A stretch of DNA of 41,080 nucleotides, taken from NCBI RefSeq assembly GCF_004571065.1, contig NZ_SPQN01000030.1, positions 1-41,080 of the forward strand. Direction: 5' to 3'. The notes below the pieces were generated by a model. The model made no database searches and was not told where the DNA came from. It saw only the letters and a program-made list of their open reading frames with translations. Position numbers and translations under genes: made by a program. Origin of the DNA: Geodermatophilus sp. DF01-2. GTDB lineage: Bacteria; Actinomycetota; Actinomycetes; Mycobacteriales; Geodermatophilaceae. Position 1 is the stretch's first letter. Every line of letters starts with the position of its first letter. This document shows, piece by piece, positions 1 through 41,080 of this stretch.

Positions 1-1488
1 CGTGGCGGCGGTGCCGCCACGGGTCCGCCGGCGCGGGCGGCTCTTGCGGGCGCCGACCGGCTGCTCGCGGTCCTCGCGTGCGGGGCCGCGCCCGCCTCCG
101 CGGGTGCGCTTGCCGGTCTCACCGAGGTCCTCGAGCGTCTCGGCGTCGAGACCCTCACGGGTCCGCTGGGCGCGCGGCAGCCGACCCGTGGCGCCCTCGG
201 GCACGTCGAGGTCGGTGTAGACCCACGGAGAAGTGGAGTAGGTCTCCGGCGGATTGTCGAATGCCAGGTCGAGCGCCCTGTTGATCAGCTGCCAGCGCGG
301 GACGTCGTCCCAGTCGACGAGGGTGACCGCGACACCGGTCTGCCCGGCGCGGCCGGTGCGGCCGATGCGGTGCACGTAGGTCTTCTCGTCCTCGGGGCAC
401 TGGTAGTTGACGACGTGGCTGACACCGGTGACGTCGATGCCGCGAGCGGCGACGTCGGTGGCGACGAGCACGTCGACCTTGCCGCTGCGGAAGGCACGCA
501 GCGCCTGCTCACGGGCGCCCTGGCCGAGGTCACCGTGCACGGCGGCCGCGGCGAAGCCGCGCTCGACCAGCTCGTCGGCGACCTTCTGCGCGGTGCGCTT
601 GGTGCGGCAGAAGACCATCACCAGGCCGCGGTCGCGGGACTGCAGCACGCGGGCGAGCAGCTCGGGCTTGTCCAGGTTGTGCGCCCGGTAGACGAACTGG
701 GTGGTCTGCGGGACGGTCGAGCCCTCGTCGTTGCCGTGCGCGCGGATGTGCGTCGGCTGGGTCATGAACGACCGGGACAGGGTCACGATCGGGCCGGGCA
801 TCGTCGCGGAGAACAGCATCGTCTGTCGCTTCTCCGGCACCATGCCGAGAATCCGCTCGATGTCGGGCAGAAAGCCCAGATCGAGCATCTCGTCGGCCTC
901 GTCGAGGACGAGGACCCCGACCTTGCCCAGGATGAGGTGGCCCTGCTGGGCGAGGTCGAGCAGCCGGCCGGGCGTGCCGACGACGACCTCGACGCCGGTC
1001 TGCAGCGCCTGGACCTGTGGCTCGAAGGCGCGACCGCCGTAGATGGCCTGCACGCGGATGCCGCGCCTGGCGCCGGCGGTGGACAGGTCGCGGGCGACCT
1101 GCACGCACAGCTCGCGCGTGGGCACGACGACCAGGGCCTGCGGGACGCCGTCGCCGCCCTCGGCCGGCGGGGTGACCCGCTGCAGCAGGGGGACGCCGAA
1201 GCCCAGGGTCTTCCCGGTTCCGGTGCGTGCCTGGCCGATGAGGTCGTTCCCGGCCAGCGCCAGCGGGAGGGTCAGCTCCTGGATGGCGAAGGTCCGGGTG
1301 ATGCCCACCTCGGCCAGCGCCGCGACGACGTCGGGGTGGACGTCGAAGTCGCTGAACAGCGGGGCGTCCTCGGCGACCGGTGCGCCGCCGAGCTCCTCGA
1401 CGGACTGCTCGAGCTGTTCGGGGGCGGGCGCGCCGGTCTCGGCGTGCTCGAGGTCGGGGGTGGTGGGGATGTTCGCGGTGGAGGTCAG
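1..1488 (-). CDS. rhlE: DEAD-box ATP-dependent RNA helicase, 3' end outside window
   Basis: ATP-dependent RNA helicase that remodels RNA duplexes or RNA-protein complexes. Read from 1488 downwards it shows a Q-motif region (FAIQ), Walker A ARTGTGKT (Lys about residue 93), PTREL, TPGR, the DEAD box in LDEADEML (first Asp about residue 196), SAT, and motif VI HRIGRTGR (about 373), so both RecA-like lobes are intact. After the helicase core comes a low-complexity tail rich in Arg and Gly that runs off the left edge; 496 codons are visible. No ATG or GTG fits the N-terminus well; the best start is CTG at 1488, followed by TSTANIPTTPDLEHA. The M. tuberculosis homologue by context is Rv3211 (rhlE), next to the same ferritin-like gene. 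Function is secure; the exact start and the RhlE subfamily are less so. Confidence 0.92.
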   Translation of the reverse strand, partial: MTSTANIPTTPDLEHAETGAPAPEQLEQSVEELGGAPVAEDAPLFSDFDVHPDVVAALAEVGITRTFAIQELTLPLALAGNDLIGQARTGTGKTLGFGVPLLQRVTPPAEGGDGVPQALVVVPTRELCVQVARDLSTAGARRGIRVQAIYGGRAFEPQVQALQTGVEVVVGTPGRLLDLAQQGHLILGKVGVLVLDEADEMLDLGFLPDIERILGMVPEKRQTMLFSATMPGPIVTLSRSFMTQPTHIRAHGNDEGSTVPQTTQFVYRAHNLDKPELLARVLQSRDRGLVMVFCRTKRTAQKVADELVERGFAAAAVHGDLGQGAREQALRAFRSGKVDVLVATDVAARGIDVTGVSHVVNYQCPEDEKTYVHRIGRTGRAGQTGVAVTLVDWDDVPRWQLINRALDLAFDNPPETYSTSPWVYTDLDVPEGATGRLPRAQRTREGLDAETLEDLGETGKRTRGGGRGPAREDREQPVGARKSRPRRRTRGGTAAT

Positions 1489-1820
1489 TGCTCTCGCCTC
1501 TGGTCTGCTGGGGGACCGGCTCCGGCGGCGCCGTTGCGCCGCTTCACACCTGTCCCGGTCGGGTGTCGCGGGATCAGTTCCAGCGCCGACGCGGCCAGCA
1601 GAACCGGGCCGCACCTGGAGTGTCGGCCCGGGAGGCAGCCCCTCGGGGCGTCGTCTCCAGCGGTCGTCAGCGCGCAGATACACCAGCGAACCGAAGGGCT
1701 CGCCAATTCCCATCCTAGCGTGCGCACCGGTTAGCCTCCGTGCGCCGCGCTGTCCGGGGCCCTCGGGACCACCCGTCCGGGGCAGGCGCCGAACCGTTCC
1801 GCCGACCCCGGGAGCTGCCA
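1489..1820. promoter_or_regulatory. Divergent intergenic region with a symmetrical -10 element
   Basis: This 332-bp gap separates the divergent helicase and ferritin-like genes. At 1712-1721 it holds ATCCTAGCGT, which reads as a TAnnnT -10 hexamer on both strands (TAGGAT on minus, TAGCGT on plus) sharing the central TA. A second plus-strand hexamer, TAGCCT, lies at 1732-1737. No clear -35 was seen for either direction. The implied helicase leader is about 200 nt. I see no gene here. Confidence 0.4.
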
Positions 1821-2471
1821 GTGGCCACCGTCGACGAGCAAGCCGTCGTCGACCTGCTGGGGGTGCTGGCCTACGCCGAGCTCACCGCCTTCGACCGGCT
1901 CGCCGAGGACGCGCGGCTGGCGCCCACGTTGGCCGGCCGGGCCGCGCTGGCGCAGATGGCGGCAGCTGAGATCGACCACCACGCCCGGTTGACCGCGCGT
2001 CTCGTCGACCTCGGCGTCGACCCGACCGCGGCGATGAGCCCGTTCGTCGCCGCACTCGACGCCTTCCACGAGAGCACCCGGCCGCGCACCTGGCTGGAGG
2101 GGTTGGTCAAGGCCTACGTCGGGGACGGGCTCGCCGCCGACTTCTACCGGGAGATCGCGGCGTTCCTCCCGGAGCCGGACCGCGGGCTGATCCTCGACGT
2201 CCTCGCCGACACCGGCCACGCGGATTTCGCCGTCCGCGAAGTGCGGGCGGCCATCGCCACCCACCGGACCGTCGCCGGCCGGCTGGCGCTGTGGGGACGA
2301 CGGCTCGTGGGAGAGGCGATGACGCAGTCCCAGGCGGTCATCGCCGAGCGTGACCAGCTCGCCGCGCTGATCGTCGAGGGCACCGGTGACCTGACCGGCA
2401 TCGGACGGCTGGTCGAGCGGATCACCACCGCGCACACCGAGCGGATGAAGACCCTCGGGCTGAACCCCTGA
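1821..2471 (+). CDS. Ferritin-like fold protein (Rv3210c-type)
   Basis: A 216-residue, almost all-helical protein of the ferritin-like / tRNA-hydroxylase-like superfamily. Candidate di-iron ligands are Glu20 (AYAELTAF) and the Glu50-x-x-His53 pair in AEIDHH; the later helices supply further acidic residues. The reading frame is open back to a GTG at 1740, but I chose GTG 1821 (VATVDEQAVV) because it has a GGGAG ribosome site just upstream and begins the conserved part. The same gene sits beside rhlE in mycobacteria (Rv3210c). The substrate is unknown; oxidative-stress or RNA-modification roles would be inference from the fold. A hairpin element begins on its stop codon. Confidence 0.82.
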   Translation: MATVDEQAVVDLLGVLAYAELTAFDRLAEDARLAPTLAGRAALAQMAAAEIDHHARLTARLVDLGVDPTAAMSPFVAALDAFHESTRPRTWLEGLVKAYVGDGLAADFYREIAAFLPEPDRGLILDVLADTGHADFAVREVRAAIATHRTVAGRLALWGRRLVGEAMTQSQAVIAERDQLAALIVEGTGDLTGIGRLVERITTAHTERMKTLGLNP

Positions 2472-2528
2472 AGGACCCCGGTGCCCCCCACGCCTCGCAC
2501 GCTCGGCGCGGGCCCCTGCACCGGGGCC
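2471..2528 (+). repeat. Stop-codon-associated hairpin element, copy A
   Basis: Begins on the last base of the stop codon (TGA-AGGACC). Outer arms GGACCCCGGTGC (2473-2484) and GCACCGGGGCC (2518-2528) pair with one bulged A. The inner stem CCCACGCC/GGCGCGGG has a single A-C mismatch and closes the loop TCGCACGCTC. Same architecture as the copies at 8106, 24605, 35885, 39806 and 40811. Probably acts as a 3' processing or termination structure (inference). Confidence 0.75.
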
Positions 2529-2620
2529 GGTCCGTCGCACCCGGTGGGGACCCTCCTGGCCCCCTACCGGGAACGATCCTCGCAGGCGGCTCCCCTCACT
2601 GCCGTCCCCGAGTCAGCGAA

Positions 2621-2669
2621 CACACGTCAGGCGCCCTCTCGACATTCCGGAGAGGGCGCCCGACGTGTG
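2621..2669. terminator. Long near-perfect hairpin, probable bidirectional terminator
   Basis: Arms CACACGTCAGGCGCCCTCTC (2621-2640) and GAGAGGGCGCCCGACGTGTG (2650-2669) match at 19 of 20 positions around a 9-nt loop. It lies between the convergent ferritin-like and DUF3107 genes. There is no U-tract, as is common for actinobacterial terminators. Confidence 0.6.
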
Positions 2670-2698
2670 TTGGGCGACAGCGGGCCCGCCCGAGACGA

Positions 2699-2736
2699 CG
2701 ACGGGGCGCCACCGCAGCTGCGGCGGCGCCCCGTCG
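2699..2736. terminator. Second strong hairpin between convergent genes
   Basis: Perfect outer arms CGACGGGGCGCC (2699-2710) and GGCGCCCCGTCG (2725-2736) enclose the palindrome CCGCAGCTGCGG. It lies about 90 bp downstream of the DUF3107 stop on the minus strand and 30 bp from the previous hairpin, so each convergent transcript meets a strong stem. The rest of 2472-2826 shows no gene. Confidence 0.55.
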
Positions 2737-2826
2737 GGTCGGGTCGTCAGGCCATGCTGTCTGCGCGACTCCGCGCCCCGGTCTGCTCCTCGCTCGTTCC
2801 TCGCTGCGATGCTCCCGGGACTGTCG

Positions 2827-3063
2827 TCAGGAACCGGCGATGAAGCCCACGCGCCGCTGGTCGGCCTGGGCGATCTCCACGTAGGCGATGCGGTCGACCG
2901 GGACGAGCACGCGGCGACCACGGTCGTCGACCAGCGTCAGCAAGCCGTCCTTGGTCGCGCCGGACATGGCCTTCGCCACCTCGGCGGCGATCTCGTCGGG
3001 GGTCTGGGGGCTGTCGATGACCAGCTCCCGGGGGGAGTGTTGGACACCGATCTTGACTTCCAC
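2827..3063 (-). CDS. DUF3107 small conserved protein (TB9.4 / Rv3208A type)
   Basis: A 78-residue protein beginning MEVKIGVQHSPRELVI, a full-length match in pattern to the actinobacterial DUF3107 family, whose mycobacterial member is TB9.4. The start is GTG 3063, preceded by a strong AGGAGG. It contains a short helix with the sequence ATKDGLLTL and a strand-rich second half with the paired basic residues DDRGRRVL; no catalytic motif, signal peptide or membrane segment is visible. The biochemical role is not known. It lies between the TetR gene (same strand, upstream) and the ferritin-like gene, the same arrangement as in M. tuberculosis. Confidence 0.85.
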   Translation of the reverse strand: MEVKIGVQHSPRELVIDSPQTPDEIAAEVAKAMSGATKDGLLTLVDDRGRRVLVPVDRIAYVEIAQADQRRVGFIAGS

Positions 3064-3168
3064 GGGGGATGCCTCCTCGAGTTGCGCGGCTGTTCCCCAC
3101 GCTAGTGCAGCCGGCGAGCCGCCGACCTGCGGTGCAGGTGCGCCGTCAGCGAACGGCGACGGAGGCGT

Positions 3169-3819
3169 TCAGCGCGGCTGGCCCTCGCCGCCCTCGACGC
3201 GCGGGAAGCCGGAGATGCCCCGCCAGGCCAGGGCGGTCAGGAGTGACACCGCCTCGTCGCGGGACACCGTGCCCTTGCGGGGCAGCCACCAGCGGGCGCT
3301 GGTCTCGGACAGCCCGGTCAGACCCGAGGCGAGCAGCAGCGCCCGCTCCCGGTCCAGGCCGGTGTCGGCGGCGATGACCTCGCCGATCGCCTCCACGCAG
3401 GCCCGGTGGCCGCGGTCGGCCAGCTCCCGGACGTCGTCGTCGTTGCGCAGGTCGGACTCGAAGACCAGCCTAAACGCGGCGCCGTCGGCGTTGATGAAGT
3501 CGAAGTAGGCGCCGACCGCCCCGTTGACGCGGGTCCGGTTGTCGTCGGTGCCCTCCATGGCCTCGCGCACCCGGTCGGTGAGAAGGGTGACCTGCTGTTC
3601 CAGCAGGGCCAGGTACAGCTCCCGCTTCCCCGGGAAGTGCTGGTAGAGCACCGGCTTGCTGACGCCGGCCCGGTCGGCGATCTCGTCCATCGCCGCCGCG
3701 TGGAAGCCCTGGGCGACGAAGACCTCCTGCGCTGCCTGCAGGAGCTGCGCCCGGCGGGCGCCCCGCGGCAAGCGGGACGGGCGGCGGACGGGCGCGGACG
3801 CAGACCGGGGTACGTGCAT
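3169..3819 (-). CDS. TetR/AcrR family transcriptional regulator
   Basis: A 216-residue repressor-type regulator. Residues about 20-70 form the TetR helix-turn-helix (ARRAQLLQAAQEVF then AGVSKPVLYQHFPGKRELY); the rest is the helical ligand-binding and dimer domain. A basic N-terminal extension (MHVPRSASAPVRRPSRLPRG) precedes the HTH. The ATG at 3819 has no Shine-Dalgarno, but a TAACAT -10 (minus strand of 3829-3834) lies 9 nt upstream, suggesting a near-leaderless message. It is divergent from the alpha/beta hydrolase gene 68 bp away and corresponds in position to Rv3208. Ligand and regulon are unknown; self-control and control of the divergent hydrolase are natural guesses. Confidence 0.9.
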   Translation of the reverse strand: MHVPRSASAPVRRPSRLPRGARRAQLLQAAQEVFVAQGFHAAAMDEIADRAGVSKPVLYQHFPGKRELYLALLEQQVTLLTDRVREAMEGTDDNRTRVNGAVGAYFDFINADGAAFRLVFESDLRNDDDVRELADRGHRACVEAIGEVIAADTGLDRERALLLASGLTGLSETSARWWLPRKGTVSRDEAVSLLTALAWRGISGFPRVEGGEGQPR

Positions 3820-3887
3820 GGCGGACGGATGTTACCGACGAGTCACCCGATCGTGCGTCCGCATCCGCGCTGACCTACCGTCGGCCG
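3820..3887. promoter_or_regulatory. Divergent promoter region of TetR gene and hydrolase gene
   Basis: Minus-strand -10 TAACAT (3829-3834) lies 9 nt from the TetR ATG. Plus-strand -10 TACCGT (3876-3881) lies 6 nt from the hydrolase GTG. Both fit the TAnnnT leaderless pattern. No convincing TetR palindrome was identified. Confidence 0.5.
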
Positions 3888-4970
3888 GTGCCCGAGGCTC
3901 CCCAACCGTCGTCCGGCGTCGCGGGCGGGCGCCCGGTCCGGCCGGCCCGGCTGTCGGCCGTCCCGCTGCCGCGCACCGACACCGTCCCCCCGCCGTGGCC
4001 GGGTGAGCCGGCCCCCGTCCGCGGAGGAGAGGTCTTCGTCCGGCGGACGCCGTGGAGTGGCCCGGTGGACGGCGCCTGCGCGGGTGCGTCGCGGGAGCGG
4101 GCGCTCTACGTGCACGGGTTGGGCGGGGCGTCGACGAACTGGACCGACCTCGCGGCGCTGCTCGCCGTCCGTTTCGACGGCTGGGCCGTGGACCTGCCCG
4201 GGTTCGGCCGCTCGCAGCCGCCGGCACGCTCCTCGTACTCGATGCGCGGGCACGTGGCGGCGGTGGTCGACGTCCTGGAGCGGATCGTCGCCGAGCCGGG
4301 GGAGGGCTCCGGCCGGCCGGTGCACCTGCTGGGCAACTCGCTCGGTGGCCTGGTGTCGCTGTTCGTCGCCGCCGGCCGGCCCGACCTGGTCGCCACCCTG
4401 ACGCTCGTCTCGCCGGCGATGCCGGTCTACCGCGTGCCGCGGGCCTTCAGCCGCACGCTGCTGCTGCTCCTGCTGCCCGGGATCCCGACGCTGGCCGAGC
4501 GCCGGCTGTCCGGCGTGACGCCCGAGCAGCAGGTCCGCGGCATGGTGCAGATGTGCTTCGGCGACCCCCGCCGGGTGCCGAGGGCACGGCTGGAACAGGC
4601 GCTGCAGGAGATGCGTGAACGGGCCGAGCAGCCGTGGGCGACGCGCGCACTGACCCGCAGCATGCGAGGGCTGATCACCTCGTACCTGCGTGTCGGCCCG
4701 GGCAACGCCTGGCGGATGGCCCGGTCGTTGCGCCCGCCGACACTCGTGGTCTGGGGGGACCGGGACCGCCTCGTCGACCCCGCGCTCGCGCCGCGACTGG
4801 CCGCTGCCGTCCCCGACGGACGGCTGCTGGTGCTGGACGGGGTCGGGCACGTCGCCATGCTCGAGGCGGCCGAGCCGACGGCGCGGGCGGTCCTGGCCCT
4901 GGTCGAGGACGCCACCGCGGCCGCGGAGCAGCCGGTGACGACCGACCGGGACGGGGCCCAGGCCTCCTGA
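3888..4970 (+). CDS. Alpha/beta hydrolase
   Basis: A 360-residue serine hydrolase of the alpha/beta fold. Visible elements are the oxyanion-region HGLGG (His76), the nucleophile elbow GNSLGG (Ser151), the acid in WGDRDRLVDP (Asp291 or Asp293) and the catalytic His321 in GVGHVAMLE. A Leu-rich stretch (LLLLLLPGIP, 191-200) lies in the cap region and may bind a hydrophobic acyl group. There is no signal peptide; the first 45 residues are Pro-rich. The start is GTG 3888, preceded at 6 nt by TACCGT, consistent with leaderless expression. It is divergent from the TetR gene. The substrate cannot be told from sequence; esterase or lipase-like activity is likely. Confidence 0.88.
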   Translation: MPEAPQPSSGVAGGRPVRPARLSAVPLPRTDTVPPPWPGEPAPVRGGEVFVRRTPWSGPVDGACAGASRERALYVHGLGGASTNWTDLAALLAVRFDGWAVDLPGFGRSQPPARSSYSMRGHVAAVVDVLERIVAEPGEGSGRPVHLLGNSLGGLVSLFVAAGRPDLVATLTLVSPAMPVYRVPRAFSRTLLLLLLPGIPTLAERRLSGVTPEQQVRGMVQMCFGDPRRVPRARLEQALQEMRERAEQPWATRALTRSMRGLITSYLRVGPGNAWRMARSLRPPTLVVWGDRDRLVDPALAPRLAAAVPDGRLLVLDGVGHVAMLEAAEPTARAVLALVEDATAAAEQPVTTDRDGAQAS

Positions 4971-5055
4971 CCCACCACCGCCGGGGGGCCGGCCTGCTGC
5001 ACGCCGTCCCGACGCGCTCTGCACAGGAGCCCCTCCGCCGTGAGAGTCTGGCGGG

Positions 5056-6219
5056 GTGAGCCCCGCGGACGCCTCTTCCGGCCGCGGGCCGAACGGGCGC
5101 CCGGGAGCATCTCCGGGCGCCGGCCCGCGCGCTCGCCCCACCGGCCCCGAGGAGTCGGCCCGCGGCCTCCCGCGAGTGCCCCCACCCGCCTCCCGCCGTG
5201 CCGATCCCCCCGAGGGCCCGCAGCACGTGGACACCAACCCGGTGATGACGCGCTCCGGCGCCGGGTCGCGAGGAACGCATGAGCGGAGCCGTCGCACCGT
5301 GGCCGCCGGCCGGTCCGCGCGCCCCGGTCCCGCGGACCCCGGCGGTGCGGGCGGGCGCCCGGACGCCGCCGGGCGGACCCCCGCGGGGTCCCCGGGCCGG
5401 CGGGGTGGCCGTGTCCGCCGGTTCATGACCCGGTGGGGATGGCGCGCCTACGCGATCCCGCTGCTCGCGCTCGCCACCCTGGTCACCCTCGTGGACCTGA
5501 CGGTCGGCGGACCCGGGGCCGGCGAGCCGGCCATCGCCTCGTCCGCTCCCTCGGCCGCGGCGGCTCCCAGCACTGCCGAGGGCGAGCCGGTCACCGAGCC
5601 CTCGTCCGAGCCCACGGCGCCGGCCGAGGGGGACGCCGGGCCGTCCCAGGCGCCGGAGAGCTCCGCCGGTGCCCCGGGGTTCGTGCAGCAGGGCGCCGGG
5701 ACCGTCACCGTCGTCCCCGGAACCTCGCAGGTCTACGGCAGCGGGCCGCTGCAGCGCTTCGTCGTCGAGGTCGAGGACGGCATCGGGGTCGACGGCGCCG
5801 GGTTCGCTGCCGCGGTCGAGGGCACGCTCGGCGACCCGCGGTCGTGGGGCAACGGTGGCCGGATGTCGTTCCAGCGGGTGGGCCCGGCCGAGGCCGCGGC
5901 CGGCGGGTACGAGTTCAAGGTGACCCTCATCAGCCCCGGCAACATGGAGACCTACTGCCCAGGGGTGGGCACCGGTGGCTACACCTCCTGCCGGTACGGC
6001 GACCGCGCCGTCATCAACCTGGCCCGCTGGGAGACCGCCGTCCCCGACTACCAGGGCGACGTCGCCACCTACCGGCACTACGTGGTCAACCACGAGGTCG
6101 GTCACGCCCTGGGCAACGGTCACCGGCCGTGCCCTGGCCCGGGTCAGCTCGCTCCCGTCATGCAGCAGCAGACACTGGGCCTCGATGGCTGCGCGAAGAA
6201 CCCCTGGCCCTATCCGTGA
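5056..6219 (+). CDS. DUF3152 membrane-anchored zinc metalloprotease-like protein (Rv3207c type)
   Basis: A 387-residue protein with a long basic, Pro/Arg-rich cytoplasmic part (1-125), one transmembrane helix (about 131-150, AYAIPLLALATLVTLVDLTV), a Ser/Pro/Ala-rich linker, and an extracytoplasmic DUF3152 domain. Near the C-terminus is the zinc signature HEVGHALGNGH (His346, Glu347, His350, His356), the HExxHxxGxxH pattern of metzincin-like proteases. Four Cys in the last 90 residues (CPGVGTGG, SCRYGD, RPCPG, DGCAK) could form disulfides, as expected for an exported domain. Start GTG 5056; a later start before the membrane helix is possible because the first 120 residues are low complexity. 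It matches Rv3207c in gene order. Substrate unknown. Confidence 0.85.
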   Translation: MSPADASSGRGPNGRPGASPGAGPRARPTGPEESARGLPRVPPPASRRADPPEGPQHVDTNPVMTRSGAGSRGTHERSRRTVAAGRSARPGPADPGGAGGRPDAAGRTPAGSPGRRGGRVRRFMTRWGWRAYAIPLLALATLVTLVDLTVGGPGAGEPAIASSAPSAAAAPSTAEGEPVTEPSSEPTAPAEGDAGPSQAPESSAGAPGFVQQGAGTVTVVPGTSQVYGSGPLQRFVVEVEDGIGVDGAGFAAAVEGTLGDPRSWGNGGRMSFQRVGPAEAAAGGYEFKVTLISPGNMETYCPGVGTGGYTSCRYGDRAVINLARWETAVPDYQGDVATYRHYVVNHEVGHALGNGHRPCPGPGQLAPVMQQQTLGLDGCAKNPWPYP

Positions 6220-6223
6220 CATG

Positions 6224-6249
6224 GTCGGCCTACCGGCCTACCGGCCGAC
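6224..6249 (+). terminator. Hairpin after the DUF3152 gene
   Basis: Perfect arms GTCGGCC (6224-6230) and GGCCGAC (6243-6249), 5 bp after the stop codon, with a loop that contains the repeated word TACC. Probably a terminator. The remainder of 6250-6389 shows no gene. Confidence 0.45.
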
Positions 6250-6389
6250 ACCGCCACCACGTGTCGCTCCCTAGGTGCGCTGAGCGTGTCCCGCGCACTC
6301 GTCGGGGAGCCTTCGGCCCCCGCTCCTCGCACGCGCCTCGCAGGGCGGCCCGCCCGGGAGGCCGCGGTTCCGCACGGAGCGCGACGGGG

Positions 6390-6824
6390 TCAGAGCGGCG
6401 CGGTGAGCTCGATGGCGATGCCGTCGGGGTCGAAGGCGGCGAGGAAGGCCATGCCCATGACGGGCACCTCGCGGATCGGGCCGTGCTCGACGCCGCGCTC
6501 GTCGTAGCGGGCCAGCGCGGTGTCGAGGTCGGCCCGGCTGGGGACCGAGAAGCTCAGGTGGTCCAGGCCCACCCGGAAGGGGTCGAAGCGGTCATCGGCG
6601 TGCGCCGCGTCGACCGGGCGCAGGCCGACCATCACTCCGGCGTTGACGAGGACGACTCCGCCCTGCAAGAGGTCCTCCACCTGCCCGTCGGGATCGTCGT
6701 CGGGCGGGCCGTCCAGGGCGACGTCGAAGCCCAGCACCTCGGTGTAGAAGGCGCGCGAGCGCGCGACGTCGATCACGGTCAGCCGGATGTGGTTCGGGGT
6801 CCCGATCTGCAGCGGCGCGCTCAT
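6390..6824 (-). CDS. VOC (glyoxalase/dioxygenase) superfamily protein
   Basis: A 144-residue protein with two beta-alpha-beta-beta-beta modules of the vicinal-oxygen-chelate fold: NHIRLTVIDVARSRAFYTEVLGF at the N-terminus, and HLSFSVPSRADLDTALARY with a C-terminal FDPDGIAIELTAPL. Candidate metal ligands are the His of TPNHIRL, the His of LDHLSF and the Glu of IAIEL, the usual VOC positions. The reading frame extends upstream, but ATG 6824 (MSAPLQIGTPNH) is preferred: TAGCGT lies 7 nt upstream (minus strand of 6832-6837), a leaderless arrangement. It is convergent with the DUF3152 gene. Glyoxalase, dioxygenase or resistance-type functions cannot be separated by sequence alone. Confidence 0.85.
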   Translation of the reverse strand: MSAPLQIGTPNHIRLTVIDVARSRAFYTEVLGFDVALDGPPDDDPDGQVEDLLQGGVVLVNAGVMVGLRPVDAAHADDRFDPFRVGLDHLSFSVPSRADLDTALARYDERGVEHGPIREVPVMGMAFLAAFDPDGIAIELTAPL

Positions 6825-6946
6825 GGGCCCGACGCTAGGGGAAGCCGCCGCAGTCCACAGCGGGAAGAGGAGGGCATGCCACGCTGTTGTCCCGACGAAC
6901 GCCGGCCCCGTCACCGGGCCGTTGTCGAGCGACTGAGGAGCAACCC

Positions 6947-8107
6947 GTGTCCCTGCCTCCCCTGGTGGAGCCCGCCGCCGACCTGTCGATCGACGAGGTC
7001 CGCCGGTACAGCCGTCACCTGATCATCCCGGACGTCGGGATGGACGGGCAGAAGCGGCTGAAGAACGCCAAGGTGCTGGCCGTGGGCGCCGGCGGCCTCG
7101 GTTCGCCCGTGCTGATGTACCTGGCCGCGGCCGGCGTCGGCACGCTGGGCATCGTCGAGTTCGACACCGTCGACGAGTCCAACCTGCAGCGCCAGATCAT
7201 CCACGGCGCCTCCGACGTCGGCCGGTCCAAGGCCGAGAGCGCGCGGGACTCCATCAAGGAGATCAACCCGCTGATCGATGTCCGGCTGCACGAGACGCGG
7301 CTGGACACCGACAACGTCCTGGACATCTTCGGCCAGTACGACCTCATCGTCGACGGCACCGACAACTTCGCCACGCGCTACCTGGTCAACGACGCCTGCG
7401 TGCTCTTGAACAAGCCGTACGTGTGGGGCTCGATCTACCGCTTCGACGGTCAGGTCTCGGTCTTCTGGAACGAGCACGGCCCCAACTACCGCGACCTCTA
7501 CCCGGTGCCGCCGCCGCCGGGCATGGTGCCCAGCTGCGCGGAGGGCGGCGTGCTCGGCGTCCTGTGCGCCACGATCGGCGCGATCCAGGCCACCGAGGCG
7601 GTCAAGCTCATCACCGGCATCGGGGAGACCCTGCTCGGCCGGCTCATGGTCTACGACGCCCTGGAGATGACCTTCCGCACGATCACGGTGCGCAAGGACC
7701 CGGAGGCCGAGCCGATCACCGGCCTCATCGACTACGAGACCTTCTGCGGTGTCGTCTCCGTCGAGGCACAGGAGGCGGCCGCCGGCTCGACGATCACCGT
7801 CGACGAGCTCAAGGACATGATGGACGCCGGCAAGGACTTCGAGCTGATCGACGTCCGGGAGCCCAACGAGTACGAGATCGTGTCGATCCCGGGCGCGGCG
7901 CTCATCCCCAAGGACGAGATCCTGTCCGGCCGGGCGCTGGCGCAGTTGCCGCAGGACAAGCCGATCGTGCTGCACTGCAAGACCGGTGTCCGCTCCGCCG
8001 AGGCACTGGCGGCGCTCAAGAACGCCGGCTTCTCCGACGCCGTCCACGTCCAGGGCGGCGTGACGGCGTGGGCCACGCGCATCGACAAGACGCTGCCCAC
8101 GTATTAA
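6947..8107 (+). CDS. moeZ: MoeZ adenylyltransferase/sulfurtransferase (ThiF-rhodanese)
   Basis: A 386-residue two-domain enzyme. The N-terminal E1-like ThiF/MoeB domain adenylates the C-terminal Gly-Gly of small sulfur carriers; the nucleotide site GAGGLG is at 47-52, followed by the typical EFDTVDESNLQRQ. The C-terminal rhodanese domain carries the persulfide Cys344 in HCKTGVRS. The MoeB-type zinc CxxC pairs are not seen, which is usual for actinobacterial MoeZ. The family supplies sulfur to MoaD (molybdopterin), CysO-type and thiamine carriers. Start GTG 6947 is set by GAGGAG six nucleotides upstream. Its M. tuberculosis counterpart is Rv3206c. The stop codon TAA overlaps hairpin element copy B. 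Confidence 0.95.
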   Translation: MSLPPLVEPAADLSIDEVRRYSRHLIIPDVGMDGQKRLKNAKVLAVGAGGLGSPVLMYLAAAGVGTLGIVEFDTVDESNLQRQIIHGASDVGRSKAESARDSIKEINPLIDVRLHETRLDTDNVLDIFGQYDLIVDGTDNFATRYLVNDACVLLNKPYVWGSIYRFDGQVSVFWNEHGPNYRDLYPVPPPPGMVPSCAEGGVLGVLCATIGAIQATEAVKLITGIGETLLGRLMVYDALEMTFRTITVRKDPEAEPITGLIDYETFCGVVSVEAQEAAAGSTITVDELKDMMDAGKDFELIDVREPNEYEIVSIPGAALIPKDEILSGRALAQLPQDKPIVLHCKTGVRSAEALAALKNAGFSDAVHVQGGVTAWATRIDKTLPTY

Positions 8108-8163
8108 GGACCCCGCGTCCCCCCACCCCTCGCAGGTTCGGGGCGGGGCCCTGACGCGGGGCC
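8106..8163 (+). repeat. Stop-codon-associated hairpin element, copy B
   Basis: Starts within the moeZ stop codon (TAAGGACC). Outer arms GGACCCCGCGTC (8108-8119) and GACGCGGGGCC (8153-8163) pair with a bulged A. The inner stem CCCACCCC/GGGGCGGG has the same A-C mismatch as copy A, around the loop TCGCAGGTTC. Confidence 0.78.
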
Positions 8164-8166
8164 GCC

Positions 8167-8206
8167 GAGGGCCTGGTCCGTCCCGCACGGGGCGGGCCGG
8201 GCCCTC
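8167..8206 (+). terminator. Very long hairpin after copy B
   Basis: Arms at 8167-8185 and 8188-8206 pair over 19 positions, with only three G-U wobbles and a tight central turn. It lies 18 bp before the next ATG, so it probably ends moeZ transcripts. Confidence 0.55.
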
Positions 8207-8224
8207 GCGCTGTCTACTGACCAC

Positions 8225-8803
8225 ATGGCCGACTTCTCCGCGACCGAGCTGCTGGCCCTGTTCCAGCGCGCGCAGGCCGCCTTCACCGACCGCGTGGACG
8301 CGGTGGAGCCCGAGCAGTGGGACGGCGACGCGCTGCCCGGGTGGACCGTCGCCGACCTCGTCGCCCACCTGGTCTCCGAGGCGCTCTGGGCGCCGCCGCT
8401 GCTGGCCGGCGAGCCGTACGTCGACGGGCGCTTCCCCGACGACACGGCTGACCTGCTCGGCGACGACCCGCTCATCGGCTGGGAGAGCGCAGCGGACGCC
8501 GCACTGGCCGCCTTCGCCGAGGACCGGGCGCTGTTGCACACCGTCCATCTGCAGCGCGGTCCGACCCCGGCGGCCGAGTACATCGAGGAGATGACCGCCG
8601 ACCTCACGGTCCACTCCTGGGACCTCGCCCGCGCCACCGGCGGCGACACCGAGCTGGACCCGGCGATCGTCACGGCGTCCCTCGTCGTCGCGGACCGGCT
8701 GCCGGGGGAGGGCGTCCCGGGGCTGTTCGACCCGCCGCTGGACGTGCCACCCACCGCCTCGCCGCAGACGCGGCTACTGGCCCGGTTCGGCCGCCGCGGC
8801 TGA
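8225..8803 (+). CDS. Maleylpyruvate-isomerase-like / DinB-type metal-binding protein (TIGR03086-like)
   Basis: A 192-residue helical protein of the DinB / mycothiol-dependent maleylpyruvate isomerase superfamily. The N-terminal helix, the LPGWTVADLVAHLVSEALW segment (metal His48), a second ligand region AAEYIEEMTADLTVHSWDLARATG (His in TVHSWDLA) and the C-terminal half fit the actinobacterial TIGR03086-type family. The three-His metal site needs a structural check. Proteins of this family often use mycothiol or are of unknown function. Start ATG 8225; there is no good Shine-Dalgarno. Spacing to the next gene is 22 bp, so both may be co-transcribed. Confidence 0.8.
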   Translation: MADFSATELLALFQRAQAAFTDRVDAVEPEQWDGDALPGWTVADLVAHLVSEALWAPPLLAGEPYVDGRFPDDTADLLGDDPLIGWESAADAALAAFAEDRALLHTVHLQRGPTPAAEYIEEMTADLTVHSWDLARATGGDTELDPAIVTASLVVADRLPGEGVPGLFDPPLDVPPTASPQTRLLARFGRRG

Positions 8804-8825
8804 CCCGCCGCAGCCGGTACAGCGG

Positions 8826-9170
8826 GTGGACGACAATGCACCCCGGTCCCGCGCCAGGAGCACCGGCGGGCCGCCGTCCCCGGACGCCTCGCTGGACGTC
8901 GACGAGGCGGTGTTCGACGTCATCGAGCGCATCCCGCCCGGCCGCGTGAGCACCTACGGCGCCATCGGCCGGCTGGTCGGCGTCGGACCGCGTCGGGTCG
9001 CCCGCGCGCTGTCGCAGGGCGGGGGAGCGGTGCCCTGGCACCGCGTCGTGCGCGCCGACGGGACGGCGGCCGAGCCGGTCCGCGTCCGGCAGCTGAAGCT
9101 GCTCGCCGCGGAGGGTGTGCCCGTGCACGACGGCCGGGTCGACCTGGCCGTTGCCGGCTGGCCGGATTGA
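8826..9170 (+). CDS. Alkyltransferase-like protein (ATL), MGMT fold without acceptor Cys
   Basis: A 114-residue member of the O6-alkylguanine-DNA alkyltransferase DNA-binding domain family. The DNA-binding helix-turn-helix with its arginine finger is present (GRVSTYGAIGRLVG, then PRRVARAL). The acceptor motif PCHR is replaced by PWHRVV, Trp for Cys, so it cannot accept alkyl groups. ATL proteins bind alkylated guanine and hand lesions to nucleotide excision repair. It corresponds to Rv3204. The start is GTG 8826; the first 25 residues are low complexity. It is the last core gene before the accessory block; adnA, normally nearby in this gene order, resumes at 21347. Confidence 0.9.
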   Translation: MDDNAPRSRARSTGGPPSPDASLDVDEAVFDVIERIPPGRVSTYGAIGRLVGVGPRRVARALSQGGGAVPWHRVVRADGTAAEPVRVRQLKLLAAEGVPVHDGRVDLAVAGWPD

Positions 9171-9358
9171 TTGCCTCAGCCTGTGCCGATTGCAGGGGCA
9201 GGTGCAACACAGCGCCCTTCATCTCCGGGTTCGCGGTGGGTCGAGTTCGCCTTCAGACATGGCTGGCCGGGACAGTCGGAGGACGAGCCGCAAGTGGTGC
9301 ACCCCTGCGCGGACGCGACCAGCCGGGGGCGGCCGAGGAACGGCCGCATCCCCCTCGT
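9171..9358. other. Left junction of the accessory block
   Basis: A 188-bp gap between the alkyltransferase-like gene and the convergent FAD/Fe-S gene. I see no tRNA, integrase remnant or convincing gene. This is where conserved gene order breaks. Confidence 0.4.
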
Positions 9359-12226
9359 TCACTCGGCGTGCCAGGTCATGGTGTCGTCCACCTGTTTGCT
9401 GCGCCCCGCCTCGGCGAGCAACTCCGCGAGGTGGCGGCCCTGGCGGTCGCCGAGGTGCGTGAGCTGCGTCCGGCAGGAGAAGCCGTCGGTGAGGATGACC
9501 GCGTTCTCGCCGGCGGCCCGTACCGCGGGCAGCAGCGCGGTCTCCGCGACCGCGACGGAAACGTCGAAGTGCCCGCGCTCGGCGCCGAAGTTCCCCGCCA
9601 GTCCGCAGCACCCGCCAACTGCCGTCACCGACGCCCCGCCTCGGCGCAGCAGTTCGGCGTCGGCGCCGAAGCCCATGACCGCGTGCTGGTGGCAGTGTGG
9701 CTGCGCGACACCGTGGACCCCCGACAGGTCCGGCGGCCGCCACCCCTCGCGCGAGGTCAGCAGCTCGGCCAGCGTCCCGGTCGCCGAGGCCACCGCGCGG
9801 ACCCCCGGCGCGTCCGGCCCGAGCAGTTCTTCTGCGTCGCCGCGGAACACCGCGGTGCACGATGGCTCGAGCCCCACGATCGGCACGCCCGCCTCGGCTG
9901 CGGGAGCGAGCGCGTCGACGCTGCGCTGCAGCTGCTTCTTCGCCGCGTCGAGCTGGCCGGTGGAGATCCAGGTCAGCCCGCAGCAGACCGGCTCGTCGGG
10001 AATTCGCACGGAGAACCCTGCGCTCTCGAGCACCTCCACGGCCGCCGCGCCAACCTGCGGCGTGAAGTGGTTCGTCCAGGTGTCCACCCAGAGCACCACC
10101 GGGTCACCCGGAGCTGACTCGGGCCGCCCGGCGAACCAGTCCCGGAACGTCCGCTCGGCGAACTGCGGCAGCGGCCGTCGCGGGTCGATCCCGGCCAGTC
10201 GCTTGCCGAGCGCGGCAGACGGTCCCAGCCTCAGGAGCCGGTTGGTCAGCCGCGGCGCCCGCGACGCGAGCCGCGCCCACCGCGGCAGCCACCCCAGGCT
10301 GTAGTGCGTGCGCGGCCGCGGCCGCCGCTTGTACGACTGGTGCAGCACCTCGGCCTTGTAACTCGCCATGTCGACCCCGGTCGGGCAGTCGACCGCGCAT
10401 CCCTTGCACTGCAGGCAGAGGTCGAGGACCTGGTGCACCTCCGGCGACCGCCAGCCGCCGCGCACCTGCCGGCCGTTCACCATCTCCTGCAGCACCCGGG
10501 CCCGGCCGCGGGTGGAGTCCTTCTCCTGGCGGGTCGCGAGGAAGGACGGGCACATGACCCCGCCGCTGCCGGTGATGTCGGCGCGGCACTTCCCGACGCC
10601 GGTGCACCGGTGCACCGCGTTGGCGAAGTCGCCGTCGTCGTCGTCGTAGGCAAGCGCCAGCCCGCGCCGCACCGGCCGGGCCCCGGGAGCCCGCAGGTCG
10701 GCCGTCGCCGGGGCGGGATCGACGAGCACCCCGGGGTTGAGCAGGCCCTCGGGGTCGAACGCGCGCTTGACCGCGGCGAACGCGGCCAGCGCGGCCGGTG
10801 AGTACATCAGCGGGAGCAGCTCGCTGCGGGCCCGGCCGTCGCCGTGCTCTCCCGACATCGATCCGCCGTGCGAGGCCACGAGCCGCGCCGCGTCGAGGAG
10901 GAACTCGCGGAACACGCCCACCCCGCCCGGTTCGGAGAGCGGGAAGTCGATCCGGACGTGGACGCACCCCTCGCCGAAGTGCCCATAGGGCAGCCCCACC
11001 AGCCCGCGCTCGACCAGCAGGGCGTCGAAGTCGCGCAGGTATGCGCCCAGCCGCTCGGTCGGGACGGCTGCGTCCTCCCAGCCGGCGTGGAAGAACCGCC
11101 CGCCGGCCGGGCGGCTGGCCAGCCCGGCGCCGTCCTCGCGGATGCGCCAGAGCTGCGCGGTCTCCCCGCGGTCGGTGACCACCCGGGCGTCGAGGGCGCC
11201 CGCGTCGGCGGCCACCCTGCCAGCCAGGTCGGCGACCTCGGCTGCGGTGTCGCCGCCGAGTTCCACGAGCAGCCAGCCGGCCCCGCGGGGCAGGTCGGGC
11301 ACAAACGCCGGCCCGCGGCGCCGGAGCACCACGTCGACGATCCGCGCATCGAGGCCCTCGATCGCCTTGGGGCCGTGCCGGCGTATGGCGGGAGCGGCGT
11401 CGGCGGCACTGGCCATGTCGGGGTAGCCGAGGGCGAGGAGCGTCGTCACCCGCGGGGCTCGGGCGAGGCGGACCGTGGCGCCGGTGAGCACGCCGAGCGT
11501 GCCTTCCGTGCCGACCAGCGCGCGGGCGACGTCGAACGCATGCTCCGGGAGGAGGTGCTCCAGCGAGTAGCCGGACACCTGCCGGCCGAACCGGCCGAAC
11601 TCGGTGCGGATCACCGCCAGGTTGTCGCGGACGACGTCGGCCAGCGCGCGCACGGCCGGGGACGACGCGGGGTCCGCCTGTGCCCGGGCCGTGATCCGCT
11701 CCCCGGCGCCGGTGAGCACGTCGAGCGCGACGACGTTGTCACTGGGCCGGCCGTAACCCAGCGACCGGCTGCCGCAGGAGTTGTTGCCGATCACCCCGCC
11801 GAGCGTGCAGCGGTTGTGCGTCGAGGGATCGGGGCCGAACCGCAGTCCGTGCGGCGCGGCGGCCCGCTGCAGGTAGTCGAGCACGACGCCCGGCTGGACG
11901 ACGGCGGTCGCCGCCTCGGGGTCGAGCGCGACGACTCGGTGCATGTGGCGGGAGAAGTCGAGCACGAGACCCGGGCCGACCGCGTTCCCCGCGATCGAGG
12001 TGCCGCCGCCCCGTGGCGTGACCGGGACTCTCAGAGAGCGGCACACCGACAGGGCGGCCTCCACGTCGTCGGCGGAGCGGGGGAAGGCCACCGCCTGCGG
12101 CACGACCCGGTACAGCGAAGCGTCGGAGGAGTACTCGGCCCGGGCTCGGCTGGAGGAGTCCACCTGCACTCCGGCCGACTCCAGCCCGGCAGTCAGGTCC
12201 CTGATCAACGTCGCGGGGCTACTCAT
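9359..12226 (-). CDS. Fused FAD-linked oxidase and Fe-S/CCG dehydrogenase (GlcD-GlcF / YdiJ-like)
   Basis: A 955-residue fusion. Residues about 35-260 are the FAD-binding domain (PRGGGTSIAGNAVGPG, 71-86; GVIGNNSCGSRSLGYG, 144-159). Residues about 260-505 are the FAD-oxidase C-terminal domain with the metal or substrate site GHFGEGCVH (His416, Cys421, His423) and GEHGDGR. Then come Fe-S ligands: Cys541, Cys547 and Cys559, then CLQCKGCAVDCP (Cys604, 607, 610, 614), and two CCG modules (VCCGLTW at 748, GGCCGLAG at 873). Such fusions oxidise D-2-hydroxy acids and pass electrons to a membrane acceptor. Start ATG 12226 has AAGGA upstream and overlaps the MmgE/PrpD gene by 8 nt. It is the last gene of the ten-gene run and probably its oxidative step; the substrate is unknown. 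Confidence 0.88.
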   Translation of the reverse strand: MSSPATLIRDLTAGLESAGVQVDSSSRARAEYSSDASLYRVVPQAVAFPRSADDVEAALSVCRSLRVPVTPRGGGTSIAGNAVGPGLVLDFSRHMHRVVALDPEAATAVVQPGVVLDYLQRAAAPHGLRFGPDPSTHNRCTLGGVIGNNSCGSRSLGYGRPSDNVVALDVLTGAGERITARAQADPASSPAVRALADVVRDNLAVIRTEFGRFGRQVSGYSLEHLLPEHAFDVARALVGTEGTLGVLTGATVRLARAPRVTTLLALGYPDMASAADAAPAIRRHGPKAIEGLDARIVDVVLRRRGPAFVPDLPRGAGWLLVELGGDTAAEVADLAGRVAADAGALDARVVTDRGETAQLWRIREDGAGLASRPAGGRFFHAGWEDAAVPTERLGAYLRDFDALLVERGLVGLPYGHFGEGCVHVRIDFPLSEPGGVGVFREFLLDAARLVASHGGSMSGEHGDGRARSELLPLMYSPAALAAFAAVKRAFDPEGLLNPGVLVDPAPATADLRAPGARPVRRGLALAYDDDDGDFANAVHRCTGVGKCRADITGSGGVMCPSFLATRQEKDSTRGRARVLQEMVNGRQVRGGWRSPEVHQVLDLCLQCKGCAVDCPTGVDMASYKAEVLHQSYKRRPRPRTHYSLGWLPRWARLASRAPRLTNRLLRLGPSAALGKRLAGIDPRRPLPQFAERTFRDWFAGRPESAPGDPVVLWVDTWTNHFTPQVGAAAVEVLESAGFSVRIPDEPVCCGLTWISTGQLDAAKKQLQRSVDALAPAAEAGVPIVGLEPSCTAVFRGDAEELLGPDAPGVRAVASATGTLAELLTSREGWRPPDLSGVHGVAQPHCHQHAVMGFGADAELLRRGGASVTAVGGCCGLAGNFGAERGHFDVSVAVAETALLPAVRAAGENAVILTDGFSCRTQLTHLGDRQGRHLAELLAEAGRSKQVDDTMTWHAE

Positions 12227-13595
12227 GACTGTCCTTCGCGTGTGACTCGGTGAGGTCGGGCGGCGCCGTCCCCGGCGCCGCGTACAGGTCGTCGGTGAGG
12301 AGGCGCAGGTCGCCGCCGGGCTGTGGCGCCGCGGCCACCAGGGCATGGAGCCGCTGCGCCCGCTCGCGCCCGACGACGGGCTCGGTGTAGGACCAGTACT
12401 TGGCGGCCAGGTCGCCGTCCGCCAGAGGATCCTCCGGATCCCCGCATGCTTCGACGAGGCCTGAGGTCAGCCGGCGGCCGTCGGCGAGCCGGACGGTCAC
12501 CCGGGCTTGGCGCCGCGCCGGGAATGCCTCGCTCATCTCGGCGCACTCGGTGACCGTCATGGTCCGGGCGAGTCTGCGGATGACCGCGTCGGTCTCGGGC
12601 AGCTCGGTGACGTCACACGGAAGCAGTCTCCCGCGGGCAGCGGCCACCGCGACCGGGAACGGCAAGCTGTACTGCGCTTGCTCGGTTGTGAGCGGTTCAC
12701 GAACCGCCAGCCGGGTGGCCAGGCGGAACGTCTGCACGTCGATGTGTTCGATGGCGGCCGCGGCGAGCCCGTTGCCCTCGACGAGTGAGATCACTGCGTC
12801 AACAGCCGGATGCGCCCATCGGCACACCGGGTACGGCTTGACGTACTGCTCCAGGATTCGCCACGTGCTGCCGAGGTCGCTCCACAGCCCGCTCGCGGCG
12901 CTTTCGACGAGGGCCGGCGGCGCGCCGGTGAATCCCTGACTGGCCAGCAGCGAAGCAGACACACCTGCCTGGCAGCCCCCGGCTGAGCTGTCCTTGACCA
13001 TCGTCGGGTGGTCGAGCACCCGGGTCATCGGCCCCCGCGGCGCGTGGTATTCGGCGATGCCGAGCGCGTGGCTCACCTGCGCGGCATCGAGCGCGAGGGC
13101 TCGGCTGCCGGCCGCAGCGGCCCCGACCGCGTTCCACGCTCCAGAGCTGTGGTAGTCGCCTGCGCTGGCGTGCAGCGCGATGCCGGCGCGAGTCGCGACC
13201 TCGTACCCGACGACCAAGGTGGTCAGCAGGTCCATGCCGTCGCTGCTGAGGGGATCGAGGAGGGCGAGCGCCGCGGGCAGGACGCTCACGCCGGCGTGGC
13301 CCTTGGTGAGCCGGTGCCCGTCGTGCGCGTCCATCGAGTCGATCGCCGCGGCGTTGGCGAACGCCGCGCCGACCGAGCTCACCGGCCGGCCGTCGAACAG
13401 CAGCCGGGCGGTGCGCCCGGCCGGCAGGAACTGGTCGAGCGCATGCTGACGCGCAATCCGGGACAGCTCTGTCGTGCTACCGGCCGCTGCCACCGCGACC
13501 AGGTCCAGCAGGCAGCGATGCGCGCACTCCACCACCGCAGCCGGCAAGTCCTCGAACTCGAGCTCCCGGATGAATTCCGTGACGCCGGAGCTCAC
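12219..13595 (-). CDS. MmgE/PrpD family protein
   Basis: A 458-residue protein of the MmgE/PrpD superfamily, which includes 2-methylcitrate dehydratase, cis-aconitate decarboxylase and iminodisuccinate epimerase. Family features visible are the helical N-terminal domain with AFANAAAIDSMDAHDGH and TKGHAGVSVLPAALAL, the conserved KPYPVCRWAHPAVDA strand, and a C-terminal domain with VTVRLADGRRL. The likely reaction is dehydration, isomerisation or epimerisation of a multi-carboxylate. The start is GTG 13595, overlapping the stop of the upstream gene as GTGA, so translation is probably coupled; its own 3' end overlaps the FAD/Fe-S gene. Substrate unassigned. Confidence 0.88.
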   Translation of the reverse strand: MSSGVTEFIRELEFEDLPAAVVECAHRCLLDLVAVAAAGSTTELSRIARQHALDQFLPAGRTARLLFDGRPVSSVGAAFANAAAIDSMDAHDGHRLTKGHAGVSVLPAALALLDPLSSDGMDLLTTLVVGYEVATRAGIALHASAGDYHSSGAWNAVGAAAAGSRALALDAAQVSHALGIAEYHAPRGPMTRVLDHPTMVKDSSAGGCQAGVSASLLASQGFTGAPPALVESAASGLWSDLGSTWRILEQYVKPYPVCRWAHPAVDAVISLVEGNGLAAAAIEHIDVQTFRLATRLAVREPLTTEQAQYSLPFPVAVAAARGRLLPCDVTELPETDAVIRRLARTMTVTECAEMSEAFPARRQARVTVRLADGRRLTSGLVEACGDPEDPLADGDLAAKYWSYTEPVVGRERAQRLHALVAAAPQPGGDLRLLTDDLYAAPGTAPPDLTESHAKDSHE

Positions 13596-14416
13596 CGCAG
13601 GAACAGCTCAGCGGGGACCGCCGAGGCGGCGGCGTCGAGCCGTGACCGCGGCACCCCGTGCGCCGCGAGAACGGCGATGAGCTGCTGCAGAGCCTCGGGG
13701 GGCGGAGGGGAGTCGGGCTGCCCGGCGTCGGAGGCGAGCACGAGCCGGTCGCCGGCGGCCCGGGCCACCTCCGCCAACATCTGGGGCGAGCAGCCAGGCT
13801 GGTGGAACAGCTGGTAGGCGGTGATCTCGACGTGGCCGCCGAGGTCGGCGAGCTCGGCCACCTCACCGGGGGTGAGCCCCGGCACGGTGTAGGACGGGTG
13901 AGTCAGCAGGACGCGCCGGATGCCGAAGTGCCGGGCGCGCTGAAGCAGCCAGGCGCACTCCGGCCCGCTGAGGTGCCCGGTCGCGAGCACGGCGTCGTGG
14001 TCGGCGACCAGCTGCAGCACGAGCTCGGTGACCCTTTCGGCGTGCGGCTCCACGGGCGGCACCGCGTACACCTCGCGCGACAGCCGGGTGTCCCGGTCGC
14101 AGAGCCGCGGCAGCCCGGCCCGCTCCTGGGTGTGCGCGTCGGCGCTCGGCATCCAGACGACCCGCCCGCCGGCGGCGAGTGCCGCGGCGGCCGCCGCGGG
14201 ATTGACGCCTCCGGCAGTCTGGTTCAGCGCGACGCCGCCGACGACGGCGAGGCCGGACCGGCGGGCCAGGGCTGCCGCGCGCCCTACGGTGGACTCGTAG
14301 TGCCCCTTGAGCACGAACCCGTCGAACCCCGCGGCGACGTAGCTCTGCAGGATGTCCTCGTCCTCGCCGATACGGTCAACGACGTCGGGCCCGGCATGGA
14401 CGTGCGAATCGAACAT
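13592..14416 (-). CDS. DUF6282-type metal-dependent hydrolase (amidohydrolase-like TIM barrel)
   Basis: A 274-residue metal-dependent hydrolase. Ligand candidates follow the amidohydrolase order: DSHVHAG at the very N-terminus (His5 and His7), Lys37 in VLKGHYES (possible carboxylated lysine), His in LATGHLSGPE, His in LLTHPSY, and Asp in LASDAGQPDS. There is no signal peptide. Expected chemistry is hydrolysis of a ring amide, lactone or similar bond. Start ATG 14416 lies 6 bp after the upstream stop, with a GAGGAGGA ribosome site inside the end of that gene. Assignment to DUF6282 is from pattern memory; membership in the metal-hydrolase superfamily is stronger. Confidence 0.78.
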   Translation of the reverse strand: MFDSHVHAGPDVVDRIGEDEDILQSYVAAGFDGFVLKGHYESTVGRAAALARRSGLAVVGGVALNQTAGGVNPAAAAAALAAGGRVVWMPSADAHTQERAGLPRLCDRDTRLSREVYAVPPVEPHAERVTELVLQLVADHDAVLATGHLSGPECAWLLQRARHFGIRRVLLTHPSYTVPGLTPGEVAELADLGGHVEITAYQLFHQPGCSPQMLAEVARAAGDRLVLASDAGQPDSPPPPEALQQLIAVLAAHGVPRSRLDAAASAVPAELFLR

Positions 14417-14422
14417 CGCCGC

Positions 14423-15277
14423 TCAGTCCTCCTCCTGCATCAGTGTCTCCAGCGCACGGCTGATGACGTCGAGACGGGCCTCGCGCAGCAGTGGCCACCG
14501 CCGGCGCAGCGCGCGGAGCTCGGTGAGGTCGAGGGTGGCCTCGGTCCGGCCCGGCTCGGTGCCGAGCCGGGCGATCTCCGCGCCGTCCGGGCCGAGGACG
14601 CGTGAGCCACCCCAGAACTCCTGCCCGCACTCCGTGCCCGACCGGTTGACGAACACCACGTAGGACTGCAGCACGACGGCGGAGTGGGCCAGCAGCAGCT
14701 CCCACGCCCGCTCGACCTGGACGACGGAGTGGCTGCGCACGCTGTTGGCAATGACGAACAGCACCTCGGCGCCGGAGTGCACCGCCAACCACGGCAGCGG
14801 CGGCTGCCATATGTCGTTGCAGATCAGGACCGCGGCCCGGGCGCCGCGGAGATCGAAGGACTGCAGCCGGCCGCCGGGGCGGAAGTGCTTGCGTTCCTCC
14901 CAGCCGCGGTAGGTGGGCAGGAACAGCTTGCGCTGCACGGTGACGCGGTCGCGATCGATGACGGCCGCGCTGTTGTACTGGTCGGAGCGGCGGTGTTCGA
15001 CGAAGCCTGCGATTACGGCTGGGCCGTGCTGGCCGAGACCGGCCAGCCGCTGGTCGTCAGCGGCGAGCGCGTCGACCTCGTCGAGGGCGCCCAGGAAGTA
15101 GCCGTGCAGGGCGAGTTCCGGGGCGACAGCGACATCGGTGTCGGTGAGCTGGTCGAGCTCGGCGTGCAGTTTCGCCAGGTTGCGTTCCACGCAGCCGAGC
15201 TGGGGCGCGGTCTGCAGCAGTGACACCCGCAGCTGCTTGCCCGCGTCCGCACCGCCGCCGGGAGCAGCCGGGGTCAC
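14423..15277 (-). CDS. Carbon-nitrogen hydrolase (nitrilase superfamily)
   Basis: A 284-residue amidase of the nitrilase superfamily with a complete triad: Glu54 (VAPELALHGY), Lys117 (VQRKLFLPTYRG) and Cys153 (LICNDIWQP). Length and motif spacing fit cytoplasmic amidases or N-carbamoyl hydrolases rather than membrane Lnt. It would cleave a terminal amide or carbamoyl group, releasing ammonia. Start GTG 15277 overlaps the upstream binding-protein stop as GTGA. Lying directly after an importer and before a metal hydrolase, it is probably an early catabolic step in the pathway; the substrate is not known. Confidence 0.88.
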   Translation of the reverse strand: MTPAAPGGGADAGKQLRVSLLQTAPQLGCVERNLAKLHAELDQLTDTDVAVAPELALHGYFLGALDEVDALAADDQRLAGLGQHGPAVIAGFVEHRRSDQYNSAAVIDRDRVTVQRKLFLPTYRGWEERKHFRPGGRLQSFDLRGARAAVLICNDIWQPPLPWLAVHSGAEVLFVIANSVRSHSVVQVERAWELLLAHSAVVLQSYVVFVNRSGTECGQEFWGGSRVLGPDGAEIARLGTEPGRTEATLDLTELRALRRRWPLLREARLDVISRALETLMQEED

Positions 15278-16233
15278 TGGATGAACCCCTGCTCGCGTAG
15301 CCAGTCGTTGGCCACCTGCTCCGACGTCAGGCCCTCGACGTCGACCTGTGCGTTGAGGGCCTGCAGCGTCTCGTCGTCCAGGGCCTCGCTCACCGGGGCG
15401 ATCACGTCGGCGATCTGCGGGAACTCGGCGATGACGGGCTCGCGCACGGTCAGTGCGGGGTTGTAGGCGGTGAAGAAGTTCCGGTCGTCCTCGAGCACCC
15501 TCAGCCCGAGTGCCTCGATTCGGCCGTCGGTGGCGAACACCTCACCGAAGCTGCAGGGGTCGCCCTGGTCGATCGCGTTGTAGATCGCTCCGGCGGCCAG
15601 CTCGGCAGTCTGCGCGTCGGGGAGGTCGAACTCGTAGGCCGCCTCCAGCCCGGGCCAGCCGTCGCCCCGGCCGAAGAACTCTGCGGCGCCGCAGAACGTC
15701 GCCTGCTGCGGGTTGGTCCGGGCGAGCTCGGCGTAGTCGGAGATCGTGGTGACCCCGAGCTCCTCGGCGGTCTCCTCGGCGACCGCGATCGCGTAGGTGT
15801 TGTTCGCCGGGGCGGGAGGGAGCCACACGACCTGGTTCTGCTCCTCGTCGGCCTCCGCCACGGCCTGGAACAGCTCCTGCGGGTCGCTGCTCGGGTCGGT
15901 CCGCTGGAGGTGGGTGATCCAACCCGTTCCGGTGTACTCCCAGTACATGTCGATTTCGCCGCTGAGCAGGGCGGAACGGGCGCTGTTCGTCCCGGACAGC
16001 CCGCACGTGCGCTGCACGTCGGCACCAGCCGATTGCAGCGCCTGGGCGGTGATCTCGCAGAGCACGAGCTGCTCGGTGAACTCCTTCGACCCCACGTTCA
16101 GCGTGGCGTCCTCCAGCGTGGCGCCTTCGGCCAGGGAGCCGGCTTCGACATCGGCGGCGGTTTCCTGGCCGAGCGCGCACCCAGTCAGGGCGACGGTGGC
16201 GAGTACTGCGGACAGGGCGAGACCTTTCGGCAT
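15274..16233 (-). CDS. OpuBC/ProX-type ABC transporter substrate-binding lipoprotein
   Basis: A 319-residue extracytoplasmic binding protein of the quaternary-amine uptake class. A short signal peptide ends in the lipobox LTGC (Cys19), so it should be lipid-anchored. The mature part starts with the family-typical LNVGSKEFTEQLVLCE and has MYWEYTGTGW, the hinge and ligand-cage region found in OpuC/ProX proteins. Four further Cys (CEIT, RTCGL, TFCGA, DPCSF) could give two disulfides. Start ATG 16233 has AGAGGA upstream. Relatives bind betaine, choline, carnitine or similar compounds, but neighbouring genes argue for a catabolic rather than osmotic role. The ligand cannot be named from sequence. 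Confidence 0.9.
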   Translation of the reverse strand: MPKGLALSAVLATVALTGCALGQETAADVEAGSLAEGATLEDATLNVGSKEFTEQLVLCEITAQALQSAGADVQRTCGLSGTNSARSALLSGEIDMYWEYTGTGWITHLQRTDPSSDPQELFQAVAEADEEQNQVVWLPPAPANNTYAIAVAEETAEELGVTTISDYAELARTNPQQATFCGAAEFFGRGDGWPGLEAAYEFDLPDAQTAELAAGAIYNAIDQGDPCSFGEVFATDGRIEALGLRVLEDDRNFFTAYNPALTVREPVIAEFPQIADVIAPVSEALDDETLQALNAQVDVEGLTSEQVANDWLREQGFIQ

Positions 16234-16276
16234 GGGGTCCTCTGCATCGTGAGATGGGCGTGGTCAGGAGCGGCGG

Positions 16277-17032
16277 TCAGAGCCCACGGGGGCGGAGCTT
16301 GTTCTCGGCGAGCCCGGCGAGCCAGTCGACGATCAGGGCGAGCGCGATGGTGAGCACGCTGCCGGTGAGCAGGATCGGCATCCGGTTGAAGACGATGCCG
16401 CTCTCGATGAACGTTCCCAGGCCGCCGGCGTTGGTGTAGGTGGCGAGCGCGGCCACGCCGACGTTGAGGATCAGCGCGACCCGGATGCCGGCGAGCATGA
16501 CCGGGACGGCGAGCGGCAGTTCGATCGTGGTCAGGACCTGGCGCGCGCTCATTCCCATGCCGCGTCCGGCGTCGATCAGGCTCCGGTCGACCTGTTGCAG
16601 CCCGACCATGGTGTTGCGCAGCACGGGTAGCAGCGCGTAGATGACGAGCGCGACGACGGCCATGGAGAAGCCAACCCCGACGAGGATCGCGAGGAGCACC
16701 AGCACCCCGATGGAGGGGATGGCCTGTCCCGCGTTCGCCAGTGCGAGGACCGGGGCGCCGAGCCAGCGGGCGCGGCGGCGGCTCAGCAGGATCCCCAGGG
16801 GCACGGCGATGACGATGACGAGCAGTGTCGAGGCGACGACGAGATTGATGTGTTGGATCGTCGCGTCGAGGATGGCGTCGGGGACGAGCACGCGCTGCTC
16901 GATGGAGTCCAGCGAGGCGACCTGCAGGTAGCCGAGCATGCCTGCGGTGAGGACGACGGCCAGGACGGGGAGCACCCAGCTGGCGACCGGTGCCTCGGCT
17001 TCGACGTCGATGACGCCCTCGGCCCTGCTCAT
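16277..17032 (-). CDS. OpuC-type ABC transporter permease (second)
   Basis: A 251-residue inner-membrane permease with about six hydrophobic helices, the first at residues 18-38 (WVLPVLAVVLTAGMLGYLQV) after a short acidic N-terminus. The coupling-helix (EAA-type) segment is DRSLIDAGRGMGMSARQVLTTIELPLAVPVM, matching the betaine-uptake permease family. Start ATG 17032 overlaps the ATPase stop as ATGA. It pairs with the 18050-18697 permease, giving a heterodimeric channel. A 43-bp gap with a ribosome site separates it from the lipoprotein gene. Confidence 0.9.
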   Translation of the reverse strand: MSRAEGVIDVEAEAPVASWVLPVLAVVLTAGMLGYLQVASLDSIEQRVLVPDAILDATIQHINLVVASTLLVIVIAVPLGILLSRRRARWLGAPVLALANAGQAIPSIGVLVLLAILVGVGFSMAVVALVIYALLPVLRNTMVGLQQVDRSLIDAGRGMGMSARQVLTTIELPLAVPVMLAGIRVALILNVGVAALATYTNAGGLGTFIESGIVFNRMPILLTGSVLTIALALIVDWLAGLAENKLRPRGL

Positions 17033-18057
17033 GACGGCACCTGCCGTCCTCGGGCCGCCGCCGCCAGCATCTCCTGCAGGCTCAGGCTGCGCTCCGCGCC
17101 CGGCTCGCCGTCGACGGCGAGCCGGGCGGCGCCGGCGTCGAGCATCTGCTCGAGCGCGGCGTACACCGTGGTCTCGGGCGGGACGCGCAGGGCCGGACCC
17201 GCTCCCGCACCGCCGCCGGCGCCCTCGAGGTCGCCGACGCGCAGCAGCCCGAGCCGGCGGATCGCAGCACCCGTGCCGACGAAGCTGCGCACGTAGTCGT
17301 CGGCGGGGTGACTGAGGATTTCCAGGGGCGTGGCGAACTGCGCGAGCTGGGAGCTCTCGCCGAAGATCGCGATCCGGTCGCCGAGCTTGAGGGCTTCGTC
17401 GATGTCATGGGTGACGAAGACGATCGTCTTGCGAATCCGCTGCTGCAGCTTGAGGAACTCGTCCTGCAGCCGTTCCCGGGTGATCGGGTCGATGGCTCCG
17501 AACGGCTCGTCCATGACCATGACCGGCGGGTCGGCCGCGAGCGCCCGGGCGACGCCGACGCGTTGCTGCTGCCCGCCGGAGAGCTGCTTGGGATAGCGCC
17601 GGCGGTACTGCGCCGGGTCCAGTCCGACGAGGTCGAGCAGCTCGTCGACCCGCGGCTCGATCCGCTTCTTGTCCCAGCCGAGCAGCTTGGGCACCAGACC
17701 GACGTTCTGGCTGATCGTCAGGTGCGGGATCAGCCCGACCTGCTGGATGACGTAGCCGATGTGCCGGCGCAGCTCGTCGGGATCGGTATGCGTCACGTCC
17801 CGGCCGTCGATCCAGATCTGCCCGGACGTGGGTTCGACCAGTCGGTTGATCATCCGCAGCGTCGTCGTCTTCCCGCAGCCGGACGGGCCCACGAAGACGA
17901 CGAACTCGCCGCGGCGGATCTCCATGTCGAGCGGTCGCACCGAGTCGGTGGACTGCCCGGGATAGCGCTTGCGGAGCCCCTCCAGCTTGATCATCACGTC
18001 GTTCGGAGGAGAGGCGCTGTCGAGGCGGAGAGCAGTGGAGCCGAAGGAATCAGACAC
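17029..18057 (-). CDS. OpuC-type ABC transporter ATP-binding protein
   Basis: A 342-residue ATPase. It shows Walker A GPSGCGKT, Q-loop (YVIQQVGLIPH), signature LSGGQQQR, Walker B VMVMDEPFGAID and H-loop VTHDIDEAL, all intact. The C-terminal ~80 residues follow a Gly-rich stretch (EGAGGGAGAG) and look like a single reduced CBS-like module, where betaine-transporter ATPases usually carry two CBS domains that sense ionic strength. Loss of a full CBS pair would suit an importer that is not osmotically gated (inference). The start is GTG 18057, overlapping the upstream permease by 8 nt; ATG codons downstream are possible starts. Confidence 0.92.
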   Translation of the reverse strand: MSDSFGSTALRLDSASPPNDVMIKLEGLRKRYPGQSTDSVRPLDMEIRRGEFVVFVGPSGCGKTTTLRMINRLVEPTSGQIWIDGRDVTHTDPDELRRHIGYVIQQVGLIPHLTISQNVGLVPKLLGWDKKRIEPRVDELLDLVGLDPAQYRRRYPKQLSGGQQQRVGVARALAADPPVMVMDEPFGAIDPITRERLQDEFLKLQQRIRKTIVFVTHDIDEALKLGDRIAIFGESSQLAQFATPLEILSHPADDYVRSFVGTGAAIRRLGLLRVGDLEGAGGGAGAGPALRVPPETTVYAALEQMLDAGAARLAVDGEPGAERSLSLQEMLAAAARGRQVPS

Positions 18058-18697
18058 GAAGACCTCGCGGTGTGGTGAGGCGGCGGGCCAGCACGAAGAG
18101 CAGATCGAGCACGAGGGCGACCAGCACCACGCCGACCACGCCGGCCAGTGCTTGGTTCAGGGCGTTCGCGCCGCCGATCCGGGCCAGGCCGCGGAAGATC
18201 AGTTCGCCGAGGCCGGGGCCGCGTACGGCGGCGGCGATGGCCGCGATCGCGACCACCATGATCGTCGACACCCGGATGCCGTTGAGGATCACCGGCCAGG
18301 CGAGGGGGAGCCGAATGGTGCGCAGGCGACCCCAGGAGTTCATTCCCATCCCCCGCGCGGCCTCGACAACCGCCGGGTCGACGGTCTCCAGTCCGGTCAC
18401 CGTGTTCCGCAGGATCGGGAAGATCGCGTAGACGGTCAGGGCGACGACGGTCGGGGCGAGCCCGAGGCCGAGGACCGGGATGAGCAGGCCGAAGAGGGCG
18501 AACGACGGCACCGTGAGCAGCGTGCCCGTGAAGGCCAGGAGCAGACGGCGCAGTCGTGGTGCCCGTTCGGTGGCGATTCCGAGACTGACTCCGATCACCG
18601 CCGCGACGGCGACGCTGAGCAGCACGACCTGCACGTGCTGCGTGGTGAGGAAGATGATCTGCTGGGCGTTGCGCGAGACGTACTCGAGGAACTCCAT
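18050..18697 (-). CDS. OpuC-type ABC transporter permease (first)
   Basis: A 215-residue inner-membrane permease with helices around residues 20-42, 50-75, 80-100, 145-165 and 180-205, and the coupling motif DPAVVEAARGMGMNSWGRLRTIRLPLAWPVI. Its length is that of the short OpuBB/OpuBD permeases. Start ATG 18697; it lies 12 bp after the hydrolase-like gene and overlaps the ATPase gene, so it belongs to the same transcript. Confidence 0.9.
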   Translation of the reverse strand: MEFLEYVSRNAQQIIFLTTQHVQVVLLSVAVAAVIGVSLGIATERAPRLRRLLLAFTGTLLTVPSFALFGLLIPVLGLGLAPTVVALTVYAIFPILRNTVTGLETVDPAVVEAARGMGMNSWGRLRTIRLPLAWPVILNGIRVSTIMVVAIAAIAAAVRGPGLGELIFRGLARIGGANALNQALAGVVGVVLVALVLDLLFVLARRLTTPRGLRV

Positions 18698-18709
18698 CAG
18701 CCCTCCCTG

Positions 18710-19627
18710 TCAGTCCGTTGCTGTCGGCTTCGTGGTGCTGAACGCCTTGGCGAGGAACTCGTCGACCAGGCTCATGACGTGCTGGAACGTGGGGTCCTCG
18801 TCGGCCATCCACTCGGTGTGCCCGCGGCCCTCCAGCAGCTCCAGGCGCTTCGGCTCGCCGGCGGCGTCGTACAGGGCCTGCGCCTCCTCGGCCCGGTGCA
18901 GCTGGTTCTCGGCGCCGTGCACGACGAGGACGGGCCTGGGCGCGATGCGGTGCACCACCTCGCCGGGGGCGAAGCGCAGCAGGTAGTCGGCGGACTCCAG
19001 CGTGACGCCCGAGCCGAAGCCGGATGCCTTGTACAGCTCCTCCCCGACGTATCCGTCGGTCCGCGTGTCGAGGTCGAGCCGGACGATGTCCCAGGGCGAG
19101 GTGATCTCCGACCGCCCGGTCGAGACGCGGTGTTCCCGGTCGGCGTCAACCCGCTTGAGCAGGCTGTTCCAGGAGTTGTCGTCGTGCATCTTCTGCGTCG
19201 ACCGGTATCCGTCCGCGATCCCGTTGGCGACGACCACCGCGCGGACCCGCGGGTCGTAAGCCGCCTCCGCCACGACCACGCCGCCACCCAGGCCCCAGCC
19301 CAGCAGGGCGACCCGCGTGGCGTCGAGGTCGGAGTGGGAGGTCACGCGGTCGACCGCGGCGCGGACGTCCTCGGCCCACTCCTGGGGCACCAGCCGACCC
19401 CGCTCGCCCTCACTGAACCCGAAACCCCGGTAGTCGAAGGCGAGGACGGCGTAACCGCGGCGCGTGAGGGCCCGCGCGAACCGCTCGGGGTGGATGATCT
19501 TCAGGCCCTGGTAGCCGCTGGCCGGGACTACGACCGGGTACGGCCCGCGGGAGTCCCCGTCAGGCAGGTGCAGGTCGGCGTCGAGCCGGAACCCGTTGCT
19601 GAAGAAGGGCAGGTGGACAGTGCGCAC
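18710..19627 (-). CDS. Alpha/beta-hydrolase-fold protein with the nucleophile position changed to Gly
   Basis: A 305-residue protein with the overall alpha/beta hydrolase layout: the oxyanion-like VVVPASGYQG, FDYRGFGFSEG after the second strand, an elbow, and a C-terminal GRGHTEWM with the usual catalytic His (His270). The elbow reads LLGWGLGGG, so the nucleophile Ser or Cys expected at residue 112 is Gly. The acid strand reads VVHGAENQLHRAEE, with Glu240/Asn241 where Asp is normal. It is therefore unlikely to be a classical serine hydrolase; it may be a non-hydrolytic enzyme or binding protein. Start GTG 19627 with GGAGAT upstream. It is the second gene of the accessory operon, just after the IclR gene. 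Confidence 0.8.
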   Translation of the reverse strand: MRTVHLPFFSNGFRLDADLHLPDGDSRGPYPVVVPASGYQGLKIIHPERFARALTRRGYAVLAFDYRGFGFSEGERGRLVPQEWAEDVRAAVDRVTSHSDLDATRVALLGWGLGGGVVVAEAAYDPRVRAVVVANGIADGYRSTQKMHDDNSWNSLLKRVDADREHRVSTGRSEITSPWDIVRLDLDTRTDGYVGEELYKASGFGSGVTLESADYLLRFAPGEVVHRIAPRPVLVVHGAENQLHRAEEAQALYDAAGEPKRLELLEGRGHTEWMADEDPTFQHVMSLVDEFLAKAFSTTKPTATD

Positions 19628-19696
19628 GTGATCTCCAAGGAGGTGTGTCGGGTGTTGCGGGGGCAGTGAGGGCGCGCGAAGTGGCGGCGGCCCGCC

Positions 19697-20485
19697 TCAG
19701 GGCGCGGGGGCCGATGTGATCCGGGACAGGTGGGACGCGGCCGCGGCGACCTGCTGGCCGACCGCAGGCAGCCGGTCGCGCAGCCGGTAGGCGGGTGCGG
19801 ACACGTTCAGGGCCGCTACGATGCGGCCGCGGAAGTCCCGGACGGGAGCCCCGGCGGCGACCAGCTCCGCATCGAACTCGCCGTCTGCCAGGGCGAAGCC
19901 CCGGGCCCGAGCCTCGTGCAGCCGCTGGAGCAGCTCCTTGGCGCTGCGCGGGGTTCGAGGGCCTGACGCGCCCGGCGGGGGACCGCCGTCGAAGAGGCGC
20001 CGCACGTCGTCGTCCGAGTGGTCGAACAGCAGCGCCCGACCCGACGCGGTGCAGTGGATGGGGGCGCTGCGACCCACCCAGCCGACGGCCTGGATCATCT
20101 GACGGGAACTCTCCGACAGGATGGTGAGCACCTCGCCGCCGCGCAGCACGCTGAGGTGCACGCGCTCGCCGGTGACAGTCGAGAGTCGGTGCATGACCGG
20201 GGGTGCGAGCAGCAGGAGCCGTTGATCGCCAGCGCGGGCGGCGAGGGTGAACAGGCGCCAGCCCAGCCGGTGCCGCCCGTCCTCGCTCCGCTCGACCAGA
20301 CCCAGCTCGACCAGCGGGCGCAGCTGGCGAGACGCGATCGATTTGTCCCGCCCGATCTCCTGCGCGAGCTCCGCGACGGTGAAGCCCGAGCCGCTGGCGC
20401 CGTCGTCCGCGATCCCGGCGACAGCCTCGAGCATCGCGAGCACCTTGCCCGCTGCCGTCTTGTCCGTGTCGTCCACATCACACAC
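19697..20485 (-). CDS. IclR family transcriptional regulator
   Basis: A regulator of about 262 residues. Residues about 10-75 form the winged HTH (KTAAGKVLAMLEAVAG then FTVAELAQEIGRDKSIASRQLRPLVELGLV), followed by the IclR effector-binding domain (VHLSVLRGGEVLTIL; IHCTASGRALLF; the Gly-Ala loop GAPVRDFRGRIVAALNVSAP). GTG 20485 or GTG 20476 are the plausible starts; neither has a Shine-Dalgarno, so the N-terminus is uncertain by a few residues. An inverted repeat just upstream (20505-20533) is a likely operator. As first gene of the minus-strand run it probably controls the whole operon in response to the imported compound or an intermediate. Confidence 0.88.
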   Translation of the reverse strand: MCDVDDTDKTAAGKVLAMLEAVAGIADDGASGSGFTVAELAQEIGRDKSIASRQLRPLVELGLVERSEDGRHRLGWRLFTLAARAGDQRLLLLAPPVMHRLSTVTGERVHLSVLRGGEVLTILSESSRQMIQAVGWVGRSAPIHCTASGRALLFDHSDDDVRRLFDGGPPPGASGPRTPRSAKELLQRLHEARARGFALADGEFDAELVAAGAPVRDFRGRIVAALNVSAPAYRLRDRLPAVGQQVAAAASHLSRITSAPAP

Positions 20486-20504
20486 GCTGATGGGGCTGGT
20501 CGAC

Positions 20505-20533
20505 GAATGCAATCTGCCGATGCATTCATTGCA
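20505..20533. promoter_or_regulatory. Candidate IclR operator upstream of the accessory operon
   Basis: Two nested perfect inverted repeats occur 20-50 bp upstream of the iclR start: GAATGCA (20505-20511) with TGCATTC (20521-20527), and TGCAAT (20508-20513) with ATTGCA (20528-20533). A weak minus-strand promoter (TTGCAA, 17 bp, TGCATT) overlaps them. This AT-richer patch stands out in very GC-rich surroundings. Assignment to this IclR protein is inference. Confidence 0.5.
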
Positions 20534-20802
20534 ACGCCACAGCGCCCCACAGCTGCCCTGCGTCGGCACCGGGACCGCTGCGCCCACCGCCTTGCCGGCG
20601 AGCAGGGGGACGCCCTGCTGTGCCGGACTTCGGGGGCAGGCATGACCCACATCCCCTCCTGCTCCCGACAGCTGCCGGTCGCGCGGTGCGGCCGCCGGGG
20701 ACAAGTTGGGCCGAAGGCCCATCACCCAGTGGCGCGAAGCGCCCTTCCGGCGGGGTGGCGGAGCCGCGATCATCGAGGCAGGGAGCAGTACCACTCGCTG
20801 GG
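20534..20802. other. Gene-poor stretch upstream of the accessory operon
   Basis: No convincing gene. It holds two small adjacent hairpins on either side of ATCACCCAGT: GGGCC-GAA-GGCCC (about 20711-20723) and GGCGC-GAA-GCGCC (about 20734-20746). It may be the remnant of an insertion or a structured untranslated region. Confidence 0.35.
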
Positions 20803-21144
20803 CTACGCGGCGGGTCCCTGGCCCGAATGGTCCGGGATGGGGCCAGCGGCGGTCCGCTGCCGGGCCGTGCTTCTGCGTGCCTTGGGTGCTCTTGCCGCGG
20901 GAGCGACCGTGGGTGCGCCGGGCGGGGTGTCGAGGCCGAGCTTGCGCAGGTACTCGGGGCTCCATCCGCTGTTCTCCGCGGTTGCGTGGGCGGTGGCGTC
21001 GGCTCGTTCGGCCTGCTCCAGTGCGGTCCGGGCGTCGATGACTGCCTGGCGCGTCTGGGTCAGGTGACGGACGGCGGTCACGCGGTTGTCGAGCAGGGCG
21101 TGGGCCTTCTGCTCGGGGTCCTCGGTGATGGCGGGCGTGGTCAT
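20803..21144 (-). CDS. Small unknown protein with coiled-coil core and basic tail
   Basis: A 113-residue protein that I cannot assign. From ATG 21144 it reads MTTPAITEDPEQKAHALLDN, then a charged helical stretch with heptad character (RHLTQTRQAVIDARTALEQAERADATAHA), a WSPEYLRKLGL segment, and a Pro/Ala/Arg-rich C-terminal tail. No signal peptide or membrane segment is seen. Small proteins of this build are frequent near integrated elements in actinobacteria, so it may be a leftover of the event that brought in the neighbouring operon (inference). An imperfect inverted repeat (21181-21190 with 21194-21203) lies about 40 bp upstream and could be an operator. Whether it is translated is not certain. 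Confidence 0.6.
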   Translation of the reverse strand: MTTPAITEDPEQKAHALLDNRVTAVRHLTQTRQAVIDARTALEQAERADATAHATAENSGWSPEYLRKLGLDTPPGAPTVAPAARAPKARRSTARQRTAAGPIPDHSGQGPAA

Positions 21145-21346
21145 GGCGTCGCACTGGTGCGCGGGTCCAGGACCGACCCCGATGGATGCGCGCCGCACCC
21201 ATCTGCATGGGCGTCCGGGAGCAAGCTGTGCGGGCAGGTCCGCCAACCTTGGCCGCGTTGTCACCAGCGCACTCCACTCCGCAAGGTGCTTTGGGACGCG
21301 CGGCCCGGTTTCCGGTGCTGTCAGCAGGCCGTGGTCTCATCGGCCC

Positions 21347-24300
21347 GTGGTGCAGCGGGGTGGTGGACGGGCGGCTGCTCTCGATGGTGGCGTGGGCTCG
21401 GGTGCGCCGGTCTACCGACTCGTGCAGGGCGAGCCGGTCGCGGCCGCGCGTCCGCGGCTGGACCGCACGCAGCAGGCCGTCGTCGACCACCCTGGCGGCC
21501 CGCTGCTGGTTCTCGCCGGCCCCGGCACCGGCAAGACGACGACGATCGTCGAGGCCGTCGCCGCGCGCATCGAAAGGGGAGTGGACCCCGAACAGATCCT
21601 GGTCCTGACCTTCAGCCGCAAGGCCGCCGCCGAGCTGCGCACCCGCATCACCGGCCGGGTGGCGCGCACCATTCGTGAGCCGCTGGCCCGCACCTTCCAC
21701 TCCTACGCCTACGGCGTCCTGCGTCGCGCCGCGCTGCTGCACGGTGAGCCTCCGCCCCGGCTGCTCACCGCCGCCGAGCAGGACGCCGTCGTCGCCTCGC
21801 TGCTGCGCGGTGACCTCGAGGGCGAGGGCGCCGTGCGCTGGCCCGAGGACCTCGCGCCGGCGCTGGCCACCAACGCCTTCCGCGGCGAGCTGCGCGACCT
21901 CCTGCTGCGTGCCACCGAGCGCGGGGTGCCCGCGGCGCAGCTGGCGGCGTGGGGCCGGGAGACCGGACGCGAGCACTGGCTCCACGCGGCGGCGTTCGCC
22001 GAGCAGTACGAGGCGGTCACCGCCTTCGCCACCGCGGCGCGCGGCGACTCCTCCGGGTACGACCCGGCCGAGCTGGTCCGCCAGGCCATCCTCGAGCTCA
22101 CCGACGACCCCGACCTGTTGCGTCAGGAGCGCGAGCGCGCCCGCTGGCTGTTCGTCGACGAGTACCAGGACACCGACCCCGCCCAGGTCGAACTGCTCGA
22201 GCTGCTCGCCGGCGGAGGCGGCGACCTGGTCGCGGTCGGCGACCCCGACCAGGCGATCTACGCCTTCCGCGGCGCCGAGCCGCGCGGCATCGTCGAGTTC
22301 CCCGACCGGTTCCGGCACGTCGACGGGCGGCCCGCCGACCGGGTCTCCCTCGGCGTCTGCCGCCGGTCGGGCGCCGAATTGCTGCAGATCAGCCGCAAGG
22401 TCGCCGAGGGGCTGCCCGGTCCGGCCCAGCACCGGCGACTGCAGCCCGTGGACGGGGCCGACGACGGCACCGCCGAGGTGCACGTCTTCGGATCGGCCGC
22501 GGTCGAGGCCGCCTACCTCGCGGACGTCCTGCGCCGCGCGCACCTGCTCGACGGGGTGCCGTGGTCGCAGATGGCGGTCGTCGTCCGGACGGCGATGGCG
22601 CTGGGGCCGCTGCGTCGGGCGCTGACCTCCGCCGGCGTCCCGGTGGCCGTCTCCGCCGACGACCTGCCGCTGGCCGCCCAGCCCGCCGTGGCGCCCTTCC
22701 TCTCCGCGCTCGACGCCCTGCTGCCCGGCACCGACGGCACACCCGCGGGTCTGGACGAGCCGGCGGCCGAGGCGCTGCTGGCCTCGCCGCTGGGCGGCGC
22801 CACGGTGCTCGACCTGCGCCGGCTGCGCCGCGCGGTCCGCATCGCCCTGGCCCAGCAGGGCGTGGACGCCGCCGAGCGCGGTGCCCCGCTGGCGACCGCG
22901 GTCACCGACGAGCTGCTGCTGGAGACGCTGCCCGAGCACGTGGCCCGCCCCGCGCTGCGGGTGGCCGGCGTCCTCGCCGTGGGGCGGGCCGCGCTCGCGC
23001 ACGACGGCAGCACCGAGGACGTGCTGTGGGCGATGTGGCAGCGCAGCGGACTGGCCGGCCGGTGGGCGCGGGCCAGCGCTGCCGGTGGGCCGGCCGGAGC
23101 CGTCGCCGACCGCGACCTCGACGCCGTCGTCGCGCTGTTCGACGCCGCCGCCGGCTTCGTCGACCGGTTGCCCTCGGCCGACGTCCGGGCATTCGTCGAG
23201 CACCTCTCCGCCCAGGAGCTGCCCGGCGACACCGGCGCGGCGCGGGCCTCGGCCGACGAGACGGTCCGGCTGCTGACCGCGCACGCGTCCAAGGGCCTGG
23301 AGTGGGACGTCGTCTGCGTGGCCGGCGTGCAGGAGGGCGTGTGGCCGGACCTGCGGGAGCGCGCCACGCTGCTCGGCACCGAGGACCTCGTGGAGCTGGC
23401 CGCCGGCATCGACGGCGCCGCGGTCGACCGGCGCACGCTGGCCCTCGCCGAGGAGCGGCGGCTCTTCTACGTCGCCTGCACCCGGGCCCGCCGTCGACTG
23501 GTGGTCACCGCCGTCCAGGGCGCGCTGGACGGCGCCGAGGCCGGGGCGACCGCCTCGCGCTTCCTCGACCTGGTGGTGCCACCTCCGGACGACGGCCGTC
23601 CGCTGACCGAGCTGCCCCGCTCGCTCACCCTGCCCGCGCTCGTCGCCGACCTGCGCCGCGCGGTCGCCGATCCGCACACCCCGCCCGCCCGTCGCTCGGC
23701 CGCCGCGGCCGTGCTGCGCCGGCTGGCCGAGGAGGGCGTGCCGGGCGCCGCGCCCCGGCACTGGTGGGGCCTGGCCCCGCTGTCGGACGACGCGCCGCTG
23801 GTGCCCGTCGACGCCACCGTCCGGGTGCGGCCTTCGGCGATCGAGACGTTCCAGCGCTGCCCGCTGCGCTGGGTGCTGGGCGCGGTCGGGGCCGAGGCCT
23901 CGCCGGACGCCACCCGCACCGTCGGCTCGGCGGTGCACGCGGTGGCCCAGCAGGTCGCGGAGGGGCTGCCGCCCGCCGAGGCGCCCGACGCGCTGGCCGC
24001 CGAGCTCGACCAGCTCGACCTCGGCCCGGGCTGGTCCGACCAGCGCCAGCGGGCCACCGCCCAGCAGATGCTCGAGCGGTTTCTGCGCTGGCACGCGGCC
24101 AACCGGCGTGAGCTGGTCGCCGCGGAGGCGGACTTCGACGTCACCGTCGGTCGGGCCCGGCTGCGCGGGCAGGTCGACCGGCTCGAGCGCGACGCCGAGA
24201 GCCGGCTGGTCGTCGTCGACCTCAAGACGGGCAGGACCGCGGCCAAGGACGTCGAGACCCACGGGCAGCTGGCCGCCTACCAGGTCGCCGTCGTCGCCGG

Positions 24301-24562
24301 TGGCTTCGGCGACCACGGCACCGTGCCCGGCGGCGCGGCGCTGCTGCAGGTCGGCACCGGCGCCAAGGCCAAGGAGCAGCAGCAGGAGCCGCTGCCGGCC
24401 GACGTCCCGCTGGAGCAGACCACGGCCGGCGAGCTGATCGCCGCGGTCGGGGAAGGCATGGGTGCGGGCGCGTTCGAGGTGCGCACCGGCACCCACTGCC
24501 AGCGCTGCCCGGCCCGGCGCAGCTGCCCGCTGCACGAGCGCGGCCGGCAGGTGACCGGGTGA
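21347..24562 (+). CDS. adnA: AdnA-type ATP-dependent helicase/nuclease subunit
   Basis: Subunit of the AdnAB motor-nuclease, the mycobacterial-type machine that resects double-strand breaks. With GTG 21347 it has 1071 residues (mycobacterial AdnA is about 1055). SF1 helicase motifs are Walker A AGPGTGKT (Lys63), FVDEYQDTD (Asp271-Glu272), GDPDQAIYAFRG, TAHASKGLEWD and LFYVACTRARR. The C-terminal RecB-like nuclease has GQVDRLE and VVDLKTG (Asp958, Lys960). Cys838 (QRCPLRW) with Cys1051, Cys1054 and Cys1060 (CQRCPARRSC) resembles an AddB-type Fe-S staple. GTG 21392 is an alternative start. The stop overlaps the next start (TGATG), fitting a 1:1 heterodimer. Confidence 0.93.
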   Translation: MVQRGGGRAAALDGGVGSGAPVYRLVQGEPVAAARPRLDRTQQAVVDHPGGPLLVLAGPGTGKTTTIVEAVAARIERGVDPEQILVLTFSRKAAAELRTRITGRVARTIREPLARTFHSYAYGVLRRAALLHGEPPPRLLTAAEQDAVVASLLRGDLEGEGAVRWPEDLAPALATNAFRGELRDLLLRATERGVPAAQLAAWGRETGREHWLHAAAFAEQYEAVTAFATAARGDSSGYDPAELVRQAILELTDDPDLLRQERERARWLFVDEYQDTDPAQVELLELLAGGGGDLVAVGDPDQAIYAFRGAEPRGIVEFPDRFRHVDGRPADRVSLGVCRRSGAELLQISRKVAEGLPGPAQHRRLQPVDGADDGTAEVHVFGSAAVEAAYLADVLRRAHLLDGVPWSQMAVVVRTAMALGPLRRALTSAGVPVAVSADDLPLAAQPAVAPFLSALDALLPGTDGTPAGLDEPAAEALLASPLGGATVLDLRRLRRAVRIALAQQGVDAAERGAPLATAVTDELLLETLPEHVARPALRVAGVLAVGRAALAHDGSTEDVLWAMWQRSGLAGRWARASAAGGPAGAVADRDLDAVVALFDAAAGFVDRLPSADVRAFVEHLSAQELPGDTGAARASADETVRLLTAHASKGLEWDVVCVAGVQEGVWPDLRERATLLGTEDLVELAAGIDGAAVDRRTLALAEERRLFYVACTRARRRLVVTAVQGALDGAEAGATASRFLDLVVPPPDDGRPLTELPRSLTLPALVADLRRAVADPHTPPARRSAAAAVLRRLAEEGVPGAAPRHWWGLAPLSDDAPLVPVDATVRVRPSAIETFQRCPLRWVLGAVGAEASPDATRTVGSAVHAVAQQVAEGLPPAEAPDALAAELDQLDLGPGWSDQRQRATAQQMLERFLRWHAANRRELVAAEADFDVTVGRARLRGQVDRLERDAESRLVVVDLKTGRTAAKDVETHGQLAAYQVAVVAGGFGDHGTVPGGAALLQVGTGAKAKEQQQEPLPADVPLEQTTAGELIAAVGEGMGAGAFEVRTGTHCQRCPARRSCPLHERGRQVTG

Positions 24563-27500
24563 TGAGGCCTCGTCCAGAGGCTCGCCGCGGCCCCGTCCCG
24601 GATCGGCCCCGTCCAGAGGCTCGCCGCGAGCCTGCGAGCGGTGAGGAGGACGGGGTCCTTCGCCGAGGGGTGGGGAGGACGGGGTCCTTTCACGGGGAGG
24701 GGGACGGGGTCCTTCAACAGCTCTCCTTCGACGATCTCCTCGGCGACGAGCCCGCACCGGAGCCTGCACCGCGCCGGGTGCTTTCCCCGGCCGAGGTGGC
24801 CGAGCGTTGCGGGCTGTCCTACGCGCCCTCGCCGGAGCAGGCCCGGGTGGTCGCCGCACCGGCCGACCGGCCGCTGGTGGTCGTCGCCGGCGCGGGCTCG
24901 GGCAAGACCGAGACCATGGCCGCCCGGGTCTCCTGGCTGGTGGCCAACCGGATCGTCGAGCCCGAGGCCATCCTGGGCCTGACCTTCACCCGCAAGGCGG
25001 CCAGCGAGCTCAACCAGCGCGTCCACCTGCGGCTCGGTGCCCTGGCCCGCCACCCCGACACCGAGCCGGAGCTCCGTGAGCGGCTCGAGGTCGCCCGACC
25101 GACGGTCGCCACCTACCACGGCTACGCCGCGTCGCTGGTCGCCGAACACGGGCTGCGGATCGGCGTGGAGCCCGGCGCCGGCGTCCTCGGCCCCGCCATG
25201 TGCTGGGGGCAGGCCGCGCAGGTGGTGGCGGCCTACACCGGCGACATGGACGACGTCCCGCTGTCGCTGCTCACCACCGTCGAGGACGTGCTGGCGCTCG
25301 CCGCCGACATGGGAGAACACGACGTCAGCCCGGCCGCCCTCCGCGCCTGGACGGCGCGGCTCGAGGCGCAGGTGCACGGCTACCCCGACGCCCCGAAGAA
25401 GCGCGGACCCTACGCCCCGGTCCTCGAGGTGCTCGCCCGGCAGCGGGCGCGGGTGGCGCTGCTGCCGCTGGTCGAGGCGTTCCAGGCGCGCAAGCGGGCC
25501 ATGGGCTCCATCGACTACGCCGACCAGGTGGCGCACGCCGCGCGGATCGCCGTCTCCGCGCCGGAGGTCGGCCGCCGCGAGCGCGTCCGCTGGAAGATCG
25601 TGCTGCTCGACGAGTACCAGGACACCAGCGTCGGCCAGCTGCGCATGCTGGAGGCGCTGTTCGGGCGGGACACCGGGCACCCGGTGCTGGCCGTCGGCGA
25701 CCCCCGTCAGTCCATCTACGGCTGGCGCGGTGCCTCGGCCGGCACCATCGAGCGCTTCCCGCGGACCTTCCCCGGCGCCCGCGACCGCCGCGCCCAGCGG
25801 CTGACCCTGGCGACCAGCTGGCGCAACGACGAGACGGTGCTCGCCGTGGCCAACGCGGTGTCGGCGATGCTGCCGGCGCCCGAGGTGCCGCTGCCCGACC
25901 TCGCGCCCGCGCCGACCGCCGGGCGGGGAGCGGTCACGGTCGGCCTGTACGGGACCGTCGCCGAGGAGACGGCGGCCCTGGCCGACCGACTCGCCGCCTG
26001 CTGGCACGGCACGGACCCGGTGGTCACCCGCCGCCCCGGCGGCCACCCGCCGACCGTCGCGGTGCTCGCCCGCACCCGCAAGCAGCTGCCGGGCATCGCC
26101 GCCGCGCTGCGGGAGCGGGGCCTGCCGGTGGAGGTCGTCGGGCTGGGCGGGCTGCTCGAGGTCCCCGAGGTGTCCGACGTCGTCGCCACGCTCACCGTGC
26201 TGGTCGACCCGACCGCCGGCGACGCGCTCGGCCGGTTGCTCACCGGCGCCCGCTGGCGGATCGGCCCCCGCGACCTCGCCGCCCTGGAGGCCCGGGCCCG
26301 CACGCTCGTGCGCGCCCGCCGTCCCGAGCGCGACGAGGACGGCCGCGGCGAGCCGCCGACCGAGCGGGGAAGCATCGTCGAGGCCCTCGACGACCTCGGT
26401 GACGCCGACGCGTACTCGACCGAGGGGTACCGCCGGATGCGGCGGCTGGGCGCGGAGCTCGCCGGGCTGCGGGCCCGGCTGGGGGAGTCGCTGCCCGACC
26501 TGGTCGACGAGGTCGCCCGCACCCTCGGCCTGGAGACCGAGTTGGCCAGCGCGCCGGAGGTCAGTCCGACCGGCGCCCGTGCCCACCTCGACGCCCTGCA
26601 CGGCGTGGCCGCCGAGTTCACCGAGCTGGCCGAGCTGCCCTCGCTGCCGGCCTTCCTGGGCTACCTGCGCGACGCCGAGGAGCGCGAGCGGGGCCTGGAG
26701 CCGGGCGAGGTCGCGGTCAACCCGGAGGCGGTGCAGCTGCTCACCGGCCACTCGGCCAAGGGTCTGGAGTGGGACGTCGTCGCGGTGCCCGGGATGACCG
26801 CCGACCAGTTCCCGGCCCGGCCCGGCGTCAGTGACTCGTGGATCAAGGACCCGGGTGCGGTACCGGTCGACCTGCGCACCGTCGACCGCGCGGAGCTGCC
26901 TGCGTGGCGGCTGCCGGTGCCCGGCTCCGGGGACCAGGCGGTGGTCAAGGAGGCGCTGGAGCAGTACGTCGAGGACTGGAAGGAGTTCGGCACCGGCGAG
27001 GAGATCCGGCTGGGCTACGTCGCGGTCACCCGCGCCCGGCACCTGCTGCTCTGCTCGGGCAGCTGGTGGCGGGAGGGCGTGAAGCCGAACGGGCCGTCGT
27101 CCCTGCTGCACGCCGTCCGGGAGGCATGCGGGGCCGGCGCCGGCGAGGTCGTGCACTGGGCGCCGGCCCCCGAGGACGGCGCGGAGAACCCGGCGCTGGC
27201 CGAGTGGCCGGTCGGCGTGTGGCCGGCCGACCCGCTCTCGTCCGGACGGCGCCGGGCGCTGACCGCCGCGGCCGAGCTCGTGGCCGGTGCCGCGGCGCAC
27301 CCGCTGGAACCCGGCGTCCGCCTCGGGGAGCCGGACCCGCTGGTCGACCAGTGGGTGCGCGACGCCGACCTGCTGCTGCGCGAGCGGGCGATCGCGGCGA
27401 ACCCGACCGTCGACGTCCCGCTGCCCTCGCACCTGTCGGTGTCGGCGCTGGTGACGCTGCGCCGCGACCCCGCCGAGCTGGCCCGCCGGCTGCGCCGCCC

Positions 27501-28014
27501 CATGCCGGCCGCGCCCGCGCCGCTGGCCCGCCGCGGCACCGCCTTCCACGCCTGGCTGGAGGAATGTTTCGGCGCCGCCCGGCTGGTCGACCTCGACGAG
27601 CTGCCCGGCTCGGGCGACGAGTTCGCTGCCCCCGACAGCGCGCTCGCCGACCTGCAGGAGGCGTTCCTCGCCGGCGAGTGGGCCGACCGGCAGCCGATCG
27701 AGGTGGAGGTGCCGTTCGAGACGCCGCTGGGCCCGCTCACCCTGCGCGGCCGGATCGACGCCGTCTTCCGGGATGGGGACGGCGGCTTCGAGGTCATCGA
27801 CTGGAAGACCGGGCCGCCGCCGTCGGGTGCCGAGCTGGCCGCGGCCGGGGTCCAGCTGGCCGCCTACCGGCTGGGCTGGTCACGGCTCACCGGTGTCCCG
27901 GTCGAGCGGGTCAGTGCCGGCTTCCACCACGTCGCCGCGGGCGTGACCGTGCGCCCGGTCGACCTGCTCGACGAAGCCGGCTTGCTCGCCCTGGTCACCG
28001 GCACCGCCCGCTGA
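24562..28014 (+). CDS. adnB: AdnB-type ATP-dependent helicase/nuclease subunit, N-terminus entered by a repeat
   Basis: Lead motor of AdnAB. From ATG 24562 (overlapping the adnA stop) it is 1150 residues, about 50 more than mycobacterial AdnB; the excess matches a hairpin element at 24566-24714 that is read in frame as Arg/Gly-rich sequence with the word RPRPEARR twice. Motifs follow: Walker A GAGSGKTE (Lys115), LLDEYQDTS (Asp350-Glu351), GDPRQSIYGWRG, TGHSAKGLEWD and LGYVAVTRARH; then the nuclease domain with FHAWLEE, GRIDAVF and EVIDWKTG (Asp1080, Lys1082). Unlike AdnA, no Fe-S Cys set is seen. True initiation could be GTG 24670 or GTG 24778, which would exclude much or all of the repeat. 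Enzyme identity is secure; the N-terminus is not. Confidence 0.92.
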   Translation: MRPRPEARRGPVPDRPRPEARREPASGEEDGVLRRGVGRTGSFHGEGDGVLQQLSFDDLLGDEPAPEPAPRRVLSPAEVAERCGLSYAPSPEQARVVAAPADRPLVVVAGAGSGKTETMAARVSWLVANRIVEPEAILGLTFTRKAASELNQRVHLRLGALARHPDTEPELRERLEVARPTVATYHGYAASLVAEHGLRIGVEPGAGVLGPAMCWGQAAQVVAAYTGDMDDVPLSLLTTVEDVLALAADMGEHDVSPAALRAWTARLEAQVHGYPDAPKKRGPYAPVLEVLARQRARVALLPLVEAFQARKRAMGSIDYADQVAHAARIAVSAPEVGRRERVRWKIVLLDEYQDTSVGQLRMLEALFGRDTGHPVLAVGDPRQSIYGWRGASAGTIERFPRTFPGARDRRAQRLTLATSWRNDETVLAVANAVSAMLPAPEVPLPDLAPAPTAGRGAVTVGLYGTVAEETAALADRLAACWHGTDPVVTRRPGGHPPTVAVLARTRKQLPGIAAALRERGLPVEVVGLGGLLEVPEVSDVVATLTVLVDPTAGDALGRLLTGARWRIGPRDLAALEARARTLVRARRPERDEDGRGEPPTERGSIVEALDDLGDADAYSTEGYRRMRRLGAELAGLRARLGESLPDLVDEVARTLGLETELASAPEVSPTGARAHLDALHGVAAEFTELAELPSLPAFLGYLRDAEERERGLEPGEVAVNPEAVQLLTGHSAKGLEWDVVAVPGMTADQFPARPGVSDSWIKDPGAVPVDLRTVDRAELPAWRLPVPGSGDQAVVKEALEQYVEDWKEFGTGEEIRLGYVAVTRARHLLLCSGSWWREGVKPNGPSSLLHAVREACGAGAGEVVHWAPAPEDGAENPALAEWPVGVWPADPLSSGRRRALTAAAELVAGAAAHPLEPGVRLGEPDPLVDQWVRDADLLLRERAIAANPTVDVPLPSHLSVSALVTLRRDPAELARRLRRPMPAAPAPLARRGTAFHAWLEECFGAARLVDLDELPGSGDEFAAPDSALADLQEAFLAGEWADRQPIEVEVPFETPLGPLTLRGRIDAVFRDGDGGFEVIDWKTGPPPSGAELAAAGVQLAAYRLGWSRLTGVPVERVSAGFHHVAAGVTVRPVDLLDEAGLLALVTGTAR
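24566..24714 (-). repeat. Hairpin element copy F, rearranged and multiplied at the adnA/adnB junction
   Basis: Read on the minus strand, the core copy (24605-24660) has arms GGACCCCGTC and GACGGGGCC with the bulged A, inner stem CTCACCGC/GCGGCGAG and loop TCGCAGGCTC. The plus-strand word GACGGGGTCCTT occurs three times (24649, 24678, 24703), and the partner GGCC(C/T)CGTC three times (24566, 24589, 24605). It begins 4 bp after the adnA stop codon and stays in frame with adnB. Confidence 0.75.
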
Positions 28015-28141
28015 CCCTGGGCAGGCCCTGCCGCGAGACCGCAGCGACCACGAAGTAGACGGCACCGCTGACCGGAGCCGCTAGCGTCCACTTTGCGGGC
28101 GGCACTTGTCCTGACCGCCTGCGGCCCGTGGGAGCGCCTCA

Positions 28142-28813
28142 GTGCTCGTTCAGATCGTCAGCTTTGCCCTGGGGATCGCTGCATCCTTTGTCGCCTGGTT
28201 CATCGTCTGGCGGACGTTGTCACCGAAGGTGGAATTCTCCCCATGCATCAGCAGGATCCGCGCCCAAGACGAGGAGGACGAGGAGCAGTACGGAGGCCCC
28301 TGCCGCTGGCGCGTGAAGGTACGCAATTCGCGCCGCCGGCGCCCTGCGATGGAACTGCAGTTCACCGCTCGCTTACGGTTCACCAGCAGGCTGTCGGGCA
28401 ACACCGGCGCAGTACAGATGCGGGTGACTCCCGCGTCCTTGCCCTTCATGAGCAAGAACATCCTGCTGGTTCTTGATGTGGCCGAAGATGCTTTCGGTGA
28501 CCGCGCTCTGCGATACCTCAGGCGTCAAGGCGTCGAGCCGGGCGACCTCGATGACCTGGTGTCAGCGCTCGACGGCGGGCACGTCCGTGTGAGCTGCATC
28601 GCCACGGACTCCTTCTCCGGCTCCCGCCGAGCGTTCATCCATGAGTACGGCCCGAATGACGTTAAGGAAGGCAGGTTCGTCTTCGACGATTTGAGCGGTC
28701 CCCTCACGACCATGTGGCGGCGCGTCCGAGGCGGTACACATCCAACCTTGGAGATCGAGAAGGCGACGTCAGCGGCGACAGAGGCCGAGCCGGAACAAGC
28801 CCAGGCCCCGTAG
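28142..28813 (+). CDS. Unknown single-pass membrane protein
   Basis: A 223-residue protein that I do not recognise. One N-terminal transmembrane helix (residues 2-24, LVQIVSFALGIAASFVAWFIVW) is followed by an acidic patch (QDEEDEEQY), a basic patch (RNSRRRRPAM) and a mixed alpha/beta domain with strands such as LQFTARLRF and HVRVSCIATDSF; the tail is Glu/Ala-rich. Start GTG 28142. The DNA has visibly more A and T at wobble positions than its neighbours, suggesting recent acquisition. It sits between adnB and nudC, where mycobacteria carry an ion-channel gene (Rv3200c), but shows no pore motif. A TAGCGT lies at 28082-28087, implying a leader of about 50 nt. Confidence 0.7.
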   Translation: MLVQIVSFALGIAASFVAWFIVWRTLSPKVEFSPCISRIRAQDEEDEEQYGGPCRWRVKVRNSRRRRPAMELQFTARLRFTSRLSGNTGAVQMRVTPASLPFMSKNILLVLDVAEDAFGDRALRYLRRQGVEPGDLDDLVSALDGGHVRVSCIATDSFSGSRRAFIHEYGPNDVKEGRFVFDDLSGPLTTMWRRVRGGTHPTLEIEKATSAATEAEPEQAQAP

Positions 28814-28820
28814 CCCGCTC

Positions 28821-29657
28821 TCAGCTCGACGCGATGCGGTCGAGGACGGCGATGGCCAGCTGCTCCGGCGCCTGCTCGGGGATCCAGTGCGAGACGCCGG
28901 CCAGCTCGACGAACCGGTAGTCGCCGGTGACGTGCTCGGCGCAGCCCTCCGCCGCCGGCCGGCCGATCGCGACGTCCCCGTCGCTCCACACGTACGTCGT
29001 CGGCACCGCCACCGGGTCGACCGGGGTGCCGGAGCTCATCGCCCGGTACCAGTTCAGCGCGGCGGTCAGCGCGCCCGGCGCCGACAGCACGGCCACGTAC
29101 TCGTCGACGGCCTCGGTCGGGACGGCGTCCCCGAACATGCGCCGCAGCCGCCGGGCGTCGTCGGCCAGCAGCACCTCCTCGGCCTTGCCCCGCTGCCAGA
29201 ACAGCCGGATGTAGGCGGAGCGCTCCTGCTGCTCGGGGTCCGAGCGCCAGGCCGCGGTGAACGCCGCCGGGTGCGGCACCGAGACGGCGGTCAGCGAGCG
29301 CACCCGGTCGGAGTGCCACGCGGCCAGCGCCCAGGCCACGTTGGCACCCCAGTCGTGCCCGACGACGTCGGCGACCGGCACGTCCATCGCGGTCATCAGG
29401 TCGGCGGTGACCTGGGCCAGGTTGGCCAGCGCGTAGGCCTCCACCTCGGCCGGCCGCGCGCCGGGGGAGTAACCGAGCTGGTCGACGGCGTAGGTGCGCA
29501 GCCCCGCCTCGGTCAGCTGTGGGGTCACCGCCGCCCACGACGCCGACGTCTCCGGGAAGCCGTGCAGCAGCAGCACCGGCCGGCCGTCGTCCGGCCCGTC
29601 GGCCCGGACGTCGAAGGTGAGGTCGCCGACGTCCACCTGCAGGAGCTGTCCCGACAT
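28821..29657 (-). CDS. Epoxide-hydrolase-like alpha/beta hydrolase
   Basis: A 278-residue enzyme with the Asp-nucleophile pattern: LLLHGFPETSASW (oxyanion HGFP), nucleophile elbow VVGHDWGANVAW (Asp102), charge-relay acid in YVWSDGDVAIG (Asp226 or Asp228) and His257 in GVSHWIPEQAPEQL. Lid tyrosines in SAYIRLF (Tyr149) and LNWYRAM (Tyr204) fit epoxide ring opening; a haloalkane dehalogenase would normally have Trp/Asn in the halide site, so that is less likely. Start ATG 29657, with TAGCGT 7 nt upstream (leaderless). It is divergent from the M20 peptidase with only 25 bp between start codons. The substrate is unknown. Confidence 0.87.
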   Translation of the reverse strand: MSGQLLQVDVGDLTFDVRADGPDDGRPVLLLHGFPETSASWAAVTPQLTEAGLRTYAVDQLGYSPGARPAEVEAYALANLAQVTADLMTAMDVPVADVVGHDWGANVAWALAAWHSDRVRSLTAVSVPHPAAFTAAWRSDPEQQERSAYIRLFWQRGKAEEVLLADDARRLRRMFGDAVPTEAVDEYVAVLSAPGALTAALNWYRAMSSGTPVDPVAVPTTYVWSDGDVAIGRPAAEGCAEHVTGDYRFVELAGVSHWIPEQAPEQLAIAVLDRIASS

Positions 29658-29664
29658 GGCCGCG

Positions 29665-29674
29665 ACGCTACCGT
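29665..29674. promoter_or_regulatory. Shared symmetrical -10 of two divergent leaderless genes
   Basis: ACGCTACCGT reads as TAGCGT on minus (7 nt before ATG 29657) and TACCGT on plus (8 nt before GTG 29683). The two hexamers share the central TA, and both messages would start at or next to their start codons. The -35 region of each gene lies inside the coding start of the other. Confidence 0.6.
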
Positions 29675-29682
29675 CGGCAGCC

Positions 29683-31101
29683 GTGAGCAGCCCGGAACGC
29701 GACTTCGTCGCCGCACACCTCGACGACCTGCACGGCGACCTCGACGCGTGGTTGCGGATCCCGTCGATCTCCGCCGACCCCGCGCACGCGCCCGACGTCG
29801 CCGCCAGCGCGGAGTGGCTGGCCGCCGCGCTGCGCCGCACCGGCTTCCCGGCCGTGGAGGTCTGGGAGACCGCCGGTGCCCCGGCCGTCTACGCCGAGTG
29901 GCCGTCGGCGGACGACGGCGCGCCGGTGGCCCTCGTCTACGGCCACCACGACGTCCAGCCGGTCGACCCGCTGGCGCTGTGGGAGCACCCGCCGTTCGAG
30001 CCGACCCGCGTCGAGGGCCCCGACGGCCCTGAGCTGCACGCCCGCGGCGCCATCGACGACAAGGGCAACGTCGCGATGCACCTGCTCGGCATGTCCGCGC
30101 ACCTGGCCGCCACCGGCCGCGACACCCCCGCGGTCACCGTCAAGGTGCTCGTCGAGGGCGAGGAGGAGTCCGGGTCGCCGCACTTCGCCGCCCTCCTGCG
30201 GGAGAAGGCCGACCGGCTGCGCTGCGACGTCGTCGTGGTCAGCGACACCGGGATGGCCGCCCCCGACGTCCCCAGTGCGGTGGTGGCCATGCGCGGCCTG
30301 GCCGACGCCGAGATCACCCTGCGCGGGCCCGCCGTCGACCTGCACTCCGGCTCCTTCGGTGGCGGCGTCCCCAACCCGCTGCACGCCATCGCGGCCCTCG
30401 TCGCGAGCCTGCACGACGACCAGGGACGGGTCACCCTGCCCGGCTTCTACGACAAGGTGCGGCCGCTGACCGACCGGGAGCGCGAGCTCATGGCCCGGGT
30501 GCCCTTCGACGAGCAGGCCTGGCTGGCCGGCCCGGCCGCCTCGCGCGTCGCCACCGGCGAGGTGGGGTTCAGCACGCTGGAGCGGATCGGCGCCCGGCCC
30601 ACGGCCGAGGTCAACGGCATGTGGGGCGGCTACGCCGGCCCCGGCCACAAGACGATCATCCCGGCCGAGGCGCACGCCAAGATCACCTTCCGGCTGGTGG
30701 CCGACCAGCGCCCCGCCGACCTCGTCGAGCAGGTCCGCGGCTGGGTGGCGGCGAACCTGCCCGAGGGCATCCAGGCCGACGTGCACGTGCCGGCCGGCGG
30801 CGTCTCGCCGTGCGCCAGCGACCTGGACTCCCCGGTGATGGCCGCCCTGCTCACCGCGATCGGGCAGGCGTTCGACACCGACCCCGCCGACGTGCTCTTC
30901 ACCCGCGAGGGCGGCAGCGGACCGGAGGCCGACCTGGTCGACGTCCTCGGCGCACCGCTGCTGTTCCTCGGCGCCGGGCTGCCCACCGACCGCATCCACT
31001 CGCCGAACGAGCGGGTGCTGCTCTCGATGCTGCACCGCGGCGCCGAGGCCGTCGCGCACCTGTGGCGTGAGCTCGCCGCCGTCCCGCTCCGGGCGCGGTG
31101 A
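29683..31101 (+). CDS. M20 family metallopeptidase (dipeptidase)
   Basis: A 472-residue cytosolic di-zinc peptidase. Metal and catalytic residues are His88 and Asp90 (YGHHDVQP), bridging Asp125 (RGAIDDKG), catalytic/metal Glu160-Glu161 (VEGEEESGS), Asp188 (VVSDTGM) and a C-terminal His in RIHSPNERV. The inserted lid/dimerisation domain (about 200-330) carries the RGPAVDLHSGSFGG region typical of the carnosinase/CPG2-like branch. Start GTG 29683 (SSPERDFVAAH) is fixed by the -10 immediately upstream. It probably cleaves dipeptides or N-acyl amino acids; precise specificity cannot be read. Confidence 0.92.
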   Translation: MSSPERDFVAAHLDDLHGDLDAWLRIPSISADPAHAPDVAASAEWLAAALRRTGFPAVEVWETAGAPAVYAEWPSADDGAPVALVYGHHDVQPVDPLALWEHPPFEPTRVEGPDGPELHARGAIDDKGNVAMHLLGMSAHLAATGRDTPAVTVKVLVEGEEESGSPHFAALLREKADRLRCDVVVVSDTGMAAPDVPSAVVAMRGLADAEITLRGPAVDLHSGSFGGGVPNPLHAIAALVASLHDDQGRVTLPGFYDKVRPLTDRERELMARVPFDEQAWLAGPAASRVATGEVGFSTLERIGARPTAEVNGMWGGYAGPGHKTIIPAEAHAKITFRLVADQRPADLVEQVRGWVAANLPEGIQADVHVPAGGVSPCASDLDSPVMAALLTAIGQAFDTDPADVLFTREGGSGPEADLVDVLGAPLLFLGAGLPTDRIHSPNERVLLSMLHRGAEAVAHLWRELAAVPLRAR

Positions 31102-31130
31102 GGTCGGACGGCCGTCCCGGGTCGCCGTCC

Positions 31131-31136
31131 TAGGGT
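31131..31136 (+). promoter_or_regulatory. Leaderless -10 (TAGGGT) of the DUF2510 gene
   Basis: TAGGGT lies 6 nt before GTG 31143, with no Shine-Dalgarno between, the TAnnnT-N6-GTG arrangement of leaderless actinobacterial genes. Confidence 0.5.
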
Positions 31137-31142
31137 GGCGCC

Positions 31143-32021
31143 GTGACTGGACAGTCGAGCGCGCCGCCGGGGTGGTACCCGGACCCCGACGGCGCTCCCG
31201 GGATGGTGCGCTGGTGGGACGGCGCCGGCTGGTCCGACGTCACCGCTCCGGCCGGCCCCGGCGTCGCGGTGCAGGCTCCGCCGGTCCGGGCGCCGACGGT
31301 TACGGCGCCCGAGCCGCCGGCCGTCGACGTCCGGCCCGACCCGGGGACACCTCCGCGGCGCACCGCCTGGGTGGTCGGCCTGTCCGTCCTCGGGCTGGTG
31401 CTCGTCGTCCTCATCGGCTTCCTCGTCGGCCGTCCGTCCACCGGTGGGGACGACGAGACGGCGCTGTCCGGGTCCTCGGCGCCCGCCGGGCCGACCTTCC
31501 CGCCCGGCACGGTGCGGATCGTCGACGAGGCCGCCGGCATCGCCTATCCCTGGCTCGGTGAGGGCTGGTACGAGTACGACCTGAGCGAGGTGGTGGAGAC
31601 CGCGTCCGTGGCCGGGCAGTTCTTCGTCACCCAGGAGGTGACGCCGGACGGTGGGCCGTTCATCGCCCAGTGCACCTCGGGGCCGCTGTCGCCCCTGTTC
31701 GGCTACGCCGGTCCGGGGAGCCTGCGACCGACCGTCGCCGAGGTCGCCGACAGCGTGCGCGTCAACTACTACCCGGCGCCCAACGAGCGGCGGGTCCTGC
31801 GCGACGAGTCCCGCGTCATCGACGGCGCCCCGGCGCACCTGCTCGAGTTCGACCTCACCTGGGACGTCGGCGGGTACGAGGCGACGGGGGAGCGCGCGGC
31901 GCTGCTGCTGGTCGACGTCGGGCGGCCGGCGCCGGCGCTGCTCTACATCTCCATACCGAACACCCACGCGGAGCTGTACGGCGTCATCGACCGCGTCGTG
32001 GAGGGCGTCGAGGTGCTGTGA
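31143..32021 (+). CDS. DUF2510 domain membrane protein
   Basis: A 292-residue protein. The N-terminal DUF2510 motif (APPGWYPDPDG ... VRWWDGAGWSDVT, residues 7-34) is followed by a Pro-rich linker, one transmembrane helix (about 75-96) and an exposed domain of about 170 residues with no recognised motif. DUF2510 modules are short Trp-rich segments found at the N-termini of many actinobacterial membrane proteins. Topology should be N-in, C-out. Start GTG 31143, read as leaderless. A strong hairpin follows 60 bp after the stop. The function is unknown. Confidence 0.85.
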   Translation: MTGQSSAPPGWYPDPDGAPGMVRWWDGAGWSDVTAPAGPGVAVQAPPVRAPTVTAPEPPAVDVRPDPGTPPRRTAWVVGLSVLGLVLVVLIGFLVGRPSTGGDDETALSGSSAPAGPTFPPGTVRIVDEAAGIAYPWLGEGWYEYDLSEVVETASVAGQFFVTQEVTPDGGPFIAQCTSGPLSPLFGYAGPGSLRPTVAEVADSVRVNYYPAPNERRVLRDESRVIDGAPAHLLEFDLTWDVGGYEATGERAALLLVDVGRPAPALLYISIPNTHAELYGVIDRVVEGVEVL

Positions 32022-32081
32022 CACGGGGGGTCGTGCGCCGTCCCGGGTCGTGACCGAGGCACTCTCGCGCGGTTGTCCCCG

Positions 32082-32129
32082 CTCTTGCGGTCCTGCACGA
32101 GCGCGGGAGCTGGTGCAACGGCGCAAGAG
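32082..32129 (+). terminator. Long imperfect hairpin after the DUF2510 gene
   Basis: 17-nt arms CTCTTGCGGTCCTGCAC (32082-32098) and GTGCAACGGCGCAAGAG (32113-32129) pair except for a 4-nt internal bubble, around a 14-nt loop. The rest of 32022-32185 shows no gene. Confidence 0.5.
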
Positions 32130-32172
32130 TCGGAGCGAACGCACCGCACGGCGCGGCGTCCCCGGCCGCGGC

Positions 32173-32178
32173 TAGGGT
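32173..32178 (+). promoter_or_regulatory. Leaderless -10 (TAGGGT) of the M16 protease gene
   Basis: TAGGGT lies 7 nt before GTG 32186 with no ribosome site between. Confidence 0.5.
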
Positions 32179-32185
32179 CGGGCTC

Positions 32186-33496
32186 GTGACAGCAGCTGGG
32201 GCCGACCTCACCCTCCGGCACCCGGTGGAGCGTTTTCGACTGGAGAACGGGCTGCGCGTCGTGCTGGCGCCCGACCGCAGCGTCCCGGTGGTCGCCGTGA
32301 CCGTCTCCTACGACGTCGGGATGCGCAACGAGCCGCAGGGCCGCACCGGATTCGCCCACCTCTTCGAGCACCTGATGTTCCAGGGCTCGGCCAACGTGCC
32401 GAAGATGGAGCACGCTCGCCTGGTCCAGGCCGCCGGCGGCACCTTCAACGGCTCGACCCACCAGGACTACACGAATTACTACGAGGCCCTTCCCGCCGAG
32501 GCCCTCGAGCGCGCCCTGTTCCTCGAGGCCGACCGCATGGCGGCGCCGGCCATCACCGAGGAGAACCTCCGCAACCAGATCGACGTGGTGAAGGAGGAGA
32601 TCCGGGTCAACGTGCTCAACCGCCCCTACGGCGCCTTCCCGTGGCTGCAGCTGCCGCCGATCGCCTTCGAGAGCTTCGCCAACACCCACGACGGCTACGG
32701 CTCTTTCGTCGACCTGGAGTCCTCGACGGTCGACGATGCCGCGGACTTCTTCCACCGCTACTACGCGCCGGGCAACGCCGTCCTCTGCCTCGGTGGTGAC
32801 CTGGACGTCGAGGAGACCGAGCAGCTGGTCCACCGCTGGTTCGGCCCGATCGTCGCCCGCGAGGTGCCGCCGACGCCGTTGACGGGCGAGCCCTCGCCGA
32901 CGACGGTTCGCTCCGGGGTGGTCGAGGACCGACTCGCGCCGGCGCCCGCGGTCGCCCTCGGCTGGCGCGTCCCCGACCCGGTCGGCGACCTCGACACCTA
33001 CCTCGGCACGGTGTTGCTCGCCGAGCTGCTCAGCGAGGGAGACGCCTCCCGGCTGGAGCGCCGGCTGGTCCACGACGACCAGCTCGCCGTCGCGCAGAGC
33101 AGCTACGTCGGCCTGTTCGGCGACCCGTTCGACGTCCGGAACGCCACGCTGCTGACCACGCAGGTGCACCACCCCCCATCGGTCCCCGCCGACAAGGTCA
33201 TGGCCGCGGTGCACGAGGAGGTCGGCCGGATCGCCGAGGACGGCGTCGGCGCCGACGAGCTGACCCGGGTGCAGGCCCGCACCGAGGCCCAGCTGCTGCG
33301 CCAGGCCGACTCGGTCCTCGGCCGCACGCTGGCCTTCGCCAACGCCGAGCTGATCCACGGCCGCGCCGAGCTGGCCGGCGAGCTGGCTGCCCGGCTGGCC
33401 GCCGTCACCCCCGAGCAGGTGCGGACCGCCGCTCGGGGGCTGGATCCCGGCACCGTCGCGGTCCTCGAGCTGCGCGCGACGGGAGGACGTCGGTGA
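32186..33496 (+). CDS. M16 zinc metalloprotease, catalytic subunit
   Basis: A 436-residue inverzincin. The inverted zinc motif HLFEHLMF (HxxEH) is in the N-terminal domain, with the third ligand Glu in LFLEADRM about 55 residues later; the C-terminal half is the inactive homologous domain. There is no signal peptide, so it is cytoplasmic. Start GTG 32186 behind a leaderless -10. A second, motif-less M16 gene follows 73 bp downstream, the arrangement of bacterial heterodimeric M16 peptidases. It probably degrades small unfolded peptides. Confidence 0.93.
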   Translation: MTAAGADLTLRHPVERFRLENGLRVVLAPDRSVPVVAVTVSYDVGMRNEPQGRTGFAHLFEHLMFQGSANVPKMEHARLVQAAGGTFNGSTHQDYTNYYEALPAEALERALFLEADRMAAPAITEENLRNQIDVVKEEIRVNVLNRPYGAFPWLQLPPIAFESFANTHDGYGSFVDLESSTVDDAADFFHRYYAPGNAVLCLGGDLDVEETEQLVHRWFGPIVAREVPPTPLTGEPSPTTVRSGVVEDRLAPAPAVALGWRVPDPVGDLDTYLGTVLLAELLSEGDASRLERRLVHDDQLAVAQSSYVGLFGDPFDVRNATLLTTQVHHPPSVPADKVMAAVHEEVGRIAEDGVGADELTRVQARTEAQLLRQADSVLGRTLAFANAELIHGRAELAGELAARLAAVTPEQVRTAARGLDPGTVAVLELRATGGRR

Positions 33497-33569
33497 GCGA
33501 GCTCGCCAGCTCACGCATGAACACGGCAGCACCGCGGACGCGGCCGACGAGCGCCGACGAGGAGGGCTC

Positions 33570-34925
33570 GTGAGCGCCCCGGTCCTGATCCCGCCGCTGG
33601 GCGAGCCCCGGCCCCAGCCCGAGCTGGCCGTCACCGAGGAGACGCTGCCCAGCGGGCTCCGCCTGGTCGTCGTCCCTCGCCCGGGCGTCCCGCTGGTCGA
33701 GCTGCGGCTGCGGGTGCCCTTCGCCGCCGCCACCGCCCGCGCCGCCGCGCAGCACACCGCCCGCTCGTCGGTGCTCTCCGGCGCCGTCCTGCTGGGAACC
33801 GGCGCGCACGACGCCATCGGCATCGCCGAACTCGTGCAGGCCCACGGCGGGGAGCTGTCGGTCTCCACCGACCCCGACCGGCTGCTGTTCTCCACCACGC
33901 TGCTCGCCGAGGGGCTGACCCCGGTGCTCGGGGTGCTGGCCGAGGTGCTCACCGACGCCACCTACCCGGCCGACCGGGTGGAGGCGGAGCGGGCCCGGGT
34001 CGCCGAGCGGATCTCGATCGCCCGGTCCCAGCCCGGCGTCATCGCGCGCACCGCGCTGGCCGCCCGTCGCTACGGCAACCATCCGTATGCCGAGCAGCTG
34101 CCCGACCCGGAGATCGTCACCGCGGTGCGCAGCCAGGCGCTGCGCAAGCTGCACCGGGAGCGGGTGCTGCCCGCCGGCAGCACCCTGGTGCTGGTCGGCG
34201 ACCTCGATCCGGCCGCCGCGGTGGAGGCCGCCGGTACGGCGCTGGCCGGCTGGACCGGCGAGGGGACGGCGGTCGCCGCCCCGCCGGTACCGCAGCCGGC
34301 CCCCGGCCCGCTGCAGGTCGTCGACCGGCCCGGCGCCGTGCAGTCCAACCTACGGCTCGGGGGCCCCGCGCCCGGCCGCACCGACCCCGACCTGCCCGCC
34401 GTCCGGCTGGCCAACATGGTCTACGGCGGCTACTTCTCCTCCCGGCTGGTGGAGAACATCCGCGAACGGCGCGGCTACAGCTACAGCCCGCGCAGCTCGG
34501 TCGACCACCTGGCCGCCGCTTCCTCGTTCCTCGTCGAGGCCGACGTCGCCACCGAGGTCACCGGCCCGGCGCTGCTCGAGACCTGGTACGAGCTGGGCCG
34601 CATGGCGCTCGCACCGGTCACCGAGGAGGAGCTGGACGGCGCCCGGCGCTACGTGCTGGGCAGCATGGCGCTGTCCACGGCCACCCACGCGGGGCTGGCC
34701 AGCACGCTGTCCGCGCTCGCCGGGTCGGGCCTGCCGCCGGAGTGGCTGGCCGGGCACCAGCGTGCGCTGGCCCGGGTCACCGTCGAGGAGGTCCAGGAGG
34801 CCGCCCGCCGCGTCCTACAGCCGGCCGGGCTCACCGCGGTCGTCGTCGGCGACGCCGGGCAGGTCGGCGACGCCCTGCGTGCGCTCGGCCCGGTCGAGGT
34901 CGTCTCCGCCCCGGACGAGGCATGA
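33570..34925 (+). CDS. M16-like non-catalytic partner subunit
   Basis: A 451-residue M16 homologue lacking HxxEH: the corresponding region reads AAQHTARSSVLSGAVLLG. It retains the substrate-gripping Arg/Tyr region of partner subunits (YFSSRLVENIRERRGYSYSP). Such subunits pair with the zinc subunit to close the chamber. Start GTG 33570 is set by GAGGAGG a few bases upstream. Its stop overlaps the nudC start (ATGA), so all three genes are probably one transcript. Confidence 0.9.
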   Translation: MSAPVLIPPLGEPRPQPELAVTEETLPSGLRLVVVPRPGVPLVELRLRVPFAAATARAAAQHTARSSVLSGAVLLGTGAHDAIGIAELVQAHGGELSVSTDPDRLLFSTTLLAEGLTPVLGVLAEVLTDATYPADRVEAERARVAERISIARSQPGVIARTALAARRYGNHPYAEQLPDPEIVTAVRSQALRKLHRERVLPAGSTLVLVGDLDPAAAVEAAGTALAGWTGEGTAVAAPPVPQPAPGPLQVVDRPGAVQSNLRLGGPAPGRTDPDLPAVRLANMVYGGYFSSRLVENIRERRGYSYSPRSSVDHLAAASSFLVEADVATEVTGPALLETWYELGRMALAPVTEEELDGARRYVLGSMALSTATHAGLASTLSALAGSGLPPEWLAGHQRALARVTVEEVQEAARRVLQPAGLTAVVVGDAGQVGDALRALGPVEVVSAPDEA

Positions 34926-35884
34926 GCGTCCCGGACGGCGGCAGCACTCCGGCGGACAACCCGCCGCCGTCCGGGGCCGACGTCCCGTGGCCGGAGAGCA
35001 GCCCCTCGCCGGCCGGGGTCCTGCCGGTGCTGTCCCGTTCCGCGCACGACCGCAGCCACCTGGCCCGCGCGCTGCCCGACCCGACGGGCGGGCGGCCGGT
35101 GCGCGTGCTGACGGTCGACGAGCGCCGGACCGTGCCGGTCGAGGAGGCCGACGGCGGGCCGCGGCTGGTCTGGGAGCAACGGACGAGGCTGCCGGACGGC
35201 GCGGTCTTCCTCGGTGAGGCCGGCGGGGTGCCCTACGCGGCCGTCCGTGGGGAGCGGCGGCTGTCCGTCGGCGGTCGCCGGGTCGATGCCTGGGCCGGCC
35301 TGCGCGACGTCGGCGCGGACCTCGACGACCTGGACGCCGGCCTGCTCGCCCAGGCGGTCGCCATGGTCGAGTGGCACGAGCGCAACCGGTTCAGCCCGCT
35401 GTCCGGCGCACGGACCACCGTCGAGCGCGCAGGCTGGGTGCAACGGGACCCGGACACCGGCACGGAGCTCTTCCCCCGCACCGACCCCGCAGTGATCATG
35501 CTCGTCCACGACGGCGGCGACCGGTGCGTGCTCGGCCGGCAGGCGGTGTGGCCGCCGGGACGCTTCTCGATCCTCGCGGGCTTCGTCGAGCCGGGGGAGT
35601 CCGCGGAGGCCGCGGTGGCCCGGGAGGTCGCCGAGGAGGTGGGGCTCCGGGTCACCGACATCCGGTACGTGGGCAGCCAGCCCTGGCCCTTCCCGCAGTC
35701 GCTGATGCTCGGCTTCACCGCCCGGGCCGAGGGTGACCCGACGCTGCGCCTGGACCCCACCGAGATCGAGGAGGCCCGCTGGTTCACCCGCGAGGAGCTG
35801 CGCTCCGGCGCCGGCCCACGGGCGCTGCCCCCGCCGGTCTCCATCGCCCGGCACATCATCGACCGGTGGTTGAAGGACGACTGA
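34922..35884 (+). CDS. nudC: NudC-type NAD(H) pyrophosphatase with degenerate zinc ribbon
   Basis: A 320-residue Nudix hydrolase that cleaves NADH/NAD to NMNH/NMN and AMP. The Nudix box runs from Gly220 (GFVEPGESAEAA then REVAEEVGL), and the NudC-specific SQPWPFPQSLM is at 252-262. Between the N-terminal domain and the Nudix fold, where NudC normally has a four-Cys zinc ribbon (CxxCG ... C), the sequence is RFSPLSGARTTVERAG followed by QRDPDTGTELFPRTDPA: all four Cys positions are replaced. Start ATG 34922 overlaps the M16 partner stop. In M. tuberculosis nudC is Rv3199c in the same order. Activity is probably kept because the catalytic box is intact. Confidence 0.92.
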   Translation: MSVPDGGSTPADNPPPSGADVPWPESSPSPAGVLPVLSRSAHDRSHLARALPDPTGGRPVRVLTVDERRTVPVEEADGGPRLVWEQRTRLPDGAVFLGEAGGVPYAAVRGERRLSVGGRRVDAWAGLRDVGADLDDLDAGLLAQAVAMVEWHERNRFSPLSGARTTVERAGWVQRDPDTGTELFPRTDPAVIMLVHDGGDRCVLGRQAVWPPGRFSILAGFVEPGESAEAAVAREVAEEVGLRVTDIRYVGSQPWPFPQSLMLGFTARAEGDPTLRLDPTEIEEARWFTREELRSGAGPRALPPPVSIARHIIDRWLKDD

Positions 35885-35941
35885 AGGACCCGTCTGCCCC
35901 CCACCATGCGCAGGCTCGCGGCGGGTCCCTGCAGGCGGGCC
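35885..35941 (+). repeat. Stop-codon-associated hairpin element, copy C
   Basis: Fills the whole 57-bp gap between the stop codons of nudC and the convergent kinase-like gene. Outer arms GGACCCGTCTGC (35886-35897) and GCAGGCGGGCC (35931-35941) pair with the bulged A and one G-U wobble. The inner stem shows CCCACC/GGCGGG with the A-C mismatch. Confidence 0.75.
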
Positions 35942-36592
35942 TCAGGCGAAGCGGCCCTGCAGTACCAGCGCCGGGTGCTCGGGGGAGTCGGCCAGCACCA
36001 CGGCGTCGGCCAGCGCTACCGGGTCGACCTCGTCGTCGTAGCGGTCGAAGGCGGGCAGCTCCCACGCCTGCTCCGCGGGGGTGCGTCGCCGTCGCGCCGC
36101 CGGCGCCACCCGCAGGTGGACGACGACGTCGAAGGCCAGCCCGAGGCCCTGCAGCAGCGCCCCCGGGACGAGCAGCACCCCGCGCGGCGGCATCGGCTGC
36201 GGTACGGCCCGCGCAGCCCGGTCGCGGGCGACGTCCCACAACACCGGGAGGTATTCGCCGGAGCCACCCGAGCCGACCGGGTCGAGCACCTCACGGGCCA
36301 GCGCGCCGGCGTCCAGCCAGTCGGTGTAGCGGGCGTCGGGGTCGGTGCGGCCGCGCTCGAGCCGCAGCGACGCCGGGCGCAGGAACCCACCGGCCGGGAC
36401 GACGACGGCGGGGCGGCCCGAGGGCGGCAGTCGCTCGGCCACCGCGGCGGCCAGGTCGGACGGGGCCGCGATGTCGGGCCCGTCCACCGCGACCCGCAGC
36501 GCGGACGCCCCGGGGTCGGGGTCGGTGCCGGCGAGCAGCCCGGCCAACCGGTCGGCCAGTGCCGCGGGCGTCAGCGGTTCCGGACGGGTCAG
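35942..36592 (-). CDS. Uridine-kinase-like P-loop protein with degenerate Walker A
   Basis: A 216-residue protein resembling actinobacterial uridine-kinase-like proteins: a strand and loop (ALRVAVDGPDIAAPSDLAAAV) where the P-loop should be, a substrate-type strand (RPAVVVPAGGFLRPASLRLE), YTDWLDAGALAREVLDP, then GVLLVPGALLQG and FDVVVHLRV. The Walker A GxxxxGK(S/T) is missing: the segment reads DGPDIAAPSDLA with no Lys, so ATP binding in the usual way is unlikely. The start is CTG 36592, because CTG overlaps the stop of the upstream ANTAR gene as CTGA and has GGAGG just upstream; no ATG or GTG fits. Role unknown, possibly a non-catalytic partner. Confidence 0.75.
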   Translation of the reverse strand: MTRPEPLTPAALADRLAGLLAGTDPDPGASALRVAVDGPDIAAPSDLAAAVAERLPPSGRPAVVVPAGGFLRPASLRLERGRTDPDARYTDWLDAGALAREVLDPVGSGGSGEYLPVLWDVARDRAARAVPQPMPPRGVLLVPGALLQGLGLAFDVVVHLRVAPAARRRRTPAEQAWELPAFDRYDDEVDPVALADAVVLADSPEHPALVLQGRFA

Positions 36593-37209
36593 GACCGGCC
36601 CTCCGCGGGCCCCCGCCCGGCCCGGGCGCGCGTGCGGGGGGCCCGGCCGGTGTTGCGGGCGGGAGCACGCGGTGGGGGAGCCGGCGGTGCCGGCTCGCCG
36701 GTCTCCGGCCCGGCCACGGGGACCGTCAGGCCGTCGAGAACCTCGCGGGCGAGCTCGGGAACCGGCCGGCCCTGCGAGCGGGCGTCGCGCCGCAGCTGCT
36801 CGAACGCCGCCTGCGGTGTGGTGCCGTGACGTTCGGCGAGCACGCCGATGGCCCGCTCGGTGGACACCCGGGCGGCGAGTGCGTGCTCCAGTTGGGCGAC
36901 CGTCCGTTCCAGCGTGGCGAGCCGGGCGTCCCGGGGATCGACGTCCGGGTCGGCGTCCCCGGCCCCGCCGCGGGCCGCGCGGCGGGTGCCGCGGTCGGGT
37001 TCGACGAGCGCGCCCAGCTCCTCGCTGACCAGGTCGGCGAGGCTCATCCCCTCCACGAGGTCGCCGACGTCCTCGGCCCGCCCCGGGGCGAACACCGACC
37101 AGCCGCGGCCGGTGCGGGCCACCACCACGGTGGGCTGTTCGGTGCGGGAGCCGTCGTCCTCGGGGTCGGTCGTCGGCGGGCACTCCGCTGGGGTGGTGCG
37201 CTCACTCAC
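36589..37209 (-). CDS. ANTAR domain protein
   Basis: A 206-residue protein with an ANTAR RNA-binding module at about residues 105-165 (LEHALAARVSTERAIGVLAERHG ... LARE), preceded by a ~90-residue N-terminal domain with VVVARTGRGWSVFAPG and an acidic helix, and followed by a Pro/Arg-rich tail. ANTAR domains bind paired hexaloop RNA hairpins and prevent termination. No GAF or receiver domain precedes it, so the signal input is unusual or absent. Start GTG 37209. Its stop overlaps the CTG of the kinase-like gene, so the two are translated together. The target RNA is not identified. Confidence 0.82.
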   Translation of the reverse strand: MSERTTPAECPPTTDPEDDGSRTEQPTVVVARTGRGWSVFAPGRAEDVGDLVEGMSLADLVSEELGALVEPDRGTRRAARGGAGDADPDVDPRDARLATLERTVAQLEHALAARVSTERAIGVLAERHGTTPQAAFEQLRRDARSQGRPVPELAREVLDGLTVPVAGPETGEPAPPAPPPRAPARNTGRAPRTRARAGRGPAEGRS

Positions 37210-37253
37210 TGGGCGGCCTCCGTGAGGGGCTGGGCCCGGCGGGCAGCCGGGGA

Positions 37254-37301
37254 CGAGAGGGCTACGGTAACGACCCGTCCGACACGACTATGCCCCTCTC
37301 G
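37254..37301 (-). terminator. Inverted repeat after mycoredoxin gene
   Basis: Arms CGAGAGGG (37254-37261) and CCCTCTCG (37294-37301) enclose a 32-nt loop, between the mycoredoxin stop and the ANTAR start. The loop holds a minus-strand TACCGT that may be the ANTAR -10. Terminator or regulatory RNA; not certain. Confidence 0.35.
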
Positions 37302-37329
37302 CGGAGCGCTGCGGACGAACCGCTCCCCG

Positions 37330-37593
37330 TCATGCCCCGGCAGCCTGCGCCAGCTGGGCCTTCACCTGGTCGATGCTGGGGTTGGTGAGAGCGCTGCCGT
37401 CCGGGAAGACGAGGGTCGGGACGGTGCGGTTCCCGCCGTTGGCCCGCATGACGACGTCGGCCGCGGTCTCGTCCTGCTCGATGTCCACCTCGGCGTACTC
37501 GATGCCCTCGCGCTGCATGAGCTTCTTCAGCCGCACGCAGTACCCGCACCAGGTGGTGGTGTACATGGTCACGACGGCGGGAGCGGCGGTCAT
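37330..37593 (-). CDS. mrx1: Mycoredoxin-1 (glutaredoxin-fold)
   Basis: An 87-residue thiol-disulfide reductase with the redox motif WCGYC (residues 15-19), the cis-Pro TVPTLVF and the FPDGSALTNPS segment; these match mycoredoxin-1, which reduces mycothiol mixed disulfides with electrons from mycothiol and mycothione reductase. Start ATG 37593 has AGGAGG nine nucleotides upstream. The gene lies beside nudC and divergently from uvrD2, as Rv3198A does in M. tuberculosis. Confidence 0.93.
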   Translation of the reverse strand: MTAAPAVVTMYTTTWCGYCVRLKKLMQREGIEYAEVDIEQDETAADVVMRANGGNRTVPTLVFPDGSALTNPSIDQVKAQLAQAAGA

Positions 37594-37749
37594 CGGGGTG
37601 TCCTCCTGGTGGTCGGGTCTGCGGGGCGGGGCCGGTACGGGTCCCCGTCGCCACCGCGTGGCAACGCCGCGCCCCCGGGGATGCTTCCCCGCCGGTCGGT
37701 ACCGGCTGGGAGGATGTGTGCCGGCCATCGAGCGGAGACGGAGAGGCCG

Positions 37750-39774
37750 ATGTCGCAGATCGCCGGTGCACCCGGAGACGTCCGGGTCGAGGGCGCCGAG
37801 GCGGTGCTGGCGCAGCTGGACGACGAGCAGCGCGCGGCCGCCCGGGCGGTGTCCGGGCCGGTCTGCATCCTCGCCGGTGCCGGCACGGGGAAGACCCGGA
37901 CGATCACCCACCGGATCGCCTACGGTGTCCACACCGGGGCCTTCGTGCCCGAGCAGGTTCTCGCGGTCACCTTCACCGCCCGGGCCGCCGGGGAACTGCG
38001 GTCCCGCCTGGCCGGGCTCGGTGTCGGCGGCGTCCAGGCCCGCACGTTCCACGCCGCCGCCATGCGCCAGCTGCGCTACTTCGCGCCGCGCGTGCTCGGC
38101 GGCCCGATGCCGGAGCTGGTCGAGAACAAGCTGCGCCTGGTGGCCGCGGCCGCCTCCCGCTCCCGGCTGTCCACCGACCGCACCAGCCTGCGCGACCTCG
38201 CCAGCGAGATCGAATGGGCCAAGACCACGTTGGCCACGCCCGACGACTACCCGGCACGGGCCCAGGCCGCCGGCCGCGAGCCGCCGTTCGAGCCCGCGGC
38301 GGTCGCGCGGGTGTACGCGAGCTACGAGTCGGCCAAGCAGCGGGACGGCGCGCTGGACTTCGAGGACCTGCTGCTGGTCACCGCGTTCGCCCTCGAGGAG
38401 CACCCGGACGTCGCCCGGCAGGTGCGAGGGCAGTACCGGCACTACGTCGTCGACGAGTACCAGGACGTCAACCCCCTGCAACAGCGGCTGCTCGACGCCT
38501 GGCTCGGGGGCCGGGCCGACGTGTGCGTGGTGGGCGACCCCAACCAGACGATCTACTCGTTCACCGGTGCCGATCCCGACTACCTGCTCGGCTTCGCCGA
38601 CCGCTACCCGGACGCGGAGGTCGTCAAGCTCGAGCGCGACTACCGCTCCACGCCACAGGTCGTGGCGCTGGCCAACAAACTGATCGGGCAGGCGCCGCCA
38701 CGCAGGGGCCTGCCCGGGCTGCGGCTGCTGGGCCAGCGCGCCGAGGGGCCGGCGCCCCGCTTCTTCGAGCACCCCGACGAGCCCACCGAAGCGGCCGCGG
38801 TCGCCCAGGCCTGCCGGGCACTGGTCGAGGCCGGGACACCGGCCGCCGAGATCGCCGTCCTGTTCCGCATCAACGCCCAGTCCGAGGTCTACGAGAACGC
38901 GCTGAGCGCAGCCGGCGTGCCGTACGTGCTCCGCGGCGGGGAGCGGTTCTTCGAGCGCCCTGAGGTCCGCGAGGCGGTCCTGCTGCTGCGCGGCGCTGCC
39001 GCGGGGGGCACCGAACCGGGCGCGCTCGTCCCGACCGTGCGCGACGTGCTGGCCTCCACCGGCTGGGTGGAGCACCGTCCGCCGCCCGGGGGCGCCGCGC
39101 GTGACCGCTGGCAGTCGCTGGCCGCGCTGGTCGACCTGGCCGTCGACCTGGTCGCCGAGGACCCGACGATGGAGCTGGCCGGCTTCGTGGCGCACCTGGC
39201 CGCCCGGGCCGACGCGCAGCACGCCCCGACGGTTCAGGGCGTCACGCTGGCCTCGATGCACGCGGCCAAGGGCCTGGAGTGGGACGCCGTCTTCGTCGTC
39301 GGCCTGGTCGACGGGGTCCTTCCCATCTCGCAGTCGCTGTCCCGCCCGGACGCGGTCGAGGAGGAGCGGCGGCTGCTCTACGTCGCCGTCACCCGGGCCC
39401 GCGAACAGCTCACCCTGTCCTGGTCGCTGGCCCGCAACCCCGGCGGCCGCCGGTCCCGGCCGCGCAGCCGCTTCCTCGACGGGCTGGTCCCGGGGTCCAC
39501 GCCCACGGCGGCCCCCGCGCCGCGCCGGCAGAAGCGCGCCAAGGTCGTGCTCGAGGGTGAGGCGGGGGAGCGGTTCGAGCGTCTGCGCGCCTGGCGCAGC
39601 GAGACCGCCGCCTCGGCGTCGGTGCCCGCCTACGTCGTCTTCACCGATGCGACGCTGCAGGCCATCGCGGAGACCCGGCCGGCGTCGCTGCGCGAGCTGG
39701 CCGCCCTGCCGGGCATCGGAGCCCGCAAGCTGGAGCTCTACGGCGAGGACGTCCTGGCGACCCTCAGCGCCTGA
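37750..39774 (+). CDS. uvrD2: UvrD2-type SF1 DNA helicase with HRDC domain, lacking the tetracysteine module
   Basis: A 674-residue ATP-dependent 3'-5' DNA helicase. Motifs: Walker A LAGAGTGKTR (Lys48), VVDEYQDVN (Asp235-Glu236), GDPNQTIYSFTGADP, LERDYRS, MHAAKGLEWD and LLYVAVTRAREQL. The C-terminal HRDC domain (about 600-670) ends LAALPGIGARKLELYGEDVL. In mycobacterial UvrD2 a tetracysteine zinc-type motif links the helicase to HRDC; here that linker (RFLDGLVPGSTPTAAPAPRR and on) has no Cys at all. Start ATG 37750; the reading frame is open far upstream but that part is not this protein. Divergent from mrx1, upstream of whiB7, as in M. tuberculosis (Rv3198c). Confidence 0.93.
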   Translation: MSQIAGAPGDVRVEGAEAVLAQLDDEQRAAARAVSGPVCILAGAGTGKTRTITHRIAYGVHTGAFVPEQVLAVTFTARAAGELRSRLAGLGVGGVQARTFHAAAMRQLRYFAPRVLGGPMPELVENKLRLVAAAASRSRLSTDRTSLRDLASEIEWAKTTLATPDDYPARAQAAGREPPFEPAAVARVYASYESAKQRDGALDFEDLLLVTAFALEEHPDVARQVRGQYRHYVVDEYQDVNPLQQRLLDAWLGGRADVCVVGDPNQTIYSFTGADPDYLLGFADRYPDAEVVKLERDYRSTPQVVALANKLIGQAPPRRGLPGLRLLGQRAEGPAPRFFEHPDEPTEAAAVAQACRALVEAGTPAAEIAVLFRINAQSEVYENALSAAGVPYVLRGGERFFERPEVREAVLLLRGAAAGGTEPGALVPTVRDVLASTGWVEHRPPPGGAARDRWQSLAALVDLAVDLVAEDPTMELAGFVAHLAARADAQHAPTVQGVTLASMHAAKGLEWDAVFVVGLVDGVLPISQSLSRPDAVEEERRLLYVAVTRAREQLTLSWSLARNPGGRRSRPRSRFLDGLVPGSTPTAAPAPRRQKRAKVVLEGEAGERFERLRAWRSETAASASVPAYVVFTDATLQAIAETRPASLRELAALPGIGARKLELYGEDVLATLSA

Positions 39775-39777
39775 TGG

Positions 39778-39863
39778 GGGACCCCCTCCTGCCCACCCCT
39801 CGTCGAAGGACCTCGCCGCCCCCCACGCCTCGCACGTTCGCCGTGGGCCCCCGCGGCGAGGCC
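39778..39863 (+). repeat. Stop-codon-associated hairpin element, copy D, with a duplicated left arm
   Basis: A full copy (39806-39863) has arms GGACCTCGCCGC (39808-39819) and GCGGCGAGGCC (39853-39863) with the bulged A and loop TCGCACGTTC. It is preceded by an extra partial left half (39778-39805) just after the uvrD2 stop. The copy at adnA/adnB shows the same kind of left-arm duplication. Confidence 0.72.
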
Positions 39864-39894
39864 GGGCCCGAAGGGGGCCGGACGGCGGCCACCG

Positions 39895-39932
39895 TTAAAT
39901 GCGTTGACCGCCTCCACGGCGGCCCCTACTGT
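39895..39932 (+). promoter_or_regulatory. whiB7 promoter with AT-rich WhiB7 box
   Basis: TTGACC (39904-39909), a 17-bp spacer and TACTGT (39927-39932) form a consensus-like primary-sigma promoter. TTAAAT (39895-39900) lies 3 bp before the -35. WhiB7 is known to activate its own promoter through an AT-rich sequence just upstream of the -35. The start site should be near 39939, giving a leader of about 530 nt. Confidence 0.7.
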
Positions 39933-40022
39933 CCTGATCGCGCTCAGGAGACCTCCCGGGCGCGCCAGACCCTGAGACCGGCCGCAGCCGGTGTCCGACC
40001 CCCGGAGGAGGTGGGTGACGTG

Positions 40023-40325
40023 ATGAGCACGATGTGGACCCTCGCCCCCGCCGGGGCCCGTGGCCCGGTGGGCATCGTCGCGCGTACGACCGCCTGCCCC
40101 GCCGTCTCGCCCGTGGCCACCCGCCTGCGCGCCGTCCCGGTGACCGCCGCCGTCGCGACCGTCGTCCCTGCCGCCCGCGTCATCGGCACCGGTGTCTTCG
40201 GGGCCCCGGCGACCGGGTTCCTCGGCACCGCCGGCTACGCGCAGCAGGACAGCAAGCGCCCGAACGACCAGCACGACAACGGCACCACCCTCGGGATCCA
40301 CTCCCCGAGGAGACCGTCGAGCTAG
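40023..40325 (+). CDS. Small open reading frame in the whiB7 leader (candidate regulatory uORF)
   Basis: A 100-codon frame starting MSTMWTLAPAGARGPVG, with GGAGGAGG upstream of ATG 40023 (GTG 40020 is also possible). The product is Ala/Val/Pro-rich with no recognised domain; the tail GYAQQDSKRPNDQHDNG is polar. It lies wholly inside the leader of whiB7 and ends at TAG 40325, 20 nt before a terminator-like hairpin. In mycobacteria and Streptomyces, whiB7/wblC leaders hold an upstream reading frame whose translation state sets read-through. This one is longer than usual, so it could also be an independent small gene. Confidence 0.6.
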   Translation: MSTMWTLAPAGARGPVGIVARTTACPAVSPVATRLRAVPVTAAVATVVPAARVIGTGVFGAPATGFLGTAGYAQQDSKRPNDQHDNGTTLGIHSPRRPSS

Positions 40326-40344
40326 CACTCGACCGGACCTCCTC

Positions 40345-40380
40345 GAGGCCGCGGAACCCGAACCCGGGATCCGCGGCCTC
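40345..40380 (+). terminator. Terminator-like hairpin (attenuator candidate) upstream of whiB7
   Basis: Perfect 10-bp arms GAGGCCGCGG (40345-40354) and CCGCGGCCTC (40371-40380) are followed by the pyrimidine-rich TCTCATCTCC. The self-complementary word CCGCGG occurs at 40349, 40371 and 40392, so mutually exclusive pairings are possible. It lies between the leader frame stop and the whiB7 start. Confidence 0.6.
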
Positions 40381-40466
40381 TCTCATCTCCTCCGCGGCAC
40401 CCGGCCCCGACCCCCGGTCGGCGGGCCCCCGCCGGTCGTAGACGACGAGTACGAGGAGGAGCGGCA

Positions 40467-40808
40467 GTGCAGCAGACGGCCGACCGTCTGACGTCCCACC
40501 GCCGACCCGGGCTCCCCCGGACCGGCGGCCCCCTTCCCCGACGGCCGGCGCCGCCACTGGCGCCGGCACCGGTGCGGCGTCCGCTGCCGTGCCGGGCCGA
40601 CCCGGACCTGTGGTTCGCGGAGAGCCCGGCGCAGCTCGAGGAGGCCAAGATCCGCTGCGCGGAGTGCCCCGTCCGGGACACCTGCCTGGCGGGCGCGCTG
40701 GACCGCGGCGAGCCGTGGGGCGTCTGGGGCGGGGAGATCTTCGAGCGAGGTGTGGTCATCCCGCGCAAGCGCCCGCGGGGTCGCCCCCGCAAGGTGGCGG
40801 TCGCCTGA
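40467..40808 (+). CDS. whiB7: WhiB7 redox-sensing transcriptional activator
   Basis: A 113-residue WhiB-family activator of intrinsic antibiotic-resistance genes. Four Fe-S Cys are Cys42 (PCRADPDLWF), Cys64 and Cys67 (RCAEC) and Cys73 (DTC). The sigma-factor-contacting turn is GVWGGE (85-90), and the C-terminal AT-hook RGRPRK (104-109) is the WhiB7 hallmark that binds the AT-rich promoter box. The first 38 residues are a Pro/Arg-rich extension. Start GTG 40467 with GAGGAGGAG upstream. It lies downstream of uvrD2 as Rv3197A does in M. tuberculosis. Control is probably by autoactivation plus leader attenuation. Confidence 0.95.
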   Translation: MQQTADRLTSHRRPGLPRTGGPLPRRPAPPLAPAPVRRPLPCRADPDLWFAESPAQLEEAKIRCAECPVRDTCLAGALDRGEPWGVWGGEIFERGVVIPRKRPRGRPRKVAVA

Positions 40809-40810
40809 GG

Positions 40811-40866
40811 AAGGACCCCCTGCCCCCCGCCACCCGCAAGCTCATGGCGGGACCCTGCGGGGGGCC
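40811..40866 (+). repeat. Stop-codon-associated hairpin element, copy E
   Basis: Two bases after the whiB7 stop. Arms GGACCCCCTGC (40813-40823) and GCGGGGGGCC (40857-40866) pair with the bulged A and one G-U wobble. The inner stem CCCGCCA/TGGCGGG is fully paired here, with G-C in place of the A-C mismatch. A shorter related hairpin (GCCCC ... GGGGC) follows near 40880-40900. Confidence 0.72.
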
Positions 40867-40966
40867 GCCGTTCTCCCTGCCCCTCGCGAGCTCGGGGCGG
40901 GGCCGTACGAACCACCAGCACAGGTCCGCCGACGGCGGACCACCCACGACGACGTGAGGACCCGAC

Positions 40967-41080
40967 GTGTACACCTTCGAGTACGACATGGCCGTCGACC
41001 GGCTGCGCAGCCTGCGCGCCGAGGCCGACACCGCCGCGCGCGCCCGCCGGCTCCGCGCCGCCCGCCGCTGGGCCCGCCGG
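40967..41080 (+). CDS. Start of an unknown protein, cut by the window edge
   Basis: 38 codons are visible from GTG 40967, preceded by GAGGA at good spacing. The sequence begins MYTFEYDMAVDRLRSLRAE, then a very Ala/Arg-rich helix (TAARARRLRAARRWARR). No domain is recognised; a short basic helical protein is likely. Without the 3' part no function can be given. Confidence 0.6.
   Translation, partial: MYTFEYDMAVDRLRSLRAEADTAARARRLRAARRWARR

Follow-up and report, generated by a model that had tools for sequence, protein, structure and literature searches.

The window analysed here, a 41,080-nucleotide stretch of DNA from Geodermatophilus sp. DF01-2, carries between positions 9359 and 20485 ten correctly placed minus-strand genes arranged as a single operon, in which, as read from the coordinates, adjoining genes either share 4 or 8 nt or are separated by gaps of 6 to 69 nt. 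By Pfam, the products are an IclR protein, an alpha/beta-hydrolase, two BPD permeases, an ABC ATPase, an OpuAC-type lipoprotein, a CN_hydrolase, a DUF6282 protein, an MmgE/PrpD protein and a protein combining FAD_binding_4, FAD-oxidase_C, 4Fe-4S and CCG domains. The features are as follows, locus counts referring to the actinobacterial comparison described below:

20505..20535, minus strand: candidate operator, with GTTGCAATGAATGCATC at 20519-20535 and the inverted repeat GAATGCA-N9-TGCATTC at 20505-20527
19697..20485, minus strand: IclR-family regulator, the operon's first gene (IclR_C, 115.6 bits; 23 of 25 loci)
18710..19627, minus strand: alpha/beta-hydrolase-fold protein (Hydrolase_4 and Peptidase_S15; Gly112 at the nucleophile position, His270 retained)
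18050..18697, minus strand: OpuC-type permease A (BPD_transp_1, 83.5 bits)
17029..18057, minus strand: OpuC-type ATPase (proV subfamily, 324.9 bits, slightly below the cut-off of 326.6)
16277..17032, minus strand: OpuC-type permease B (BPD_transp_1, 79.9 bits)
15274..16233, minus strand: substrate-binding lipoprotein (OpuAC, 217 bits; candidate tyrosine cage Y97/Y100, N145, Y147, Y218, Y257)
14423..15277, minus strand: nitrilase-superfamily amidase (CN_hydrolase, 84 bits; putative triad E54-K117-C153)
13592..14416, minus strand: DUF6282 protein, putative amidohydrolase-like metallohydrolase (173.8 bits; hhalign to Amidohydro_2 proteins)
12219..13595, minus strand: MmgE/PrpD-family protein, accessory (Pfam; motifs common to Pseudomonadota members; 3 of 25 loci)
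9359..12226, minus strand: fused FAD/Fe-S D-2-hydroxyacid-type dehydrogenase (frame open from 12346)

The likely start of the FAD/Fe-S gene is the ATG at 12226 (MSSPATL..), which gives an 8-nt overlap with the end of the MmgE/PrpD gene (12219); the sequence 9359-12229 served as the query in its comparisons. The initial annotation had proposed a ten-gene import-and-catabolism unit, a reading that is supported.

Conservation, control and acquisition

The main ground on which such a unit might have fallen, namely that its genes would not be found together elsewhere, was examined over 25 named actinobacterial loci found via their DUF6282 gene, and the genes do co-occur: the amidase is present in 24, the IclR regulator in 23, the alpha/beta-hydrolase in 21, an OpuC-type binding protein in 20 and the FAD/Fe-S enzyme in 18, with MmgE/PrpD in only 3. 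The importer is absent from five loci, the FAD/Fe-S enzyme from seven and the hydrolase from four, only some of these being short contigs, and no flanking gene family is common to more than two of the 25. Since the operon genes travel together across genera with few flank families in common and a common palindrome, their co-occurrence is more than chance, and chance clustering is rejected.

The palindrome, GTTGCA-N5-TGCAAC with up to one mismatch, precedes the regulator or the first gene in all 24 loci examined, in 11 of them exactly. Its density is 3.96 sites per kb upstream versus 0.20 per kb elsewhere, an enrichment that is no independent test because these upstream regions are where the palindrome was first noticed. 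The candidate operator of the operon is the sole perfect match to GTTGCANNNNNTGCAWC in the genome of 4.45 Mb. A wider regulon was considered and rejected, with no second perfect site genome-wide and 13 matches at up to one mismatch versus 39 for a reversed-pattern control. The IclR protein would bind the palindrome and answer to the substrate or product, making the operon self-regulated.

The initial annotation had also placed the operon as an insertion in conserved core gene order, and the comparison with related genomes agrees. Using the Rv3204-type gene (window 8826-9170) and adnA (window 21086 onwards) as anchors, 14 of the 15 same-genus genomes found were examined, and in 14 of 14 the two anchor matches are separated by no more than about 3.7 kb with no match to a cassette gene between them. 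The sole same-genus genome with a close DUF6282 protein (67 percent) carries a version with a different gene order, while the DUF6282 proteins of Thermomonospora and Allokutzneria reach 77 percent identity to that of the window. Vertical inheritance at this site is therefore rejected. Matches of about 30 percent to the operon ATPase occur upstream in four synteny loci and are taken as unrelated transporters.

The encoded proteins

The importer shares family, subunit plan and cage motifs with OpuC, AfProX and EgtU (subcluster F-III), whereas it differs from them in being coupled to catabolic enzymes and in reaching 215.9 on the OsmF equivalog, with a cut-off of 400. A tyrosine cage of this kind has been described for EgtU and AfProX (PMC9732360), and two of the cage tyrosines for an OpuBC relative (PMC8820738). 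The F-III quaternary-ammonium motif, N-x-Y with an aromatic cage, is found in the window lipoprotein as N145/Y147 with Y97, Y100, Y218 and Y257, the mapping onto solved cages resting on motif alignment and motif spacing, not structure. All 21 binding proteins compared have Tyr in the columns of Y97, Y100 and Y147, 20 have Asn in that of N145, and 17 each have Tyr in those of Y218 and Y257; in a near relative (L001), positions 218 and 257 are Pro and Phe, and the cage is partly lost in three others (L018, L019, L021). By alignment, the window lipoprotein keeps the tyrosine-cage positions and is a candidate for binding quaternary ammonium, and the earlier assignment to an importer class for cationic or zwitterionic solutes is supported.

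Nitrilase-superfamily amidases are characterised by a Glu-Lys-Cys triad, and E54, K117 and C153 of the window amidase are conserved together with their surroundings, so that the family assignment stands with its predicted catalytic residues in place. In alpha/beta-hydrolases with a nucleophile, the elbow carries Ser, Cys or Asp. None of these is present in the window hydrolase, whose elbow reads G110-W-G112-L-G114, and its description as nucleophile-less is therefore correct. At the same position, all 29 matches, from 26 distinct places, have Gly or Ala, the proteins of Mesorhizobium and Shinella have Ala, and 7qjm, the solved structure most closely related, has Ser, while H270 is invariant across 26 aligned rows; a partial match of 36 percent in locus L020 (5797-6216) lies outside these readings. 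The protein is not a member of the UilS N-acyl-homoserine lactonase model NF047920 (131.6 bits, cut-off 400). Loss of the usual catalytic residue hints at undescribed chemistry; that the protein is catalytic at all is something that we infer.

The amidohydrolase superfamily is marked by an HxH, His, His, Asp pattern. Residues D3, H5, H7, H148, H173 and D230 of DUF6282 are invariant in 28 of 28 rows, and hhalign gives a probability score of 95.3 to Amidohydro_2 proteins and 38.7 to PTE proteins; homology and residue pattern place DUF6282 in this superfamily, with metal binding as a prediction. No PDB relative was found by sequence search, nor any paper on DUF6282 in the literature search.

The FAD/Fe-S protein resembles YdiJ and glycolate oxidase GlcDEF in joining an FAD-linked oxidase to Fe-S and CCG domains, but falls far below both equivalog cut-offs, with 424 bits on the YdiJ D-2-hydroxyglutarate dehydrogenase model NF049975 (cut-off 1350) and 205.2 of 567.9 bits on GlcD. 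As for MmgE/PrpD, an obligatory dehydration step is not supported, given its presence in 3 of 25 loci and a score of 23.6 bits on the 2-methylcitrate dehydratase PrpD model NF042438 (cut-off 950): the gene is an accessory of the set. Of nine MmgE-bearing places examined, four have the homologous importer and amidase. The closest solved relatives are IDS-epimerase (E 2e-19) and cis-aconitate decarboxylase (E 5e-19), but the motif set of the window protein is that common to Pseudomonadota members near betaine-type genes.

Variants in other bacteria

Relatives of the gene set are found in bacteria of at least three phyla. Shinella follows the same plan, with importer, amidase, an amidohydrolase, a nucleophile-less hydrolase and an FAD/Fe-S gene together. 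In place of the OpuC importer, a GltS-type symporter accompanies the DUF6282, hydrolase, FAD and Fe-S genes in Prauserella (L009) and on a Priestia plasmid (L069); the Prauserella locus has no amidase match, and on the symporter side in Priestia lies a two-domain nitrilase-like lipoprotein, 24.7 percent identical to the window amidase. A Parabacteroides relative of the symporter (44 percent) has no such module adjoining. Tracing the set into other phyla through DUF6282 was tried and rejected: of 43 records with a match, six plasmid places were examined, and the module was present only in Priestia.

In Paracoccus denitrificans and P. alcaliphilus, the homologous importer and amidase (35 percent) adjoin glycine-betaine-type demethylation genes, whose products resemble the Rieske protein GbcA (528.5 bits against a cut-off of 670), the reductase GbcB and sarcosine oxidases. 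Glycine betaine catabolism proceeds through GbcAB, followed by dimethylglycine and sarcosine oxidation. The window operon shares with it the quaternary-ammonium importer class and these Paracoccus relatives; unlike it, the operon encodes neither an oxygenase nor a demethylase, and it adds the amidase, DUF6282, the nucleophile-less hydrolase and the D-2-hydroxyacid-type dehydrogenase. Betaine demethylation in the host was rejected, the best GbcA match in the genome scoring 106 bits against the cut-off of 670 and none lying in the operon, a result that lends no support to methylamine use by the host.

Candidate substrates and routes

With middling confidence, we read the locus as a horizontally acquired, self-regulated operon for taking up and degrading an amidated quaternary-ammonium solute of the betaine class. 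The OpuC-type importer would take up the cation, held in its tyrosine cage, and the nitrilase-fold amidase would free ammonia and leave the free acid. DUF6282 and the nucleophile-less hydrolase may then jointly strip the amine to give a D-2-hydroxy acid, which the FAD/Fe-S enzyme would oxidize to a 2-oxo acid with electrons passing to respiration; where present, MmgE/PrpD might interconvert isomers or (de)hydrate an intermediate. Literature searches on the gene set found no described pathway with this combination.

The solute might instead be an amide or amine ending as glycolate, with the FAD/Fe-S enzyme as glycolate dehydrogenase and the IclR protein sensing glyoxylate, a reading that we consider unlikely. 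Three FAD/Fe-S relatives examined on Rhodococcus and Mycobacterium plasmids have no other operon genes beside them except an IclR gene; one of them, from M. dioxanotrophicus (58 percent identical), sits with genes for glyoxylate carboligase, 2-hydroxy-3-oxopropionate reductase and glycerate kinase, a setting in keeping with glycolate as product, although the neighbourhoods annotated in this analysis showed neither a glyoxylate carboligase nor a glycerate kinase. BhcR, a glyoxylate-sensing regulator, is the second-best NCBIfam model for the regulator (105.1 bits), but the PcaR/PcaU/PobR subfamily is best (105.8 bits) and every score is far below cut-off. The GltS-type variants, moreover, suggest a larger, acidic substrate.

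Quite unlikely, too, is an amide of carnitine or gamma-butyrobetaine, with the carnitine skeleton dehydrated or epimerised by MmgE/PrpD. In Paracoccus denitrificans and Caballeronia, the homologous importer and amidase are accompanied by a CoA ligase and an acyl-CoA dehydrogenase, closely related between the two, and the Paracoccus dehydrogenase scores 119.7 bits on the crotonobetainyl-CoA dehydrogenase model. It scores higher, however, on that for glutaryl-CoA dehydrogenase (248.1 bits, below the cut-off of 470), the D-2-hydroxyacid enzyme would have no obvious role, and 22 of the 25 loci lack MmgE. The apparently CoA-free route of the initial annotation fits the window operon, which has no CoA gene, but not for these two versions with their CoA ligase.

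It is more improbable still that the compound broken down is cyclic and not a betaine, with DUF6282 opening a ring of the lactone or pyrone type. In Thermus, DUF6282 does adjoin genes for a PIG-L-family protein and for 4-carboxy-4-hydroxy-2-oxoadipate aldolase, and it has a PIG-L gene beside it in Alicyclobacillus and seven actinobacterial loci (Pfam run on one of the seven), but these DUF6282 proteins share about 28 to 35 percent identity with that of the window and belong to other gene sets. That an importer of the osmoprotectant (OpuC/OsmF) class merely adjoins unrelated enzymes by chance is highly implausible, being contradicted by a gene set and a palindrome that are conserved across many genera.

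Within the favoured betaine-class reading, our best single guess for the substrate is glutamine betaine or a close analogue. Both this compound and glutamic acid betaine have been reported from cereals (PMC5890289, PMC5920414), and the papers found on the two betaines concern, by their titles, occurrence, analysis and osmoprotection, with no title on bacterial breakdown. In one specific form of this reading, which is rather a long shot, glutamine betaine would be degraded without an oxygenase, first by deamidation to glutamate betaine, from there to a lactone and trimethylamine, then to D-2-hydroxyglutarate and 2-oxoglutarate. The nucleophile-less hydrolase would let the gamma-carboxylate of the substrate displace trimethylamine, DUF6282 would hydrolyse the resulting lactone, and the FAD/Fe-S enzyme would perform the final oxidation. 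Glutamate betaine would be imported as such in the symporter variant of Prauserella, whereas in Priestia the nitrilase-like lipoprotein would cleave the amide outside the cell before import.

If true, the proposed pathway would provide an oxygenase-free, testable route for the breakdown of a cereal amino-acid betaine and, should the lactone route hold, a new way of removing trimethylamine from such a compound. It would also give a role to DUF6282 and to a conserved nucleophile-less hydrolase, as well as a marker set for locating such pathways in other phyla.

Operon layout and insertion point

The ten minus-strand genes described in the initial annotation are all present as stated. In the order of transcription they encode an IclR regulator, an alpha/beta-hydrolase-fold protein, permease A, the ATPase, permease B and the binding lipoprotein of an OpuC-type importer, an amidase, a DUF6282 protein, an MmgE/PrpD protein and an FAD/Fe-S protein, with neighbouring genes either overlapping by 4 or 8 nt or separated by gaps of 6 to 69 nt. 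The FAD/Fe-S reading frame is open from 12346, and its start codon is likely the ATG at 12226.

9359-20485, minus strand: ten-gene operon
21086-34922: core genes flanking the insert, namely helicase genes that we take to be of the AdnA/AdnB type (a name not derived from Pfam), an M20 peptidase, a DUF2510 protein and two M16 peptidases

The gene adnA was present in 25/25 genomes searched. In all 14 same-genus genomes examined (of 15 besides the host) it is adjoined by the Rv3204-type gene, the matches lying at most about 3.7 kb apart with no cassette gene match between them, which upholds the proposal that the operon was inserted into conserved core gene order. One same-genus genome (G767) carries a version of the cassette in a different gene order. 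Compared with four loci in Thermomonospora, Actinomadura and Allokutzneria (L001-L004), identity is 68 to 82 percent for the window's permease, ATPase, regulator, hydrolase and DUF6282 proteins, 63 to 66 percent for the lipoprotein and 59 to 67 percent for the amidase. The FAD/Fe-S part of the operon seems to have been exchanged, because its identity to the counterparts at L001, L003 and L004 is no more than 51 to 53 percent (none was found within 9 kb at L002), as against 64 percent to Rhodococcus plasmid proteins in other surroundings.

The window spans contig C120 in full, one of the 199 contigs that make up a 4.45 Mb genome. A second DUF6282 gene lies on contig C101 (L062:4189-14046) beside genes for an enoyl-CoA hydratase, another MmgE-family protein (31 percent), an SDR, an MFS transporter and a CoA-ligase-like protein (ATP-grasp, CoA-binding); a third is on contig C166.

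Genes accompanying DUF6282 and a common palindrome

A DUF6282 protein scan of named genomes, a sample that possibly excludes near relatives of the window genome, returned 25 loci, all Actinomycetota by title. Within 9 kb and under fixed identity thresholds, DUF6282 is accompanied by the amidase at 24/25 loci, IclR at 23, the hydrolase (two clades) at 21, the binding protein at 20, FAD/Fe-S at 18, MmgE at three and a GltS-type symporter at one, counts that give how often the other genes accompany DUF6282 and not the reverse, as all loci were reached through it. Some absences at L015, L022 and L007 are merely apparent, since these are contigs of 4 to 8 kb. No flank gene family common to more than two of the 25 loci was found.

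In an even draw of the phylum, 28 of 396 genomes had any DUF6282 match, 22 of them above the family cut-off, and proteins around 50 percent identical to that of the window occurred at only three other places (48, 50 and 53 percent). IclR is present at all three, and the hydrolase and importer genes at two, both being absent at the third (L059). A class draw of 394 genomes gave one other genome with a close copy (G614, 67 percent), whose locus carries IclR, hydrolase and FAD/Fe-S, with no importer or amidase match. The close form of DUF6282 is rare.

The palindrome GTTGCA-N5-TGCAAC, scored as TTGC-N7-GCAA with at most one mismatch, lies 5' of the regulator or first gene at 24/24 loci examined, exactly in 11 and with one mismatch in the window. 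Its sites number 47 in 11.9 kb upstream and 95 in 478.6 kb elsewhere, an enrichment that is descriptive, as the palindrome was first spotted in these same upstream stretches. A second site stands 22 bp off in several loci, and Prauserella (L009) has a further exact site 5' of its symporter gene. The sole perfect match to GTTGCANNNNNTGCAWC in the window genome is at the operon. The IclR protein probably binds the palindrome.

Conserved positions of the encoded proteins

The lipoprotein has candidate cage positions: among 21 binding proteins, Y97, Y100 and Y147 are kept in all, N145 in 20, and Y218 and Y257 in 17 each, the exceptions at 218 or 257 being L001, L018, L019 and L021. Cages of such kind are described in passages of PMC9732360 and PMC8820738, and the candidate positions were mapped onto them by motif.

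At the nucleophile position of the hydrolase, all 29 matches with E no higher than 1e-20, which come from 26 distinct places and take in Priestia, have Gly or Ala, and distant Mesorhizobium and Shinella relatives (26 to 27 percent) have Ala. Ser occupies this position in 7qjm, the nearest relative of solved structure. H270 is kept in all 26 rows. For DUF6282, the alignment with Amidohydro_2 proteins reaches a probability of 95.3 percent and that with PTE proteins 38.7; D3, H5, H7, H148, H173 and D230 are invariant in 28/28. The amidase keeps its Glu, Lys and Cys positions. The window MmgE, whose closest solved relative is IDS-epimerase, has a motif set in common with Paracoccus, Ancylobacter, Sulfitobacter and Mesorhizobium relatives, which is absent from the host's other MmgE-family protein read (L062).

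On a Thermus oshimai plasmid (L072:6318-10984), a PIG-L family gene and a gene for a 4-carboxy-4-hydroxy-2-oxoadipate aldolase come after DUF6282, with a ring-cleavage dioxygenase nearby; this DUF6282 protein may hydrolyse a ring-cleavage product.

Related gene sets and the candidate substrate

Outside Actinomycetota the examples are few and come from plasmid records only. The full operon plan recurs in Shinella sp. HZN7, where regulation is AraC-type in place of IclR and where a protein sharing 60 percent identity with a Mesorhizobium Amidohydro_2-family protein substitutes for DUF6282. Its FAD/Fe-S gene (pShin-01, L189:15010-18014) is unannotated, the halves matching the overlapping stretches 15010-16548 and 16491-18014. 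In Mesorhizobium, an amidohydrolase, hydrolase and FAD/Fe-S trio stands with a different ABC importer and a nitrilase. Within the phylum, an FAD/Fe-S relative (58 percent) among glyoxylate genes on a Mycobacterium dioxanotrophicus plasmid (L138:8974-19635) is perhaps a glycolate dehydrogenase.

Nine MmgE places were opened out of 20 listed (435 records); a homologous importer and amidase are present at four of them, in Paracoccus denitrificans, Ancylobacter and two Caballeronia. GbcA-, GbcB- and Sox-like genes also belong to the P. denitrificans and Ancylobacter sets (amidases 35 and 27 percent identical to that of the window, respectively) and to that of P. alcaliphilus, located through its amidase; acyl-CoA dehydrogenase and CoA ligase are added in Caballeronia and P. 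denitrificans. Of the other five places, Sulfitobacter has a nitrilase-like gene, Mesorhizobium the amidohydrolase, hydrolase and FAD/Fe-S set with its other importer and nitrilase, M. mediterraneum an FAD-dependent oxidoreductase and dipeptidases, and L. caerulea a trimethylamine-methyltransferase-family gene; none of these gene types was found near MmgE in L. aquaemixtae.

Prauserella and a Priestia plasmid carry GltS-type symporters that share 44 percent identity, together with DUF6282, hydrolase, FAD and Fe-S genes. The stretches read contain no OpuC importer. A Parabacteroides symporter relative has an unrelated neighbourhood. No amidase match was found in Prauserella. The Priestia plasmid encodes, on the symporter's strand, a predicted lipoprotein whose two domains are nitrilase-like (L069:7644-9491; 24.7 percent identical) and which might cleave the amide extracellularly. 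The argument that a symporter means no amidase is thereby reduced to a single case; as it had carried little weight, the odds of the reading are kept as before.

Comparison of the Paracoccus, Caballeronia and window-type sets indicates that homologous importers and amidases supply three or more distinct sets of downstream genes, a combination for which an amidated betaine would be the simplest substrate; no description of the window's gene set was found in the open PubMed Central papers searched. Import followed by deamidation would be common to all sets. The deamidated betaine would then be demethylated in Paracoccus, handled as a CoA ester in Caballeronia and, in operons like that of the window, stripped of its amine to yield a D-2-hydroxy acid; what the nucleophile-less hydrolase would do is the least certain part. 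A glycolate-forming route is a less probable rival, and a carnitine-type solute a more doubtful one still. Passages of PMC5890289 and PMC5920414 report glutamine betaine and glutamic acid betaine in cereals. As the substrate, glutamine betaine would account both for symporters of the glutamate type and for a dehydrogenase of the D-2-hydroxyglutarate type.
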